From the NCBI GenBank assembly GCA_903960915.1, contig CAJCCO010000138.1, positions 1-64,000 of the forward strand: a DNA stretch of 64,000 nucleotides. The letters run 5' to 3'. Every line of letters begins with the position of its first letter. The stretch's first letter is position 1. The translations under genes and the position numbers were made by a program. The notes below the pieces were generated by a model. That model worked only from the letters and a program-made list of their open reading frames with translations. It searched no databases and had not been told where the DNA came from. Shown here in pieces: positions 1 through 64,000 of this stretch. This DNA is from an uncultured beta proteobacterium (GTDB lineage Bacteria > Pseudomonadota > Gammaproteobacteria > Burkholderiales > Burkholderiaceae_C).

Positions 1-1095
1 TGTGCGCTCGATGGCATGCTGTTCTACGTCTTCTTTGAAGCCACGCTGATCCCGATGTACCTGATCATCGGCATCTGGGGCGGCCCCAACAAGATCTACG
101 CGGCCTTCAAGTTCTTTCTGTACACCTTGCTCGGCTCCTTGTTGATGCTGATTGCGCTGATCTTCCTGTACACCAAGTCGGGTGGCAGCTTTGATTTGCT
201 CACCTGGCACAAGCTTCCTTTGGGCAGCACCACCCAGACCTTGCTGTTCTTTGCCTTCTTTGCAGCCTTTGCGGTCAAAGTGCCCATGTGGCCGGTCCAC
301 ACCTGGTTGCCAGATGTGCACGTGGAAGCGCCCACCGGTGGATCTGCTGTGCTGGCTGCCATCATGCTCAAACTGGGTGCTTATGGCTTTTTGCGGTTCT
401 CCATGCCCATTGCGCCTGACGCAGCACGGGAGTGGGCGCCGTTCATGATTGCTTTGTCTCTGATTGCTGTGGTCTATGTCGGTCTCGTGGCTATGGTGCA
501 GCGGGACATGAAAAAGCTGGTGGCGTATTCGTCAGTGGCGCACATGGGCTTTGTCACACTGGGCTTCTTCATCTTCAATGATCTGGGCGTTGCGGGCGGT
601 TTGGTGCAGATGATCGCGCACGGCTTTGTGTCGGCCGCCATGTTCCTGTCCATTGGCGTTTTGTACGACCGTGTACACTCGCGAGAAATCGCCAGTTACG
701 GTGGCGTCGTCAACACCATGCCCAAGTTTGCTGCTTTTGCCTTGTTGTTCGCCATGGCCAACTGCGGCCTGCCAGGAACAGCCGGCTTCGTGGGCGAGTG
801 GATGGTGATTCTGGGCGCTGTCAAAGCGAACTTCTGGTTGGGTTTTGCGGCCGCCAGTGCGCTGATTTTTGGCGCTGCGTACACCCTGTGGATGTACAAG
901 CGCGTTTACTTAGGGCCTGTGGCCAATGACGATGTCAAAGAACTCAAGGACATCAACAGCCGTGAGTTCCTGATGCTGGCCTTGCTGGCCGTGCCCGTCT
1001 TGTACATGGGCCTTTATCCGAAGCCGTTTACCGACATCATGAACTCGTCGGTAGCGGAGTTGCTCAAGCACGTGGCCTTGTCCAAGCTGAATTGA
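1..1095 (+). CDS. nuoM: NADH-quinone oxidoreductase subunit M (5' partial)
   Basis: Membrane subunit of respiratory complex I, one of the antiporter-like proton-pumping chains. The frame is open from base 1 with no stop, so the gene enters the window in progress; the first ATG (base 16) is internal. About 364 codons remain of a family that usually has about 490 residues, so the N-terminal quarter is missing. Conserved antiporter-family segments are visible, such as PVHTWLPDVHVEAPT and the run KKLVAYSSVAHMGF, set among many hydrophobic helices. nuoN follows 38 bases downstream on the same strand, as in the usual nuo operon. Identification is secure; only the 5' end is unknown. Confidence 0.96.
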   Translation, partial: CALDGMLFYVFFEATLIPMYLIIGIWGGPNKIYAAFKFFLYTLLGSLLMLIALIFLYTKSGGSFDLLTWHKLPLGSTTQTLLFFAFFAAFAVKVPMWPVHTWLPDVHVEAPTGGSAVLAAIMLKLGAYGFLRFSMPIAPDAAREWAPFMIALSLIAVVYVGLVAMVQRDMKKLVAYSSVAHMGFVTLGFFIFNDLGVAGGLVQMIAHGFVSAAMFLSIGVLYDRVHSREIASYGGVVNTMPKFAAFALLFAMANCGLPGTAGFVGEWMVILGAVKANFWLGFAAASALIFGAAYTLWMYKRVYLGPVANDDVKELKDINSREFLMLALLAVPVLYMGLYPKPFTDIMNSSVAELLKHVALSKLN

Positions 1096-1133
1096 TCAGT
1101 CTGAATTGACCCCAATGAACGAAGAGATGGAAC

Positions 1134-2621
1134 ATGATCGATAACCTCAGTTGGATCTCGGTATACCCAGAAATCATCCTGCTTGTCATGGCTTGCGTGA
1201 TTGCGCTGGTTGACCTGGGTGTGCACAGTGTCAAACGCACCCGCACTTATTTACTCACCCTGCTAACCCTTGCTGTGGTGGCGGCCTTGCAGGCCAGTTA
1301 CGCCCTGGGTGGCGCCACCATTCACGGCTTTGGCAACATGGTGCTCAGCGACCCTATGGGCAATTGGCTCAAGTGTTTTGCAACGGTCGCTGTCATGGTC
1401 ACCCTGGTCTATGGTCGCCCCTATGCGGCCGATCGCGACATGATGCGCGGTGGCGAGTTGTTCACGCTGGGTTTGTTTGCGCTCCTGGGCATGTTTGTCA
1501 TGATCTCGGGCAGCCATTTCCTGGTGATCTATATGGGCCTGGAGTTGTTGACTCTTTCGAGCTACGCCCTGGTGGCCCTGCGCCGCGACAACGCCAACTC
1601 GACAGAGGCCGCCATGAAGTACTTTGTACTCGGTGCGCTGGCTTCTGGCTTCCTGCTCTACGGCCTGTCCATGATTTATGGCGCCACCGGATCGCTGGAC
1701 GTCAACACCGTGCTCAAAGCCATCAACACCGGGCAAATCAAGCACCAAGTGCTGATCTTTGGACTGGTCTTTGTGGTGGCTGGTCTGGCTTTCAAGCTGG
1801 GCGTGGTGCCGTTTCACATGTGGATTCCTGACGTCTACCAAGGCGCCCCCACTGCCGCCACCTTGATGATTGGTGGCGCACCCAAACTGGCCGCCTTTGC
1901 CATCTTCATCCGCTTGCTGGTTGAGGGCTTGTTGCCGCTCGCCATTGACTGGCAGCAAATGCTCATGGTGCTCTCCATCGGTTCCTTGTTGATTGGCAAC
2001 CTGGCAGCCATTGCCCAGACCAACCTCAAGCGCATGCTGGCCTTTTCTACCATTTCACAAATGGGTTTTGTGCTGCTTGGTTTGATGTCAGGGGTGGTCA
2101 ACGGCAACCTGGAGTCAACGGCCAATGCGTACAGCTCGTCCATGTTTTATGTCATCACCTATGTGTTGACCACGTTGGCCAGTTTTGGCGTCATCATGCT
2201 GCTGGCGCGTGAAGGTTTTGAGTCCGAAGAGATTTCTGATTTTTCGGGTCTGAATCAGCGCAGCCCACTCTACGCGGCCATCATGGCCATCTGCCTCTTC
2301 TCGTTAGCGGGTATTCCCCCCATGGTGGGTTTTTATGCCAAGCTGTCGGTCTTGCAGGCCTTGATCGCTTCAGGCCAAACAATGCACATTGCCCTGGCCG
2401 TTTTTGCCGTGATGATGTCCCTGATTGGTGCTTTCTATTACCTGCGCGTGATCAAGGTCATGTACTTTGACGAACCGCTGAGCCAGGGCGAGATTGTTGC
2501 TTCGCTCGATGTGCGGGTGGTGTTGACGGTCAATGGCGCGCTGGTGTTGGTGCTGGGCTTGATGCCGGGTGGCTTGATGACTCTGTGCGCCACCTCCATC
2601 CTGCAGATGCTCAACACTTGA
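1134..2621 (+). CDS. nuoN: NADH-quinone oxidoreductase subunit N
   Basis: Complete 495-residue antiporter-like membrane subunit of complex I, the normal last gene of the nuo operon. It is hydrophobic throughout (about 14 helices expected). It carries the family signatures MKYFVLGALASGFLLYG, PFHMWIPDVYQGAP (helix with the conserved loop) and LKRMLAFSTISQMGFVL. The ATG at 1134 follows a purine-rich stretch and sits close behind nuoM. It would pump protons in the inner membrane together with NuoL and NuoM. The next gene (DUF2818) begins less than 50 bases after the stop and probably shares the transcript. Confidence 0.97.
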   Translation: MIDNLSWISVYPEIILLVMACVIALVDLGVHSVKRTRTYLLTLLTLAVVAALQASYALGGATIHGFGNMVLSDPMGNWLKCFATVAVMVTLVYGRPYAADRDMMRGGELFTLGLFALLGMFVMISGSHFLVIYMGLELLTLSSYALVALRRDNANSTEAAMKYFVLGALASGFLLYGLSMIYGATGSLDVNTVLKAINTGQIKHQVLIFGLVFVVAGLAFKLGVVPFHMWIPDVYQGAPTAATLMIGGAPKLAAFAIFIRLLVEGLLPLAIDWQQMLMVLSIGSLLIGNLAAIAQTNLKRMLAFSTISQMGFVLLGLMSGVVNGNLESTANAYSSSMFYVITYVLTTLASFGVIMLLAREGFESEEISDFSGLNQRSPLYAAIMAICLFSLAGIPPMVGFYAKLSVLQALIASGQTMHIALAVFAVMMSLIGAFYYLRVIKVMYFDEPLSQGEIVASLDVRVVLTVNGALVLVLGLMPGGLMTLCATSILQMLNT

Positions 2622-2664
2622 TGGTTGATTGGCTTTTTCAGCCGCGCTTTGTGAGCCCAAGCTT

Positions 2665-2967
2665 GTGAGCCAAACCATTTCCATCTGGGTGCTGGTGGCC
2701 GTTGCGCTGGTCGCGGCCAACTTGCCCTTTATCAGCCAGAAAATACTCGGGCTGTGGTCGCTTCAAGCGGGCAAAACCTTTGGCCTGCGCTTGCTGGAGT
2801 TGCTGGCCTGTTATTTCTTGACAGGCGCCCTGGCTTTGTTCCTGGAGCAAAGAGCGGGACAGATTGCCCCGCAAGGCTGGGAGTTTTATGCCATCACGGC
2901 CACGCTCTTTATCACCTTGGCGTTTCCCGGCTTTATTTACCGCTATTTACTTCGCCACCGTGATTGA
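2665..2967 (+). CDS. DUF2818 family small membrane protein
   Basis: Hydrophobic protein of 100 residues with three to four predicted membrane helices and a short basic C terminus (YRYLLRHRD). It matches the DUF2818 family, commonly found directly after nuoN in Burkholderiales; function unknown. A TTG at 2629 would add 12 residues, but the GTG at 2665 gives the MSQTISIWV start typical of the family, so I chose it. Its position behind nuoN suggests a role connected to complex I or simply co-transcription; this is inference. Confidence 0.75.
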   Translation: MSQTISIWVLVAVALVAANLPFISQKILGLWSLQAGKTFGLRLLELLACYFLTGALALFLEQRAGQIAPQGWEFYAITATLFITLAFPGFIYRYLLRHRD

Positions 2968-2976
2968 TGGCCTGCC

Positions 2977-3573
2977 ATGGGCCTGAGTGACCGCCACCTG
3001 ATAGAAGAGCGCGTGTCCAGCGAAGAATTGCTCCAAGGCAACTTCCTGCATGTTTTGCGCGATACCGTGCGCCTGCCCGATGGCCTGTTGGCTACCCGTG
3101 AATACGCGGTCCACCCCGGCGCTGTCATGGTGGTACCGCTGACGCAAGACGCCACGGGTCAGACCGTGGTGGTGCTGGAGCGGCAATTTCGATATCCCAT
3201 TGGGCAAGTAATGGTCGAGTTCCCTGCCGGCAAGCGCGATGCGGATGAAGATTTGATGCGCTGCGCCCAGCGTGAACTGCGTGAAGAAACCGGTTTTGTT
3301 GCTGCAGAGTGGGCCCACGCCGGCGTGTTGCACCCGTGCATTTCGTATTCCACCGAGTACATCGATATCTGGTTTGCCCGTGGCCTGTCGCCTGGCCCAA
3401 GCCAGCTCGATCCCGGTGAGTTTCTGGAGGTGTTTACCGCCACCCCTGCGCAGTTACTGGCCTGGTGCCGCGACGGCCAGGTCACTGATGCCAAGACCTT
3501 GACGGCGGCGCTGTGGTTGCAAAATGTCCTGACGGGTGCCTGGTCTCTGGACTGGCAAGCGACTGCCGCGTGA
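2977..3573 (+). CDS. NUDIX hydrolase, ADP-ribose pyrophosphatase type
   Basis: 198-residue NUDIX enzyme likely to hydrolyse ADP-ribose or a related nucleoside diphosphate sugar. The NUDIX box lies around residues 86-108: a Gly before KRDADEDLM, then RELREETGF, which carries the metal-binding glutamates. A beta-rich N-terminal part with QFRYPIGQ precedes it, as in NudF-type proteins. It starts 9 bases after the DUF2818 stop and is followed by the DUF1178 gene, so the three form a tight rightward set behind nuoN. Substrate is inferred from family resemblance only. Confidence 0.85.
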   Translation: MGLSDRHLIEERVSSEELLQGNFLHVLRDTVRLPDGLLATREYAVHPGAVMVVPLTQDATGQTVVVLERQFRYPIGQVMVEFPAGKRDADEDLMRCAQRELREETGFVAAEWAHAGVLHPCISYSTEYIDIWFARGLSPGPSQLDPGEFLEVFTATPAQLLAWCRDGQVTDAKTLTAALWLQNVLTGAWSLDWQATAA

Positions 3574-3594
3574 CAAGCCCCGCATAATGCCCGC

Positions 3595-4038
3595 ATGAAA
3601 GTGTTAGACCTTCAGTGCCCGGACCTTCATGTCTTTGAAGGCTGGTTTGCGTCCGAAGCTGATTTCATCAGCCAGCTCGAACGTGGCCTGGTGACCTGCC
3701 CGGTGTGTGGCCATGCCAAGCTTTCTAAAAAACTCAGTGCACCACGTTTGAACCTGGGTGCGGCCCCGCCTGCAACGAGCCATCCAGACCAGCAAGTTGC
3801 CAGCCCTGAGCCCAGCTTGCAAGCGGTCTGGATGGCGGTCGCCAAAAGCATAGTGGCCAATACCGAAGACGTGGGGACCGAGTTTGCAGAAGAGGCCCGC
3901 AAAATGCATTACGGCGAGTCCCAGGTGCGTGGCATTCGCGGCCACGCCTCTGCCGATGAAACAGCAGCCCTGCAGGATGAGGGCATTGAAGTCATGCCTT
4001 TTATGCTGCCGCAGGCCCTCAAGCAAACCTTGCAATAA
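3595..4038 (+). CDS. DUF1178 family protein
   Basis: 147-residue soluble protein of the DUF1178 family, unknown function. The N terminus contains the family-typical EGWFASEADF segment. A CPVCGHAKLSKKLSAPRLN motif around residues 36-54 looks like half of a zinc ribbon. The C-terminal half is acidic and includes RGHASADET. ATG at 3595, 21 bases after the NUDIX stop, same strand. It converges on gdhA across a 40-base gap that holds a 10-bp palindrome (4059-4068) but no clear terminator. Confidence 0.85.
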   Translation: MKVLDLQCPDLHVFEGWFASEADFISQLERGLVTCPVCGHAKLSKKLSAPRLNLGAAPPATSHPDQQVASPEPSLQAVWMAVAKSIVANTEDVGTEFAEEARKMHYGESQVRGIRGHASADETAALQDEGIEVMPFMLPQALKQTLQ

Positions 4039-4078
4039 CTACTGTTTAAATACGGTTTAACTGCAGTTTTCCCCGGTT

Positions 4079-5395
4079 TCAGGGGTACAAGCCGCGCAAC
4101 TCACGCGCATGCAATATGCGCTTGCACGCCACAATGAACGTGGCGGTTCGCAGCGTTACTTTGTTGTCTTGTGCCACTTCCCATACCCCGGCAAACGCCT
4201 CTTTCATGATGCGCACCAGGCGGGCGTTGATTTCGTCTTCGCTCCAGAAAAAGCTGGAGAAATCCTGCACCCATTCAAAGTAGCTGACCGTCACGCCGCC
4301 GGCATTGGCGATCACATCGGGCAGCACCAAAATTTTGCGTTCTTGCAAGATGTCATCGGCTTGCGGCGTCGTGGGGCCATTGGCGCCTTCAATCACCATC
4401 CGGGCCTTGATGCGCCCGGCGTTCTCGTGGGTGATCTGTTGCTCCAACGCAGCGGGAATCAGAATGTCGCAGTCCACGTCCCAGAACAGGTCATTGGCCA
4501 GCACCTCGGCTTGCAAAAAGCCCGCTACCGTGCCAGCTTGGGCCACATGGGCCAGCAGCGAGGGCACATCCAGCCCGGCTTCACGGTAAATGGTGCCGCC
4601 GTGGTCTTGCACCGCCACCACGCGTGCCCCCGCCTGGGCAAACAAGCGGGCTGCCACGCCCCCCACATTGCCAAAGCCTTGCACTGCCAAGCGGGAGGTG
4701 GCTATGTCCAGGCCAATATGCCGGGCGGCTTCCACCCCCACGGTGTAGACGCCGCGGCCCGTGGCGTCGCGCCGGCCCAGTGAGCCGCCCAGGTCAATCG
4801 GCTTGCCCGTGACCACGCCGGTGGCGGTTGCGCCTTCGTTCATGGAGTAGGTGTCCATCATCCAGGCCATGATTTGCTCGTTGGTGTTCACGTCAGGCGC
4901 CGGAATGTCCTTGGTGGGTCCGATGATGATGCCGATCTCGCTGGTGTAGCGGCGCGTCATGCGTTCCAACTCCCCGCGCGACAGCAGGCTCGGGTCTACC
5001 CGAATACCGCCCTTGGCGCCGCCGTAGGGCACGTTCACCGCAGCATTCTTAATCGACATCCAGGCTGACAGCGCCATCACTTCTGACAGCGTCACGTCCT
5101 GGTGAAAGCGCACGCCGCCCTTGCCCGGACCGCGTGAGGTGTTGTGTTGCACGCGGTAGCCCTCAAAGTGGGCCACCGTGCCGTTGTCGAGTTGAATGGG
5201 CACATCCACAATCAAGGCCCGCTTGGGCCGGCGCAGGGTTTCAGCCCAGCGGGCCAGGTTGCCCAAGTAGGGCAGTACCCGGTCAACTTGTTGAAGGTAA
5301 ATCCCCCATGGGCCAAGGTTGTCGGCTTGCAGGTAGGACGGAATAGAAGAGGAGAGGGCGTTGCTGGCCGGTGTTGGGCTAGGCTGCTTTGACAT
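4079..5395 (-). CDS. gdhA: Glu/Leu/Phe/Val-type glutamate dehydrogenase
   Basis: 438-residue NAD(P)-dependent glutamate dehydrogenase interconverting glutamate with 2-oxoglutarate and ammonia. The N-terminal dimerisation/substrate domain carries KGGVRFH and [12 protein letters not shown], where the substrate and catalytic lysines lie. The C-terminal Rossmann domain has [10 protein letters not shown] chose the ATG at 5395 (MSKQPSP) because AAGGA lies 7 bases upstream; an in-frame ATG at 5428 adds 11 residues without support. The gene is transcribed alone, with a 180-base gap upstream that contains a four-copy 12-bp tandem repeat. Confidence 0.93.
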
Positions 5396-5498
5396 GTACG
5401 TTCCTTTTGGGTGGGTCAAGCCCCGCACTGTAGGTGTCTGCTGCCAGCCTGTCTAAGGCCGAGTTGCTTTGTATCTATGCAAAAAATTAATAAGCATC

Positions 5499-5546
5499 TC
5501 TATTGGCGCCTCTATTAGCGCCCCTATTAGCGCCCCTATTGGGCTG
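5499..5546. repeat. 12-bp tandem repeat, four copies
   Basis: Four consecutive 12-base units of the form TCTATTGGCGCC / TCTATTAGCGCC / CCTATTAGCGCC / CCTATTGGGCTG. They lie in the gap between the gdhA start and the end of the downstream-facing exporter gene. The copies differ at one or two bases, so the array is degenerate. Function unknown. Confidence 0.85.
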
Positions 5547-5576
5547 CCAAAGCCTTGGGCTTGCCCAGACCTCGCT

Positions 5577-7394
5577 TCAGGCATTGAACTGCAAGGCCGC
5601 CAGTCCGGCATAGACGCCACCGCGCGCCACCAGTTCGGCATGGGTGCCTTGCTCCACCAGCAGGCCTTGGTCCAGCACCACGATGTGGTCGGCTTTTTGT
5701 ACCGTGGCCAGGCGGTGGGCAATCACCAGCGTGGTGCGCCCGGCCATGGCCGATTCCAGCGCGGCTTGCACCATGCGCTCGCTTTCTGCATCCAACGCGC
5801 TGGTGGCTTCGTCCAGCAGCAGCAGAGGCGGATTTTTCAGCATGGCACGCGCGATGGCAATGCGCTGACGCTGGCCACCACTCAAACGCACACCGCGTTC
5901 GCCCAGAAAGGTGTCGTAGCCTTCAGGCAACAGCTGGATGAATTCGTGTGCGAAAGCGGCTTGGGCGGCTGCCTTGACTTCCGCGTCACTGGCTTCAGGG
6001 CGTCCGTAGCGAATGTTTTCCAGCGCGCTACTGGAGAAAATCACCGCGTCTTGCGGCACGATGCCTATGCGTTGGCGCAGCGTGTCCAAGGCCATCTCGC
6101 GCGTGTTCACGCCGTCCAACGTGATGCTGCCCGAGGCCGGGTCATAAAAACGCAGCAGCAGTTGAAACACCGTGCTCTTGCCGGCGCCACTGGGCCCCAC
6201 AATGGCCACCGTTTGACCTGGCTTCACGTCCATTGAGAAATCAGCCAGTGCCGCTTGCTTGGGCCGCGACGGGTAATGAAAATGGATGGCCTGCAGCCGT
6301 ATGGCGCTGCCGCCTTCCGGGGCTGGCGCAAAGGCGGGAGCGGCCGGCGACACAATGGGCGAATGGGTGGCCAGCAACTCCATCAAGCGTTCGGTCGCAC
6401 CGGCGGCGCGCAGCAACTCGCCATAGACTTCGCCGAGTACGGCAAAGGCACTGGCCAAAATGATCACGTAGACCACAGTCTGGCCCAGGTGACCTGCGCT
6501 GATGCGTCCTTCCATGACCGCTTGCGTGCCCTGGTACAGACCCCAGAGCAGGGCCGCAGAGGTGGCGATGATGATGAAAGCCACCAGTACCGAGCGCGCC
6601 CGGGTACGCCTCACCGCCGTGCTGAACGCGTTGTCTGTAGATTGGTTGAAGCGCTCCGATTCGCGCCCTTCGGCGGTGTAGCTTTGCACCACCGTCACGG
6701 CATTGAGCACCTCAGCTGCAATCGCGCTGGAGTCAGCCACCCGGTCTTGGCTGGCGCGTGAGAGCTTGCGCACACGCCGGCCGTACCAGACCGAGGGCAG
6801 CACAATCAGCACCAGCACCAGGGTCACCTGCAGCATCACATAGGGGTTGGTCCATACCAGCATGCCCAGGGCGCCTAAGCCCATCACGGTGTTGCGCAGC
6901 CCCATGGACAGGGACGAGCCCACCACCGTCTGCACCAGCGTGGTATCGACCGTCAGTCGCGACAGCACTTCGCCGGTTTGCGTGGTCTCAAAAAACTCCG
7001 GACTTTGATTGAGCACATGGCGGTACACCGCATTGCGCAAATCCGCCGTAACCCGTTCGCCCAGCCAACTCACCAGATAAAACCGGAACGCAGAGAACAA
7101 ACCCAGCGCCACGGCCACACCAAACAGGGCCGCAAAGTGTTCACGCAAGGCCATCACCTGCTCGCCCTTGTCGGTTGTCACCATGCCGCCATCAATCAGA
7201 CTGCGCAGCGCCACCGGAAAGGCCAGGGTGGCCACGGCGGCGAGCACCAAAAACACCAGCGCCATGGCGATGCGGACCCGGTACGGACGCAAAAAAGGCA
7301 GCAGACCCGACAGGGAGCGGGGCGAGGCTTTCACCGGCAGGGCCGCAGCCTCGGTGTGGGTTGGGGCAGCAGAAAGGGGGAGAGGTGTTGACAT
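5577..7394 (-). CDS. ABC exporter, fused membrane and ATPase domains (MsbA-like)
   Basis: 605-residue half-transporter. The N-terminal half is an ABC type-1 exporter membrane domain of about six helices. The C-terminal half is the nucleotide-binding domain with Walker A GPSGAGKST, signature LSGGQRQRIA and Walker B LLLLDEATSALD. Such proteins homodimerise in the inner membrane and export lipids, drugs or peptides; the substrate cannot be read from sequence. ATG at 7394 was preferred to one 6 codons upstream. It lies 31 bases downstream of the lipocalin-like gene on the same strand, so it could be the third gene of that unit. Confidence 0.88.
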   Translation of the reverse strand: MSTPLPLSAAPTHTEAAALPVKASPRSLSGLLPFLRPYRVRIAMALVFLVLAAVATLAFPVALRSLIDGGMVTTDKGEQVMALREHFAALFGVAVALGLFSAFRFYLVSWLGERVTADLRNAVYRHVLNQSPEFFETTQTGEVLSRLTVDTTLVQTVVGSSLSMGLRNTVMGLGALGMLVWTNPYVMLQVTLVLVLIVLPSVWYGRRVRKLSRASQDRVADSSAIAAEVLNAVTVVQSYTAEGRESERFNQSTDNAFSTAVRRTRARSVLVAFIIIATSAALLWGLYQGTQAVMEGRISAGHLGQTVVYVIILASAFAVLGEVYGELLRAAGATERLMELLATHSPIVSPAAPAFAPAPEGGSAIRLQAIHFHYPSRPKQAALADFSMDVKPGQTVAIVGPSGAGKSTVFQLLLRFYDPASGSITLDGVNTREMALDTLRQRIGIVPQDAVIFSSSALENIRYGRPEASDAEVKAAAQAAFAHEFIQLLPEGYDTFLGERGVRLSGGQRQRIAIARAMLKNPPLLLLDEATSALDAESERMVQAALESAMAGRTTLVIAHRLATVQKADHIVVLDQGLLVEQGTHAELVARGGVYAGLAALQFNA

Positions 7395-7425
7395 GCCAGT
7401 GAGTGTAGCCACCGCTCACTCGCCA

Positions 7426-8577
7426 CTAGCTGTTCAAACGCAGCGCGCTGGCGTAGCCAGTCATCTCCAGGTAGCCGCGCCCAACCAGACGGCCTTCGCT
7501 GTCCAGCAGGTCGCTCAAGCCTTCCCAGTAAATGGCGCCGGTAGAGAGGCGGCTGTCAAGCTCCTGGTTGTCCACCGCGGCCTGCACGCTGAAGACCCCG
7601 GCTGGTGTGCGCACCCGCCATGCCACCGGGTAGCGTGTTTGGCTGCTGGGACTGGTCCACCAGCGCAGCGGCGTGAATTGAACCTGGTCAGCCGCAAACA
7701 CCTGCGGTGTGGCGCCCGGGTTTGCGCTGCGAAACGAGCCACCCCCCCACAATGCCTGGCCGCTGGCATCGCGCATCTGAAACACAGTGAGGGCGCTGCC
7801 GTCGAGCAGGTTCATGCCCAGCCAGTCCCAACCCACCGCCTGCGGGTGCATCAGGGCCTGGCTCCATTCGTGGTCCAGCCAGGCGCTGCCCTGCACCGGC
7901 AAAAGCTGCGAGCCCAAACGCAGCTGGCCCTTCACCTGCAGCTGCGGCACCGAGTAGTAATAACTGGCTTGCTCAGGCTGCGGCCCCTTGCGTGACAGGC
8001 CTTGTTCGCCTTGCAGCAACAGCGGCTGGGTAGGTGTCAAGGCCAGGTCAAAAGCAAAGTTGGCGCCCTGGGCCACGGCCTGGTAAGGGGCGGCCCACGC
8101 ACCGGGCTGGCGTTTCAGGGACCAGTCGCGCAGCTTGACGTCGGTGTCGTGGGTGGCTGCGTACGCCACACCAAAGCCGGCGCGGGCGATGCGCTGGTCG
8201 TGCCACAACTGCTGCTTGCGCACATCGGTCACCGCGGCATGCGCAAAGACCAGTTGCTTGGCGGCAAAAGAAGAGTCGAGCGCTTGTGTGGCCGCAACCC
8301 GCGCGCGAAAGAAGGTGATCTGAAAACCAAAGACTTCAGCTTTGCTGCCAGAGCCCGCGTTGAGTTGCCCGGTGCAGTACCACCACTCAGTCGCGACCTC
8401 AGGGTGGCTGCCCAAATCGGCTGGAAACTGCAAGGCGCGTTGGGGCAGGGCTCGCGCGGGCGAAGCAGCCCCCGCGCCCAGAGGCGCCGCCAGCGCGGCT
8501 AACAGCACCTGGCGCCGGGAGGCAGCGGCTGTGCTGGCGGAGGTGGTCTCAAAAGCAAGGCGCATAGCAGGGTGCAT
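7426..8577 (-). CDS. Secreted lipocalin-like protein of the AttH/CrtC type
   Basis: 383-residue protein with a Tat-like signal (SRRQVLLAALAAPLGAGAA, residues about 21-39), so probably folded before export to the periplasm. The mature part has the AttH / carotenoid 1,2-hydratase-like double lipocalin fold: TEWWYCTGQL near its start, LDHEWSQ in the middle and YWEGLSDLL near the end. Family members are usually encoded beside an FtsX-type ABC permease, as here (permease stop 8 bases upstream). An open frame extends further upstream but only overlaps the permease gene, so the start is MHP at 8577 or MRL at 8565. Role inferred: substrate-handling partner of the permease. Confidence 0.82.
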   Translation of the reverse strand: MHPAMRLAFETTSASTAAASRRQVLLAALAAPLGAGAASPARALPQRALQFPADLGSHPEVATEWWYCTGQLNAGSGSKAEVFGFQITFFRARVAATQALDSSFAAKQLVFAHAAVTDVRKQQLWHDQRIARAGFGVAYAATHDTDVKLRDWSLKRQPGAWAAPYQAVAQGANFAFDLALTPTQPLLLQGEQGLSRKGPQPEQASYYYSVPQLQVKGQLRLGSQLLPVQGSAWLDHEWSQALMHPQAVGWDWLGMNLLDGSALTVFQMRDASGQALWGGGSFRSANPGATPQVFAADQVQFTPLRWWTSPSSQTRYPVAWRVRTPAGVFSVQAAVDNQELDSRLSTGAIYWEGLSDLLDSEGRLVGRGYLEMTGYASALRLNS

Positions 8578-8585
8578 AGGCTTTC

Positions 8586-11168
8586 TCACCAGTCTTCCTT
8601 CACCGCCAACACGGCGTCTTGTCCGGCTGCCGCGCGGCCCGCCAGCCAGGCGGTCAGGGTGCCTGCCACCACCACCGCCAGACACAAGCCCAGCAAGCGC
8701 GTCATGGGCAGCATCAGGTCCATGGTCCAGTGAAAACTTTGCGGGTTGACCACATGCACCAGCACCACCGCCACCGCCAGCCCAAGGCCCAGACCGGCCA
8801 GGGCGCCCAGGCTGGTCCAAGCCAGGCCTTCAAGGGCCACCACGCCCAGAATTTGGCGACGCGTGAACCCGAGGTGCGCCAGCAAACCAAACTCCTTGCG
8901 CCGGGCCAGCACTTGGGCACTGAAGCTGGCGGCCACGCCAAACAAACCCATGCCAATGGCGACCGCTTGCAGCCAGTAGGTCACGGCAAAACTGCGGTCA
9001 AAAATGCGCAGCGAGGTGGCGCGAATCTGGCGCGAGGTGCCAAACTCCAGCAACTGGCCAGCGGCCTGGCCGTCCTGGTTGGCCAACAGGCGCAAGCCCT
9101 GCTCCACGTACTCAGTCGGCGTGCCGTCTTTGAGCCACAGGGCCAGGTCGTTGGCCCGTTGGTCGCCGGTCAGGCGCTCAAACGCAGCCTTGTCCAAGGC
9201 AATCGTGCCGGACTGGCGGGCGTAGTCTCGCCAGATGCCGGCCACATAAAAAACGGGCGCTGCTGTGCTTCGTCCGGCGGTCAGGGGGGTGAGGGGGGTG
9301 AGGGCGTCTGACAGCGGCTGAAAAGTCTTGCCCAGCGCAGCCGCGTGCAGGTCAATCACGGCTTCGCTGACATAAATGCCCACCTGACCAGGTGGCACCG
9401 GCAGCGGCTCGGCCAGCAGCGGCAGGCTTTGCGCCGGGTCGGTCAGGTCGCGTGCCATCAAGGTCACAGCTGGGCGCGACGGATCCAGCAGTAGCGGCAA
9501 TAAGCGCAGGGCTTGCACGCTTTGCACGCCGGGCAATTGGCGGGCCTGGTCTACAAAACGGGGGGTGAAATACGCGGTGTCGCTGGCGCTTAATGCATTG
9601 GCGCTGCGCACGTACAGGTCGGCGGGCAGCACGCGGTCCAGCCATTGCGTGACCGATTCCCGAAAGCTCGCCACCATCACCGTCAGCGCCACCGCCAGGC
9701 TCAGTGCCGCCACCACGCCACTGACGGCCACCGCCGCGCTTTCGCGCTGGCGCCGTGCCCGCTCCACCGCCAGCATGGGCAGCAACTGGCGCGCCACCCA
9801 GGGGCTGGCCCGGTTGAGCAGGGCGGCAATCAGGGTTGGTAGGCCGGTGATTCCGCCCACCAGCAGCAAGGCAATGGAGAGGTAAGCCGCCAGCGGTATG
9901 CCCCACACCGGCGGTGCCGTGGCGAGGGCAAGCGCCAGCGCAATCAGCAAGGGGCTGATCCAGCGCTGGCCTCGCAAGTCGAGGGCGCCGCCCAGCCCTT
10001 TGAGTGTTTGGGCCGGTGGCAACTGGCTCGCCTGGCGCGCCGGCCACCAACCACCTGCCAGTGCAGCGGCCACGCCCAGCAGACCGTAGGCCAGTGCGGC
10101 GGTGCTGTCCCATTGCAGGCTGGGGGCGCTGCCGGCAAAAAAGCCGCCGCCCAGATCACCCCCCAGCAGCCTCAAGGCCAACGCAGCCAGCGCGGTGCCC
10201 ACTGCCAGGCCCACCGCGCTGCCCAGCACGCCCAGCGCCAGTGACTCCCACAGCACCAGCCGCAACCGGTTGCGCGCACTCAAGCCCAGCACACCGAGCA
10301 GGGCAAACTGTTGCGCCCGTTTGGCCACGCTCAAAGACAGCACCGAGAACACCAAAAACGCGCCCGTGAACAAGGCCACCAAGGCCAGCACCGTCAGGTT
10401 CACCCGGTAGGCGCGTGACAGGTTGTTGACGCGCGCTTGCGCGTCGGCCGGTGGCGCCAGCGTCAGGCCGCCTGGCCAGTTGGCAGCACTTTGCAACTGG
10501 CGCACAAAGGCCGTGCGGTCGGTGCCGGCTTGTAATTTCAAGTCAATTCGGCTGAGCTGCCCGCCCTTGCCAAACAGCGCTTGTGCCGCGCCAATGTCCA
10601 TCACCGCCAGGGGTGCGCCACCGGCCGCCACCGTACCGGCAACACTGACGCTTTTGAGCGCCATGCCGCTTTGCAGTTGCAGTGTGCCCACGCCAAACCC
10701 CAAGCCCAAGCCCAAACGCTGTCGTGCGCTGGCATTGAGGAACACGGTAGCGGGCGCCAGCAGGGCCAGTCGGTCGGCGCCGGTGTTGGGCTGGGGCATC
10801 AGGTCTGGGGCCAGCCCCGCCACCACCAGCGCATCAATGCCCATAACCCGCAAGCTGACCCGCTCCGAACCCGCAACAGCCTGGGTGTTGAGCTCCAGCA
10901 CGGGCGAGGCCAGCGCTACTTGGGGATGGTTTGCCAGTTGTTCAAACACGGTTTCGTCAAAACTGCCTTGGGCGGCGCGCAGCTCCAGGTCGCTTTGGCC
11001 GCTGACCGAGCGCACCGCCTGAGAAAACTCGTCGAGTGCGCTGGCATTGATCAGGTGTACCGAGAACGCCAGCGCCACGCCCAGCATCACCGCCACGATG
11101 GCTGCGGCGTTGCGCCAGGGGTGGTGGCGCAGTTCTTGCCAAGAGAAGGTTTTAAGCAGATCAAGCAT
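8586..11168 (-). CDS. Large FtsX-family ABC permease (YbbP-like)
   Basis: 860-residue inner-membrane permease with two FtsX domains. Helices cluster near the N terminus, in the middle (residues about 260-480) and at the C terminus, separated by periplasmic MacB-like loops. Length and layout resemble E. coli YbbP and AttF/AttG proteins, which work with a LolD/YbbA-like ATPase on lipids or lipoproteins. There is no ATPase gene next to it; the nearest candidate is at 16044-16700. Start is MLDLLKTFSWQELRHHPWRN at 11168; in-frame sequence further upstream is not family-like. The lipocalin-like partner follows directly. Confidence 0.88.
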   Translation of the reverse strand: MLDLLKTFSWQELRHHPWRNAAAIVAVMLGVALAFSVHLINASALDEFSQAVRSVSGQSDLELRAAQGSFDETVFEQLANHPQVALASPVLELNTQAVAGSERVSLRVMGIDALVVAGLAPDLMPQPNTGADRLALLAPATVFLNASARQRLGLGLGFGVGTLQLQSGMALKSVSVAGTVAAGGAPLAVMDIGAAQALFGKGGQLSRIDLKLQAGTDRTAFVRQLQSAANWPGGLTLAPPADAQARVNNLSRAYRVNLTVLALVALFTGAFLVFSVLSLSVAKRAQQFALLGVLGLSARNRLRLVLWESLALGVLGSAVGLAVGTALAALALRLLGGDLGGGFFAGSAPSLQWDSTAALAYGLLGVAAALAGGWWPARQASQLPPAQTLKGLGGALDLRGQRWISPLLIALALALATAPPVWGIPLAAYLSIALLLVGGITGLPTLIAALLNRASPWVARQLLPMLAVERARRQRESAAVAVSGVVAALSLAVALTVMVASFRESVTQWLDRVLPADLYVRSANALSASDTAYFTPRFVDQARQLPGVQSVQALRLLPLLLDPSRPAVTLMARDLTDPAQSLPLLAEPLPVPPGQVGIYVSEAVIDLHAAALGKTFQPLSDALTPLTPLTAGRSTAAPVFYVAGIWRDYARQSGTIALDKAAFERLTGDQRANDLALWLKDGTPTEYVEQGLRLLANQDGQAAGQLLEFGTSRQIRATSLRIFDRSFAVTYWLQAVAIGMGLFGVAASFSAQVLARRKEFGLLAHLGFTRRQILGVVALEGLAWTSLGALAGLGLGLAVAVVLVHVVNPQSFHWTMDLMLPMTRLLGLCLAVVVAGTLTAWLAGRAAAGQDAVLAVKEDW

Positions 11169-11350
11169 GGTGGGAGGTGCCCGATTGTGCCGCCCTGCGC
11201 AGCGCCCTGCAGGGGTGCGCCACAACACCTTGGCGAGCGACCGGCCAGTGGGTTTGCGAATACGCAATAGCCACCGCCCAGCAGGCTTGAGAATTGAAAT
11301 TGATAAGGCGGCCAATCCAGTGCACGTCAGAACCCGATGAAGGATGGTCC

Positions 11351-11896
11351 ATGAAGTTACCGGTTCATATTCAGTTTCAGGGCCTAGCCCCCTCACCTGC
11401 GCTGGAGGAGAGCGCCAGAACGCATGCGCAAAAGCTGGAGTTGATGGCGGGCGACCTCATGGCCTGCCGCGTCCATATTGACCAGACCCAGAAACACCAG
11501 CAGCAGGGGCGTCCTTTTGAAGTGCGCATTGACCTGACCTTGCCAGGACAGGAGTTGGTGGTGAACCATGTGCAAAACGAAGATGTGTACGTGGCCTTGC
11601 GCGATGCCTTTGACAGCATGAAGCGCCAATTGGAAGACGTGGTGCGCAAGCGCCGCGGTCAGAAAAAATTGCATGTGCAGCCCCTGCATGGCGAGGTAGT
11701 GCGCCTGGACGACTCGGGTGGGTTTGGCTTCATCCGCACCCCCTCTGGCGATGAGTATTACTTCAGCCGTGACAACCTGGCCGATACGCCGTTTGAACAC
11801 ATGCAAACCGGCGTGGCGGTGCAGTTCATTCCCGACCTGGGTCGGGAGGGCTTGCAAGCCCGCCGCGTTGGCAGCGGCAAGCACCGTTTTGGCTGA
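11351..11896 (+). CDS. RaiA/HPF ribosome-associated domain fused to a cold-shock domain
   Basis: 181-residue two-domain protein. Residues 1-110 resemble the ribosome hibernation factor fold (sigma-54 modulation/RaiA), with MKLPVHIQFQG and a DAFDSMKRQLEDVVRKRR helix. Residues about 115-180 resemble a cold-shock OB domain: HGEVVRLDDSGGFGFIRT and DEYYFSRDNL carry RNP-like aromatic residues. It would bind the ribosome and nucleic acid, perhaps under stress; the exact role is unknown. ATG at 11351 has AAGGA 6 bases upstream. Divergent from the FtsX permease with about 180 bases between them, in which I see no distinct element. Confidence 0.85.
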   Translation: MKLPVHIQFQGLAPSPALEESARTHAQKLELMAGDLMACRVHIDQTQKHQQQGRPFEVRIDLTLPGQELVVNHVQNEDVYVALRDAFDSMKRQLEDVVRKRRGQKKLHVQPLHGEVVRLDDSGGFGFIRTPSGDEYYFSRDNLADTPFEHMQTGVAVQFIPDLGREGLQARRVGSGKHRFG

Positions 11897-11986
11897 CTGG
11901 GCTGACTTGACTGGTAGCAGCCCCACTAATTATTCATGTCACACACCGCCTAGCTTCTGGCCGGGCTTGAATTCAAGGAGAAAAAC

Positions 11987-12448
11987 ATGTGCGAACGCCT
12001 GACCGTTGGGGAAGTTTGCAGCCGCAGCGTGACCTTCGCCTTCCGACGAACCACGCTCACGGGCGCGGCCAAGCTGATGCGCGAGAACCATGTGGGCAGT
12101 CTGGTGGTGGTGGACGAAACCGGGGGACTGCGCGTGGTGGTGGGGCTGCTGACCGACCGTGACATCGTGACCGCTGTGGTGGCCGCCGAACTCGACCCCG
12201 TCACCTTGCGGGTGGAAGACGTGATGAGCATCGACCTAGTCACTGCGCGCGAAGACGATTCGCTGATTGATGTGATGCGCACCATGCGCCGAAAAGGCGT
12301 GCGCCGCGTGCCGGTGGTGGGCGGGCAGGGGGAGCTGATCGGACTGATTTCGCTGGACGATGTGCTCGATGTGCTGTCGCAAGAACTCGCCCTGCTGGTG
12401 GCCGCCATTGACAGCGAAGGCCAGCGCGAGCGAAACATGCGCAAGTAG
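11987..12448 (+). CDS. CBS-domain pair protein
   Basis: 153-residue soluble protein made of two CBS domains (residues about 10-70 and 78-140), with LLTDRDIVTAVVA and RKGVRRVPVVGGQGELIGLISLDDVLD as the landmarks. Tandem CBS pairs bind adenine nucleotides and act as sensors; no catalytic domain is attached. A clear AAGGAG lies 7 bases before the ATG. It stands alone between the RaiA-like gene (90 bases upstream) and the convergent CapA gene. Partner unknown. Confidence 0.85.
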   Translation: MCERLTVGEVCSRSVTFAFRRTTLTGAAKLMRENHVGSLVVVDETGGLRVVVGLLTDRDIVTAVVAAELDPVTLRVEDVMSIDLVTAREDDSLIDVMRTMRRKGVRRVPVVGGQGELIGLISLDDVLDVLSQELALLVAAIDSEGQRERNMRK

Positions 12449-12474
12449 GCCGGGCCTGTGCCAGAGAGGCGGCC

Positions 12475-13581
12475 TCACCAGTTCAACAGGTAGCTGCCGT
12501 TTCTGCGTTGGCGCAAGCTGGTGTTGAAGGGCTGGCAAGCCGCATCCAACTGGGCCCGTAGCTTCTGGCGTTGCGAATGGGTGGTGTTTTTCAGCTGGAA
12601 GTGGCGCAGCTGAAAAGGCACTATTTCAAGCTGCTGCAGCTGCCCAGAGTCCGCATCGAGCTTGACGAAATACAGACACACCAGACTGGGGTCAAAAGGC
12701 GCGGGATGGGTGATGCCCTCGTAGTCGTTGATGAGGTCGCCGCAGCCGTAAAGAATCAGGCAACCCCGGTACACCTCCATCGGGCGCGGATGGTGGGACG
12801 AGTGCCCATGCACCAGGTCGACCGCACCCAGCTCGATGAGGCGCTGGGCAAACAGCCGCTGCGCCTCCGGTATGTCCATGCCCCAGTTGTTGCCCCAATG
12901 CAGCGACACCAGCACACGGTCACCGGTTTGGCGAAAGGCGCTGATGTGGGCCGTGAGGCGCTGCGCATCGGCCTCTTTCAGGTCGGGCAGCAAGGCGATG
13001 CCGCTGCGCACGGGGGTGGCGCCCCAACTGGCGGGCACGCCACAGTCCAGGGTGGCCCAAGAGAACATCAGCAGCCGCTGGCCATCGCCCAGTGGGAGCA
13101 CCGCAGGCGCCTGCGCCGCCGCTGCATCGACGCCCGCGCCGGCGCTGTGAATGCCCGCCTGGCGCAAGGTATGCAGGGTTTGGGTGAGCCCCGGCCGGCC
13201 CCAGTCCAGCACATGGTTGTTGGCCAGGCTGCAAGCGTTGATTTGCGCAGCACTCAGGCTGGCCATGTTGGCCGGGTGCATACGGTAGTGCACGTTCTTG
13301 TCGGGCCAGGCCTGCATGGAGGTGGTGGCGGCGGTTTCCAGGTTCACCAGCCGCAACGCGGGCAGACGCCGGTCCATCTCGGCCAGCGCATCGCCCCAGA
13401 TATAGGCCGGAGACACGGGCGCTGGGATGCGGCCATGCGCCTGTTCGGCCAGCCGTACATAGTCACGCGCGTCATGCACCTTTTCCTCATAGAGTTGGGG
13501 CGCCAGCGGCCGGGCCTGAATCTGGTCTATGCCACGCCCGGTCATCACATCGCCACCGAGGCAAAGGGTGAGGGTGCGCAT
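12475..13581 (-). CDS. CapA-family protein (poly-gamma-glutamate synthesis-like metallophosphatase fold)
   Basis: 368-residue member of the CapA/PgsA family. Landmarks of the metallophosphatase-like fold are GGDVMTGRGIDQ at the start, SLANNHVLDWG in the middle, LHWGNNWG and HGHSSHHPRPMEVYRG. Family members are tied to capsule polyglutamate synthesis, but many stand-alone copies, like this one, have no known substrate. No capsule synthetase genes lie nearby. Start chosen at 13581 (MRTLTLCLGGDV); an ATG at 13647 would add 22 unconvincing residues. No signal peptide is evident. Confidence 0.8.
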   Translation of the reverse strand: MRTLTLCLGGDVMTGRGIDQIQARPLAPQLYEEKVHDARDYVRLAEQAHGRIPAPVSPAYIWGDALAEMDRRLPALRLVNLETAATTSMQAWPDKNVHYRMHPANMASLSAAQINACSLANNHVLDWGRPGLTQTLHTLRQAGIHSAGAGVDAAAAQAPAVLPLGDGQRLLMFSWATLDCGVPASWGATPVRSGIALLPDLKEADAQRLTAHISAFRQTGDRVLVSLHWGNNWGMDIPEAQRLFAQRLIELGAVDLVHGHSSHHPRPMEVYRGCLILYGCGDLINDYEGITHPAPFDPSLVCLYFVKLDADSGQLQQLEIVPFQLRHFQLKNTTHSQRQKLRAQLDAACQPFNTSLRQRRNGSYLLNW

Positions 13582-13758
13582 CAAAGCAGGGGTTGGCTGC
13601 AGCTGATCGCGCGCTGGGCGCAAGACAGGCTGGCCACAGCGGGCCATGAAATCAGCAGCATGGTGGTTTCCTTTGCTTGAGGGGGGTGCGCTACAAAGTT
13701 TGAGTTGTAAGCGCCCCGAACCCCTGCGGGCTTGGGTTAAGTCAAGCCGGCTGCATCA

Positions 13759-13773
13759 GACCCCAAAGGGGTC
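13759..13773. terminator. GC hairpin after the cysteine desulfurase gene
   Basis: Perfect 6-bp stem GACCCC / GGGGTC with an AAA loop, 9 bases beyond the stop of the leftward desulfurase-rhodanese gene. There is no T-run, so it may be a weak terminator or an mRNA-stabilising hairpin. Confidence 0.35.
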
Positions 13774-13781
13774 AGCTTGGC

Positions 13782-15392
13782 TCAGGCCAGTGCGTCGTGT
13801 TGGTGGCGAGGCTGGAACGCCAGCCCGCCTTGCAGATGGCGCACCTGGGTGTGGCCGTGGGCCAGTAAATGTTCCACCGCTTTTTGGCTGCGATGCCCAC
13901 TGCGGCAAAAGAACACAAGCGGCGCGCCAGACTGCAGCCACTGCGGCACCCAGTCGCCCAGACGGCTCAGCGGCACATTAACAGCGACGTTCATCGGAAC
14001 GATGCTCTGGACGTTCGGCAAGTCGCTGCTGGCGGCGTGTTCAAAGGCCTCGCGCACATCCACCAGTTGCGCGGCGGGGTGCTGGTGCAAAAAGTTGGCC
14101 AGCGCTGCCCAGGACAGCGTGCAGTCGGCCTCGAGCGCGGCCCAGTCCAGGGCCGGAAGCAGCGCCGTTGGGGCTGCCGTCGGTGGCTGTGCCGCGGCGT
14201 CGGGCGAATGGCGCAGCACCTGCCCGCAACGGGCAATGGCGGCACAGGCTTGGTCGACCAGGGCGGGGGGCGTCAGCGGCCCGAACGACAAGCGCACGGC
14301 GGAACGCGTTTGCGCCTCGGGCAGGCCCATGGCTTCCAACACAAAACTGGGCGCTGCCTGCGCGGCGCTGGACGCGTTGCAGGCGCTGCCCGCGCTCACG
14401 CGCAGGCTGGCGGCGTCAAACAAGTCCAGCAACTGCTTGCTGCTGACCCCGGGGACGGAAAAATTCAAGGTGGTGGGCAGACAGGCCTCAGGTGCCACGT
14501 TGAACACCAGCCCTGGAAAAGCCTGTTGCAGGCTCTGCGCCAGGCGCGACTGGTAGCCTCGCAGCGTGGGCAGCGAGGCAAAGGTGTGGTTCTGGTTCAG
14601 GGCCTCCAGCACCGCGCCCAAGGCGGCAATGCCGGCCATGTTTTCAGTCCCGCTGCGCAGGCCTTGCTCTTGCCCACCGCCGGTCATCAGTGGCGTAAAA
14701 GGCGCCCCCTCGCGCACATAAAGCAGGCCCACCCCTTTAGGGGCATACAGCTTGTGGCCGGAGAAGGGCGCGTAATCAATGCCTGTGGCCTGCAGGTTCA
14801 GGGGCATTTTGCCCAAGGCTTGCACGCTGTCCACCAGCCACAAGGCGGGGCTGGCCGTGGCTTGCAACAGTTGCTCGATCTCGGACAAGCGCGTGACCAC
14901 GCCAGTCTCGTTATTGGCCGCCATGGTGCACAACAGGGCTACATCGGGCAGGTGTTTGGCCAGAAAGTCCAGGTCATGCGCGCCCTGCGCGTTGACCGGC
15001 AGCGTGCAAATCTCCAGGTCCAGTTCGAGCAAGCTGTTCCAGTGCGCCAGGCTTTGTGGCACGGCTTTGTGTTCGGTGGCGCCCACCATCAGAAGGCGCC
15101 CGCCGGGCTCGCCGCGGCGGCGTTGTGCACGAATGGCGCACAAGGCGGACAAGACCGCGGTTTGTATGCCTTCGGTGGCGCCGCTGGTAAACATGAGGTG
15201 GCCGTTACCGGCACCCAGGGCTTGCTGGGCATGGGCGCGCGCCTGCGACAGCACCGCCTGTGCCACCAGGCCGTCGCAATGGGTGCTGCTGGGGTTGCCA
15301 AACTGCGTCGACATCACGCGCAGCGCTGCTGCAGCGGCGACCGGCATAACCTGGGTGGTGGCATTGGCGTCGAGGTAAAGCGTGTCGGTCAT
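13782..15392 (-). CDS. Cysteine desulfurase fused to a rhodanese domain
   Basis: 536-residue fusion. Residues 1-390 are an NifS/IscS-type PLP enzyme that takes sulfur from cysteine: PLP lysine in SGHKLYAPKG (K214), HK pair TEHKAVP near 107, and the persulfide cysteine in SAGSACNAS (C338). After a Pro/Ala linker, residues about 415-530 form a rhodanese domain with active loop CRSGHRS (Cys about 496). The fusion could pass the persulfide from one domain to the next within one protein. An Lrp/AsnC regulator gene diverges from it across 168 AT-rich bases, suggesting control by an amino acid such as cysteine (inference). Confidence 0.9.
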   Translation of the reverse strand: MTDTLYLDANATTQVMPVAAAAALRVMSTQFGNPSSTHCDGLVAQAVLSQARAHAQQALGAGNGHLMFTSGATEGIQTAVLSALCAIRAQRRRGEPGGRLLMVGATEHKAVPQSLAHWNSLLELDLEICTLPVNAQGAHDLDFLAKHLPDVALLCTMAANNETGVVTRLSEIEQLLQATASPALWLVDSVQALGKMPLNLQATGIDYAPFSGHKLYAPKGVGLLYVREGAPFTPLMTGGGQEQGLRSGTENMAGIAALGAVLEALNQNHTFASLPTLRGYQSRLAQSLQQAFPGLVFNVAPEACLPTTLNFSVPGVSSKQLLDLFDAASLRVSAGSACNASSAAQAAPSFVLEAMGLPEAQTRSAVRLSFGPLTPPALVDQACAAIARCGQVLRHSPDAAAQPPTAAPTALLPALDWAALEADCTLSWAALANFLHQHPAAQLVDVREAFEHAASSDLPNVQSIVPMNVAVNVPLSRLGDWVPQWLQSGAPLVFFCRSGHRSQKAVEHLLAHGHTQVRHLQGGLAFQPRHQHDALA

Positions 15393-15485
15393 GGTGGTGT
15401 GGGTCGGGCAGGTTCGAAGGTATCGGGCGGGGTGGGCCGGTCCGTTGGGCGGCGAGTCGGCAGTGTAGAAGCCAGAGCAGGTTTT

Positions 15486-15500
15486 AATTTTCTTAAAATT
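15486..15500. promoter_or_regulatory. AT-rich inverted repeat in the divergent desulfurase/Lrp promoter region
   Basis: AATTTT-CTT-AAAATT within a strongly AT-rich stretch (15481-15555) that contrasts with GC-rich surroundings. Lrp-type proteins bind AT-rich imperfect palindromes and often regulate the divergent neighbour, so this is a candidate operator; no binding evidence. Confidence 0.4.
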
Positions 15501-15560
15501 TGCAGATTTGGCCTATTTAAGGTAATAATTTTCTTCAATTTAATAAATTAGTAGAAATAA

Positions 15561-16028
15561 ATGCTGGACAGACTGGATATTGAGATATTGACGGCTTTGC
15601 AACACAACGCCGCGCTGTCCATGGCCGAGTTGGGTGAGCGCGTAGGGCGCTCCAGCACGCCGTGCTGGAAGCGCGTCAAACGGCTGGAAGACGAGGGCTA
15701 CATCGAGCGGCGGGTGGCCATCGTCAACCGCAAGAAAGTGGGCTTGCCGGTGACGGTGTTTGTGAGCCTTAAAACCGGCCAGCACGATGAAAAATGGCTC
15801 ACCTCTTTTGCTGCGCTGGTAGCCGCCATGCCGGAGGTGCAGGAGTTTCACCGCATGAGCGGCGATGTGGATTACCTGCTCAAGGTGGTGACTTCAAGCA
15901 TTGAGGGTTACGACCGGTTTTACAAGCAACTGATTCAGTTGGCCCAGCTCTCGGGCGTGTCCTCGGCGTTTTCCATGGAGCAGATCAAGAGCACCACGGC
16001 CTTGCCGCTGCATTTGGGCGCGGGCTGA
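15561..16028 (+). CDS. Lrp/AsnC family transcriptional regulator
   Basis: 155-residue feast/famine regulator. The N-terminal winged HTH (residues 1-60) reads LDRLDIEILTALQHNAALSMAELGERVGRSSTPCWKRVKRLEDEGYI in separate stretches, and the C-terminal RAM ligand-binding/oligomerisation domain contains VQEFHRMSGDVDYLLKVV. It probably senses an amino acid and binds DNA as an octamer. Divergent from the cysteine desulfurase fusion, which is its likely target. Upstream DNA is AT-rich with an inverted repeat. The SD before ATG 15561 is weak (TAGTAGA). Confidence 0.9.
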   Translation: MLDRLDIEILTALQHNAALSMAELGERVGRSSTPCWKRVKRLEDEGYIERRVAIVNRKKVGLPVTVFVSLKTGQHDEKWLTSFAALVAAMPEVQEFHRMSGDVDYLLKVVTSSIEGYDRFYKQLIQLAQLSGVSSAFSMEQIKSTTALPLHLGAG

Positions 16029-16043
16029 AAGCGCCCCACTTTT

Positions 16044-16700
16044 TCAGGCTGGCATCGCCACCAAGCCCGCGCGGGTGAGTTGCAGCACGCGGTCGGCGCG
16101 TTGCGCGGCGGCTTTGGCGTGGGTGACCAGCACCAGCGCGCTTTGGCATTGGCGGGTTTGCGTGACCAGCAAATCAAGTACCCGCGCGGCAGTGTCGGGG
16201 TCGAGGTTGCCGGTGGGCTCGTCGGCCAGCAACAAGCGCGGGCGGTGCACCAGGGCGCGGGCAATCGCCACGCGTTGCAACTGCCCGCCGCTGAGTTGCT
16301 GGGGCAGGCGCTGGCCCAGGCCGGCCAGGCCAGTGGCCTCCAGCATGGCCTGCACGCGGGCGTCGTCGCGCTGACCCAGCAGCATCAAAGGCAGGGCCAC
16401 GTTTTGCGCCACATCCAGGTGGGGCAGCACGTGAAAGGCCTGGAAAACAAAGCCAATGGCTTCGCGCCGCAGTTGGGCCAGGCCGGTGTCATCCAGAGCG
16501 CCTAGGTCGACACCGCCGAGTTGCACTGAGCCGCTGTCCCAGGTGTCCAGGCCCGCCAGGCAGTTGAGCAGGGTGGACTTGCCCACGCCTGACTCGCCCA
16601 CGATAGCTACAAACTCGCCCGGTGCTACCGTCAAGGAGACGTGGCTGAACACCGGCACGTCGGCGTAATGTTTGCTCAGGTTGGAGACCACCAGGTTCAT
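16044..16700 (-). CDS. ABC transporter ATP-binding protein (LolD/YbbA-like)
   Basis: 218-residue stand-alone ATPase with Walker [10 protein letters not shown], signature [15 protein letters not shown] and Walker [13 protein letters not shown], the last typical of the LolD/MacB/YbbA class that partners FtsX-type permeases. Its ATG overlaps the miaA stop as ATGA, so it is translationally coupled to miaA as the last gene of the mutL-MATE-MFS-miaA run. No permease is adjacent; the FtsX-type permease at 8586-11168 is the only partner candidate in the window, about 5 kb away. Confidence 0.88.
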
Positions 16701-17707
16701 GTGAGGTCCTTGAAAAATGCGCTTGCAAACACCTCGGCGTGGGCCAACACCTGGTCCAAGGCATCGGGCGCATCGCAAGCCACCACGCGCCGCTGGGGCA
16801 TGGCGCGCAGCCAGGTGAGCTGGCGTTTGGCCAGTTGGCGGGTGGCAAAAATACCTTTGTCACGCAACTCGGCCAGCGGCCACAAACCGTCCAGCGCTTC
16901 CCAAGCCTGCCGGTAGCCCACGCAGCGCATGGCGGGCAAGTCGGGGTGCAGGTCACCACGCGCACGCAGTGCTTTGACCTCGTCAAGAAAGCCCTGGGTC
17001 AACATGGCGTCAAAACGCTGGGCAATGCGCGCGTGCAGCCAGGCGCGATCAAAGGGCTCCAGGGAGATCAGTGCTTGCCCGGCGGGTGCCTTGTCTTGCG
17101 CCGTGTCGCCAGGCACGGGCTTGGCGGTGTGAAAGGCAGACAGGGGCTGGCCCGACACCCGGTAGACCTCCAGAGCGCGCTGAATTCGCTGACCGTCAGC
17201 CGGGTTCAGGCGCGCAGCGGTCACGGGGTCGACACGGGCCAATTGGGCATGAAGCGCGGGCCAGCCGTGTTGCTGGGCTTCAGCTTCAATCACCGCGCGC
17301 ACACCAGCGTCGGCCCGGGGCATGTCGTCCAGGCCGTGCATCAGGGCCTTGAAATACAGCATGGTGCCGCCCACCAGCAGGGGCAGTTTGCCGCGCGCGC
17401 TGATGTCGCCAATCAGGCGCCGTGCATCGTGTTCAAACTCGGCGGCGCTGTAGGCTTGCAAGGGGTCACGGAGGTTGATCAGGTGGTGTGGCACGGTGGC
17501 CAACTCGGCGGCGCTTGGTTTGGCGGTGCCAATGTCCATGCTGCGGTAGACCAGCGCGGAGTCGACACTGATGATCTCCACCGGGTGCTGGCGGGCGATG
17601 GCCAGCGCCGCGGCTGTCTTACCGCTGGCAGTGGGGCCGGCCAGCGCCAGGTAGCGCAGGGCGGGCCTGGCGGTTGAAAGGTGGTCAGTCGCCACGGGTT
17701 TGCCCAT
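16697..17707 (-). CDS. miaA: tRNA dimethylallyltransferase
   Basis: 336-residue MiaA, which adds a dimethylallyl group to A37 of tRNAs reading UNN codons. P-loop [11 protein letters not shown] near residue 25, then [17 protein letters not shown], the [19 protein letters not shown] substrate-binding stretch, and [10 protein letters not shown]. Length is normal. The start overlaps the end of the MFS gene by 23 bases, and the stop overlaps the ABC ATPase start, so the operon is tight. miaA close to mutL is a common arrangement in proteobacteria. Confidence 0.95.
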
Positions 17708-18902
17708 GTTTTTGCACCAGGGTCCAGGCCGACAGCGTGATCAACACGCTCCAGAACCAGATGCCGTAGACCAGCGGATACACCGTGTTGTCGAGGTGCG
17801 TCCCTAGCCAGCTGCCCATGAAAAAGGCGGCCAGCATCATCAAAAAACCATTCAGTGCCGAGGCGGCACCCGCTGCCTGAGGGAACGGGCCTACCGCACC
17901 GCTTTGGCCGCAGGGCTGATGAATGCCGTGGCCCAGCATGAAGCCAAACATGGGCAGCATGATGGCCAGGCTGCTGTGAACCCCCAGCAAGGCCAGCACA
18001 CCCATGGTGGTGCCGGCCGTGAGCGTGATGGCGCCGGCTATGGCGACGGTGCGGCGGACGCCAAAGCGCGTGAGCAAGCTGCGGCATAAAAACGTGCCCG
18101 ACAGGTACACCACCGAGGTGCACAGCATCAACAGCCCGTAGTGTGTCTTGCTAAATCCATGCACCTTGATAAAGACAAAAGACGACGAAGCCAGAAAGGT
18201 GAACAGACCGCCATACGAGCTCACCGACAGCGCGGAGAAAGCGGCAAACGTGGGGTTGCGCAAAATCGTCCACCAGGTGGCCAGTAGGACGGTGGGCCGG
18301 AGTGCCTGCAGATTTTTTTGGGGTGCGGTTTCTTCGTAGCGCAGCACGATCACAGCCAGGCAGCCGGCCCCAAAAACGGCCAGCACCGCAAGCGCCACAC
18401 GCCAGTTGTACAGGTCTGACAGCAAGCCGCCCAGCGGAGCGCTCAAGCAGGCCACCACGGCCAGGCCGCTGAGTCCCTTGGACATGACGCGCGCACCTTG
18501 CGCGGGCGGGTACAGGTCACGCACGATCGCCCGCGCGCACACCACAGCGGCGCCCATGGCCGCCCCTTGCAGGGCGCGCCAGACAATCAGCAGCTGCATG
18601 CTGGGCGACAGCACGCAACCCACCGAGGCCAGCACATAGGCCGCCAAGCCCACCAACAGCACCGGGCGCCGACCAAAACGGTCAGACAGCGGGCCCCAGA
18701 TCAATTGCGAACTGCCAAAGGCCAGCAGCAGCGCCGTGAGGGTGAGTTGTGCTTGCACCATCGGCGCAGCAAAACCTTCAGTCAATGCGGGCAGTGCCGG
18801 CAGGTAGAGGTCGGTCGTCAGGGGTTGCAAGCCCAGCAGCAAGGACAAAATGAAGACGATCAGGCCGGGCTGCATGGGCGCGTTTGTTGTTTTCAAAGGC
18901 AT
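17685..18902 (-). CDS. Bcr/CflA-type MFS drug efflux transporter
   Basis: 405-residue, 12-helix major facilitator. The N terminus has the Bcr/CflA hallmarks [18 protein letters not shown] and the loop 2-3 motif [15 protein letters not shown]. Members export drugs such as bicyclomycin, or metabolites, by proton antiport; the substrate here is unknown. It starts 7 bases after the MATE gene stop and overlaps miaA, so it is inside the mutL operon. The ligand cannot be inferred from context. Confidence 0.88.
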
Positions 18903-18909
18903 CCCGTGT

Positions 18910-20316
18910 TCATGTTTTCAGGGCGCCCGCGCAACTAAGCCGTGCAATGCGCCGCAGCAGCAGGGCCAGGCTGATGGCGGCAATCATCAGGCCCACCACC
19001 AGCGCCAGCCAGAAGCCTTGTGCCCCCATGGGTTGCTGGGGTGACCAGGGAAACCAGCTCGGGGCCAGGCCCAGCACATAACCCAGTGGCAAGGACACCC
19101 CCCAAAAAGCGGCCAGGTGAATGACCATGGGTGCGCGCGTGACCTTGTAGCCACGGATGGCACTGCTGGTCGCCACCTGGCAGGCATCGGACAACTGGAA
19201 CACGGCGGCCAGCATCAGCAAATCAGCCGCCAGGGTCGCCACGAGGGCGTCGTTGGTGTAAGCCTGGGCAATCTGCTGGTTGAACACCGCCATGAACACA
19301 GCCGCCACGGCTGCGAACACCAGCGCTGTGGCAACACCCACCCAGGCACGGTAGCGTGCGGCAACCGGGTCGCGTGCGCCCAGCGATTGGCCCACGCGCG
19401 TCAAAATCGCCACCCCCATGCTCATGGGCAGCATGAAGGTGAGGGAGGCAAAGTTCAGCGCAATCTGGTGCGCCGCCACCTGATTGCTGCCCAGCTTGGC
19501 CACCAGCAGCGCAATCAGGCTGAAGGCGCTGGCTTCGGCAAAGTAGGTCACGCCAATGGGCAGGCCCAGCTTGAACAGGGCGCGCAATTGGGGCCAGTGC
19601 GGCGCCTCAAACTGTTGCAAGGGCCAGGTGCGCCGGTAGGCCGGGCTGCGCTTCATCCACCACAGCAAGGCCAGCAGGTTGAACCAGACGCAAATCAGCG
19701 TGGACCAAGCGCAACCCAGGCCGCCCATCCTTGGAAAGCCCCAATGGCCGAAGATCAGCAGCCAGTTGATCAAGCCGTTGAGCACCAGCGCGCACAGGGC
19801 GATGCCCATCAGCGGGCGGCTCTGGCCCAGGCTGGTGCTGTAGCCGTAGAGCACACGGTAGGCGGCAAAAGCGGGCAGGGCCAGGCTGGTGATGCGTATG
19901 AAGCCCTGGGCCAGCACGCGTACCTCAGGCTCCAGCGTCATGTAGTCAAAAATCAGGGCGCCCAGATTGGCCAGCAGCATGGCCACCAGTCCCACGATCA
20001 AGGCTTTCCAGAGGCCTTGACGCACCACATGCGGCACTTTGTCAAACTCCTGGGCGCCCACATGGTGGGCCACGGTGGGGCTGACCGACATCAGCAAACC
20101 CATCAGCGTGATGATGACGATGAACCAGATGGACACGCCCAGCGATACCCCGGCCAGGTCTTGCGCCGAGGCGTGCCCAGCCATGGCGACGTCGAGCACG
20201 GCCATGCCGATATTGGCCAGTTGGGCCACCAAAATTGGCCAGGCCAGCGTCCACAGGGCCCGTACTTCCAGGTGGACGCGGCTGCGTTGGGCCGGGGTTG
20301 CCATGAGGAAAAGCAT
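18910..20316 (-). CDS. MATE family efflux transporter
   Basis: 468-residue, 12-helix multidrug and toxin extrusion protein of the NorM type. It shows the family's repeated segments, such as LAWPILVAQLANIGM near the N terminus, MGFPRMGGLGCAWSTL-like loops and QLSDACQVATSSAIRG in the second half. It would expel cationic compounds using a Na+ or H+ gradient. The ATG at 20316 or 20304 (MATPAQR) is possible. Gaps to mutL (14 bases) and the MFS gene (7 bases) indicate co-transcription. Confidence 0.9.
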   Translation of the reverse strand: MLFLMATPAQRSRVHLEVRALWTLAWPILVAQLANIGMAVLDVAMAGHASAQDLAGVSLGVSIWFIVIITLMGLLMSVSPTVAHHVGAQEFDKVPHVVRQGLWKALIVGLVAMLLANLGALIFDYMTLEPEVRVLAQGFIRITSLALPAFAAYRVLYGYSTSLGQSRPLMGIALCALVLNGLINWLLIFGHWGFPRMGGLGCAWSTLICVWFNLLALLWWMKRSPAYRRTWPLQQFEAPHWPQLRALFKLGLPIGVTYFAEASAFSLIALLVAKLGSNQVAAHQIALNFASLTFMLPMSMGVAILTRVGQSLGARDPVAARYRAWVGVATALVFAAVAAVFMAVFNQQIAQAYTNDALVATLAADLLMLAAVFQLSDACQVATSSAIRGYKVTRAPMVIHLAAFWGVSLPLGYVLGLAPSWFPWSPQQPMGAQGFWLALVVGLMIAAISLALLLRRIARLSCAGALKT

Positions 20317-20330
20317 GGGTCAGGCGCGGA

Positions 20331-22283
20331 TCAGCGCCCGCGCATGAACAAGGCGTCGAGTTCACGTACCTTGATCTGGCGCCAGGTGGGGCGGCCGTGG
20401 TTGCACTGGTCGGAGCGTTCGGTGGCTTCCATCTGGCGCAACAGGGCATTCATCTCTTCAAGTGTGAGGCGCCGGTTGGCGCGCACGGCGCCGTGGCAGG
20501 CCATGGTGGCCAGCAGTTCATTCTGGGCGCGCTCAATCACCCGGCTGGCGTCGTGCTGGGCCAGTTCGGCCAGCACACTGCGCGCCAGCTCGGTGGCATC
20601 ACCCTGCGCCAAGGTGGTGGGGACGGCACGCACCGCCAGGGTTTTGGGTGAAAACGGGGTGATCTCCAGCCCCAGCGTCAGCAGGGTTTGCTGGTGGGCC
20701 TCGGCAGTGGCTACCTCGGCTGGGGTGGCCGCAAAAGTGGCCGGAATCAGCAGGGGTTGGCTGCTCAGGCCCTGGGCTGCATCGGCGTGGTTGAGCTGGT
20801 TTTTGAGACGCTCATAAACAATGCGCTCGTGCGCGGCGTGCATGTCCACAACCACCAGGCCTTCGGTGTTCTCTGCCAGGATGTAAATGCCCTGCAACTG
20901 CGCAATGGCCCGGCCCAGCGGCCAGTCGCCCGGCGGCAACGAGGCCGCGGGTGCCCAGGCGGCCGAGTCAGGTGAGGCGGGATTTGGCGCTGTGAATTGT
21001 TCGGCGGCGTTGGCTTGGTTTGCTGCGCCGTTGCTGGCGTTGGCGTTGGTGTTGGTGTTGGTGTTGGTGCCCCACAGCAGGCCCAGGTCGCTGACCCGGT
21101 GGCCGGGCGCTGCGTCAAACGGCATGCTGCCTTGGCCCCAGGGCTTGGCCGTCTGCCAAGAATGGGGGTCTGGCGCGCTAGCGGCATCGCCGTCTGCCGC
21201 CGCGTTGGCCGCCAAGGCCGCCAGCGCTGCGCGCGGCACGGCCAGCGCGTCTTCAATGGCGTGGCGCACGGCCTGGTGCACTTCGCGGCTGTCGCGAAAG
21301 CGCACCTCGATTTTGGTGGGGTGCACGTTGACGTCCACCCGCGTGGGGTCGATCTCGATGTACAGCGCATACACCGGTTGGCGGTGGCCGTGCAGCACAT
21401 CTTCGTAGGCGCTGCGTGCGGCGTGCGTGATCACCTTGTCGCGCACAAAGCGGCCGTTGACGTAGCAAAACTGCTGGTCGGCGCGCGAGCGGGCGGCGTC
21501 TGGAATGCCGGCGCGGCCCCACACGCGCACGGGCAGGGCGTGGTCCGCGCGGTTGGCGCTGCTTTGGTAGTCCACCCACACCGAGCGCTCGACAAAGTCT
21601 GCGCCCAGCACGTCGGCCAGGCGTTGCTCTAACGCGGGCAGCGCTATGGTTTGGGGGTCGGCGCGGCGCCATTGCTCCACCAAGCGGCCTTCGTGCCAGA
21701 TGGCAAAGCCCACGTCTGGCCGGGCCAGCGCATGGCGACGCACGGCTTCCACGCAATGGGCGAGCTCGGTGGCATCGGTTTTTAAAAATTTGCGGCGCGC
21801 CGGGGTGCTGAAAAATAGCTCCTTCACCTCGACCGTGGTGCCGGTGCTGCGCGCCACCGGGCTCAACTCGCCGCTGTGACCGTCCAGGCTAAAGGCCTGC
21901 GCCTCGCCCTGCGCACGGGAGTAAATGCAGCAGTCAGCAATCGAGTTGATGGCGGCCAGCGCCTCGCCCCTGAAGCCCATGGTGCCCACAGATTCCAGTT
22001 CGTGCAGGTTGCTGATCTTGCTGGTGGCGTGGCGTTTGAGGGCCATGGGCAGCTCTTCGCGCAAAATGCCCGCCCCATCGTCTTCCACCGCAATCAGGCG
22101 CACGCCGCCGGCCAGCAAGCGTACGGTGACCTGGGTGGCGCCGGCGTCCAGCGCGTTGTCCACCAACTCTCGCACCACCGAGGCGGGCCGCTCCACCACC
22201 TCGCCGGCGGCAATCTGGCTGATCAGCGCGTCGGGCAGTTCACGAATGGGGCGGCGCAAAGGGGAGGGTGGGACTAGGTTCAC
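20331..22283 (-). CDS. mutL: DNA mismatch repair protein MutL, endonuclease type
   Basis: 650-residue MutL. The GHKL ATPase half has ELVDNALDAGAT, DDGAGI and GFRGEALAAI. The linker (residues about 340-450) is Ala/Asn-rich and holds a TN repeat from a hexanucleotide array. The C-terminal dimerisation domain keeps DMHAAHERIVYE, matching the nuclease motif DxHAx2Ex4E, plus ACHGAVRA and the CNHGRPT metal site, so it should nick DNA itself, as in bacteria without MutH. I chose the GTG at 22283 (family start NLVPPSPLRRPIRELP) over an ATG at 22343 that would overlap the divergent DedA gene. Confidence 0.95.
   Translation of the reverse strand: MNLVPPSPLRRPIRELPDALISQIAAGEVVERPASVVRELVDNALDAGATQVTVRLLAGGVRLIAVEDDGAGILREELPMALKRHATSKISNLHELESVGTMGFRGEALAAINSIADCCIYSRAQGEAQAFSLDGHSGELSPVARSTGTTVEVKELFFSTPARRKFLKTDATELAHCVEAVRRHALARPDVGFAIWHEGRLVEQWRRADPQTIALPALEQRLADVLGADFVERSVWVDYQSSANRADHALPVRVWGRAGIPDAARSRADQQFCYVNGRFVRDKVITHAARSAYEDVLHGHRQPVYALYIEIDPTRVDVNVHPTKIEVRFRDSREVHQAVRHAIEDALAVPRAALAALAANAAADGDAASAPDPHSWQTAKPWGQGSMPFDAAPGHRVSDLGLLWGTNTNTNTNANASNGAANQANAAEQFTAPNPASPDSAAWAPAASLPPGDWPLGRAIAQLQGIYILAENTEGLVVVDMHAAHERIVYERLKNQLNHADAAQGLSSQPLLIPATFAATPAEVATAEAHQQTLLTLGLEITPFSPKTLAVRAVPTTLAQGDATELARSVLAELAQHDASRVIERAQNELLATMACHGAVRANRRLTLEEMNALLRQMEATERSDQCNHGRPTWRQIKVRELDALFMRGR
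21039..21068. repeat. Hexanucleotide tandem repeat inside mutL
   Basis: Five consecutive 6-base units on the + strand, GTTGGC followed by four perfect GTTGGT. On the coding strand they encode alternating Thr-Asn/Ala-Asn in the MutL linker. Gain or loss of units would keep the frame. Confidence 0.9.
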
Positions 22284-22341
22284 AAGGGCTATTCTAGGTT
22301 TGTCGGCTAGCGGTCTTTGGCGCACAGGGATAATCCGGCCC

Positions 22342-22989
22342 ATGGAACTTATCAGCTTTATTCTTGACTTTATTCTTCATGTCGACAAATACCTCGAGGC
22401 CTTTGTCCAAAGCTACGGCTTGTGGGTTTACGCGCTGCTCTTTGCGATCATCTTTGTCGAGACTGGCGTGGTGATCATGCCCTTCCTGCCGGGTGACTCG
22501 CTGCTGTTTGTGGTGGGCGCCATGTGCGGGGTGGGGCTGATGAACTATCCCCTGACTGTGGGGCTGTTGCTGGCGGCGGCTATTTTGGGCAACCAATCCA
22601 ATTACACCGTGGGGCGTTACTTTGGGCCCCGGGTTTTTCAATGGGAAGACTCGCGTTTGTTCAACAAAGCAGCGTTTGAACGGGCGCACCTTTTTTACGA
22701 GCGCTACGGCGGCATCACCCTGGTGGCGGCACGCTTCATGCCGTTTTTGCGCACGTTTGCGCCGTTTGTGGCGGGCGTGGCCCAGATGAACCGTGCCAAG
22801 TTCACTTTTTATGATGTAACAGGCGGCGCGCTGTGGGTCGGTGGCATCGTGACGATTGGCTACTTCTTCGGCAATATTCCTTTTGTCAAAGCCCACCTGG
22901 ACAAAATAATCTGGGCGCTTATTTTTGTGCCGGGCTTGCTCATTTTGCTAGGCGCCTGGCGTGCGCGGCAGACTAAATCCAACACTTGA
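22342..22989 (+). CDS. DedA family membrane protein
   Basis: 215-residue inner-membrane protein of the DedA (SNARE-associated/VTT) family, whose members act in lipid flipping and membrane homeostasis. Landmarks are FVETGVVIMPFLPGDSLLF with the conserved acidic and Pro residues, the AAILGNQSNYTVGRYFG segment, and FYERYGGITLVAARFMPFLRTFAP with the conserved arginines. ATG at 22342; its promoter faces that of mutL within about 60 bases. An in-frame extension to 21925 is just the mutL antisense and was discarded. Confidence 0.92.
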   Translation: MELISFILDFILHVDKYLEAFVQSYGLWVYALLFAIIFVETGVVIMPFLPGDSLLFVVGAMCGVGLMNYPLTVGLLLAAAILGNQSNYTVGRYFGPRVFQWEDSRLFNKAAFERAHLFYERYGGITLVAARFMPFLRTFAPFVAGVAQMNRAKFTFYDVTGGALWVGGIVTIGYFFGNIPFVKAHLDKIIWALIFVPGLLILLGAWRARQTKSNT

Positions 22990-23006
22990 ACAGGGAAGAA
23001 AATCGC

Positions 23007-23420
23007 ATGGCAATCAGCTGGCTCAGCGCCCTCAAACTCGTTCCGTGGTCTGACGTCATCAGCAACGCGCCTCTGGTGGCCGAAGGCGCCAAAAAACTGT
23101 GGGGCGCGGTGGTCAAGCCCGGCACGCCGCCAGAATCCGACCTGGCGGCGGCGACTGCTACCGACAGTGAGATGCCTCAGATGGCGCAACTACAAGCCGA
23201 GGTGGCAGGCCTGCGCGGCGAGGTGAGCGACCTGCACCGCCAGATGGTGGACTCATCGGCGCTGATCAAGGCCCTGGCCGAGCAAAACGCCCAGTTGGTA
23301 GCCCAGGTGCAAAGCACCCGCGTGCGCCTGCGTTGGTTGGCAGCGTTGGCCGGTTTGGCCATTCTCTTGGCCGGCGCCAGTCTGTGGTACGGGCTGACGG
23401 CAGCCGTTGGCAGGGGCTGA
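23007..23420 (+). CDS. Small protein with coiled coil and C-terminal membrane anchor
   Basis: 137 residues. A short amphipathic N terminus (MAISWLSALKLVPWSDVISNAP) is followed in the middle by a predicted coiled coil (about residues 55-100, rich in Gln/Glu/Leu with MAQLQAEVAGLRGEVSDL). One membrane helix, LAALAGLAILLAGASLWYG, lies at the very C terminus. I do not recognise a named family, though similar proteins occur beside dedA in related genomes as far as I recall. It starts 17 bases after the dedA stop with AGGGAAG upstream, so it is likely co-transcribed. Tail-anchored topology is inferred. Confidence 0.75.
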   Translation: MAISWLSALKLVPWSDVISNAPLVAEGAKKLWGAVVKPGTPPESDLAAATATDSEMPQMAQLQAEVAGLRGEVSDLHRQMVDSSALIKALAEQNAQLVAQVQSTRVRLRWLAALAGLAILLAGASLWYGLTAAVGRG

Positions 23421-23426
23421 GGCCAG

Positions 23427-24458
23427 ATGAACGCCGCACCCCAGAGTGTTGAGCCCCAAGCCTTTCACTTTCTGGTGCTGCCTGAGTTTTCATTTCTGGG
23501 CCTGTTGTCGGCGCTGGAGCCCTTGCGCATTGCCAACCACTTCAAACCCAACAGCTACCGCTGGCACCTGGTCAGCACCGATGGCGGGCCGGTGGTGGCC
23601 ACCAATGGCATGTTGTTGCCCACGGAGGGCTCATTTTTGGAGGCGCAGGACGTCTCGACGGTGTTTGTGATCTCCGGTTTCAATACCTTGACCTACTACC
23701 GCGCCGACATGGGGCAGTGGCTGCGAAGGGTACAAAGCCAGGGCGCCACACTGGGCGCCATTGATGGCGGTGCCTTTGTGCTGGCCGAGGCGGATTTGCT
23801 GGCCTCTGAAGCCATTGCCCTGCATTGGGACTCGCACGCTTCTTTCATGGAGCGCTACCCGGCCACCCGGCTTGGCACCTCCTTGTTTGAAATTGGCCAG
23901 CGCTGCATCACCTGCGCCGGGGGCACGGCGTCCATTGACATGATGCTGGCCCTGATTGGCAAGCAGCACGGGCAGGCCCTGGCCACCCAAATCTCGGACT
24001 GGATCATTCTGGGACGCATTCGGCACCCCACGGACCACCAGCGGTTGGAAATTTCTTCGCGCTTTGGCCTGCACAACCCCAAGGCCATCGCGGCCGTCGA
24101 GTTGATGCAGGCGCACATTGAAGACCTGATTGCCATTGACGATTTGGCGCGCCGAGTGGCCATCACCCGGCGGCAACTTGAGCGCCTGTTCAGCGCCCAC
24201 TTGAAGTGCACCCCTTCGCAGTTTTATTTGCAAGTGCGGCTGGACCGGGCGCGTGAGTTGCTGCAGCAAACAGCGCTGAGCGTGACCGATGTCAGCGTGG
24301 CCTGCGGCTTTGGTTCGTCGTCGTATTTTTCACGCGCCTACCGCGCGCGCTTTAAGACCAGCCCCAAGGACGACCGGGTAGAAGACGCCCAGAACCGACA
24401 ACAGGTTCAAAAATTCAAGGCCACCGCAAACATCGGGAACACCGGAATACAGGGTTAA
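23427..24458 (+). CDS. GlxA-type AraC regulator (GbdR/CdhR-like)
   Basis: 343-residue regulator. Residues about 10-190 are a DJ-1/PfpI-like domain whose usual nucleophile region reads GAIDGGAFVLAEADLL, with Asp-Gly instead of Cys, so it is a sensor and not an enzyme. Residues about 220-320 are an AraC HTH pair (DDLARRVAITRRQLERLF and VSVACGFGSSSYFSRAYRARF). This architecture and the AIDGGAF variant resemble Pseudomonas GbdR, CdhR and ArgR, which sense betaines or amino acids. It converges (4-base gap) on the SDR gene that ends the catabolic operon and may regulate it (inference). Confidence 0.88.
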   Translation: MNAAPQSVEPQAFHFLVLPEFSFLGLLSALEPLRIANHFKPNSYRWHLVSTDGGPVVATNGMLLPTEGSFLEAQDVSTVFVISGFNTLTYYRADMGQWLRRVQSQGATLGAIDGGAFVLAEADLLASEAIALHWDSHASFMERYPATRLGTSLFEIGQRCITCAGGTASIDMMLALIGKQHGQALATQISDWIILGRIRHPTDHQRLEISSRFGLHNPKAIAAVELMQAHIEDLIAIDDLARRVAITRRQLERLFSAHLKCTPSQFYLQVRLDRARELLQQTALSVTDVSVACGFGSSSYFSRAYRARFKTSPKDDRVEDAQNRQQVQKFKATANIGNTGIQG

Positions 24459-24462
24459 CTGT

Positions 24463-25293
24463 TCAAAGGGTTTCGGTGTTGCCGTCCACGATCAGGTCTT
24501 GCCCCGAAATGCGGGCGCCTTTTTCTGAGGTGACGAACACAATCATGTCGGCTATGTCCTGCGCCAGGATAAAAGTTTTCAAGGATGCGGACTGGGCCAG
24601 AAAAGTGCGCACTTCGTCCTCGGACTGCCCGGTTTTTTTCGCCTCGGCGGCAATGACCCGGTCAATGCGCTCACCCGCCACCGAGCCTGGGCAGATGCAG
24701 TTGACGCGCACCCCGGCGGGCCCGAGTTCTTGCGCCAGGGTTTTGGTCAAGCCCCGAATGGCCCACTTGGCACTGGCATAGGGCGCGCGCCTTGGAAAGC
24801 CGTACAAACCTGCCGTGGACGCCATGTTGACGATCGACCCGCTGCCTTGCTTGCGCAGAATGCGCGCGGCCTGGCGGGCGCATAAAAATGCCGCATCGAG
24901 GTTGACCGCCAGGCACTGGCGCCAGTCTTGCAGGCTGATGTCTTCGATCAGCGCCGTAGGCCCAGCAATGCCCGCGTTGTTCACCAAGATGTCGAGGCCA
25001 CCCAGGGTTTGAAGCGCCACCTCAAACAGGCCGGCCACCTGGGCTTCGTCACTGACGTCGCAGACCATGCCCGCCATCAGCGGCTGCTCCTGGAGCGTGC
25101 GGGCAAGCTGTTCGGCGTTGACATCGCAAATGAAGACCTTGGCACCTGCGGCCAAAAAGCCCTGCGCCGTGGCCAGGCCAATGCCGCTGGCCGCCGCCGT
25201 GATGAGCACGCGCTGGTTGGTGTGGGTCAAGGCAGACGAGGCAGACGAGGCAGAAGTGGCGCCCGCTGCGGTGGGGTGGGTGGTGGAAGACAT
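24463..25293 (-). CDS. Short-chain dehydrogenase/reductase
   Basis: 276-residue classical SDR. Residues about 30-276 hold the NAD(P) motif TAAASGIGLA, the NNAG motif (LVNNAGIAG), the catalytic Ser in NMASTAGLYG and the YASAK catalytic Tyr/Lys pair. The first 28 residues are a Ser/Ala/Thr-rich tail containing a 9-base tandem repeat, probably unstructured. It is the last gene of the GMC-enolase-ALDH-SDR operon, 10 bases after the ALDH stop. The substrate is unknown; its place suggests oxidation of a hydroxyl in the same pathway. Confidence 0.87.
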   Translation of the reverse strand: MSSTTHPTAAGATSASSASSALTHTNQRVLITAAASGIGLATAQGFLAAGAKVFICDVNAEQLARTLQEQPLMAGMVCDVSDEAQVAGLFEVALQTLGGLDILVNNAGIAGPTALIEDISLQDWRQCLAVNLDAAFLCARQAARILRKQGSGSIVNMASTAGLYGFPRRAPYASAKWAIRGLTKTLAQELGPAGVRVNCICPGSVAGERIDRVIAAEAKKTGQSEDEVRTFLAQSASLKTFILAQDIADMIVFVTSEKGARISGQDLIVDGNTETL

Positions 25294-25303
25294 GGTTTGA
25301 TTT

Positions 25304-26800
25304 TTACACTTTGACGCTGATCGACTTGGTGGACAGGTAGGCCGCCAGGCCTTCCTGGCCTTTTTCGCGGCCATAGCCCGATTGCTTGTTGCCGCCAAAC
25401 GGCACGGACACGCCACCGGCCCAGTAGTCGTTGATGGTGACTTGCCCCGCATCGAGGTCGCGGGCCAGACGCAAGGCGCGGCTGATGTCCTGGGTGAAGA
25501 TGCCGGCGTACAACCCAAACGCGGTGCCGTTGGCCGCAGCCAGGGCTTCTTCGTCATCGTCCACCACTTGAACGGCCAGCACCGGGCCAAAAATTTCTTC
25601 CTGCACGCAGGGGTCGTTGTGGGGCAGGTCATCCAAAATGGTGGGGCGGTAAAACCAGCCGGTGTCCAGTGGGTTGTCGGCGCCCGAATGGCCCCCCACT
25701 GGAATGGCGGCACCACGTGCCCGAGCCGCATCAACGTGCCCGGCAATTTTTGCCAGCTGTTGACCGGAGTTGATGGCGCCCACATCGAGGTCGCGCAGAC
25801 CGTGGCCCACCCTGAGCAGGCTCGTTTTGCGCACCAGCGCCTCCAGCAAGGCGCTGTGGATACTGCGTTGCACCACCAAGCGCGAGCCGGCCGAACAGAT
25901 TTGCCCGGCGTTGGAGTAAATGGCCCACAGGGCGGCGTCTGCCGTGGTGTCAATATTGCAATCCGACAAGGCGATCAGCGGCGACTTGCCACCCAGCTCC
26001 AGCGTCAGGCTGGCCACGTGGGGTGCGGCCGACTGCGCCACCGTCACACCGCTTTGGACCGATCCGGTGAACGTGATGTGGCGCACCTTGGGGTGCTGCG
26101 CCAGGGCGGCGCCTACCACGGGCCCTAAGCCGGTGACGACATTGACCACGCCCGCAGGCAGCCCCGCCTTGGCCAGCAGTTGGCCCATCAGCAAGGCGGT
26201 GAAGGGGGTGGTTTCTGCCGGTTTGGCCACCACGGTGCAGCCGGCAGCCAATGCCGGTGCCACGCTGCGGGCAAAGGTGGAGGTGGGGTAGTTCCAGGGA
26301 ATGATGTGCGCGGTCACGCCGACGGGCTCGCGCAGGGTCCAGCTCATGTGCTGGGCATCGGTGGGCAGGGCGCGCCCCTCCAGCGTGCGGGCCACGCTGG
26401 CGTAGTAGGCAAAGAAGTTGGCGGCGCTGCGTAAATCACCGCGCGCCTCGGTCAGGGTTTTGCCAGAGTCGAGCGACTCAAAGAAGGCCAGTGTTTCTAG
26501 GTCCTCCAGCAGCAAGGCCGCCATGCGGTTCAACAGGTGACTGCGCTGCTCGGGGGTGGAGTGGCGCCAGTCTTTCAGGGCGGTGTTAGCCGCCTCTACC
26601 GCACGCGCCACATCCTGAGCCGTGCCAGCGCTGAAGCTGGCAAAGGCCCGGCCCAGCCCGGGGTCAAAGCTCTCCATCGCAGAGCCCGCTGAGTGGCAAA
26701 AAGCCCCGTTTATCCAGTGGCCTGTGGGCAGTTTGGACAAATCTGGCAGTTGCCCCTTGCTCAGGTAAGCCTGCGCAAACTGGCTGGCGCTTATCGTCAC
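25304..26800 (-). CDS. NAD(P)-dependent aldehyde dehydrogenase (BetB/PuuC-like)
   Basis: 498-residue aldehyde dehydrogenase converting an aldehyde to a carboxylic acid. NAD-binding segment IIPWNYPTSTFARSVAPALAAG, catalytic Glu in LELGGKSPLI and catalytic Cys in NAGQICSAGSR are intact. It ends with the usual YLSTKSISVKV. I chose the GTG at 26800, which overlaps the stop of the enolase-superfamily gene as GTGA, showing translational coupling. Substrate unknown; a quaternary-amine, sugar or other hydroxyl-derived aldehyde made by the upstream GMC enzyme is the natural guess. Confidence 0.9.
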   Translation of the reverse strand: MTISASQFAQAYLSKGQLPDLSKLPTGHWINGAFCHSAGSAMESFDPGLGRAFASFSAGTAQDVARAVEAANTALKDWRHSTPEQRSHLLNRMAALLLEDLETLAFFESLDSGKTLTEARGDLRSAANFFAYYASVARTLEGRALPTDAQHMSWTLREPVGVTAHIIPWNYPTSTFARSVAPALAAGCTVVAKPAETTPFTALLMGQLLAKAGLPAGVVNVVTGLGPVVGAALAQHPKVRHITFTGSVQSGVTVAQSAAPHVASLTLELGGKSPLIALSDCNIDTTADAALWAIYSNAGQICSAGSRLVVQRSIHSALLEALVRKTSLLRVGHGLRDLDVGAINSGQQLAKIAGHVDAARARGAAIPVGGHSGADNPLDTGWFYRPTILDDLPHNDPCVQEEIFGPVLAVQVVDDDEEALAAANGTAFGLYAGIFTQDISRALRLARDLDAGQVTINDYWAGGVSVPFGGNKQSGYGREKGQEGLAAYLSTKSISVKV

Positions 26801-27918
26801 GCCTTCACCTCGCTGGCCTGGTAGCTGGCGGTTTGCAGCCACGTGGGGTTCACCTCAACGCCCCAGCCGGGGCCGGCGGGAATGCTGGCCTTGCCGTCGG
26901 TGATGGCAAATGGATCGCCCAGGAACAGGTTTTCTTGCCACGGGTAGTAATCAGGCCCTTCAATGGAAAACTCCAGGTACTTGCCGGCATTGGGAATGGC
27001 GCCAAGCAAATGCATGGTGCAAATGGTGACCAGCGACAAATTGGCGCTGTGCGGGGTGCAGGGCAAGCCGGCCTGGGCCGCCATGGCGGCCACTTGCAGG
27101 GTGCGCGAGAGGCCGCCCATGTACATCACGTCGGGTTGCACAATGTCCACCGCGCGCATCTCGATCATGCGCGCCCAGGTAGACAGGTCCCAGTCCTGTT
27201 CGCCCCCGGTGACATCGAGCGTCAGCGCCTCGGTGACTTGCCGGCTTTGTTCCAGATGCCAGTAGGGGCAGGGCTCTTCAAAATGGCTGATGCCTTCGGC
27301 CTGCAGCAACTGGCCGACCTCAATGGCGCGTTTGACCGAGAAGCCGCTGTTGGCGTCCACCAGCTTGGCAATGCCATCGCCCAGCGCGCGCGCCACCACC
27401 GGAACGACTTCTTCGGTGCGGCCGGGCCATTCGTCCACATCGGCGCCGCACTCGGCGGCTACCCGCCATTTAAAGGCGTCAAACCCTTTTTCATCGCGCA
27501 GGCGCACCAGGCGCGCCGCTTCATCCTGCGGCGTGATGTCACGCTTCATGGACGAGGCGTAGGCGCGCAGCGGCCCGGCGGTGCCGCCCAGCAATTCGAC
27601 CACCGGCTTTTGCGCCAGCTTGCCGCGCAGATCCCACATAGCGGTGTCCAGTCCGGCCACGGCGCGGCAGCGGTAACTGCCTGGGTATTTGTGTTCGCGC
27701 CGCTCGATGATGTTGACCAGGGTGTCGATGTCCAGCGCGTCAGCGCCCAGCGCCCAGGGCGCAACCTGCCGGTGAAAAATGGTGGCGGTGATGTCGGCGT
27801 TGTAGGTGGAGGTCTGACCCCAGCCAACATGGCCGGTATCGGTGGTGAGTTTGACGAAACAGACAAACTCGTTGGCAAAGGTTTCTAGCTTGGCAATGTG
27901 GTGCGCGCTGTGCGTCAT
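26797..27918 (-). CDS. Mandelate racemase/muconate lactonizing enzyme (enolase superfamily)
   Basis: 373-residue enolase-superfamily enzyme. The capping domain comes first, then the barrel with KWRVA (KxR base motif), metal ligands in VDANSGF, EEPCPYW and TGGEQDW, then QPDVMYMGG and HSANLSL, which would supply the Asp-His dyad of the mandelate racemase subgroup. Members abstract the proton alpha to a carboxylate, mostly as sugar-acid dehydratases or epimerases. ATG at 27918 overlaps the GMC gene stop (ATGA). The reaction is not predictable from sequence alone. Confidence 0.88.
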   Translation of the reverse strand: MTHSAHHIAKLETFANEFVCFVKLTTDTGHVGWGQTSTYNADITATIFHRQVAPWALGADALDIDTLVNIIERREHKYPGSYRCRAVAGLDTAMWDLRGKLAQKPVVELLGGTAGPLRAYASSMKRDITPQDEAARLVRLRDEKGFDAFKWRVAAECGADVDEWPGRTEEVVPVVARALGDGIAKLVDANSGFSVKRAIEVGQLLQAEGISHFEEPCPYWHLEQSRQVTEALTLDVTGGEQDWDLSTWARMIEMRAVDIVQPDVMYMGGLSRTLQVAAMAAQAGLPCTPHSANLSLVTICTMHLLGAIPNAGKYLEFSIEGPDYYPWQENLFLGDPFAITDGKASIPAGPGWGVEVNPTWLQTASYQASEVKA

Positions 27919-29567
27919 GGTCTCGGGTCCTTGGGGTAAGTTTGCTGGATATAACGGGCCGCCTGCGCCGCCACCATCACCGTGGGGGCGTGGGTATTGG
28001 CTGAGGTGATGTTGGGAAAAATGGAGGCGTCCACCACGCGCAAGGCTTGCACGCCATGCACGCGCAATTGCGCATCGACCACGCCGCCCTGGTTGGCCGG
28101 CGCCATACGGCAGGTGCCACACGGGTGGTAGACGGTGCCACTGCGGGCCCGAAAGTCGTCCAAAATTTGCGCGTCACTGGCATTGGCCAGGTCAATCTCG
28201 GGTTGTCCCACGATGAGTTGCCGCATGGACGGTGTGCTGTGCAACTGGCCAATCAGCCGGGCACCGGCCAGCACCCCGGCGATGTCTTGCGGGGCGCTCA
28301 AATAATGGGGCCGAATGAGGGGGTCGTCCTGGGGCCGGGCGGAGGCAATCTCGATGTGTCCGGTGCTCAGCGGTCGGCAAGGGTTGAAGCCGATGATGAA
28401 GCCCGGGTAGGGGTCGGGTTTGAGCAACTGGCGCTTGCCCACTTGCTCGGTGGAATAACTCACCGGGGTGAAATACAGCTGCACATCGGGGCGGTCGAGT
28501 TGGGCCGAGCTTTTGACCATGCCCCCCATTTGGTTGACGCTCAAGCTCAAGGGGCCGGAGCGCAGCAGCACATAGCGCAGGCCCGCCGCCAAGCGGCCCG
28601 ACCAGCTACCCAGTACCCCGTTCAAGGTGGGTTGGGTGGCGCGGTAGGTGTAGTTGATGCCCAAATGGTCTTGCAAGCCGGCGCCCACAAAGGGGTTGTC
28701 ATGCACCACTGGCAGGCCGTGCTTTTGGAGCAGGGCTGCCGGCCCAATGCCCGAGAGTTGCAGCAACTTGGGTGAATTCACCGCCCCGGCGCACAGCAGC
28801 ACTTCCAGCCTGGCGCTGGCTTGCACTACCTGCCCGTTCACCTCGTATTCCACCCCGGTGGCCCGGCGGTCTTGCAGCAAGACGCGGTGAACCAGGGCAT
28901 GGGTTTGAAGCTTGACCTTGGGCCGGCGCAGCGCCGGCCTTAAAAACGCATCTGCCGATGAAAACCGCAAGCCCCTGTAAGTGTTGGTCTGGTAAGCCCC
29001 CACGCCCTCTGGCGCCGCTCCGTTCATGTCGCTGGTCAGTGGCAGGCCGGCCTCCTGGGCGCCGGCGATAAAAAAGCGTTTGATCGGGTGGTACTGAGGT
29101 TCCCGGTCTGATACATACAGGGCGCCCATGCCATCCAGGCCCGTGGCCGCCGACGCTTGAATAGAACCATCTGGGCGCACACGTTTTTCCAGGCGCGCAA
29201 AGACCGGTGCCACATCCTTCCAGGACCAACCCGGGTTGCCAGCCTGGTGCCAGTCGTCGTAGTCGTTGGGCAGGCCGCGGCAGTAGACCATCGCATTGAT
29301 GGAGCTGGAGCCCCCCAGCACCTTGCCACGCGGCCAGTAGCTGTTGCGTCCAGCCAAGCCGGGATCGGGCTGGGTAGAGAACTTCCAGTTCACACGCGCA
29401 TCGAAGAAAGTCTTGCCGTAGCCAATCGGGGTTTTGATCCAGAAGCGGCGCTCGTCCCCGCCGGCCTCCAGCAGCAGCACGGTTTTTTGACCATCTGCGC
29501 TGAGGGCATCGGCCAGCAGGCATCCGGCCGAGCCAGCGCCCACAATAATGAAGTCGAAAGTTTCCAA
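27915..29567 (-). CDS. GMC-family FAD oxidoreductase (choline dehydrogenase-like)
   Basis: 550-residue flavoprotein. FAD-binding FIIVGAGSAGCLLA at the N terminus, GMC signatures PRGKVLGGSSSINAMVYCRG and CAGAVNSPKLLQLSGIGP, and a C-terminal catalytic region YHPCGTCRMAP plus ITSANTHAPTVMV. It oxidises an alcohol to an aldehyde, and BetA (choline dehydrogenase) is the best-known relative. Likely start is TTG 29567 (LETFDFIIVG), with GGAGG 11 bases upstream; an ATG at 29615 would run through a perfect hairpin. It is the first gene of the coupled leftward operon. Confidence 0.9.
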   Translation of the reverse strand: METFDFIIVGAGSAGCLLADALSADGQKTVLLLEAGGDERRFWIKTPIGYGKTFFDARVNWKFSTQPDPGLAGRNSYWPRGKVLGGSSSINAMVYCRGLPNDYDDWHQAGNPGWSWKDVAPVFARLEKRVRPDGSIQASAATGLDGMGALYVSDREPQYHPIKRFFIAGAQEAGLPLTSDMNGAAPEGVGAYQTNTYRGLRFSSADAFLRPALRRPKVKLQTHALVHRVLLQDRRATGVEYEVNGQVVQASARLEVLLCAGAVNSPKLLQLSGIGPAALLQKHGLPVVHDNPFVGAGLQDHLGINYTYRATQPTLNGVLGSWSGRLAAGLRYVLLRSGPLSLSVNQMGGMVKSSAQLDRPDVQLYFTPVSYSTEQVGKRQLLKPDPYPGFIIGFNPCRPLSTGHIEIASARPQDDPLIRPHYLSAPQDIAGVLAGARLIGQLHSTPSMRQLIVGQPEIDLANASDAQILDDFRARSGTVYHPCGTCRMAPANQGGVVDAQLRVHGVQALRVVDASIFPNITSANTHAPTVMVAAQAARYIQQTYPKDPRP

Positions 29568-29592
29568 AGCCGTGGTTTCCTCCCCAAAAGAT

Positions 29593-29613
29593 GGCCGCCA
29601 AACGGTGGCGGCC
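29593..29613. promoter_or_regulatory. Perfect hairpin ahead of the GMC operon
   Basis: 8-bp arms GGCCGCCA and TGGCGGCC around a 5-base loop, in the leader of the GMC operon and within the 215-base gap shared with the divergent DmdA-like gene. On the leftward strand it is followed by ATCTTTT and then the GGAGG ribosome site. It could be an operator or an attenuator-like element. Confidence 0.5.
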
Positions 29614-29782
29614 AAGCCGGTTTGTCAGGCTCTGACCATAAGGCAATGCGCCCCAGGCAGTTGACCTGATGCGACGCGCGTCTTTCATGCCACGTCTTGT
29701 TTCACTAGGACATTCCCCAGCTAAAGAACTGGACGGCAGTGACTACAGTACAGCTACGACTGACGAACTGAAAGTATTCCCT

Positions 29783-30886
29783 ATGTTTGGTATCACCCCT
29801 TCTGCACGGCTACGGCCTTCCCCGTTCTACGAGGCCACCCTGACCGAGGGGGTCACGGCATTTACCACCTACAACCACATGCTAATGCCCACCAGCTTTG
29901 GCCATCCGGAGGCGGAGTACTGGCGTCTGATACAGGGCGTTTCTCAGTGGGACGTGGCGGTTGAACGTCAGGTGCAACTGGAGGGGCCGGACGCCGCCCG
30001 GTTGGCGCAAATTTTGTGCACGCGCGATTTGTCCAAATGCCAGGTAGGGCAGGGCAAGTACGTGCCGCTGTGCAACCATGAGGGTGTGCTGATCAACGAC
30101 CCGATTTTGCTGAAGCTCGACGACAACAAGTTCTGGTTGTCCATCGCCGACTCCAATATCTGGTTCTGGGCGCGCGCCATTGCGGCCGAGCGCGGGCTGC
30201 GGGTCAAGGTCAGCGAGCCCGATGTGTCGCCCCTGGCCGTGCAAGGCCCCAAGGCGGTGGAGGTCATCGCCGCCCTGTTTGGCGACTGGGTGCGAGACCT
30301 CAAGTACTTCTGGTTCAAGGAAACGTCGATCAGCGGCATTCCGGTGGTGTTGGCACGCTCGGGTTGGTCCAAGCAGGGTGGCTTTGAGATTTACCTGATG
30401 GACGGCGCGCAGGGCACCAAGCTGTGGAACCTGGTGCGCGAGGCCGGCAAGCCCTGGGACATAGGCCCGGGCAACCCCAGCTTTTGTGAGCGGGTGGAAA
30501 GCGGCCTGATCTCCTACGGTGGCGATACCGACGAGACTACCAACCCGTTTGAGGTGCGGCTGGACAAATACATTGACCTGGACGTGGCTGACGATGTGGT
30601 GGGTATTGGGGCCTTGCGCCAGATCAAGGCCAGCGGCGTGAAGCGCCAGCAATTGGGGGTGATGCTGGAAGGCGATCAACCCACGCAGCTGGGTTTTCAT
30701 TGGCACGGCATTTACCAGCACGGCCAGAAGGTAGGCAACTTGACCAACTGCGTCTGGTCGTACCGGCTGCAAAAAAACATCGGCTTTGGCCTGGTGGCCG
30801 CCACCTGCGCGGCAGGCGATGAGGTCACGGTACAGAAAGAGGGCCAGACCCTCAAGGCGCGTCTGACGACCCTGCCCTTTATTTGA
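29783..30886 (+). CDS. DmdA-family aminomethyltransferase-like protein (DMSP demethylase homologue)
   Basis: 367-residue GcvT-fold protein. It carries segments I recall from Ruegeria DmdA, the tetrahydrofolate-dependent dimethylsulfoniopropionate demethylase: TYNHMLMPT, WDVAVERQV, EPDVSPLAVQGP, VARSGWSKQGGFEIY and ERVESGLISYG. The length also matches DmdA (about 365). True DmdA transfers a methyl group from DMSP to tetrahydrofolate; whether this freshwater-type homologue acts on DMSP or on another methylated compound cannot be decided. ATG at 29783; the SD is weak. Divergent from the GMC-ALDH operon across 215 bases. Confidence 0.8.
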   Translation: MFGITPSARLRPSPFYEATLTEGVTAFTTYNHMLMPTSFGHPEAEYWRLIQGVSQWDVAVERQVQLEGPDAARLAQILCTRDLSKCQVGQGKYVPLCNHEGVLINDPILLKLDDNKFWLSIADSNIWFWARAIAAERGLRVKVSEPDVSPLAVQGPKAVEVIAALFGDWVRDLKYFWFKETSISGIPVVLARSGWSKQGGFEIYLMDGAQGTKLWNLVREAGKPWDIGPGNPSFCERVESGLISYGGDTDETTNPFEVRLDKYIDLDVADDVVGIGALRQIKASGVKRQQLGVMLEGDQPTQLGFHWHGIYQHGQKVGNLTNCVWSYRLQKNIGFGLVAATCAAGDEVTVQKEGQTLKARLTTLPFI

Positions 30887-30937
30887 AGGCGGCGCGGCCG
30901 AAGCGCCCACCGCATTACCGCCGCACCACCACCTCCG

Positions 30938-32293
30938 CTATATCGACCGGTTGCGCGCCAGCGGCGGGTTTTTAGAGAAGTAGCTCTCAATGCCGCGCAT
31001 CAGGGCGTTGGCCAGCTGGTCCTGGTAGTCGTCGCTGTTGAGCTTGGCTTCTTCGTCCGGGTTGCTGATGAAGGCGGCCTCCACCAGCACGCTGGGAATA
31101 TCGGGCGCCTTCAGCACGGCAAAGCCGGCTTGCTCCACCTGGCCTTTGTGCAGCTTGCCCACGCGACCCATTTCACCCAGCATCGCACTGCCGAGTTTGA
31201 GACTGTCCTTGATCTGGGCAGTGGTCAGCATGTCGTGAAAGACCTGCTTGATCTGGGCGTCTTTGGCTTTGATGTTGAGGCCACCAATCTGGTCGGCCTT
31301 GTTTTCCTTGGCGGCCATCCAACGCGCCGCCGTGCTGGAGGCGCCGTCCTGGCTCAAGGCGAACACGCTGGCGCCTTGCGGTCGGGGCGTGAAAAACGCA
31401 TCGGCGTGAATGCTGATCATCAGGTCGGCCTGCACGTGGCGGGCTTTTTGCACGCGCACATGCAAGGGCACAAAGTAGTCGGCATCGCGCGTGAGGTAGG
31501 CGCGCATGGGGCTGCCGTTGAGGTTGGTTTGGTTGATGCGGTCGCGCAGGCGGTGCGCCAGGCGCAGCACCACGTCTTTTTCACGCGTGCCCCCAGGTCC
31601 GATGGCGCCCGGGTCTTCTCCGCCGTGGCCAGGATCCAGCGCAATGATGATGAGCCGGTCGGTGGCCTCTTTTTTGCCGCTGCCTGGCGCAGCCGCCACC
31701 AGGGGTTCGGGTGGGGCGGGCAGGGCGGGCAAAGCGGGCAAAGCGGGCAAAGCGGGTGCCGCTGGCGAGCTGGATTTCTGGCTTTGTCGGGCAATCAATT
31801 CGCCCAGCGCATCGATGGGTGCGGCGGGCTCTGATTTGGCTTGCAGGCGCTGGGCAATCAAGGCCTCTAGCGGGTCGACCACCTGGGTCGGGTAGAGGTC
31901 AAACACCAGGCGATGCTGGTAGGCGGCAATGGGTGTGAGGGTGAAAACCTGGGGCCGAATGGCCTGCTTCAAGTCAATCACCAGACGCACCCGGCCCGGC
32001 GCGTTTTGCCCCACGCGGATGCCGGCAATGGTCGGGTCGTCGGCCCGCACCTTGGCCACCAGCTCCTTCAGGGCCGGGTTCAGGTCAATGCCCTCAATGT
32101 CCACCGCCAGCCGGGGCGGGTTCTCCACCAGTTGCGGTGCGGCGCTCAGCGCTGTATCGGATTCGATGGTGACGCGTGTGTAGTCTGGCGCTGGCCACAG
32201 CCGCACCGCCAAAATGCTGGCGCCTCGAGCCAGCTGCCCGGCGCCCAGGGTCAGCACCAGGGTGCCAGCTTGCAAAAGGTGGCGGCGTTTCAT
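30938..32293 (-). CDS. amiC: N-acetylmuramoyl-L-alanine amidase
   Basis: 451-residue periplasmic cell-wall amidase that cleaves septal peptidoglycan. The N terminus (MKRRHLLQAGTLVLTLGAG) is a twin-arginine-type signal. Residues about 28-140 form an AMIN domain. A Pro/Ala-rich linker (about 175-200) is built from a 9-base repeat encoding LPA. The C-terminal Amidase_3 domain has the zinc motif LDPGHGGEDPGAIG, SIHADAF and EAAFISNPDEE. Its ATG overlaps the tsaE stop (ATGA); tsaE-amiC is a common pair in proteobacteria. Confidence 0.94.
   Translation of the reverse strand: MKRRHLLQAGTLVLTLGAGQLARGASILAVRLWPAPDYTRVTIESDTALSAAPQLVENPPRLAVDIEGIDLNPALKELVAKVRADDPTIAGIRVGQNAPGRVRLVIDLKQAIRPQVFTLTPIAAYQHRLVFDLYPTQVVDPLEALIAQRLQAKSEPAAPIDALGELIARQSQKSSSPAAPALPALPALPALPAPPEPLVAAAPGSGKKEATDRLIIIALDPGHGGEDPGAIGPGGTREKDVVLRLAHRLRDRINQTNLNGSPMRAYLTRDADYFVPLHVRVQKARHVQADLMISIHADAFFTPRPQGASVFALSQDGASSTAARWMAAKENKADQIGGLNIKAKDAQIKQVFHDMLTTAQIKDSLKLGSAMLGEMGRVGKLHKGQVEQAGFAVLKAPDIPSVLVEAAFISNPDEEAKLNSDDYQDQLANALMRGIESYFSKNPPLARNRSI
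31714..31758. repeat. 9-bp tandem repeat in the amiC linker
   Basis: Five 9-base units on the + strand (GGGCGGGCA twice, AAGCGGGCA twice, AAGCGGGTG), encoding repeated Leu-Pro-Ala in the linker between the AMIN and amidase domains. Unit changes would keep the frame and alter linker length. Confidence 0.85.
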
Positions 32294-32799
32294 GGCGGCA
32301 GCAGCGCGCGCCCGAGGGCGCTATAGGCCGTCAGGGTGACCTGGCGGGCTTCGTCACCGGGGGTGGTAGAGGTGTCGTCGCTGTGGGCAACTACCAGCTC
32401 AATGACGCAGTCTGGCGTGGGAATAAAGCCGGCGGCTTTGTCGGCCCATTCGGCGAGTTTGAGGCCAGGGCTGGCAAAGATGTCGCGAAAACCGGCGTCT
32501 TCCCATTCCCGCGGGTCGCTGAAACGGTAAAAGTCAAAGTGCCAGATGCACAAGCCGGGCAACTCGTAGGGCTCCACCACCGCGTAGGTCGGGCTTTTAA
32601 TGCGGCCCGTCACGCCCAGCGCCTGCAGCAAATGGCGCACCAGCGTGGTTTTGCCAGCACCTAATTCACCCCGCAATTCAATAAAGGCCTGGCCCAGCGC
32701 GGGCACCTGGGCCAGGGTGGCGGCAAAGCGCTGCGTGGCTGCTTCATCGTGCCAGTGCAGAGTTTTTACAATCGGGGTGTGATCCCCTCCAACATTCAA
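32290..32799 (-). CDS. tsaE: tRNA threonylcarbamoyladenosine biosynthesis ATPase TsaE
   Basis: About 169-residue ATPase that works with TsaB and TsaD in t6A37 tRNA modification. P-loop GELGAGKTTLVRHLLQALG, then IKSPTYAVVEPYE and the HFDFYRF and EWADKA motifs typical of TsaE. The stop overlaps the amiC start. The start is uncertain: an ATG at 32862 would overlap the divergent queG by about 80 bases, so I placed it at TTG 32799, though the conserved domain starts a few residues later. The C-terminal 30 residues are less conserved. Confidence 0.88.
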   Translation of the reverse strand: MNVGGDHTPIVKTLHWHDEAATQRFAATLAQVPALGQAFIELRGELGAGKTTLVRHLLQALGVTGRIKSPTYAVVEPYELPGLCIWHFDFYRFSDPREWEDAGFRDIFASPGLKLAEWADKAAGFIPTPDCVIELVVAHSDDTSTTPGDEARQVTLTAYSALGRALLPP

Positions 32800-33876
32800 A
32801 TCAACAGCAGTCAATTGGTGTCCAACATGCAGGCCTGGGGCCGGGAACTGGGATTTTCTCAAATTGGCGTCGCCGGTGTGGATTTGTCGTCATCAGAACC
32901 CGGATTATCGGCTTGGCTGGCCCAGGGCTTTCATGGCGACATGGCCTATATGGCGGCGCACGGCCTGAAGCGCGCGCGTCCGGCCGAGCTGCTGCCTGGC
33001 ACCCTGAGCGTCATCACCGCCCGCATGGACTACCTGCCGCAGCAGGCGCCCGCCGACTGGCAGCGTGTGGAGTGGGCGCGGCTTGAGCGCCCCACCGAGG
33101 GCGTGGTGTCGGTCTACGCCCGGGGGCGTGATTACCACAAGGTGCTGCGCAGCCGCCTGCAACAGTTGAGCGAGCGCATTGCCCGCGAGATTGGCCCGTT
33201 TGGCCACCGGGTGTTCACCGATTCAGCGCCGGTACTGGAGGCTGAACTGGCCAGCCGCAGCGGGCAGGGCTGGCGTGGCAAAAATACCTTGCTGCTCAAC
33301 CGCGAGGCCGGCTCGATGTTTTTTCTGGGTGAAATTTTTGTCGACCTGGCCTTGCCGCCCAGTACGCCCGTGACCGAGCATTGCGGCAGTTGCCAGGCCT
33401 GCTTGGATGTCTGTCCCACCCAGGCCTTCACGGCAGCGCATCAACTCGATGCGCGGCGCTGCATTTCTTACTTGACGATTGAACACGCTGGCGCCATTCC
33501 CCTGGAACTGCGCCCCCTGATGGGCAATCGCATTTATGGCTGCGACGACTGCCAGCTTATCTGCCCCTGGAACAAGTTTGCCCAGCGCAGTGCTTTGCCC
33601 GACTTTGACGAGCGCCAGGGCCTGAGCGGCCAGCAGCTCGCTACGCTGTTCTCCTGGACCGAGGCTGAGTTTTTGCGCTTCACTGAAGGCAGCCCGATTC
33701 GGCGCATTGGCCACGAGCGCTGGCTGCGCAACATAGCTGTGGCCATGGGCAATGCGCTGCACGCGGCTGCGCCCGTGCGCGAGGAGGCCTTGGTGCAGGC
33801 CCTGCAGTTGCGCGCCGAGCACCCCAGCGCCCTGGTGCGCGAGCATGTGGCCTGGGCTTTGGCCTTGGCGAGTTAA
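32779..33876 (+). CDS. queG: Epoxyqueuosine reductase
   Basis: 365-residue QueG, which reduces epoxyqueuosine to queuosine in tRNA using cobalamin and two 4Fe-4S clusters. Cluster motifs CGSCQACLDVCPTQAF and CDDCQLICPWNKF are intact. The N-terminal ELGFSQIGVAGVDLSSSEP and the PGTLSVITARMDYLP region match the family, and C-terminal HEAT-like residues follow. GTG at 32779 gives an N terminus of family length; an ATG at 32827 is possible. It diverges from tsaE with virtually no gap, so the two promoters must overlap the coding starts. Confidence 0.93.
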   Translation: MIPSNIQINSSQLVSNMQAWGRELGFSQIGVAGVDLSSSEPGLSAWLAQGFHGDMAYMAAHGLKRARPAELLPGTLSVITARMDYLPQQAPADWQRVEWARLERPTEGVVSVYARGRDYHKVLRSRLQQLSERIAREIGPFGHRVFTDSAPVLEAELASRSGQGWRGKNTLLLNREAGSMFFLGEIFVDLALPPSTPVTEHCGSCQACLDVCPTQAFTAAHQLDARRCISYLTIEHAGAIPLELRPLMGNRIYGCDDCQLICPWNKFAQRSALPDFDERQGLSGQQLATLFSWTEAEFLRFTEGSPIRRIGHERWLRNIAVAMGNALHAAAPVREEALVQALQLRAEHPSALVREHVAWALALAS

Positions 33877-34029
33877 GCCGCAGCCCAGGCGTCTGCTGGC
33901 GTCATCTGGCGGTGCAAGAGGCTTGCACGGTCTGACAAATTTAATTCAAGCCGGTGTAATTTTTTACGATTGTGGTGGGGCGGGCCTGTCCCTAGGATAC
34001 GGCCTTCAACACACCACGCCGCCTTGACC

Positions 34030-35238
34030 ATGACGCTGAATATCCCGGATTTTTGCCTTTCGCCCGACATTGAAAAGCAGGCCGCCGTGGAGCGCCTGGC
34101 CCGGCTGCGCCAAGTGCTGGCGGCCAACCACATAGGCGCTGCTATTTACTTTGATGCGGTCAACATCCGTTACGCCTGCGGTGTACGCAACATGCAAATC
34201 AACACCACGCGCAACCCGGGCCGCTACCTGTTTGTGCCGGTGTTTGGTCCGGTGGTGCTGTTTGAGTACATGAGTTGCGCGCACCTCGCTGAGGGCTACC
34301 CCACCGTGGACGAAGTGCGACCGGCCAAGGGCGTTCACCCGTTTTACTCGGGTGACCACCACGCCGAACACCTGGCCGCTTTTGTGCAGGATATTCAGGA
34401 CCTGATGGCGCAATGCGGTCTGCGCGGCGCCCGCCTTGGGGTGGAGCGCGCGCCGATTGACGTGGTGCCTGCGCTGATGCGTGCCGGCTTGACGGTGGTG
34501 GACGCCTCCATTTCGATCGACCGCGCCAAGTCCATCAAAACGCCGGCTGAACTGCAACTGGTGCGCGCCTCGGTGGCCGGCACGCAAGCAGCGGTGGCCT
34601 ACATGGAGCAGAACCTGCTGCCCGGGCGCACCGAAAACCAGGTGTTTGGCGATTTGCACCAGGCGCTGATTGCTGGCGGTGGCGAATACATTGAAACCCG
34701 GCTGTTCAACTCCGGGCACCGCACCAACCCCTGGTTTCAGGAAACGGGCAACAAGGTGATTCAGGCCGGTGAACTGGTGTGTCTGGACACCGATGCCATT
34801 GGCTGCCACGGCTACTACACCGACATGTCACGCACCTTTCTGGCGGGCGACGGTCCGGCCACGCCGGTTCAGCGTGAGCTCTACGGCCTGGCCTACGAGC
34901 AGTTGCAGCACAACATGGCGTTGCTGAAGGTGGGCCTGTCGTTCCGCGAGTTTGCCAACAAGACCTGGCCTATTCCGGACAAGTACGTGGACCACCGTTA
35001 CCTGTGCCCCATCCACGGCAACGGCATGACGGGGGAGTACCCCATCATTCCTTACCCGGACATTTTTCACCTGTGCGGCCAGGACGGTGAATTTGAAGCC
35101 AACATGACCGTCTGTGTGGAAAGCTTTGTGGGTGACCGCGATGGCGGCGAAGGCGTCAAGTTGGAAGAGCAGGTGCTGATCACGCCGCAAGGCGTGGAGC
35201 GGCTGACCACCTACCCCTACGAGTCACGCTTGTTGTGA
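34030..35238 (+). CDS. M24-family metalloprotein resembling the DMSP lyase DddP
   Basis: 402-residue creatinase/aminopeptidase P-fold protein. Metal ligands are readable as D253 and D255 (LDTDAIG), D265 (YTDMSRT), H329 (IHGNGM), E364 (VESF) and E379 (LEEQV). Their spacing (2, 10, 64, 35, 15) equals that of the ligands I recall for DddP (D295, D297, D307, H371, E406, E421). The position of the proposed DddP catalytic Asp377 is Gly335 here, so lyase activity is doubtful; a Xaa-Pro-peptidase-like or other hydrolase role is the alternative. It ends convergently over the LysR gene by 15 bases. Confidence 0.82.
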   Translation: MTLNIPDFCLSPDIEKQAAVERLARLRQVLAANHIGAAIYFDAVNIRYACGVRNMQINTTRNPGRYLFVPVFGPVVLFEYMSCAHLAEGYPTVDEVRPAKGVHPFYSGDHHAEHLAAFVQDIQDLMAQCGLRGARLGVERAPIDVVPALMRAGLTVVDASISIDRAKSIKTPAELQLVRASVAGTQAAVAYMEQNLLPGRTENQVFGDLHQALIAGGGEYIETRLFNSGHRTNPWFQETGNKVIQAGELVCLDTDAIGCHGYYTDMSRTFLAGDGPATPVQRELYGLAYEQLQHNMALLKVGLSFREFANKTWPIPDKYVDHRYLCPIHGNGMTGEYPIIPYPDIFHLCGQDGEFEANMTVCVESFVGDRDGGEGVKLEEQVLITPQGVERLTTYPYESRLL

Positions 35239-36165
35239 AATAAGCACTGCATCAGTCATGCCAGGGTCGTGCTGGGCAGCGTCTTGTGCCTGCACATTGA
35301 GCCATTGGGCAAAGGCCTTAACCGCAGGGTTGCGTACTGAACTGTCAGACAGGTGCAGTGTGTAGGCAAAACCAGTGGGAATGGACCGTTCACTCAAGGA
35401 AATGAGCCGTCCATCGGCGAGGTGTCCCAGCGCAAAGGGGCTTCTTCCCATCGCGGCGCCTAGCCCGCTTTCTGCGGCTTGCAAGGACAGGGCGCGGGTA
35501 TCCACATTGAGTATGCGCAGGGGACGCACGCCGGTGAGCTTGGCCTGGCTGAGCCAATCATCCCATTCTGTAGGACTGGTCTGGCAGTGGATGAGCGTGA
35601 AGTTGCCCAGTGTCCCCTCGTTTTCCAGCAAGCCAGTCTGTTCGGCGTACGATCTGGAGCAGACGGGGTAACACGACTCGCGAAACAATACGGTAGAGCT
35701 TGGTGCCAGGGCACTGATGGGTTCGTACCGTATTTCCATGTCCATCGGACCCGAGCGAAAACCCAGCGGCTCCAGCGAGGTCACGATGTTGACGTCCACC
35801 AAAGGGTGCTTGTCGTAGAAACTGCCCAGCCTTGGCATCAACCACAACACCGCCAGCGAGGGCACCAGGTTGATCGAGATGCGGGTGGTGTTGCGTATGG
35901 CCTCGGTGCGCGCCGTGGTGGAGGCAATCAGGTCCAGCGCTTGCGCCAAGACCAGCATGTAGTCCCGTCCCACGTCGGTGAGTTCCAGGCTGTTGTGGGT
36001 GCGAATAAACAGTTGCACGCCCAGGAATTGCTCCAGCGAACGCACCTGGTGGCTCACGGCGGAGACCGACAAGAAAAGCTCTTCGCCTGCCGCCCGTAAA
36101 TTACAGTGCCGGCCGGCCGCCTCGAAGGCGCGAATGGCAGCAAAGGGGGGAAGTCGTCTGGCCAA
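35224..36165 (-). CDS. LysR-type regulator (GcvA-like)
   Basis: 313-residue LysR regulator. The N-terminal winged HTH reads LPPFAAIRAFEAAGRHCNLRAA then SVSAVSHQVRSLEQFLG; a C-terminal periplasmic-binding-like effector domain follows. The RLPPFAAIRAFEAA opening is the GcvA subgroup pattern. I chose TTG 36165 because CGGAG lies about 6 bases upstream and the family start falls there. The neighbours are the AEC transporter (46 bases upstream, same strand) and the M24 gene (convergent), either of which may be a target. Confidence 0.88.
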   Translation of the reverse strand: MARRLPPFAAIRAFEAAGRHCNLRAAGEELFLSVSAVSHQVRSLEQFLGVQLFIRTHNSLELTDVGRDYMLVLAQALDLIASTTARTEAIRNTTRISINLVPSLAVLWLMPRLGSFYDKHPLVDVNIVTSLEPLGFRSGPMDMEIRYEPISALAPSSTVLFRESCYPVCSRSYAEQTGLLENEGTLGNFTLIHCQTSPTEWDDWLSQAKLTGVRPLRILNVDTRALSLQAAESGLGAAMGRSPFALGHLADGRLISLSERSIPTGFAYTLHLSDSSVRNPAVKAFAQWLNVQAQDAAQHDPGMTDAVLISQQA

Positions 36166-36211
36166 GGAATTCTCCGAAAAGGATGGGCAGTAGGATAAAC
36201 CGTAGCGGCGA

Positions 36212-37123
36212 TTACAAAAATCGGAGCACGCCCAATGCAAAAGGCAGGCTCAACATGCCCAAGCCCACCGACAGCGTGACCAGCGCGGCCACATAAGCGC
36301 CGTCATAGCCCATGCGTGCGGCCAGTACGTAGCAGCTGGAGGCCGTTGGGAGTGCTGAAAAAATAAGCAGAACGGTGGTTTGCAGGGGACTCAGATGAAA
36401 CAGCTGCGCCACCCCCAGTGCGACCAGGGGCAAGATGAAATGCCGAATCCCCAGCAAGGCCACTCCCAGGGTTTTACCCCGGTTTAGGGCGCTGAATTGC
36501 ATGCCGGCACCGGCGGACATCAAGCCCAAGGCCAGTGACGCAGCCCCAATGCGCGAGACAGAAGGCTCCAGCCACAGCGGTATCGACAGCCCCAGCAGAT
36601 TGGCGAGTAAACCAGAGGCGGTGCCAATGATCAGTGGGTTGCGCAGCAGCTCGCGCAAAAATCCGCGTTTCGCCTGGCGTGCCATGGGCCAGACCGCGGC
36701 CACGTTGTAAAGCGGCACACACACGCCAATCAGCACGGCGATCAACTGCAAACCGGCTGGGCCGGCCAAGCGGTCGGCCAGGGCCAAGCCAATAAAGGAG
36801 TTGAAGCGAAACGCCACCTGGGTGCTGGCGGCATGCAGGCGCTGCGGCATGTGCTGGCCCAGCCAGGGCCAATGCGGCAGCGAGTAGGCCAGCGCAATAC
36901 CTACCGCGCCCAGGCTCCAGCCCGCGCCAATCAGGCTGGAGGTGGTGCCCAGGTCCAGCGGGCTCTTCACAATGGACTGAAACAGCAGCACAGGAAACAA
37001 AAAGTAGTAGACCAGGCCCTCAATCGGCTCCCAGACCTTGCGGTCCAGCGCGGTGAAGCGGCAGACCAGATAGCCACACAGAATCAGGGAAAAGTCGGGG
37101 ACGAGGAGTTGGGCGTAATTCAC
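36212..37123 (-). CDS. AEC family transporter
   Basis: 303-residue membrane protein with about ten helices, of the auxin efflux carrier family that in bacteria moves dicarboxylates or amino acids. Landmarks are YFLFPVLLFQSIVKSPLDL in the first half and LFSALPTASSCYVLAARMGYDG, the conserved C-terminal segment. It starts with GTG 37123. It reads into the LysR gene 46 bases downstream. Substrate unknown. Confidence 0.87.
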   Translation of the reverse strand: MNYAQLLVPDFSLILCGYLVCRFTALDRKVWEPIEGLVYYFLFPVLLFQSIVKSPLDLGTTSSLIGAGWSLGAVGIALAYSLPHWPWLGQHMPQRLHAASTQVAFRFNSFIGLALADRLAGPAGLQLIAVLIGVCVPLYNVAAVWPMARQAKRGFLRELLRNPLIIGTASGLLANLLGLSIPLWLEPSVSRIGAASLALGLMSAGAGMQFSALNRGKTLGVALLGIRHFILPLVALGVAQLFHLSPLQTTVLLIFSALPTASSCYVLAARMGYDGAYVAALVTLSVGLGMLSLPFALGVLRFL

Positions 37124-37248
37124 CGGGGCAAGAATAGCAGCGAAAGTGGGCGTTTCTTGGTGTTTGCCCTAGGGAAAGAGGTTTGGGCGCGCCCAGGCTG
37201 CGGGGTACCATGACGTGCGTTCATATTTTGTTTTCTAGGAGCCTTTTC

Positions 37249-38211
37249 ATGTTTCGTCACACACTCATTGCTGCTGGTCTGGTAGCTGTTGCGGGCAGCA
37301 CCTTGGCGCAGGGTTACCCCAACAAGGTCATCAGGCTGCAGGTGCCGTTTGCGCCTGGCGGCACCACCGACATCATCGCCCGCGTGATTGCCGAGCCGCT
37401 GGGCAAGGCCCTGGGCCAGACCGTGTTGATTGAAAACAAGGCTGGCGGCGGCGGCGTGGTGGGTGCCAATGAAACCGCCAAGGCCGCGCCCGATGGTTAT
37501 TCCCTCGGTATGGCCACCGTGTCCACCACGGCGGCCAATCCGGCGATCAACCCGAAGATGCCCTACAACGCGATGACCGATTTCACCCCCATCATCAACA
37601 TTGCGGCCACGCCCAATGTGATTGCGGTGCACCCTGGTTTTCCGGCCAAGGATCACAAAGGTTTCCTGGCTGAACTGAAGAAAAATCCGGGCAAGTATTC
37701 GTATTCTTCATCGGGTACCGGGGGCATTGGGCATTTGCAGATGGAGTTGTACAAAAACCTGAGCGGCACCTATATCACCCACATTCCTTACCGTGGTGCT
37801 GGCCCGGCGCTCAACGACACGGTGGCAGGCCAGGTGCCCATGACCTTTGACAACCTGCCTTCAGCATTGCCTTTCATCCAGAGCAACCGGCTGGTGCCTA
37901 TTGTGGTGGCAGCCCCGCAGCGTCTGGCGCAGCTGCCCCAGGTGCCTACGTTCAAAGAGGTGGGGCTGGAGCCGGTGAACCGCATGGCTTATTACGGCAT
38001 TTATGGCCCCAAGGGTATGCCGCGTGACATTGTGGACAAGATCAATGCCGGCGTGCGCAAGGCGCTGGAAGATCCGGCGGTGAGAAAGCGCATTGAGGAC
38101 ACCGGCTCAATCATCATTGCCAACACGCCAGAGCAGTTTGGCGAGCAGATCAAAGCCGAGTTTGAGGTGTACAAAAAAGTGGTGGACTCCGCCAAACTTA
38201 AACTCGATTGA
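37249..38211 (+). CDS. Bug-type tripartite tricarboxylate transporter binding protein
   Basis: 320-residue periplasmic solute-binding protein of the Bug/TctC family that is greatly expanded in Burkholderiales. Signal peptide is MFRHTLIAAGLVAVAGSTLAQ, cut before GYPNKVIRLQVPFAPGGTTD, the canonical mature start. Other landmarks are ENKAGGGGVVGA, HIPYRGAGPALNDTVAGQV and YYGIYGPKGMP. AGGAG precedes the ATG. No TctA/TctB membrane genes lie nearby, which is usual for orphan Bug genes. Ligand, probably a carboxylate, is unknown. Confidence 0.93.
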   Translation: MFRHTLIAAGLVAVAGSTLAQGYPNKVIRLQVPFAPGGTTDIIARVIAEPLGKALGQTVLIENKAGGGGVVGANETAKAAPDGYSLGMATVSTTAANPAINPKMPYNAMTDFTPIINIAATPNVIAVHPGFPAKDHKGFLAELKKNPGKYSYSSSGTGGIGHLQMELYKNLSGTYITHIPYRGAGPALNDTVAGQVPMTFDNLPSALPFIQSNRLVPIVVAAPQRLAQLPQVPTFKEVGLEPVNRMAYYGIYGPKGMPRDIVDKINAGVRKALEDPAVRKRIEDTGSIIIANTPEQFGEQIKAEFEVYKKVVDSAKLKLD

Positions 38212-38218
38212 CCGCGCC

Positions 38219-39115
38219 TTGCCAGACCCGCTCATCGATCAATTCACGGATGCCTTGTGGCTGGAGGAGGGGCTGTCCAAAAATACTTTGGCGGCCTACC
38301 GGCGTGACCTGACGCTGTTCGAGGCCTGGCTCAAGACCCGGCAGCAGGCCTTGTTGCATGTTGTTGAGCATGACCTGAACGGCTACTTTGCAGACCGCCA
38401 CAGCACCAGCAAAGCCACCACGGCGAACCGGCGCTTGACGGTGTTCAAACGGTTTTTTCGCTGGGCCTTGCGTGAGCGCATGCTCAGCGCCGACCCCACC
38501 TTGAAGCTGCAATCGGCCCGCCAGGCCTTGCGGGTTCCCAAGACCTTGTCCGAGGCGCAGGTTGAAGCCCTGCTAGCCGCCCCAGATACAGGGAGCGCGC
38601 AAGGCCTGCGCGACCGCGCCATGCTGGAGCTGATGTACGCCAGTGGTCTCAGGGTAAGCGAGCTGGTGGGGTTGACGGTGTTGAACCTGAGTCTGTCTGA
38701 CAACGTGCTGCGGGTATTTGGCAAGGGCAACAAGGAGCGGCTGGTGCCGTTTGGCGAGGTGGCCAGTCTGTGGGTGGGGCGTTACCTGTCGCAGGGTCGC
38801 CCCGAGCTGCTGGCGGGCAAGCAGAGTGACGATTTGTTTGTGACGAGCCGCGGGCCTAAAACCGGCACGGCCATGAGCCGGGTGCGCTTCTGGGTGATTG
38901 TGAAGCAGCACGCGCTGGCGGCGGGCATTACCGCACCTTTGTCCCCGCACACCTTGCGCCATGCCTTTGCCACCCATTTGCTGAACCACGGCGCCGATTT
39001 GCGTGCGGTACAAATGCTGCTGGGCCATGCCGATATTTCGACCACCACGATTTACACCCATGTGGCGCGTGAGCGGCTGAAAAGCCTGCATGCCCAACAC
39101 CACCCCCGGGGGTGA
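38219..39115 (+). CDS. xerD: Tyrosine recombinase XerD
   Basis: 298-residue chromosome-dimer resolvase, exactly the family length when begun at TTG 38219, 7 bases after the previous stop. The N-terminal SAM-like domain (LWLEEGLSKNTLAAYRRDL) is followed by the catalytic domain with Arg in ASGLRVSEL, Lys in GKGNKERLVP, HTLRHAFATHLL, GHADIS and nucleophile Tyr in TTIYTHV. No phage or integron context, so it is the housekeeping XerD acting at dif with XerC and FtsK. A perfect 14-bp palindrome overlaps its last codons. Confidence 0.94.
   Translation: MPDPLIDQFTDALWLEEGLSKNTLAAYRRDLTLFEAWLKTRQQALLHVVEHDLNGYFADRHSTSKATTANRRLTVFKRFFRWALRERMLSADPTLKLQSARQALRVPKTLSEAQVEALLAAPDTGSAQGLRDRAMLELMYASGLRVSELVGLTVLNLSLSDNVLRVFGKGNKERLVPFGEVASLWVGRYLSQGRPELLAGKQSDDLFVTSRGPKTGTAMSRVRFWVIVKQHALAAGITAPLSPHTLRHAFATHLLNHGADLRAVQMLLGHADISTTTIYTHVARERLKSLHAQHHPRG
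39101..39114. terminator. GC palindrome between convergent xerD and DUF455 genes
   Basis: Perfect palindrome CACCCCCGGGGGTG at the end of xerD. A second GGGG/CCCC pair (39116-39130) follows in the short gap before the convergent gene. There is no T-run; it may slow transcription from both sides. Confidence 0.35.
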
Positions 39116-39133
39116 GGGGCGCGGTACCCCGGT

Positions 39134-39943
39134 TTAAGAGCCGAGCTGCGCCAGTTCGACCTCGTCAAAACCGGCGGCGCGGCGCGCATCGAGGTTGAAC
39201 GGCCCTTTGAGCTGGGGGGCGCCATAGCGTTTTGCCAAATCGGCGTAGGTTTGGATGTGGTCGAGCCCCTGCTGGACGCAGAGGTGGCGGTACCACCGGT
39301 TGCCTACGGCCACATGCCCAATTTCATCGCGCAGGATGAGGCTCAGAATGTCGGCGCCGGCCCGGTCCCCCACTGAAATGAGCTTGTTGCGTACGGCCGG
39401 AGATGCGTCAAGCCCGCGTGCTTCCAGCGTGCGGGGTACCAGCGCCAGTCGGGCCAGCAGGCTGTCCTTGGTTTTTTCGGCCATGTCCCACAGGCCGTCA
39501 TGCGCGGCAAAGTCGCCATAGGCAAAGCCCAGGCTATTGAGGTGCGCATCGAGCAACTGAAAATGCAGCGCTTCTTCTTGCGCCACTTGCCACCAGTCCA
39601 GGTAAAAGCGCTCGGGCATGCCGCTAAAACGCCACAGAATGTCGAGCGCCAAATTGACCGCGTTGGCCTCTATGTGCGCGAGGGCATGAATCAGCATGGC
39701 ACGGCCTTCCAGGGTGCCTACGGCGCGGTGTTTCATCTGCGTGGCATGCACCAATTCAAGCCGCTCGGGCCGCCCGGGAATACCAGGCAGGGTTGCTATG
39801 GGTTCGTGCGGCAGGTTAAGCAGGCGCTCGGGCTCCAACTGACGCAAGGCAGCGGCTTTTTCATGGGGGTTGCACAGGCGAATGATGTGCAGGGCAGCAC
39901 CTCTGAGGGTGTTTGGGTTGGGCGCGTTGAGTTGAGCGTTCAT
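39134..39943 (-). CDS. DUF455 ferritin-like protein
   Basis: 269-residue helical protein of the DUF455 family, predicted to adopt a ferritin-like four-helix bundle. Candidate metal ligands are in LIHALAHIEANAVNLALD, VAQEEALHFQLLDAHL and LILRDEIGHVAVGNRWY (Glu/His pairs). Function is unknown; family members occur next to carbonic anhydrase-like and tRNA-related genes in proteobacteria. ATG 39943; it diverges from the carbonic anhydrase-like gene over about 100 bases. Confidence 0.85.
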   Translation of the reverse strand: MNAQLNAPNPNTLRGAALHIIRLCNPHEKAAALRQLEPERLLNLPHEPIATLPGIPGRPERLELVHATQMKHRAVGTLEGRAMLIHALAHIEANAVNLALDILWRFSGMPERFYLDWWQVAQEEALHFQLLDAHLNSLGFAYGDFAAHDGLWDMAEKTKDSLLARLALVPRTLEARGLDASPAVRNKLISVGDRAGADILSLILRDEIGHVAVGNRWYRHLCVQQGLDHIQTYADLAKRYGAPQLKGPFNLDARRAAGFDEVELAQLGS

Positions 39944-40046
39944 GTGAGGAGTTCCATCCTTACAATTCTAGGCAACTGAACGCGACAACTTCGCGTTGCA
40001 CCTGAACCCGGCAATTGAGTTTGCCATTTGAAGCAAAGGACGAGAT

Positions 40047-40571
40047 ATGGCCATTTATGCACTCGACGGGGCGGCCCCGAAAATAGCAGAATCTGCCTGG
40101 GTGGCTGACAGTGCCCAGGTCATGGGCAATGTGGTGCTTGCAGAAGACGTCAGCATCTGGTTTGGCGTGGTGATTCGGGGCGATACCGAAACCATTCGCA
40201 TCGGGCGCGGCAGCAATATCCAGGACTTGAGTGTGTTGCACGCCGACCATGGTATGCCCCTGACTGTGGGCGAGGACGTCACCGTAGGCCACCAGGTGAT
40301 GTTGCACGGTTGCACCGTGGGTGACGGTTCGCTCATCGGCATTGGTGCGGTGGTGCTCAATGGCGCCAAGATTGGCAAGGGGTGCCTGGTTGGTGCGGGT
40401 TCTTTGGTGACCGAGGGCAAGGAATTTCCCGATGGTTCCATGATTTTGGGCAGCCCGGCCAAGGTGGTGCGCCAGTTGACCCCCGAGCAGCTGGAAGGCT
40501 TGCGCCAGAGTGCCAAACACTACGTGGACAATGCGCGGCGATTCCGCACGGGTTTGAAAAAGATAGCCTGA
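40047..40571 (+). CDS. Gamma-carbonic anhydrase-like protein (YrdA type)
   Basis: 174-residue left-handed beta-helix protein with repeating hexapeptides. Zinc-site histidines are visible in VLHADHGMP and [22 protein letters not shown]. Trimeric homologues bind zinc, but many show little carbonic anhydrase activity, so the reaction is uncertain. AAAGGA upstream of the ATG at 40047. hslO follows 54 bases downstream, after a hairpin. Confidence 0.9.
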
Positions 40572-40587
40572 TTTTTTTGCATGATGA

Positions 40588-40611
40588 ATGCCCCGCTTCT
40601 GGTTGGGGCAT
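40588..40611 (+). promoter_or_regulatory. Hairpin just ahead of the hslO ribosome binding site
   Basis: 7-bp arms ATGCCCC and GGGGCAT around a 10-base loop. It ends directly before the AAGGAA that serves the GTG start of hslO at 40626. There is no T-run after it, so a leader structure is more likely than a terminator. Confidence 0.45.
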
Positions 40612-40625
40612 GAAGGAACATTTGA

Positions 40626-41615
40626 GTGTCTGAACTTCACAAGTTTTTATTTGATGGCCTGCCGGTACGCGGTGTGCTGGTGCGCGTGACAGACGCCTGG
40701 ACTGACATCCTGGCGCGGCGCAACTCGGGTAACGCCGAGGGGGCTTACCCGCTGCCGGTGCAAAACATGCTGGGCGAGATGGTGGCTGCAGCCACCTTGA
40801 TGCAGTCCAACATCAAGTTCAATGGGTCGCTGATCATGCAGATTTTTGGAGACGGCCCGGTCAAGCTGGCCGTGGTGGAGGTGAAGTCTGACTTGGGCCT
40901 GCGTGCGACCGCCAAGGTCAGCGGTACGCTGTCCAGCGATGCCAGCCTGAGCATGATGGTCAATGTCAACAACGAAGGCAAGTGCGCCATCACGCTGGAC
41001 CCCGCCAACAAGTTCCCTGGCCAGCAGCCTTACCAGGGCGTGGTGCCCTTGTTTGGCGATCAGCATGAAAAGTTGGAAAGCCTGAGTCAGGTGTTGGAGC
41101 ATTACATGCTGCAAAGTGAACAGCTCGATACCACCCTGGTGCTGGCGGCAGACGACAAGGTGGCCGCAGGCTTGCTGATTCAGCGCCTGCCATTGGAAGG
41201 CGTGGGCAACCTGGCCGGCAGTTTGGTCAGCCAGGCCAATGAAGATGAAATTGGCGTGAACGAGCACTACAACCGGATTGCGATATTGGCCTCCAGCCTC
41301 AAGCGCGAGGAGCTGCTGACGCTGGATGTGGACACCATTTTGCGCCGCCTCTTTTGGGAAGAAAGCCTAGTGCGCTTCGAGCCTTTGGTGGGTGAGCAAG
41401 CGCCGCATTTTTCTTGCAGTTGCAGCCGGGAGCGCGTGGTCAATATGATCCGTGGCCTGGGCCTTGAAGAGGCGCAAAGTATTCTGACGGAGCGTCCGGA
41501 CGTTGAGGTGGCGTGTGAGTTTTGCGGCGAACATTACCGCTTTGACCCGGTGGACGTCGCGCACATATTTGCGCCCCCGGGCGATGTGCCACCCGGCACG
41601 ACCTCAGTTCAATAA
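40626..41615 (+). CDS. hslO: Redox-regulated chaperone Hsp33
   Basis: 329-residue Hsp33, a cytoplasmic holdase activated when oxidation releases its zinc. The N-terminal chaperone domain is followed by the redox switch: CSC at HFSCSCSRERV and CEFC in VACEFCGEHY, the four zinc cysteines. GTG start at 40626 with AAGGAA 8 bases upstream, preceded by a hairpin. Its end overlaps the convergent NadR-like gene by 12 bases. Confidence 0.94.
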   Translation: MSELHKFLFDGLPVRGVLVRVTDAWTDILARRNSGNAEGAYPLPVQNMLGEMVAAATLMQSNIKFNGSLIMQIFGDGPVKLAVVEVKSDLGLRATAKVSGTLSSDASLSMMVNVNNEGKCAITLDPANKFPGQQPYQGVVPLFGDQHEKLESLSQVLEHYMLQSEQLDTTLVLAADDKVAAGLLIQRLPLEGVGNLAGSLVSQANEDEIGVNEHYNRIAILASSLKREELLTLDVDTILRRLFWEESLVRFEPLVGEQAPHFSCSCSRERVVNMIRGLGLEEAQSILTERPDVEVACEFCGEHYRFDPVDVAHIFAPPGDVPPGTTSVQ

Positions 41616-42236
41616 TCGACTGAAAAGTTGATGTTCACACTCGGGGTCGCTGCATTTTTCGCAAGGCCAGCGCCAAGCCGATGCGGTGGGCTTATGTGGC
41701 GCTTGTGCTACCTCTGCAAGGTGGGTAATGCGTTGCAGTGCGCAGGCCGTGCGCTCAGGCCCCTGGCCATAGACCACGGCGTAGGGCAAGGCGTGCTGCT
41801 GTAACACCTCCCTCAAGCGGCTGTCAAACGCTTCTCGGGCTTTTAGGCCGTCGCGTTGCAGGCCATCCGGTACCCAGGCTATGTCCAGGCCGGTGACCAG
41901 GGTCAGGTCGTAAATTTTTTGATGTTCCAAGGCCATGGGGTACAGGCTGCTGTCCTGAAACAGCAGGTCGCTGTAAATGGCTGTCAGTAAGGGGCTGGTG
42001 TCGGCCAATAAAAACCCGGTGGGTGCGGCGTGGCGCACGGCTTGCAGTTGGGCTTGTGCAATGGCGAGTTGCTCATGCGCTTGCGGCGTTCTCTGGTGCA
42101 GCGCGCACCAGGTGCGCAGGGCTTCTGGCAGCCACTGGGCGCCATTGGGCTGGCTTTGCAGCTGGTCTGCGAGCGCTTGGGCGAGGGTGGTTTTGCCGGT
42201 GCATTCGGCCCCCAAAATAGCAACTTTGAACGCCAT
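41604..42236 (-). CDS. NadR/Ttd14-like P-loop ATPase
   Basis: 210-residue ATPase with Walker A AECTGKTTLAQAL near the N terminus. Its overall pattern resembles the ribosylnicotinamide kinase domain of NadR (LLADTSPLLTAIYSD and LVTGLDIAWVPDGLQRDG). No nucleotidyltransferase or HTH domain is attached, unlike full NadR. A kinase role on nicotinamide riboside or another small molecule is a guess. Cysteines near the C terminus (CEKCSDPECEH) suggest a small metal site. It lies just downstream of ftsB on the same strand. Confidence 0.78.
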   Translation of the reverse strand: MAFKVAILGAECTGKTTLAQALADQLQSQPNGAQWLPEALRTWCALHQRTPQAHEQLAIAQAQLQAVRHAAPTGFLLADTSPLLTAIYSDLLFQDSSLYPMALEHQKIYDLTLVTGLDIAWVPDGLQRDGLKAREAFDSRLREVLQQHALPYAVVYGQGPERTACALQRITHLAEVAQAPHKPTASAWRWPCEKCSDPECEHQLFSRLLN

Positions 42237-42265
42237 GAGGCAGGGTCAGCCGGGCTTGGCGTGTC

Positions 42266-42541
42266 TTATTTGGAGATCTGGACGAAGATCTCGTTGGACT
42301 TGACCATGCCAAGCTCCATGCGGGCGCGCTCTTCCACCATTTCAAGCCCCTCCTTGAGGTCGCGTACCTCAGCGGAGAGGCGGTTATTGGCCAGCAGGGC
42401 TTCCTGGTTTTTTTTGTTTTGCTCGTCGAGCTGGTCGTGCAGATGGGCCACGTTGGGAATGCTACCGCGGCCAAACCACAGCTGCGCGTGAATGATCACG
42501 AGCAGTGCGGTGAGTGCGAGGGGGACAAAACGGTTGCCCAT
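42266..42541 (-). CDS. ftsB: Cell division protein FtsB
   Basis: 91-residue bitopic divisome protein. A short cytoplasmic start and one membrane helix (LALTALLVIIHAQLWFG) are followed by a coiled coil (about residues 30-75) that pairs with FtsL and FtsQ. The end is ERARMELGMVKSNEIFVQI, matching the conserved FtsB C-terminal motif. It follows eno by 8 bases, the classic eno-ftsB order. Confidence 0.93.
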   Translation of the reverse strand: MGNRFVPLALTALLVIIHAQLWFGRGSIPNVAHLHDQLDEQNKKNQEALLANNRLSAEVRDLKEGLEMVEERARMELGMVKSNEIFVQISK

Positions 42542-42549
42542 GGCTTGAA

Positions 42550-43842
<1,293 letters not shown>

Positions 43843-43878
43843 TTAGGTCCAAAAATATAAAAACAAAATAGATAGACA

Positions 43879-43989
43879 TCAGACGCCTTCCGCCACGACC
43901 ATGATGGCCGCGCTGGACCATTTTTTGGCCGCTTCGTCCTGGTCCGCATCCGCGTCTGAGTCGTTGGCGTTGATGTAGGCGCTGGGCAT
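43879..43989 (-). pseudogene. 36-codon remnant that looks like an internally deleted DUF1330 gene
   Basis: Short open frame between kdsA (stop 12 bases upstream) and eno. The product begins MPSAYINAN, continues through an acidic stretch to AAKKWSSAA and ends IMVVAEGV. The first and last pieces resemble, from memory, the beginning and end of DUF1330 proteins (about 95 residues), a family often found between kdsA and eno in Comamonadaceae; the middle is missing. It could still be translated as a small protein. No clear SD. Confidence 0.4.
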
Positions 43990-44001
43990 GGCAGGGCGGG
44001 T

Positions 44002-44858
44002 TTAGTCGTTGAAGTGGTTTTCAAGAAAACCATTCTTTTTGGTGACGCCGTCCAGCGCCACCAGCGTTTCCAGCAAGGCGCGCATGTGTTTCAGCGGCAC
44101 GGCATTGGGGCCGTCGCTCAGGGCTTGTGCCGGGTTGGGATGGGTTTCCATGAACAGACCCGCCACGCCCACCGCCACGGCCGCGCGGGCCAGCACCGGC
44201 ACCATGTCGCGCTGTCCGCCGCTGCTGGTGCCTTGGCCGCCTGGCAACTGTACCGAATGGGTGGCGTCAAAGACGACCGGGGCGCCCGTTTCGCGCATGA
44301 TGGCCAGGCTGCGCATATCGGAGACGAGGTTGTTGTAGCCAAAACTGGCGCCGCGCTCGCAGGCCATGAAGTTGTCTTCTTCCAAGCCCATCTCGCGTGC
44401 CGCGGCACGGGCTTTGTCGATGACGTTTTTCATGTCACCCGGGGCCAGAAACTGCCCCTTTTTGATGTTCACCGGTTTGCCCGATTGCGCTACCGCCCGA
44501 ATGAAGTCCGTTTGGCGGCAGAGGAAAGCCGGGGTTTGCAGCACGTCCACCACCGAGGCGACCTGCGCAATTTGATCTTCGCTGTGCACGTCAGTCAGGA
44601 TGGGTAATTGAAGTTCGCGCTTGACCTTGGCTAGGATCTCCAGACCCTTGTCCAGACCCGGCCCCCGAAAAGTGCTGCCGCTGGAGCGGTTGGCCTTGTC
44701 AAAGCTGCTTTTGAAAATGAAGGGAATGCCCAAACTGGCCGTGATTTCCTTCAGCGTGCCCGCTGTGTCCATTTGCAATTGCTCGGACTCAATCACACAA
44801 GGCCCAGCGATCAAGAAGAAGCGTTGATCGAGTCCAATGTTGAATCCGCACAACTTCA

Positions 44859-44859
<1 letters not shown>
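44002..44859 (-). CDS. kdsA: 3-deoxy-D-manno-octulosonate 8-phosphate synthase
   Basis: 285-residue KDO8P synthase joining arabinose 5-phosphate and PEP for lipopolysaccharide core synthesis. Landmarks are [33 protein letters not shown] and [12 protein letters not shown]. The start codon overlaps the pyrG stop by one base (TGATG), showing coupling. It confirms a Gram-negative outer membrane. Confidence 0.97.
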
Positions 44860-46538
<1,679 letters not shown>

Positions 46539-46613
46539 TTAAAGCTCGGGGAGGTGGTAAAGCGAGATTATAGGCGGGCAAAAAGCAGCTTCTGGTCTGA
46601 TACATTGCGAGCC

Positions 46614-47849
46614 ATGAACGAACTTGCTGGAAAACACATTGTTTTGGGCCTGACCGGTGGTATTGCCTGTTACAAGGCGGCGGAGTTGTGCCGCGCCCTG
46701 ATCAAGGCGGATGCCACGGTGCAGGTGGTCATGACGGCCGCAGCCGAGCAATTCATTACGGCGGTGACCTTGCAGGCTTTGAGTAATCGGCCGGTTTATG
46801 ACTCGCAGTGGGATTCGCGCGAGCCCAACAACATGCCGCATATCAATTTAAGCCGCGAAGCCGATGCTATTTTGATCGCGCCCTGCAGCGCAGATTTCAT
46901 GGCCAAACTGCTGCATGGCCGTGCCGACGATTTACTCAGCCTGATGTGCCTGGCGCGCCCCCTGGAAAAAGTACCCCTGTTGATTGCACCAGCCATGAAC
47001 CGCGAAATGTGGTCCCATCCCGCCACGCAACGCAACCTGATTCAATTGCAAGCCGATGGCGCCACCGTTTTTGGGGTAGGCCATGGCGACCAGGCCTGCG
47101 GTGAAACCGGTGACGGTCGCATGCTTGAAGCCCAGGAATTGCTCGAAGAAGTTGTCGCTTTCTTTCAACCCAAAATTTTGTTGGGGCAGCATGTGCTGAT
47201 CACCGCCGGCCCCACCTATGAGGCAATTGACCCTGTGCGCGGCATCACGAACCGCTCAAGCGGCAAGATGGGTTTTGCACTGGCCCGGGCGGCCCGCGAA
47301 GCCGGTGCTGAAGTGACGTTGGTGGCAGGCCCGGTTAGCCTGGCCGAGCCACGTGGCGTTCGACGTTTCGATGTGCGGTCTGCCCTGGAGATGGCGCAAG
47401 CGGTTGAAGGCGCTGTGCCTGCCGCCACCGTGTTCATTGCCACGGCTGCCGTGGCGGATTGGCGCCCAGCCCTGGCGGCCGATAAAAAAATGAAAAAAGA
47501 TGGTTCAGGTCGCGTGCCCGAATTGAGCTTTGTGGAAAACCCGGACATTTTGGCCGGCGTGGCGAAGTCGCCCCGAGCCCGCAGCCGGCAACTCTATTGC
47601 GTAGGCTTTGCGGCTGAAAGCCATGATTTGCTGACCAACGCCCAAGAAAAACTGCTGCGCAAAGACGTGCCCTTGTTGGTGGCCAACATTGGCCCAGAAA
47701 CCTTTGGACGAGACGACAACGCCTTGTTGCTGGTAGATGCGCACGGCACCCAGGATTTGGGTCGTGATTCGAAAATAAATCTAGCCCGAAAATTAATCGC
47801 AGAAATAGCCAGCCGCCTCAAGGCGGGAGAGCCAAAAAATGAAAATTGA
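46614..47849 (+). CDS. coaBC: Bifunctional phosphopantothenoylcysteine decarboxylase/phosphopantothenate-cysteine ligase
   Basis: 411-residue Dfp protein catalysing two steps of coenzyme A synthesis. The N-terminal flavoprotein CoaC has [16 protein letters not shown], the catalytic His in [11 protein letters not shown] and APAMNREMW. The C-terminal CoaB has [25 protein letters not shown] and VADWRP. ATG at 46614 preferred over upstream in-frame ATG 46554. It overlaps dut by 11 bases, the standard coaBC-dut pair. Confidence 0.96.
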
Positions 47850-48285
47850 CGTCAAAATAATCGATGCCCGAATGGCGGAGCAATTACCGTTCTACGCCAC
47901 CCCTGGCAGTGCCGGGCTAGACCTGCGGGCCTGTTTGCAAGAGCCGCTTACCCTGTCGCCCAATGCGTGGCAACTGGTGCCCACAGGCATTGCCATTTAC
48001 TTGAAAGACCCCAATTTTGCTGCCATCATCCTGCCGCGCTCAGGTTTGGGACACAAGCATGGCATTGTGCTGGGCAACCTGGTGGGTTTGATTGACAGCG
48101 ATTACCAGGGGCAACTGATGGTCAGTGCCTGGAACCGCAGTGACAAATCCTTCACGATTGAGCCGATGGAGCGTATTGCGCAACTCGTTGTTGTTCCCGT
48201 GGTTCAGGCGCAGTTCAACGTGGTGACTGAATTCCCGACCAGCCAGCGTGGCGAGGGCGGGTACGGTTCCACGGGCAAGTCCTGA
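47839..48285 (+). CDS. dut: dUTP diphosphatase
   Basis: 148-residue trimeric dUTPase that keeps uracil out of DNA and feeds dUMP to thymidylate synthesis. All five motifs can be seen: [38 protein letters not shown] and the C-terminal [11 protein letters not shown]. It overlaps the end of coaBC, suggesting coupled translation. Confidence 0.97.
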
Positions 48286-48286
48286 T

Positions 48287-48820
48287 TCAATGCAAGGTGC
48301 GGTCGCCGGATGTGCCCTCGGGCAAGGCCTGAATCTTGAAAAAACCAGTACCTGCTGAGCCAGCCTTTATTTCTTCTGGGGTCGCATCTCGGACTGACTC
48401 AATCGTCAGGTTCAATCGCAGGGCAATACCTGACAAGGGGTGGTTGCCGTCCAGCACGATGTGCTCAGGGTAAATGTCGGTGACAACATAAATGGCATCC
48501 TGCTTCGCGTCGGGGTTGCAACCGACTGGCAATGCGTTGCCCTCGAAGATCATGCCTTCTTCTATCTCGGCCGGGAACAGTTTTCGCGGTTCCAGCAGAA
48601 CCAATTGCTCATTGAAGTCACCAAAGCCCTGTTCAGGTTCAATTTGCAGCTCTACCTTGCCGCCGGCTTGATGCCCAAGAAGTGCCGCTTCAATCACGTC
48701 CAGTAAGTCAGCGCCGCCCACCAAAAATTCGACGGCTTCGTCGAGCACATCCAATTCTTCACCAAGGGTATCCTTGAGGGTCCAGGTCAGAGCAACGACA
48801 CAGGGTTGTTTGATTTCCAT
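48287..48820 (-). CDS. FKBP-type peptidyl-prolyl isomerase (SlyD-like)
   Basis: 177-residue SlyD/FKBP-fold protein: isomerase half-sites at DEAVEFLVGGADLLDVIEAALLG and GNHPLSGIALRLNLTIESVRDAT, with the insert-in-flap domain between (residues about 70-130). It lacks the His/Cys-rich metal tail of E. coli SlyD. Folding factor in the cytoplasm. It is convergent with dut (1-base gap) and divergent from the ribosomal oxygenase gene. Confidence 0.9.
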   Translation of the reverse strand: MEIKQPCVVALTWTLKDTLGEELDVLDEAVEFLVGGADLLDVIEAALLGHQAGGKVELQIEPEQGFGDFNEQLVLLEPRKLFPAEIEEGMIFEGNALPVGCNPDAKQDAIYVVTDIYPEHIVLDGNHPLSGIALRLNLTIESVRDATPEEIKAGSAGTGFFKIQALPEGTSGDRTLH

Positions 48821-48843
48821 ACGAGAATGTCCAGTGAGAGAAA

Positions 48844-48866
48844 GTGAAAAGTGAAAAAGTGAAAAA
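48844..48866. repeat. GTGAAAA-type short tandem repeat
   Basis: Three near-identical units (GTGAAAA, GTGAAAAA, GTGAAAAA) between the divergent starts of the FKBP and ribosomal oxygenase genes, in the latter's leader. Function unknown. Confidence 0.7.
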
Positions 48867-48894
48867 TGATGACACCAAAGAATGGGAGACCCAC

Positions 48895-50037
48895 ATGCAT
48901 GTGAATCAGCCTTTGCAATTGTTGGGCGGCATGACCCCCCAATTATTCATGAAGCGCCATTGGCAAAAGAAACCGCTGGTCATTCGGCAGGCTTTTCCTG
49001 GCTTTACCCCCTTGCTCAATCGGAGCGAACTTTTCACTTTAGCGGCCCAGCAAGAGGTTCAGTCCAGGCTGTTGATCCAAAACGCTGGCCGTGCAAAGCA
49101 AGGTTGGCAATTTAAACAAGGTCCGTTTGATAGGCGCGAACTGCCTGCGCTCAAGCGTCCGGGCTGGTCGCTTCTGGTTCAGGGCGTTGATTTGCACCGT
49201 GATTCGGTGCATGGGTTGATGAATCAATTTCGATTTATTCCCGATGGCCGTCTTGATGACCTGATGATCAGCTATGCCACCGATGGTGGGGGTGTGGGGC
49301 CGCACTTTGACAGCTACGACGTGTTCCTGTTGCAGGCACATGGTCGTCGGCGCTGGCGGATTGGGCGCCAGAAAGATCTGTCTTTGCAGGAGGGGATGCC
49401 ACTAAAAATATTGGCAAATTTTGAGCCCGAAGAGGAGTTTGTTCTGGAGCCGGGCGACATGTTGTATTTGCCGCCCAAATACGCTCACGATGGCATTGCG
49501 CTTGGCGAATGTATGACGTATTCCATTGGCTTCAGGTCGCCCAGCAGAGGGGAAATTGCGCAAGAATTGCTGCAGCGTATCGCTGATCAGGCGCAAGACA
49601 CCGCCGGCAGTACGCTCTACAAAGACCCGCGCCAGGAGGCTGTTGAGAATCCAGCAGAAATTCCCGCTGGCATGTTGTTTTTTGCCCAGGATGCGCTGGC
49701 ACGGGCCCTGAATGATCCCTTGATCATGGCGCGTGCTTTGGGTGAGTATTTGACGGAGCCCAAGGCGGATGTCTGGTTTGAGTCAATGGTTGCGTCAGCG
49801 CCAGAACACCCTGGTCCTTTACAACTGGACCGAAAGACCAAAATGATGTTTGATGCCTCGCACATCTTCATCAACGGCGAAAGCTTTTTGGCATCGGGCA
49901 AAGATGCAAAAATTATGCGCCAACTTGCCAACGACCGTGTCCTGGATGGTGGTGCATTCGACAAACTAACTGCACAAGCGCAAGAACTGCTGCTGGATTG
50001 GCAAGACGCAGGCTGGATTCAATGGGGTGCCGAATAA
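48895..50037 (+). CDS. Ribosomal protein oxygenase of the cupin/JmjC type (RoxA/YcfD-like)
   Basis: 380-residue 2-oxoglutarate/Fe(II) oxygenase. JmjC-like core: MTPQLFMKRHWQKKPLVIRQAF at the N terminus, iron ligands HFD in GVGPHFDSYDVFLLQ and the distal His in PPKYAHDGIAL. YcfD of E. coli hydroxylates an arginine of ribosomal protein uL16, and the layout here is the same, with a C-terminal dimerisation/winged-helix part. Start MHVNQPLQLLGGM at 48895 has GGGAG upstream; an in-frame ATG at 48844 lies in a repeat and is less likely. Confidence 0.88.
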   Translation: MHVNQPLQLLGGMTPQLFMKRHWQKKPLVIRQAFPGFTPLLNRSELFTLAAQQEVQSRLLIQNAGRAKQGWQFKQGPFDRRELPALKRPGWSLLVQGVDLHRDSVHGLMNQFRFIPDGRLDDLMISYATDGGGVGPHFDSYDVFLLQAHGRRRWRIGRQKDLSLQEGMPLKILANFEPEEEFVLEPGDMLYLPPKYAHDGIALGECMTYSIGFRSPSRGEIAQELLQRIADQAQDTAGSTLYKDPRQEAVENPAEIPAGMLFFAQDALARALNDPLIMARALGEYLTEPKADVWFESMVASAPEHPGPLQLDRKTKMMFDASHIFINGESFLASGKDAKIMRQLANDRVLDGGAFDKLTAQAQELLLDWQDAGWIQWGAE

Positions 50038-50080
50038 CCCTATGACTTTCAACCTGATAAAAAAGCCGCTTAAATCGTCT

Positions 50081-50086
50081 TATAAT
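50081..50086 (+). promoter_or_regulatory. Candidate -10 element for the small lipoprotein gene
   Basis: A perfect TATAAT about 105 bases upstream of the lipoprotein ATG. No good -35 lies at normal spacing, so it may need an activator. If used, the transcript would carry the inverted repeat and the palindrome listed separately. Confidence 0.35.
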
Positions 50087-50092
50087 TAGAAG

Positions 50093-50125
50093 CTAAGCAA
50101 AAATGCTCGAGTCAATTTTGCTTAG
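50093..50125. repeat. Inverted repeat in the lipoprotein leader
   Basis: Perfect 10-bp arms CTAAGCAAAA and TTTTGCTTAG separated by 13 bases, just after the TATAAT. Could be an operator or an RNA stem-loop in the leader. Confidence 0.7.
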
Positions 50126-50147
50126 TCTTGGCAGATCATCTGCTTTG

Positions 50148-50165
50148 ACAATTTCCGGAAATTGT
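50148..50165. promoter_or_regulatory. Perfect 18-bp palindrome, candidate operator
   Basis: ACAATTTCCGGAAATTGT, fully symmetric, 26 bases before the ATG of the small lipoprotein gene. It overlaps a consensus -35 hexamer TTGACA (50145-50150). A dimeric regulator bound here would block that hexamer. Confidence 0.6.
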
Positions 50166-50191
50166 TTCGTTAACTTACTAGGTATATACAA

Positions 50192-50326
50192 ATGAATAAA
50201 TCGCTCGTATTGGCTGCTGTGATCGCTGCTGCTGCTTTGGCCGCTTGTGGTAAAAAAGAAGAGGCTCCTGCTGCTTCTGAAGCTGCTCCTGCCGCTGCTG
50301 CACCAGCATCTGCTGCATCCAAGTAA
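50192..50326 (+). CDS. 44-residue Ala/Pro-rich small lipoprotein
   Basis: Starts MNKSLVLAAVIAAAALAACG: a lipoprotein signal with lipobox LAAC (Cys19), then KKEEAPAASEAAP and a run of Ala/Pro/Ser to the end. Mature length is only about 26 residues. Comparable small lipoproteins (entericidin-like) are widespread in Burkholderiales and mostly unstudied. AGG 9 bases before the ATG, a long structured leader upstream and a strong terminator 19 bases after the stop show it is a self-contained transcription unit. Confidence 0.85.
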   Translation: MNKSLVLAAVIAAAALAACGKKEEAPAASEAAPAAAAPASAASK

Positions 50327-50344
50327 TCAGTTCACTACTGATTG

Positions 50345-50375
50345 AAAAAAAGCCACCTTCGGGTGGCTTTTTTTT
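50345..50375. terminator. Bidirectional Rho-independent terminator
   Basis: A-run, stem GCCACC / GGTGGC with TTCG tetraloop, then eight T. The A- and T-tracts flank the stem on both sides, so it can end the lipoprotein transcript (rightward) and the bamC transcript (leftward). Confidence 0.92.
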
Positions 50376-50403
50376 GTCCATGCCCTTTCAGAGGGCAGTT
50401 GGT

Positions 50404-51480
50404 TTACTGAAGATCTTCTGCGATGACTTTCAAGATTCGCTGTGTGTTAGCAGAAGTCTCGGGCGCACCTTCCGAATTTTGGACAGAAACTGTCGTTATT
50501 TCATTGAGGCTTGCCACCGTAATTCTGAGTTTCAGCGGTTTCGCATCAGCTTTGGAGCCTGAGATGAGCTTGCTGAAAAAACCAGGCTCCGACTTGTCTG
50601 CGTTGGGTTCTACGTAGCGAACGTAATAGATGCCCAAGTTTCGGTTGCGGTCTTCAACCGTGAATCCGGTGCGGTCCAGAGACAAGCCAACCCTTCGCCA
50701 AGCCCGGTCGAAACCGTCCTGAATTTGCAGCACGGACTGACCATTGACAGAAGTGATCGCCGAGCTCTTGGTGCTTTTGAGAGCTGCCACTGGACTACTC
50801 GCCGTTTCTTGCTTGCCCCCTAATTTCACCATCAGTCGGCGTAGAAATTCTGTCTCCAATTCTTCATCGGCAGGACGTGGTTGCCATTTTGTTGCATCTT
50901 TTTGTGAGCTGGTGTAAGTCTCTACCATGCCTCTGTGGCTGATGAAAATATCTGTTCCGCCATTGGCGTTGGTCTCTAGCCGGGTGCGAAATTTATCGCG
51001 CTCACCCGAGGAATACAAAGAGTCCAGTACTTTTCCCAGCGTGCTTCGAATGAAGTCTTGCGGAATTTTGGCTCGATTTTCAGCCCAGTCTGTTTCCATG
51101 ATGCCCAGATTGGCCTGGTCCAATGTGAGAACAAAACCATTGTCACGCCAGAACTCGCGTAAGGGTTCCCAAAGATTTTGCGCTGGACGGTTGATGACCA
51201 ACCATCGCTGGTTACCCGCACGTTCAATGCGCACATCCCCTATCGCACTTGCGGCGACAGGTGCGTTCGATTGCCCCGTGGTTTGGCCGCTTGATGCACT
51301 GACAGTTCCCGCGGTAACGGTGTAACGGCTGTCCCTAGACAACTGGGTCAGATCAGGGGGGATGTCTAAAGTTGGCGTGACGCTGGAGCTTTTGTAGTCG
51401 ATCTTGTTGTCGTTCAGTACCGTGCATGCAGACAGCAGGGATACAGCACCCCAAAGCGTAATTTTGGATAAATAGTTCAC
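50404..51480 (-). CDS. bamC: Outer membrane assembly lipoprotein BamC
   Basis: 358-residue BamC (NlpB), accessory lipoprotein of the BAM complex. GTG start at 51480 gives a lipoprotein signal, ITLWGAVSLLSAC; an ATG at 51525 would overlap dapA. The unstructured N-terminal stretch with YKSSSVTPTLDIPPDLTQL is the BamD-binding region, followed by two helix-grip domains (residues about 85-200 and 240-358). It follows dapA by 41 bases, the conserved dapA-bamC order. Confidence 0.93.
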   Translation of the reverse strand: MNYLSKITLWGAVSLLSACTVLNDNKIDYKSSSVTPTLDIPPDLTQLSRDSRYTVTAGTVSASSGQTTGQSNAPVAASAIGDVRIERAGNQRWLVINRPAQNLWEPLREFWRDNGFVLTLDQANLGIMETDWAENRAKIPQDFIRSTLGKVLDSLYSSGERDKFRTRLETNANGGTDIFISHRGMVETYTSSQKDATKWQPRPADEELETEFLRRLMVKLGGKQETASSPVAALKSTKSSAITSVNGQSVLQIQDGFDRAWRRVGLSLDRTGFTVEDRNRNLGIYYVRYVEPNADKSEPGFFSKLISGSKADAKPLKLRITVASLNEITTVSVQNSEGAPETSANTQRILKVIAEDLQ

Positions 51481-51521
51481 AAGAAAGTCCCTAAAGAATA
51501 TTGATCCTGAGCGCGGCAGAC

Positions 51522-52418
51522 TCATTCAATGAGTTTCGTGGCACGCAAGGCTTGAAGAACGGTGCCTTCGTTGGCGGCAGTTAAGGGCGTCATCGGCAGA
51601 CGCAGGGTGGGGCCGCACAAACCCATGTGGGCCATGGCCCATTTAACTGGAATCGGATTGGCTTCAACAAACAGGCCCTTGTGCAAGGGCAGCAGCTTGA
51701 ATTGAATTTCAATGGCCCGCTTGGTATCACCCGCGATAGCTGCCATGCAGAGCTCATGCATCAAACGAGGTGCCACGTTGGCTGTGACGCTCACGTTGCC
51801 ATGTCCACCGCACAGCATCAGGGCAACCGCAGTTGGGTCATCGCCTGAATAGATGGCGAAATTTTTCGGTGCTTCGCGAATCAACCATTGGGCGCGTTCA
51901 ATGTTGCCAGTGGCTTCCTTGATGCCCACAATACCCGCGACTTGGGCTAGGCGCAGCACGGTGTCGTGGGCCATATCAGCAACCGATCGACCGGGTACGT
52001 TGTAGAGGACCATGGGCAGGTCAACAGCCTCTGCAATCGCCTTGAAGTGCAAATACTGGCCTTCCTGGGTCGGTTTGTTGTAGTAGGGGACAACCTGGAG
52101 TTGGCAGTCTGCACCTACTTTTTTGGCGAACCGGGTCAGTTCAATGGCTTCTGCGGTTGAGTTGGCGCCACAACCCGCCATGATGGGAACGCGCTTGGCC
52201 GCTTGTTCAACAGACACGCGGATGATTTCGCAATGCTCATCTACATTGACCGTCGGGGACTCTCCAGTGGTGCCGACCACGCCGATGCAATCAGTGCCCT
52301 CGTCAATGTGCCAGTCAATCAATTTGCGCAAGGCGGGATAGTCCACGCTGCCGTCTTCGTGCATGGGGGTGACGAGTGCAACAATGCTGCCCGTAATTTG
52401 GCCGATGGATGTGGTCAT
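51522..52418 (-). CDS. dapA: 4-hydroxy-tetrahydrodipicolinate synthase
   Basis: 298-residue DapA, first committed enzyme of lysine and diaminopimelate synthesis. TIM barrel with [22 protein letters not shown] (active-site Tyr), the YNVPGRS motif and Schiff-base Lys in [11 protein letters not shown]. Length normal. It lies between the methyltransferase gene (upstream) and bamC (downstream) on the same strand. Confidence 0.97.
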
Positions 52419-52452
52419 GTCCGAACGTGTAAACAGAAAAGATGCATTCTAA

Positions 52453-53037
52453 CTAGAGCGGGTAACTAGGTGGCAGGGAACTCGCCCCCTCTGAAACAGG
52501 GCCTTGAACAGCCACAATTCTCTGCACAATGCGCGGTGGGTTGTCAAGGAAACCCTCTTCAAATGCAATGACGCGCATGGCGCGTGCGATAGAAAGCAGT
52601 TCACCCGGGGCCAACAAAAAATCAGGGTTGGAGGGTTTTCCGAATGCGCCATTGCCTTGTGCAAATGTTTCGTAGATCAGGATTCCCCCAGGGGAAAGAC
52701 TTTGGGTGATGACTGGAAACAGGGCTCGCCAAAGGTAATTGGTGACGACGACCGCATCAAACTGGCTTACAGAACCATCGCTTTGTAAAGGCCACGGACC
52801 CTGTTCAATGTCGGCATGGACAGTAACTCCAAATAATTTGGCCGATGCCAAGGCTTCCTCTGACCGGTCAATGCCGAGCGTCGCATGTCCTTGCTCGGCA
52901 AACCATTTCATGTGACGCCCGTGTCCGCAGGCAATATCCAGCACATGACCGCCGGGCTTGACGAGCCGCCCCCACCGCGCCACCCAGTCAGAAGGCTTGA
53001 CTGAGCTATGTGCGGTCATATTCATGGAAGTGGTCAT
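52453..53037 (-). CDS. Class I SAM-dependent methyltransferase
   Basis: 194-residue methyltransferase with the SAM motif GGHVLDIACGHGRHMKWFAEQGH, then LGIDRSEEAL and VVVTNYLWRALFPVI. The core resembles the TehB/methyltransferase-11 group; acceptor unknown. ATG at 53037 (or 53025). It sits 10 bases after a 41-residue membrane protein gene and downstream of the MFS gene, so the three look like one leftward operon. Confidence 0.87.
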   Translation of the reverse strand: MTTSMNMTAHSSVKPSDWVARWGRLVKPGGHVLDIACGHGRHMKWFAEQGHATLGIDRSEEALASAKLFGVTVHADIEQGPWPLQSDGSVSQFDAVVVTNYLWRALFPVITQSLSPGGILIYETFAQGNGAFGKPSNPDFLLAPGELLSIARAMRVIAFEEGFLDNPPRIVQRIVAVQGPVSEGASSLPPSYPL

Positions 53038-53047
53038 GGCGAAACAA

Positions 53048-53173
53048 CTAGAAGCAGCCCCACACCTGGTTGGCCATGGTGAGGAAAAAGCTGGGCTGTG
53101 TGTAAGCCCAGAACACCAAGCCCAGCACCCCAAAGGCACAGGCATACAAGAAAAACTGGCGACCTTTGTTCAC
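53048..53173 (-). CDS. 41-residue membrane protein between MFS and methyltransferase genes
   Basis: Short frame from GTG 53173: basic N terminus MNKGRQFF, one membrane helix (about residues 9-24, LYACAFGVLGLVFWAY), then a tail with TQPSFFLTM and a final WGCF. AGGGG lies 8 bases before the GTG, and the start comes 3 bases after the MFS stop, which is strong evidence for translation. No family recognised. It may be a small accessory subunit of the transporter (inference). Confidence 0.65.
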   Translation of the reverse strand: MNKGRQFFLYACAFGVLGLVFWAYTQPSFFLTMANQVWGCF

Positions 53174-53176
53174 AGT

Positions 53177-54397
53177 TCAAACCCCTGGCGCCACCGTCAG
53201 CCTGTTGATGGACGCTTCTTTGACTTGCAAGTTGACGAGGGCAGCAAAAACGCCGAGCGCGATGGCCAGATACCAGACAACATCGTAACTACCCGTCTTG
53301 TCGTACAAGTAGCCACCCAGCCAAACCCCCATGAAAGAGCCAATTTGATGGCTGAAAAACACAAAGCCTCCCAACATGGATAAATGGGCCACGCCAAAAA
53401 TTTGCGCCACGGTGGCATTGGTAACGGGCACCGTGGAGAGCCACAGCAAACCCATGACTGAAGAAAAAACATAAACACTGGCCGGTGACAAAGGAACAAT
53501 CAAAAACAAGGCTATGGCCACCGCCCTGGCTAGGTAAATAAACGCCAGGATATTCTTCTTGGGCAGTCTTTGACCCAGAACACCCGCCGAATAAGTGCCC
53601 AAGATATTAAACAAACCAATCAATGCCAGCGCGTAGCTGGCCACTTGGGGCGAGAGCCCTTTGTCTTTCAAGTAGCTGGGCATGTGGATGCCAATGAAGA
53701 CGACTTGAAAGCCACACACAAAGTAACCCGCCATCAACCATTGAAAACTGGGGTACTTGAGGGCTTCCCGCAGGGCTTCAACAATGGATTGCTCGCGCGG
53801 GACGAAAGCCCCCCCGTGAAAGCCAGGTTCGCGCAAGCCCCAGGCCAAAGGCATGATGAAAAGAGACACCACACCCAACATCACCAAGGCTTGCTGCCAG
53901 CCCAGGCTGCTGATCAGGAACCCTTCAGTGGGTACCATTAAAAACTGGCCAAATGAGCCAGCTGCTGCGGCGATTCCCATAGCCCAGGAGCGTTTCTCGG
54001 CAGGCACATTGCGCCCAATCACGCCATAAACAATGGCGTAAGTGGTACCGGCCTGGGCCAAGCCAATCAATACCCCCGCGGTCATTGAAAAAATCCACGG
54101 CTTATCGGCATAGGCCATGCCCACCAAACCCAGCGCATAACAAATGGCGCCAATGATCAAGACTTTGAAGGCGCCAAAACGGTCGGCCACCATGCCGGCA
54201 AAAATACCGGCGATGCCCCAGACCAGGTTTTGAATGGCAATTGCCATCGCAAAGTTTTCACGGTTCCAGCCCTGACTTTGTGTGATCGGCTGCAACCAAA
54301 GCCCAAAACCATGTCGTATGCCCATGGAAATGGACACGATGACGGCACCGCAAAGTAAAACTTGCGTGATGGAGAGTGTTTTTGAGGGCGAGGACAT
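53177..54397 (-). CDS. MFS transporter (monocarboxylate-type)
   Basis: 406-residue, 12-helix major facilitator. Landmarks: RHGFGLWLQPITQSQGW near the N terminus, the loop 2-3 motif GMVADRFGAFKVL, and a second-half VLGQRLPKKN loop. The pattern resembles bacterial monocarboxylate/OFA-type carriers; substrate unknown. It heads an operon with the 41-residue membrane protein and the methyltransferase, and diverges from parE. Confidence 0.86.
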   Translation of the reverse strand: MSSPSKTLSITQVLLCGAVIVSISMGIRHGFGLWLQPITQSQGWNRENFAMAIAIQNLVWGIAGIFAGMVADRFGAFKVLIIGAICYALGLVGMAYADKPWIFSMTAGVLIGLAQAGTTYAIVYGVIGRNVPAEKRSWAMGIAAAAGSFGQFLMVPTEGFLISSLGWQQALVMLGVVSLFIMPLAWGLREPGFHGGAFVPREQSIVEALREALKYPSFQWLMAGYFVCGFQVVFIGIHMPSYLKDKGLSPQVASYALALIGLFNILGTYSAGVLGQRLPKKNILAFIYLARAVAIALFLIVPLSPASVYVFSSVMGLLWLSTVPVTNATVAQIFGVAHLSMLGGFVFFSHQIGSFMGVWLGGYLYDKTGSYDVVWYLAIALGVFAALVNLQVKEASINRLTVAPGV

Positions 54398-54510
54398 GAC
54401 ATTAATGTAGCCAATCTAAGAAGGCTGCATTTTCTTCAAGCGCAAGCACTTCACTGAGAGCTGTAATTGCATACAGTGAAATGGTGCATTGCAGACTACA
54501 ATTCGAAGCT

Positions 54511-56481
54511 ATGGCAACAAAACCAAGCAGTGAATATTCAGAAGGCTCCATCCGCGTCCTGAAAGGACTGGAGCCCGTCAAGCAGCGTCCGGGCATGTAC
54601 ACCCGCACCGACAATCCTCTGCACGTTATCCAGGAAGTGCTGGACAACGCGGCCGATGAAGCCTTGGCCGGCCACGGCAAAAAAATCAAGGTCATATTGC
54701 ATGCCGATGGTTCCATCTCCATTGATGACGATGGCCGCGGTATTCCGTTTGGCATGCACCCAGAAGAAAACGCGCCGGTGATCGAACTGGTATTCACCCA
54801 GTTGCATGCGGGCGGTAAGTTCGAAAAAGGTAAAGGGGGTGCTTACAGCTTCTCCGGCGGCCTGCATGGCGTCGGGGTTAGTGTGACCAACGCGCTGGCC
54901 AAACGTCTGGAAGCCACAACCTATCGAGAGGGCAAGGTAGCGCACCTCGCTTTTGAAGGCGGCGACGTAGTGGACCCCTTGCAAATCAGGCCCGCGGCCG
55001 AGGGCGACCGCAAGTCGGGCACCTCTGTGCGCGTGTGGCCCGATGGGAAATATTTCGAAACCTTGGCCATTCCCATGGCGGAGTTGGCCCACCTGTTGCG
55101 CAGCAAAGCGGTGCTGATGCCAGGGGTGACGGTCTCTTTGGCTAATGAAAAAACCAAAGAGATTCAAACCTGGATCTACAAAGGCGGTCTGAACGACTAC
55201 CTGATGCAGACGCTGAACGGCGAGTTGGTGATTCCTGTTTTTGAAGGTGAAGGCTTCGCCGATGCACAAAGCGATAACTTTGCAGAAGGTGAGGGCGCCG
55301 CTTGGTGCGTCGCTTTTACTGAAGAGGGCGCCACCGTACGCGAGAGCTATGTCAACCTGATTCCCACCAGCGCAGGCGGCACCCATGAAAGTGGCTTGCG
55401 CGACGGCTTGTTCAATGCTGTCAAAAACTTTGTTGAAATCCATTCTTTGTTGCCCAAAGGGGTGAAGCTGCTGCCCGAAGATGTGTTCGCCCGGGCCAGC
55501 TATGTGCTGTCTGCCAAAGTGCTGGACCCCCAGTTTCAAGGGCAAATCAAGGAGCGTTTGAACTCCCGCGATGCCGTGCGTCTGGTGTCGAGTTTTGTGC
55601 GTCCCAGCCTGGACCTTTGGCTGAACCAGCATGTGGAGTTTGGCAAAAAGTTGGCGGCACTGGCCATCAAGGCGGCCCAAAGCCGGCAGAAGGCGGGGCA
55701 AAAAATTGAGAAGCGCAAAGGCTCCGGCGTGGCGGTTTTGCCGGGCAAACTGACCGATTGCGAAAGCCGTGATCTGGCCCACAACGAAGTCTTCTTGGTG
55801 GAAGGGGACTCGGCCGGCGGCAGTGCCAAGATGGGCCGTAACAAGGAAAGTCAAGCCATTTTGCCTTTGCGCGGCAAGGTACTTAACACCTGGGAGGTTG
55901 AGCGCGACCGGCTCTTTGCCAATACCGAAATTCACGATATTTCAGTTGCCATAGGCGTGGACCCGCACGGCCCCGATGACACCCCGGATTTGAGCGGCCT
56001 GCGCTACGGAAAAGTTTGCATTCTGTCCGATGCCGATGTCGATGGGTCGCATATTCAAGTGCTTCTTTTGACCCTGTTTTTTAGGCATTTCCCCAAGTTA
56101 ATTGAGGCCGGCCATGTGTTTGTGGCGCGTCCCCCCTTGTTCCGTGTGGATGCGCCTGCACGGGGCAAGAAGCCCGCCTCCAAGGCCTACGCCCTGGATG
56201 AAGGCGAGTTGAACGCGCATTTGGACAAGTTGCGCAAAGAAGGTGTTCGCGAGTCGGCTTGGAGCATCAGCCGCTTCAAGGGACTGGGAGAAATGAACGC
56301 CGATCAGCTGTGGGAAACCACGCTCAACCCAGATACCCGCCGCTTGCTCCCCATTCAACTCGGCAGTATCGATTTTCAGCACACCGAGGCGCTCATCACC
56401 AAGTTGATGGGCAAAGGCGAGGCCGCCGCGAGGCGCGAGTTGATGGAACTGCATGGCGATGCAGTCGAGGTTGATATCTGA
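54511..56481 (+). CDS. parE: DNA topoisomerase IV subunit B
   Basis: 656-residue ATPase subunit of topoisomerase IV, which decatenates replicated chromosomes. GHKL ATPase motifs LDNAADEALAG, DDDGRGIPFG and SGGLHGVGVSVTNAL, then the TOPRIM domain with LVEGDSAGGSAKMGRN and SDADVDGSHI. ATG 54511 (MATKPSSEYSEGSI) chosen over 54481. It is followed by a transglycosylase gene and parC on the same strand. Confidence 0.97.
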   Translation: MATKPSSEYSEGSIRVLKGLEPVKQRPGMYTRTDNPLHVIQEVLDNAADEALAGHGKKIKVILHADGSISIDDDGRGIPFGMHPEENAPVIELVFTQLHAGGKFEKGKGGAYSFSGGLHGVGVSVTNALAKRLEATTYREGKVAHLAFEGGDVVDPLQIRPAAEGDRKSGTSVRVWPDGKYFETLAIPMAELAHLLRSKAVLMPGVTVSLANEKTKEIQTWIYKGGLNDYLMQTLNGELVIPVFEGEGFADAQSDNFAEGEGAAWCVAFTEEGATVRESYVNLIPTSAGGTHESGLRDGLFNAVKNFVEIHSLLPKGVKLLPEDVFARASYVLSAKVLDPQFQGQIKERLNSRDAVRLVSSFVRPSLDLWLNQHVEFGKKLAALAIKAAQSRQKAGQKIEKRKGSGVAVLPGKLTDCESRDLAHNEVFLVEGDSAGGSAKMGRNKESQAILPLRGKVLNTWEVERDRLFANTEIHDISVAIGVDPHGPDDTPDLSGLRYGKVCILSDADVDGSHIQVLLLTLFFRHFPKLIEAGHVFVARPPLFRVDAPARGKKPASKAYALDEGELNAHLDKLRKEGVRESAWSISRFKGLGEMNADQLWETTLNPDTRRLLPIQLGSIDFQHTEALITKLMGKGEAAARRELMELHGDAVEVDI

Positions 56482-56486
56482 TTCCC

Positions 56487-57407
56487 ATGAGGTTTCACAC
56501 GATGGCGAGGATCCCGTGGTGCAGAGCCCTGATCAAAGGCGGCCTGTATGCCGGTGTATTGCTAACGCTGATGGGTGTTCACTCGGCGGCTTTTGCCGCC
56601 ATCTGGGGCTTTGTAGACGACAAAGGGACCGCGCATTTTTCTTCCGAACGGGTTGATGAGCGCTACGAACTTTTCTCCCTGAGCAGTGAGCCCCAGGAGC
56701 CAATCCCCCTGGACCTGCCCATTGGCTTACCTTTGGCTCCGCTGTCGATGCCGATCACGATGTCCGTAGCCGGCGCCAAGCTGACTTCTTTTTTTGAAGG
56801 CTCGGTCAGCTTCAAGATTGCCAAGCCGCATTTGACCGAGGCCTCGCGCACGCACAACATTGATTTTGAGCTGCTCCAAGCCCTGGTGGCGACCGAGTCC
56901 GGCTTCAATGCCTTGGCCATTTCTCCCAAGGGCGCCATTGGCCTCATGCAGGTGATGCCTGATACGGCGGCGCGTTTTGGCCTGAGTGCCGAGCCCCGGG
57001 TACCCATTCAACGCAAGTTGGCCGATCCGGCCCTGAATATCAAAACCGGCGCACGTTATCTGAGCTACCTCATGAACCTTTTTCCGGGCCGTCTCGACCT
57101 CGTCTTGGCGTCGTACAACGCAGGCGAGGGCGCGGTGCAAAGAGCCGGAAACAACATCCCCAATTTCAAGGAAACTCAAAATTACGTGCAGACCGTGATG
57201 CAGCTCTACCAGGTGCTCAAGCCACCAGTGGTTCAGCCGCTGAAAGTGCCGCCGCCACAGCACCTGCCCAACGTACAACTGGCGCAGCCCAAGCGCCTTA
57301 ATCTTGAAGTTCCGGGCGGTGCCGCCAAGCGGGGCAACATGGTTATGCCCTTGCAACTCGCCAGTCCGCCTTTCACACCTATTTCTGATTCTGAACAGAC
57401 CCCATGA
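56487..57407 (+). CDS. Lytic transglycosylase (SLT domain)
   Basis: 306-residue exported peptidoglycan-cleaving enzyme. Signal peptide in residues about 10-35 ([15 protein letters not shown]), a short DUF4124-like start [13 protein letters not shown], then the SLT domain: catalytic Glu in [27 protein letters not shown] (in pieces), GARYLSYLM and [11 protein letters not shown]. The C-terminal 80 residues are Pro-rich. Start 56487 or 56502. It lies between parE and parC, overlapping parC by ATGA. Confidence 0.9.
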
Positions 57408-59761
57408 GCGATCAAACCCTATTCGATCTTCCCCCCGGTTCTGGCGAGAGCGACGATGCCCCCAACCTGGCGAACTACGCGCAGCGCGCCTACCTGGAGT
57501 ACGCCCTGAGCGTGGTCAAAGGCCGCGCCTTGCCTGATGTCTGTGATGGTCAAAAGCCTGTGCAGCGGCGCATTTTGTACTCTATGTCCCGCATGGGTCT
57601 GGGTTTTGGCGGGCCCAATGGCAACACTGGTGCCAAGCCGGTCAAGTCAGCGCGCGTGGTGGGCGATGTGTTGGGCCGATTCCATCCTCACAGCGACCAG
57701 GCCGCTTACGACGCGCTGGTGCGCATGGCGCAAGACTTCAGCCAGCGCTACCCGCTGATTGACGGCCAGGGCAACTTTGGCTCGCGCGATGGCGATGGCG
57801 CCGCAGCCATGCGTTACACCGAGGCGCGGCTGTCCAAGATCACCAGCTTGCTGATGGACGAGATTGACCAGGGCACGGTCGATTTCACCCCCAATTACGA
57901 CGGCTCCACCGAAGAGCCGCGCCAACTGCCTGCCCGCCTTCCTTTTGCCCTGCTCAATGGCGCCAGCGGCATTGCCGTGGGCTTGGCCACCGAGATTCCT
58001 AGCCACAACCTGGGGGAAATTGCCCACGCCTGTGTGGCCCTCATCAAAACCCCGAAGCTCAGCGACGAGGATCTCTACACCCTGGTGCCCGGCCCTGACT
58101 ATCCCGGTGGTGGGCAGATCATCAGCACCAGCGCTGACCTGGCCGAGGCTTACCGCACAGGACGCGGTTCCATCAAGGTGCGGGCGCGCTGGAAGATTGA
58201 AGAGCTGGCGCGCGGCCAATGGCAACTGGTGGTGACCGAGTTACCACCCGGCGTGAGCACGCAAAAGGTGCTGGAAGAAATTGAAGAGCTGAGCAATCCC
58301 AAGATCAAAACGGGCAAAAAAGCCCTGTCACTGGACCAAACCCAGCTCAAGGCCACCTTGCTGTCGGTGCTGGACCTGGTGCGTGACGAATCAAGCAAAG
58401 ACGCGGCGGTGCGCCTGGTGTGTGAGCCCAAGACCAGCCGTATCTCGCAGCAGGAGCTCATCACCACGCTGCTCGCGCATACCAGCCTGGAGACTTCGTC
58501 GCCTGTCAACCTGACCATGGTGGGGCTGGACGGTCGGCCCACGCAAAAGTCGCTGCGGCAAATGCTGACGGAGTGGATAGAGTTTCGCCAGATCACGATT
58601 GAGCGTCGCTCTCAGCACCGCCTGAACAAGGTCTTGGACCGCGCGCACATTCTTGAGGGGCGCCAACTGGTGCTGCTCAATATTGACGAAGTCATTGCCA
58701 TCATTCGCCAGTCGGACGAGCCTAAATCGGCACTGATAGCGCGATTTGCACTCAGCGATCGACAGGCCGAAGACATTCTTGAAATTCGCCTGCGCCAACT
58801 GGCACGGCTTGAAGCCATCAAGATTGAGCAGGAGCTCGCCGAGTTGCGTGACGAGCAGAAAAAGCTTGAAGAGATTCTGGCCAACCCGTCCACGCTGCGC
58901 CGCCTGATGGTCAAGGAAATCGAGGCCGATGCCAAAACCTTTGCCGACCCACGTCGCACGTTGATTCAGGCCGAGAAAAAATCGGTGGTCGAGGTCAAGG
59001 TGGTGGACGAGCCGGTGACCGTAGTCGTCAGCGCCAAAGGCTGGGTGCGTTCGCGCGGCGGTCAAGGGCACGACCCGGCCAGCTTTGCATTCAAGGCTGG
59101 CGACGGCCTGTACGGCACCTTTGAATGCCGCAGCGTCGACACCTTGCTGGCCTTTGGCAGCAACGGACGCATCTACACCGTGGCGGTCTCGCTGCTGCCC
59201 GGCGCGCGCGGCGATGGTCAGCCCATCACCTCCTTGCTGGAGCTTGAAGCCGGCACCCAAGTGCTGTATTACTATGCCGGCCCGGCGCAGGCGCAGCTTT
59301 TGTTAAGCAGTACCGGAGGCTACGGTTTTATCGCCAGCGTAGAGCACATGAGTTCGCGCTTCAAGGCCGGTAAAGCCTTCATGACCTGTAACGAGGGTGA
59401 AACTTTGTGCCGCCCATCGCCGCTGGTCCTGGGCCTGGGGACCGAGTCGTCCAAGCCAGCAACGTTTGTGGCCTGTGTGTCGACGGGCGGGCGTATCTTG
59501 ACCTTTGACATCGCTGAACTGAAAACCATGAGCAACGGTGGCCGCGGCCTGATGCTGCTGGACCTGGAAGACAAAGACACCCTGGCCGGTGCTGCGGCCT
59601 ACGCCCGCAGCGTCAAGATTGAAGGCATTGGGCGGGGTGGCAAGCCGCGCGAAGAGGTGTTGGAAATTCGCAGTTTGAACAATGCCAAAGGTGTGCGTGC
59701 CCGCAAAGGCAAAGCCGGGGACTTCGGCTTCAAGCCCTCCTCCATTCAACGCGTGGAGTAG
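57404..59761 (+). CDS. parC: DNA topoisomerase IV subunit A
   Basis: 785-residue cleavage-ligation subunit. [20 protein letters not shown] near the N terminus, the quinolone-region [23 protein letters not shown] in pieces, and the active-site Tyr in [10 protein letters not shown] (Tyr138). The C-terminal beta-pinwheel blades are seen from residue about 500 ([12 protein letters not shown]). Start ATG overlaps the transglycosylase stop. Confidence 0.97.
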
Positions 59762-59812
59762 CAGACCTGGCGCAGGCCTTGACGCGCTAGGCTGCTCCTG
59801 GGCCCGCGCCGC

Positions 59813-60745
59813 TCAGCGGCTTTGTGTCGGCGCCATCGTGATGGCAATTGTTCGGCGAATGAGTTCCAGCGTGGCCTGCTGCGTCAGGGTCACCGGGCGA
59901 AAGGCGCTGGTGGCCAGTGACACCTTGGTCCGAAGCGCGGGCTGAACAATGGTTCTGACTGTGAAAGCCGAGGGACGCACCGAACTGGCCACTGCGTTGC
60001 GCGACAGCACGGCGCTACCGGCGCCGTCGGCCACCAAATCCAGAATGGCCGAGACACCGTCAATCTCTAAAGCAATTTTCAGGCGGCAGCCCAGGTTGGC
60101 CATTTCAGATTCAACATGCATGCGGATCGCGTTGGGTCGGCTCGGAATGACCAGGGGCAGTTGCGCCACATCCTTCAGTGTCACCGGGCCCGGTTCCGGG
60201 TCCGGGTCCTGGTCTCCAAGCAGGCCGGGCGGGCGGGCTTGCACCAGCAACAGGTCTTCTTCCAGCAAGGGCGATATGTCCACCTCACTACCGGGTTGCG
60301 TGTTGTACAGCACGGCAATGTCAAGGCGGCCATTGACCAGCGACTCTTGCATGGCCACCGATAGCCCTTCACTTATCGATAAGGTGGCATCGGGCATCTC
60401 CGCCCGAAAAGCACGCGTTAGCGGGACGGTCAGTACCCGCGCCAAGCTGCTGGGTAAGCCGACGGCCACCCGTCCGGCCAGTGCCCCACGCACCCGACCC
60501 AATTCTTCACGCGCGCGCTCCACCTGGTGCAAGATGCCCCGCCCGTGTGCCAGCAGCAGCTTGCCCGCCTCGGTGGGCAGGGCGCCCCGGCCGTTGCGCG
60601 TCAGCAGGTTTTGCCGCAGCTCCACTTCCAGTAGGCGCACCTGGCGGCTCAGCGCCGGTTGGGCAATATCTAGCGCAATGGCAGCTTTGGTAAAGCTGCC
60701 CAGCTCGGCCACCCGCACAAAATACTCTAGTTGTTTGAGGTCCAT
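59813..60745 (-). CDS. LysR-type regulator of the protocatechuate cluster
   Basis: 310-residue LysR regulator. HTH LEYFVRVAELGSFTKAAIALDIAQPALSRQV in pieces, then an effector domain. Around residue 185 it carries a DQDPDPEPGP stretch from a short repeat, probably a surface loop. It diverges from the ModA-like gene that leads the ligJ-ligK-ligI run, so it is the likely activator, like LigR/PmdR in related pathways (inference). Direct repeats in the intergenic region may be its sites. Confidence 0.88.
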   Translation of the reverse strand: MDLKQLEYFVRVAELGSFTKAAIALDIAQPALSRQVRLLEVELRQNLLTRNGRGALPTEAGKLLLAHGRGILHQVERAREELGRVRGALAGRVAVGLPSSLARVLTVPLTRAFRAEMPDATLSISEGLSVAMQESLVNGRLDIAVLYNTQPGSEVDISPLLEEDLLLVQARPPGLLGDQDPDPEPGPVTLKDVAQLPLVIPSRPNAIRMHVESEMANLGCRLKIALEIDGVSAILDLVADGAGSAVLSRNAVASSVRPSAFTVRTIVQPALRTKVSLATSAFRPVTLTQQATLELIRRTIAITMAPTQSR

Positions 60746-60757
60746 AACCGGCCTTAT

Positions 60758-60801
60758 TTTGAATAACTGTTGTTGAATTATGCCAATTTGAAATAGCTGT
60801 T
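60758..60801. promoter_or_regulatory. Direct repeats in the LysR/ModA-like divergent promoter
   Basis: TTTGAATAACTGTT (60758-60771) and TTTGAAATAGCTGTT (60787-60801), 29 bases apart start to start, about three helical turns. Placed between two divergent starts, they are candidate LysR recognition and activation sites. Confidence 0.4.
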
Positions 60802-60852
60802 AGTCGTGCCCTTGGCTTAACAAGCGCGGGGCGAATCGCGAGAATTAAGCCT

Positions 60853-61638
60853 ATGAAAACTGCTGCGCCCGCTTCTTTAGACCCAGCTGCCGATGCCATG
60901 ACCAGCGTCAGTGTCAGCACTGGCACTGGCAATGGCGATGGCGATGGCACTGGCGGTCGGCTGCGCTGCATTTCCTCCATGGCCACGCGCCAATTGATTG
61001 ACGTGTTGGCCTCGGCCTATACCAAGCGCACCGGCTGGGTCATCCATATCGAGTCTGTGGGTGGGGTGGACGCTGCCCGCCGTGTCCAGGCCGGCGAGCC
61101 GTTTGATGTGGTTTTTCTGGCAAGCGCTGCCCTGGACAAACTGATTGCCAGCGGACACGTGCTGCCCATGAGCAAACGCGAGTTGGCGCATTCCGGCGTG
61201 GCGGTGGCCGTCCGCGCCGGCCAGACCGCCCATGACATCAGCTCTGAAGTTGCAGTGCGCCAAGCGGTGTTAGCTGCCCCAAGCCTCAGTTACTCCACTG
61301 GGCCCAGTGGCGTGGCGCTGGTGCAGTTGTTTGAACGCTGGGGGATTGCCCAACAGATTCAACCGCGCATTACCGTCCCCCCGCCCGGTGTGCCAGTGGG
61401 CGCCTTGCTGGCGCGCGGCGAAGTGGCCCTGGGCTTTCAGCAATTCAGTGAGCTCATTCACGTCGAAGGCATTACCGTGCTGGGTCCTTTGCCGCCGGCC
61501 ATTCAGATCACCACCACCTTTTGCGCCGGTTGCTGCAGCACCTCGGCGCAGGCCGGCGCCGTGCAGGCTTTGCTCGATTTCATGGCCGGCCCTGACGCGG
61601 CAGACGCCAAACGCCAGCAGGGTATGGAGCCCGCCTGA
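60853..61638 (+). CDS. ModA-like substrate-binding-fold protein without a signal peptide
   Basis: 261 residues with a type II periplasmic-binding fold of the molybdate/ModA class: ISSMATRQLIDVLASAY, GEPFDVVFLASAALDKLIASG and a hinge-like YSTGPSGVALVQLFERWGI. There is no export signal; the first 38 residues are Ala/Ser then a Gly/Thr/Asp repeat from a 6-base array (60922-60957). It would therefore be cytoplasmic, perhaps a ligand sensor or an enzyme-like derivative. It leads the ligJ-ligK-ligI genes, 61 bases ahead of ligJ. Confidence 0.75.
   Translation: MKTAAPASLDPAADAMTSVSVSTGTGNGDGDGTGGRLRCISSMATRQLIDVLASAYTKRTGWVIHIESVGGVDAARRVQAGEPFDVVFLASAALDKLIASGHVLPMSKRELAHSGVAVAVRAGQTAHDISSEVAVRQAVLAAPSLSYSTGPSGVALVQLFERWGIAQQIQPRITVPPPGVPVGALLARGEVALGFQQFSELIHVEGITVLGPLPPAIQITTTFCAGCCSTSAQAGAVQALLDFMAGPDAADAKRQQGMEPA
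60922..60957. repeat. Hexanucleotide repeat in the ModA-like gene
   Basis: Six 6-base units of the form GGCNNT (GGCACT, GGCAAT, GGCGAT twice, GGCACT, GGCGGT), encoding Gly alternating with Thr/Asn/Asp near the N terminus. In frame. Confidence 0.8.
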
Positions 61639-61699
61639 GCAGGCTGAATTTTTGCTTCGATGACATACGACCCGACACCCACACCATTCAGGAACCTCC

Positions 61700-62728
61700 A
61701 TGATCATTGACTGCCACGGCCACTACACCACCGCCCCCAAAGCGCTGGAAAACTGGCGTAATCGCCAGATCGCCGGTATCTTGGACCCAGCCAGTAGGCC
61801 CAAGGTTTCGGAGTTGGTGATCAGCGACGACGAGTTGCGCGAGTCCATTGAGACCAACCAGTTGCGCCTGATGAAAGAGCGCGGTAGCGACCTCACCATC
61901 TTCAGCCCACGTGCCAGTTTCATGGCGCACCACATTGGCGACTTCAATGTATCGGCTACCTGGGCGGCCATTTGCAACGAACTGTGCTTTCGCGTGAGCC
62001 AGCTGTTCCCCGACCACTTCATTGGCGCGGCCATGCTGCCGCAAAGCCCGGGCGTGGACCCCGCCTCCTGTATTCCCGAGCTGGAGAAATGCGTCAAGGA
62101 ATTTGGCAACGTGGGTCTCAATCTGAATCCGGACCCCAGCGGAGGTCACTGGACCTCACCGCCCTTGAGCGACAGGGCCTGGTACCCCGTCTACGAAAAG
62201 ATGGTCGAGTACGACCTACCGGCCATGATCCACGTGAGCACCAGTTGCAACAGCTGCTTTCACACCACAGGTGCGCACTACCTCAATGCTGACACCACCG
62301 CCTTCATGCAGTGCCTCACCAGCGACTTGTTCAAAGATTTCCCCACGCTCAAGTTTCTGATTCCCCATGGCGGTGGCGCCGTACCCTACCATTGGGGCCG
62401 CTTCAGGGGCTTGGCGCAAGAGCTCAAAAAGCCTTTGCTGCAAGACCATTTACTGAACAATATTTTCTTTGACACCTGTGTCTACCACCAGCCGGGTATC
62501 GACCTGCTCAACACCGTGATACCTGTTAAAAACGTGCTGTTTGCCAGTGAAATGATTGGTGCCGTACGCGGCATTGATCCTGAAACCGGTCATTACTTTG
62601 ACGACACCAAGCGTTATATAGAAGCCTCCAAAATTTTGAGCGATGCGGATCGCTTCCAGATTTATGAAGGCAACGCCCGCCGTGTATTCCCGCGTCTTGA
62701 TGCCCAACTCAAAGCCAAAAACCTTTAA
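61700..62728 (+). CDS. ligJ: 4-oxalomesaconate hydratase
   Basis: 342-residue amidohydrolase-fold enzyme hydrating 4-oxalomesaconate to 4-carboxy-4-hydroxy-2-oxoadipate in the protocatechuate 4,5-cleavage (and gallate) pathway. The N terminus MIIDCHGHYTTAPKALENWR carries the HxH metal motif. PAMIHVSTSCNSCFHTTGAHYLNADT in pieces, IPHGGGAVPYHWGRFRG and FASEMIGAVRGIDPETGHYFDD are typical of LigJ. An AGGAA precedes the ATG. ligK follows after 12 bases. Confidence 0.93.
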   Translation: MIIDCHGHYTTAPKALENWRNRQIAGILDPASRPKVSELVISDDELRESIETNQLRLMKERGSDLTIFSPRASFMAHHIGDFNVSATWAAICNELCFRVSQLFPDHFIGAAMLPQSPGVDPASCIPELEKCVKEFGNVGLNLNPDPSGGHWTSPPLSDRAWYPVYEKMVEYDLPAMIHVSTSCNSCFHTTGAHYLNADTTAFMQCLTSDLFKDFPTLKFLIPHGGGAVPYHWGRFRGLAQELKKPLLQDHLLNNIFFDTCVYHQPGIDLLNTVIPVKNVLFASEMIGAVRGIDPETGHYFDDTKRYIEASKILSDADRFQIYEGNARRVFPRLDAQLKAKNL

Positions 62729-62740
62729 CAACAAAGCGCC

Positions 62741-63436
62741 ATGAACCAAGCCATGAACCAACTCGGCATTGTCAAACGCCACATCGTTCGCGCTGACCCC
62801 GCTGCTGTCGCACGTTTGTCTCAACTCGGCGTTGCGACTATCCACGAAGCCATGGGCCGCGTCGGCCTGATGAAGCCTTATATGCGCCCGGTTTACAACG
62901 GCGCCAGAATCTGCGGCACCGCCGTCACCGTGTTGCTGCAGCCGGGTGACAACTGGATGATGCACGTAGCCGCCGAGCAGTTGCAGCCCGGCGACGTGGC
63001 CGTAGCCGCTTGCACCACAGACAATGAAGACGGGTTTTTTGGCGACCTGCTGGCCACATCGTTCCAGGCACGCGGCGCCCGCGGTCTGATCATCGACGGC
63101 GGCGTGCGTGACGTGGCTGACCTGGAAAAGATGGGCTTTCCCGTGTTCAGCAAAGCCATTCACGCCAAGGGCACGATCAAAGCCACATTGGGTTCGGTCA
63201 ATATCTCGGTTGTTTGCGCCGGCGCAGTTGTCAACCCGGGTGACGTGGTGGTGGCAGATGTGGATGGCGTGGTCGTGGTACCCGCAGCCCTAGCCGCACA
63301 GGTAGCCGATGCCGCCGAAAAGCGTGAAAGCTTTGAAGGCGAGAAGCGCGCCAAACTCGCCGCAGGTGTGTTGGGGCTTGACATGTACAACATGCGCGAA
63401 CCGCTGGCCAAGGCTGGGCTTCGCTACATCGACTAA
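62741..63436 (+). CDS. ligK: 4-carboxy-4-hydroxy-2-oxoadipate aldolase/oxaloacetate decarboxylase
   Basis: 231-residue class II aldolase of the RraA-like fold that splits the LigJ product into pyruvate and oxaloacetate, the last step of the pathway. Landmarks are [12 protein letters not shown], the metal-site region [14 protein letters not shown] and [18 protein letters not shown]. Two Met codons (62741, 62753) are possible starts; the SD is weak, suggesting coupling to ligJ. Confidence 0.93.
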
Positions 63437-63452
63437 AGGCCGGAGGCCCTGC

Positions 63453-64000
63453 ATGAGTAAACCCACCGCTGGTGAATTCACCAAAACCCCTGGCTGGCTC
63501 GACTGGTTTACCGGCCCGAGCCAGCCGCGTTTTCAACTGCCCGCCGGTGCGGTGGACGCACACTGCCATGTGTTCGGACCAGGCGATGGGTTCCCCTACG
63601 CGCCCGAACGAAAATATACGCCTTGTGATGCCTCCAAAGAGCAGTTGTTTGCGCTACGCGACCACCTGGGCTTTGACAAGAACGTGGTCGTGCAGGCCAC
63701 CTGCCACGGCTCCGATAACCGCGCCTTGGTTGACGCCCTGAAGGCTTCCAACGGCAAAGCCAAAGGCGTGGCCACCGTGAACCGCAATGTGACCGATGCG
63801 GAACTGCAAGACATGCATGCCGCCGGGGTGCGTGGCACCCGTTTCAACTTCGTTAAACGCCTGGCCGACTTCACGCCACAAGACGTCTTGCTGGAGATTG
63901 CCCACCGCATCGCGCCCCTGGGCTGGCATGTGGTGGTGTACTTTGAGGCGCAAGACCTGCCCGAGCTGTATGACTTCTTCACGGCACTCCCCACCACGGT
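63453..64000 (+). CDS. ligI: 2-pyrone-4,6-dicarboxylate lactonase (3' partial)
   Basis: First 182 codons of an amidohydrolase-fold lactonase that opens 2-pyrone-4,6-dicarboxylate to 4-oxalomesaconate, feeding LigJ. The N-terminal PGWLDWFTGPSQPRFQLPAG and the metal motif VDAHCHVFGPG are diagnostic; KNVVVQATCHGSDNRALVDAL and GVRGTRFNFV follow. GGAGG is 6 bases ahead of the ATG. The gene runs off the window edge at 64000 with no stop. Confidence 0.92.
   Translation, partial: MSKPTAGEFTKTPGWLDWFTGPSQPRFQLPAGAVDAHCHVFGPGDGFPYAPERKYTPCDASKEQLFALRDHLGFDKNVVVQATCHGSDNRALVDALKASNGKAKGVATVNRNVTDAELQDMHAAGVRGTRFNFVKRLADFTPQDVLLEIAHRIAPLGWHVVVYFEAQDLPELYDFFTALPTT

Follow-up and report, generated by a model that had tools for sequence, protein, structure and literature searches.

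An accessory gene cassette pairing an orphan enolase-superfamily enzyme with a DmdA-like demethylase, and its possible role in the catabolism of methylated onium compounds

Introduction

The choline/betaine system of BetA, BetB and GbdR combines a GMC enzyme, an aldehyde dehydrogenase (ALDH) and a GATase1-AraC regulator, the same superfamilies that occur together in the window, by which we mean the whole stretch of 64,000 nucleotides analysed here, from an uncultured beta proteobacterium. DmdA, as represented by the P. ubique protein (3tfh), has its GcvT fold in common with a further gene product of the same block, at an identity of ~40%. For the enolase-superfamily enzyme of this block the nearest solved structures are 3t8q, 3t9p, 3tcs and 3u4f, which belong to its own family and from which no difference was found; their entry titles go no further than superfamily-type designations, for example 'mandelate racemase/muconate lactonizing enzyme family protein' and 'putative racemase', and no paper on them was recognised in the open-licence literature by title and abstract start. 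The same holds, within the same scope, for papers dealing with the gene set or the demethylase clade described below.

Results and discussion

The block comprises six intact genes with no internal stops, encoding a regulator, an SDR, an ALDH, an enolase-superfamily enzyme, a GMC enzyme and a divergent DmdA-like demethylase. These and the associated features are as follows.

22990..30937, no strand: accessory interval dedA-amiC, from comparison with same-genus genomes
23427..24458, + strand: GlxA-family regulator, GbdR/CdhR-like, AraC-type HTH and DJ-1/PfpI (NF052371, PF12833, PF01965)
24463..25293, - strand: SDR oxidoreductase, last operon gene (PF13561/PF00106, YASAK motif)
25304..26800, - strand: aldehyde dehydrogenase, BADH/aminobutyraldehyde-DH-like, GTG start (PF00171, 528 bits; Cys and Glu motifs)
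26797..27918, - strand: enolase-superfamily enzyme, mandelate racemase group, ATG start (PF13378/PF02746)
27915..29567, - strand: GMC flavin oxidoreductase, first operon gene, TTG start (PF00732/PF05199; GAGSAG, HPCGTCRM)
29568..29782, no strand: 215-base intergenic region separating the GMC gene from the divergent DmdA-like gene
29783..30886, + strand: DmdA-like demethylase with GcvT fold, from a sister clade to DmdA, ATG start
34030..35238, + strand: DddP-like gene with M24 creatinase fold, perhaps a second piece (DddP model 306 bits)

The preliminary description had joined the four leftward genes into one unit, and its coordinates and joins proved exact to the base: GMC and enolase overlap by ATGA, enolase and ALDH by GTGA, and ALDH and SDR are separated by 10 bases, which bears out an operon-like arrangement. 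The divergence of the DmdA-family gene from the GMC gene across 215 bases, and the placing of a regulator (GbdR/CdhR-like by family scan) at the other end of the block, were likewise confirmed. The TTG start of the GMC gene has GGGGAGGAAA upstream, and ATG 29783 is supported as the start of the DmdA-like gene by the length of its homologues, most of the 120 listed being 367 aa long. The motifs of the GMC, ALDH, SDR and enolase families are all present in the window proteins.

Scans against Pfam-type domains and NCBIfam equivalog models with curated cut-offs agree with the family names first given to these genes; the specific names BetA and DmdA did not survive, both proteins falling below the curated cut-offs. 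The GMC protein scores 395.4 bits against the 732.1 required by TIGR01810 and 492.1 against the 605 of PRK02106, and the corresponding values are 439.9 versus 668.6 bits for the ALDH (BetB, TIGR01804) and 321 versus 480 bits for the regulator (GbdR, NF052371). The window operon differs further from the choline/betaine system in adding an enolase and an SDR.

In two same-genus genomes, G012 and G007, the aligned ends of dedA and amiC lie 20 and 142 bases apart respectively, and both genomes are without the enolase family at E<=1e-80. These are two of eight same-genus stretches around amiC; in two others the gap is filled by 1.1 and 2.0 kb of other sequence, and in the remaining four dedA was not found beside amiC within the stretch examined. 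The near-empty interval in G012 and G007 identifies the six-gene block as an accessory, mobile-looking cassette. Together with the recurrence of its parts in other lineages, it led us to reject the view that these genes are chance neighbours.

The enolase belongs to the mandelate racemase group of its superfamily, with MR_MLE domains, the D/E/E metal ligands and a His-Asp dyad, and to a closely knit family (mean column identity 76% over 32 aligned sequences), orphan in function despite its solved structures and found across freshwater and marine Proteobacteria. Residues D188/E214/E240, D263, H290 and K150xR152 are invariant in the family alignment, their roles being assigned by motif spacing and by the numbering of mandelate racemase. 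The second base of the KxK motif of that enzyme (Lys166, from a structure-entry title) has no counterpart here, its place, as judged from motif spacing, being taken by R152 in 32/32 aligned sequences. Because this arginine is invariant where mandelate racemase has its Lys166 base, a one-base elimination would be favoured over a two-base racemisation, and a mandelate-type racemase function is disfavoured.

The main rival to the reading we prefer is plain hydroxy-acid or sugar-acid catabolism, in which GMC and ALDH would act on a polyol or sugar to give an acid, the enolase would dehydrate this acid and the SDR would finish, the demethylase serving a separate use within the same cassette. The closest named NCBIfam models of the enolase are indeed the gluconate/galactonate and arabinonate dehydratases, and structural comparison beyond its own family brings up sugar-acid dehydratases and cycloisomerases among others; yet the named acid-sugar dehydratase models give only 129.9, 126.2 and 124.1 bits against cut-offs of 750, 311 and 650, and identity to the galactonate, talarate/galactarate and galactarolactone enzymes is <=29%. 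GMC-enolase-ALDH operons lacking an adjoining demethylase exist (four loci), and the SDR finds its best plasmid homologue (53%) in Mesorhizobium, next to another SDR and an SMP-30/gluconolactonase gene. Against this, inspection of the window operon showed neither a lactonase nor an aldolase or FAH gene, and the enolase family is repeatedly accompanied by the demethylase clade and by other genes for methyl removal. We consider the sugar-acid explanation unlikely, if a real contender.

The DmdA-like protein scores 381.9 bits with the DmdA model (NF009133/PRK12486, cut-off 410 bits) and two orthologues score 377.4 and 365.7 bits, so that 3/3 clade members tested fall short, whereas DmdA controls from two other loci (581.9 and 563.8 bits) and a protein on contig C123 of the same genome (573 bits) exceed it. 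Since clade members lie under the cut-off and the same genome holds a protein above it, the window demethylase is, judged by sequence, probably not DmdA proper and is placed in a separate sister clade (100/99); the DmdA-like gene was accordingly set aside as the named DMSP demethylase of the organism in favour of the C123 protein. The Trp, Glu and Tyr of the DmdA DMSP/folate site, with roles as given in an excerpt of PMC7487153 and mapped by offset, are kept in RSGWSKQGGFEIY. The Trp is a Tyr in the three above-cut-off DmdA rows aligned and therefore does not discriminate DmdA from the clade. The predicted structure is of modest confidence (mean pLDDT 73), and matches to LigM/DesA-type O-demethylation are weak (36 and 49 bits).

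Elsewhere the clade is found in settings of the dmd type: in Marivivens a member heads an AMP-ligase/acyl-CoA dehydrogenase/dmdD operon (dmdBCD-type), another adjoins an acyl-CoA dehydrogenase and a third a DmdD-type hydratase and an SDR, and O-acetylhomoserine-sulfhydrylase-type genes lie within two genes of the clade in six loci, one of them scanned. Several clade loci (for example L142, L144, L152 and L157) are without the expected partners within a few genes. Of the genes beside the clade, 12/116 resemble enolase neighbours, versus 5/132 of those further off (p 0.047), and a strong general rise was set aside as weakly supported by these counts.

Whether the DmdA-like gene is kept with the operon, the test set by the preliminary description, receives a mixed answer that is on balance positive. 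At E<=1e-150, the threshold applied to the phylum sample, the clade is present in 21/79 enolase-family genomes versus 0/397 other genomes of that sample, taken irrespective of their enolase content (Fisher 3.5e-18, uncorrected for kinship and habitat). At E<=1e-120 it is present in 23/79 and absent from 56/79, one of the 80 enolase genomes (L066) having been left out. The 80 loci were the closest among 586 relatives, which biases the sample to close kin. Among 80 genomes of relatives, taken as contained in a set of 198, the clade occurs in 2/4 enolase carriers (1/3 when the organism's own genome is excluded) versus 0/76. In the genus-mate G016 the demethylase lies beside SDR and GMC orthologues, with the enolase on another contig, and in three Rhodobacterales loci (L037, L050 and L065/L154) the enolase gene lies ~4 to 11 kb from a member of the clade; among the loci examined, only these three and the window have the two near each other. 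Demethylase-free operons count on the negative side.

Among the other parts, GMC-enolase-ALDH recurs in Pseudomonas, Phaeobacter and others. A GMC gene lies <=1.5 kb from the enolase in 11/80 loci by HMM, with none at 1.5-10 kb, and near it in 12/80 by tblastn; an ALDH follows the enolase in six loci. SDR homologues of 73-74% directly precede the enolase in six loci, and in L007 one of 70% is within 3 kb of it, with a regulator homologue (61%) between the SDR and GMC-enolase homologues; one of 68% stands beside the DmdA-like gene in two loci. Gene calls in the relatives' loci come from a codon-usage caller, with approximate starts and some artefacts.

The enolase loci are also enriched for other methyl-removing genes. 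GCV_T genes number 18 in 35 loci versus 2.5 expected, a comparison of local HMM with PF01571 counts (132.7 Mb in total, 463 matches, summed by hand). MTTB occurs in 8/80 and homocysteine S-methyltransferase in 7/80 loci by HMM. The neighbour HMMs were seeded from genes near the enolase, and therefore show distance decay rather than independent discovery, and loci L027-L036 are related and non-independent. Where transporters were annotated next to the enolase, they belong to the MFS or to ABC systems of peptide or polyamine type, with no BCCT or ProU among them.

Some neighbours would suit a second alternative, in which the enolase would be a lyase of onium propionates, releasing acrylate together with DMS from DMSP or with trimethylamine from beta-alanine betaine. 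GMC, SDR and ALDH would then take care of 3-hydroxypropionate and malonate semialdehyde by oxidation, and demethylation by the DmdA-like enzyme would form a competing branch. AcuI-type acrylyl-CoA reductase genes lie within three genes of the enolase in six loci. Three of these were scanned: the AcuI cut-off of 440 is passed in L002 (443) and L009 (441.8), and L025 (423) falls below it; but AcuI is a general enzyme. DddP-like homologues (39% and 43%) directly follow the enolase in two loci, scoring 393 and 468 bits against a cut-off of 600, and the window's own gene at 34030 reaches 306.3 bits with the same model (NF043017); its standing as a possible second piece draws on these homologues and on AEC-permease and queG genes lying 22-231 bases apart in three other loci. 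The R. pomeroyi GMC homologue (54%) adjoins malonyl-CoA synthase, and an excerpt of PMC4744692 places DddA, which dehydrogenates 3-hydroxypropionate in the DMSP route, among the GMC enzymes. Yet DMSP genes may cluster nearby by chance in Rhodobacterales, and the explanation does not account for loci that contain MTTB, GS-like or sulfonate genes; we regard it as improbable. Its boldest form, a Mg-dependent lyase for DMSP or its N analogue that would found a new enolase-type class of DMSP/betaine lyases beside a second DMSP demethylase lineage in freshwater bacteria, is a slim prospect.

The SDR might suit another substrate, a carnitine-like beta-hydroxy betaine, for which it would serve as a D-carnitine-type 3-dehydrogenase with the enolase dehydrating or epimerising the hydroxy acid. 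A homologue of 50% identity in Phaeobacter sp. G2 belongs to an operon that includes carnitine 3-dehydrogenase and a GlxA regulator, and the same plasmid bears a DmdA-like gene (51%) as well as a member of the MTTB family. The window SDR reaches 209 bits with the 3-hydroxybutyrate dehydrogenase model (cut-off 258). The cassette has neither carnitine 3-dehydrogenase nor cleavage enzyme, carnitine would make GMC and ALDH unnecessary, and the closer Mesorhizobium homologue sits in a sugar-type neighbourhood, all of which render this explanation highly doubtful.

The reading we prefer, to which we give an even chance, is that the accessory cassette serves to break down a small onium compound bearing methyl groups, a sulfonium or quaternary ammonium of the DMSP/betaine type. 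The regulator would turn the cassette genes on, the DmdA-like enzyme would pass one methyl group to tetrahydrofolate, and the enolase would bind the substrate carboxylate to Mg, its His290-Asp263 dyad taking the alpha proton so that the beta group is expelled; GMC oxidase and ALDH may convert a primary alcohol to the acid, and the SDR may oxidise or reduce a hydroxy/keto intermediate. The clade co-occurrence, the GCV_T, MTTB and homocysteine S-methyltransferase neighbours, the dmd-type clade loci, the SDR homologue of the carnitine operon and R152 suggest this reading; the many enolase genomes without the clade, rare proximity, partner-free clade loci, the Mesorhizobium context, the transporter types and the modest neighbour counts suggest otherwise. 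The earlier proposal of a route for an unassigned onium compound is upheld as plausible, its DmdA-family partner co-occurring with the enolase family. A search of the open-licence literature yielded nothing of apparent relevance to the idea that the substrate is the head group of a betaine lipid.

Linking a functionally orphan enolase family to methyl-removing genes narrows its list of substrates from all sugar acids to a few onium compounds, and Phaeobacter inhibens DSM 17395 offers a cultured host with the three-gene operon PGA1_RS18235-18245. If the preferred reading is true, the cassette would represent an additional catabolic route for methylated osmolytes, and the sister clade of DmdA would be missed by surveys relying on the curated DmdA cut-off.

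Organization and accessory nature of the cassette

The six-gene block is an accessory cassette of a genome of 3.72 Mb in 146 contigs, the window being contig C138. All six genes are intact, and a small ORF accompanies them:

23007-23420, small ORF of 137 aa within the dedA-amiC interval
23427-24458, convergent with the SDR gene, GlxA-type regulator (AraC/DJ-1 domains)
24463-25293, leftward, SDR (adh_short domain)
25304-26800, leftward, ALDH (Aldedh domain)
26797-27918, leftward, enolase-superfamily enzyme (MR_MLE domain)
27915-29567, leftward, GMC oxidase (GMC_oxred domain)
29783-30886, divergent from the GMC gene across 215 bases, DmdA-like demethylase (GCV_T domain)

The geometry reported in the preliminary description is borne out by the sequence, the GMC-enolase-ALDH-SDR junctions being in order ATGA, GTGA and a 10-base gap, with the 215-base divergence at one end and the regulator at the other. 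Its family names hold at the level of domains, but BetA, GbdR and DmdA fall below curated cut-offs; in family scans the cassette proteins score under every curated cut-off for BetA, BetB, GbdR, DmdA and named sugar-acid dehydratases, and the SDR passes only a general FabG-type subfamily model.

The flanking genes dedA and amiC enclose 7.9 kb in the window, holding the cassette and the 137-aa ORF. Between aligned ends they lie 20 and 142 bases apart in the genus-mates G012 and G007, from both of which the enolase family is absent at E<=1e-80. Another two genus-mates have different sequence at this site, 1.1 kb in one and 2.0 kb in the other; in four more, dedA was not found next to amiC within the stretch examined. 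A second accessory insertion (34030-36240), a DddP-like M24 gene with a LysR gene, lies between queG and an AEC-type permease gene, which are separated by 22-231 bases in L187, L188 and L191 and by 3.0 kb of other sequence in L185; in L057 and L062 the gene immediately downstream of the enolase gene is an M24 homologue (39% and 43%).

Elsewhere in the window, a putative orphan tricarboxylate-type (Bug) substrate-binding protein, named from reading the sequence, is encoded at 37303-38211, near the cassette and outside it; G+C is 0.51-0.55 at 48001-56000 versus about 0.60-0.67 at 4-40 kb; and at 59813-64000 a LysR gene precedes genes that, by names read off the sequence, resemble late protocatechuate/gallate 4,5-cleavage steps.

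Neighbourhoods of the enolase family

Among the loci of the nearest 80 of 586 enolase relatives, GMC genes occur within 1.5 kb of the enolase gene in 11 and at 1.5-10 kb in none. In bins of 0-1.5, 1.5-3, 3-6 and 6-10 kb (226, 202, 345 and 381 kb sampled), ALDH matches number 9, 1, 3 and 0 and SDR matches 17, 2, 10 and 1. The GMC-enolase-ALDH order recurs in L033, L056, L076 and Phaeobacter inhibens DSM 17395, and in G029 it is split into two halves, each at a contig end. In Shinella the ALDH gene adjoins the enolase gene and the GMC gene is one gene removed, and L007 groups SDR, regulator, GMC and enolase. Glutamine-synthetase-like genes (L017, L038, L042, L046, L047), xsc with DMSO-reductase-type genes (L037 and kin) and MFS transporters beside some enolase genes have no obvious fit.

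Methyl-removing genes are also found here: MTTB in 8/80 loci, homocysteine S-methyltransferase in 7/80 and GCV_T in 17/80. In 35 enolase loci, several of them close kin, 18 GCV_T genes were observed against 2.5 expected from genome density (463 genes in about 132.7 Mb).

In L026, L030, L037, L040, L049 and L053 the enolase and peptide-type ABC transporter genes lie near a whole or partial molybdopterin DMSO-reductase-type complex; L037 also has xsc, and L030, L040 and L049 each have a histidinol-dehydrogenase-like gene. This arrangement may represent sulfite dehydrogenase and sulfonate catabolism. The window's own genome has a second enolase-family copy (L099, G000:C86:20500-33971; 65%, one in-frame TAG) near ALDH, binding-protein-like, GMC-like and DAO-type oxidase genes. 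It also carries a cluster (L162, G000:C61:58500-78000) with an MTTB-family gene (PF06253), an FAD-plus-GCV_T protein and, by names read off the sequence, HisD-like, D-cysteine-desulfhydrase-like, Asp/Glu-racemase-like and sarcosine-oxidase-like genes, which looks like a putative route for breaking down a different N-methylated substrate, perhaps a sulfonate.

The demethylase clade

Against the DmdA model (cut-off 410), the demethylases of the window, L037 and L050 score below (382, 377 and 366), and those of L030, L054 and contig C123 of the same genome score above (582, 564 and 573); the C123 protein is encoded at 2674-3789 of L100 (G000:C123:1-12000). The tree sets the clade apart from the latter three with support 100/99 and places the window protein beside that of the genus-mate G016 (95/89). 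By raw counts, uncorrected for kinship or habitat, the clade occurs in 3/198 relatives at E<=1e-110 (own genome counted), at E<=1e-150 in the own genome alone among 399 of the order and likewise among 398 of the phylum, and in 23/79 enolase-family genomes at E<=1e-120 (21/79 at E<=1e-150).

The clade member adjoins SDR and GMC orthologues in G016 and the SDR orthologue in G114; in L150 its neighbours are an SDR and a DmdD-type hydratase, and in L143 it adjoins an acyl-CoA dehydrogenase; in Marivivens it is the first gene of an AMP-ligase/acyl-CoA dehydrogenase/dmdD operon. O-acetylhomoserine-sulfhydrylase-type genes, assigned by scan in L120 and by clustering in L143, L147, L148, L151 and L153, lie at most two genes away, the L153 demethylase being a 55% relative and not a close clade member. 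Genes for methylenetetrahydrofolate reductase, methyltetrahydrofolate methyltransferase and a RACo-type protein accompany the clade in L120 (scanned), L147, L148 and L151; none of these partner genes is close to the clade member in, for example, L142, L144, L152 and L157.

The enolase gene and a clade member are found near each other in L037, L050 and L065/L154; in L025, L027, L028 and L034 their contigs are equal in length, and the two genes probably lie on one contig, 24-41 kb apart. The searches list the enolase P0022 and the demethylase P0196 each with a Rhodoferax contig of 13,126 bases, which suggests that the two share one contig. Of the genes no more than three positions from a clade member, 12/116 resemble neighbours of the enolase in other genomes, versus 5/132 of those further off (p 0.047).

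Proposed route

AcuI-type and DddP-like genes by some enolases and dmd-type genes by some demethylases point to DMSP-type compounds, and MTTB and dimethylglycine-dehydrogenase-type genes to quaternary amines. Homologues of the SDR sit in a Phaeobacter carnitine operon (50%) and next to an SMP-30/gluconolactonase gene (the best plasmid homologue, 53%). A third (48%) adjoins genes for a class II aldolase and aconitase-X and has genes for a glycine betaine transporter in its vicinity.

Every enzyme superfamily of the cassette is already known; as far as our searches of literature and family models show, the gene combination, the demethylase sister clade and the orphan enolase family have no described function. 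The earlier proposal of a catabolic block for a methylated hydroxy-acid or onium compound is partly supported. A methylated onium acid, or an alcohol leading to one, would enter through a carrier; the GMC oxidase and ALDH would form an acid or convert one, and removal of an alpha proton and a beta group would fall to the enolase-family enzyme. The SDR would act on an intermediate with a hydroxy or keto group, while the DmdA-like enzyme would hand a methyl group to tetrahydrofolate. Such a route, whose substrate and order of steps we infer, is most likely how the cassette works.
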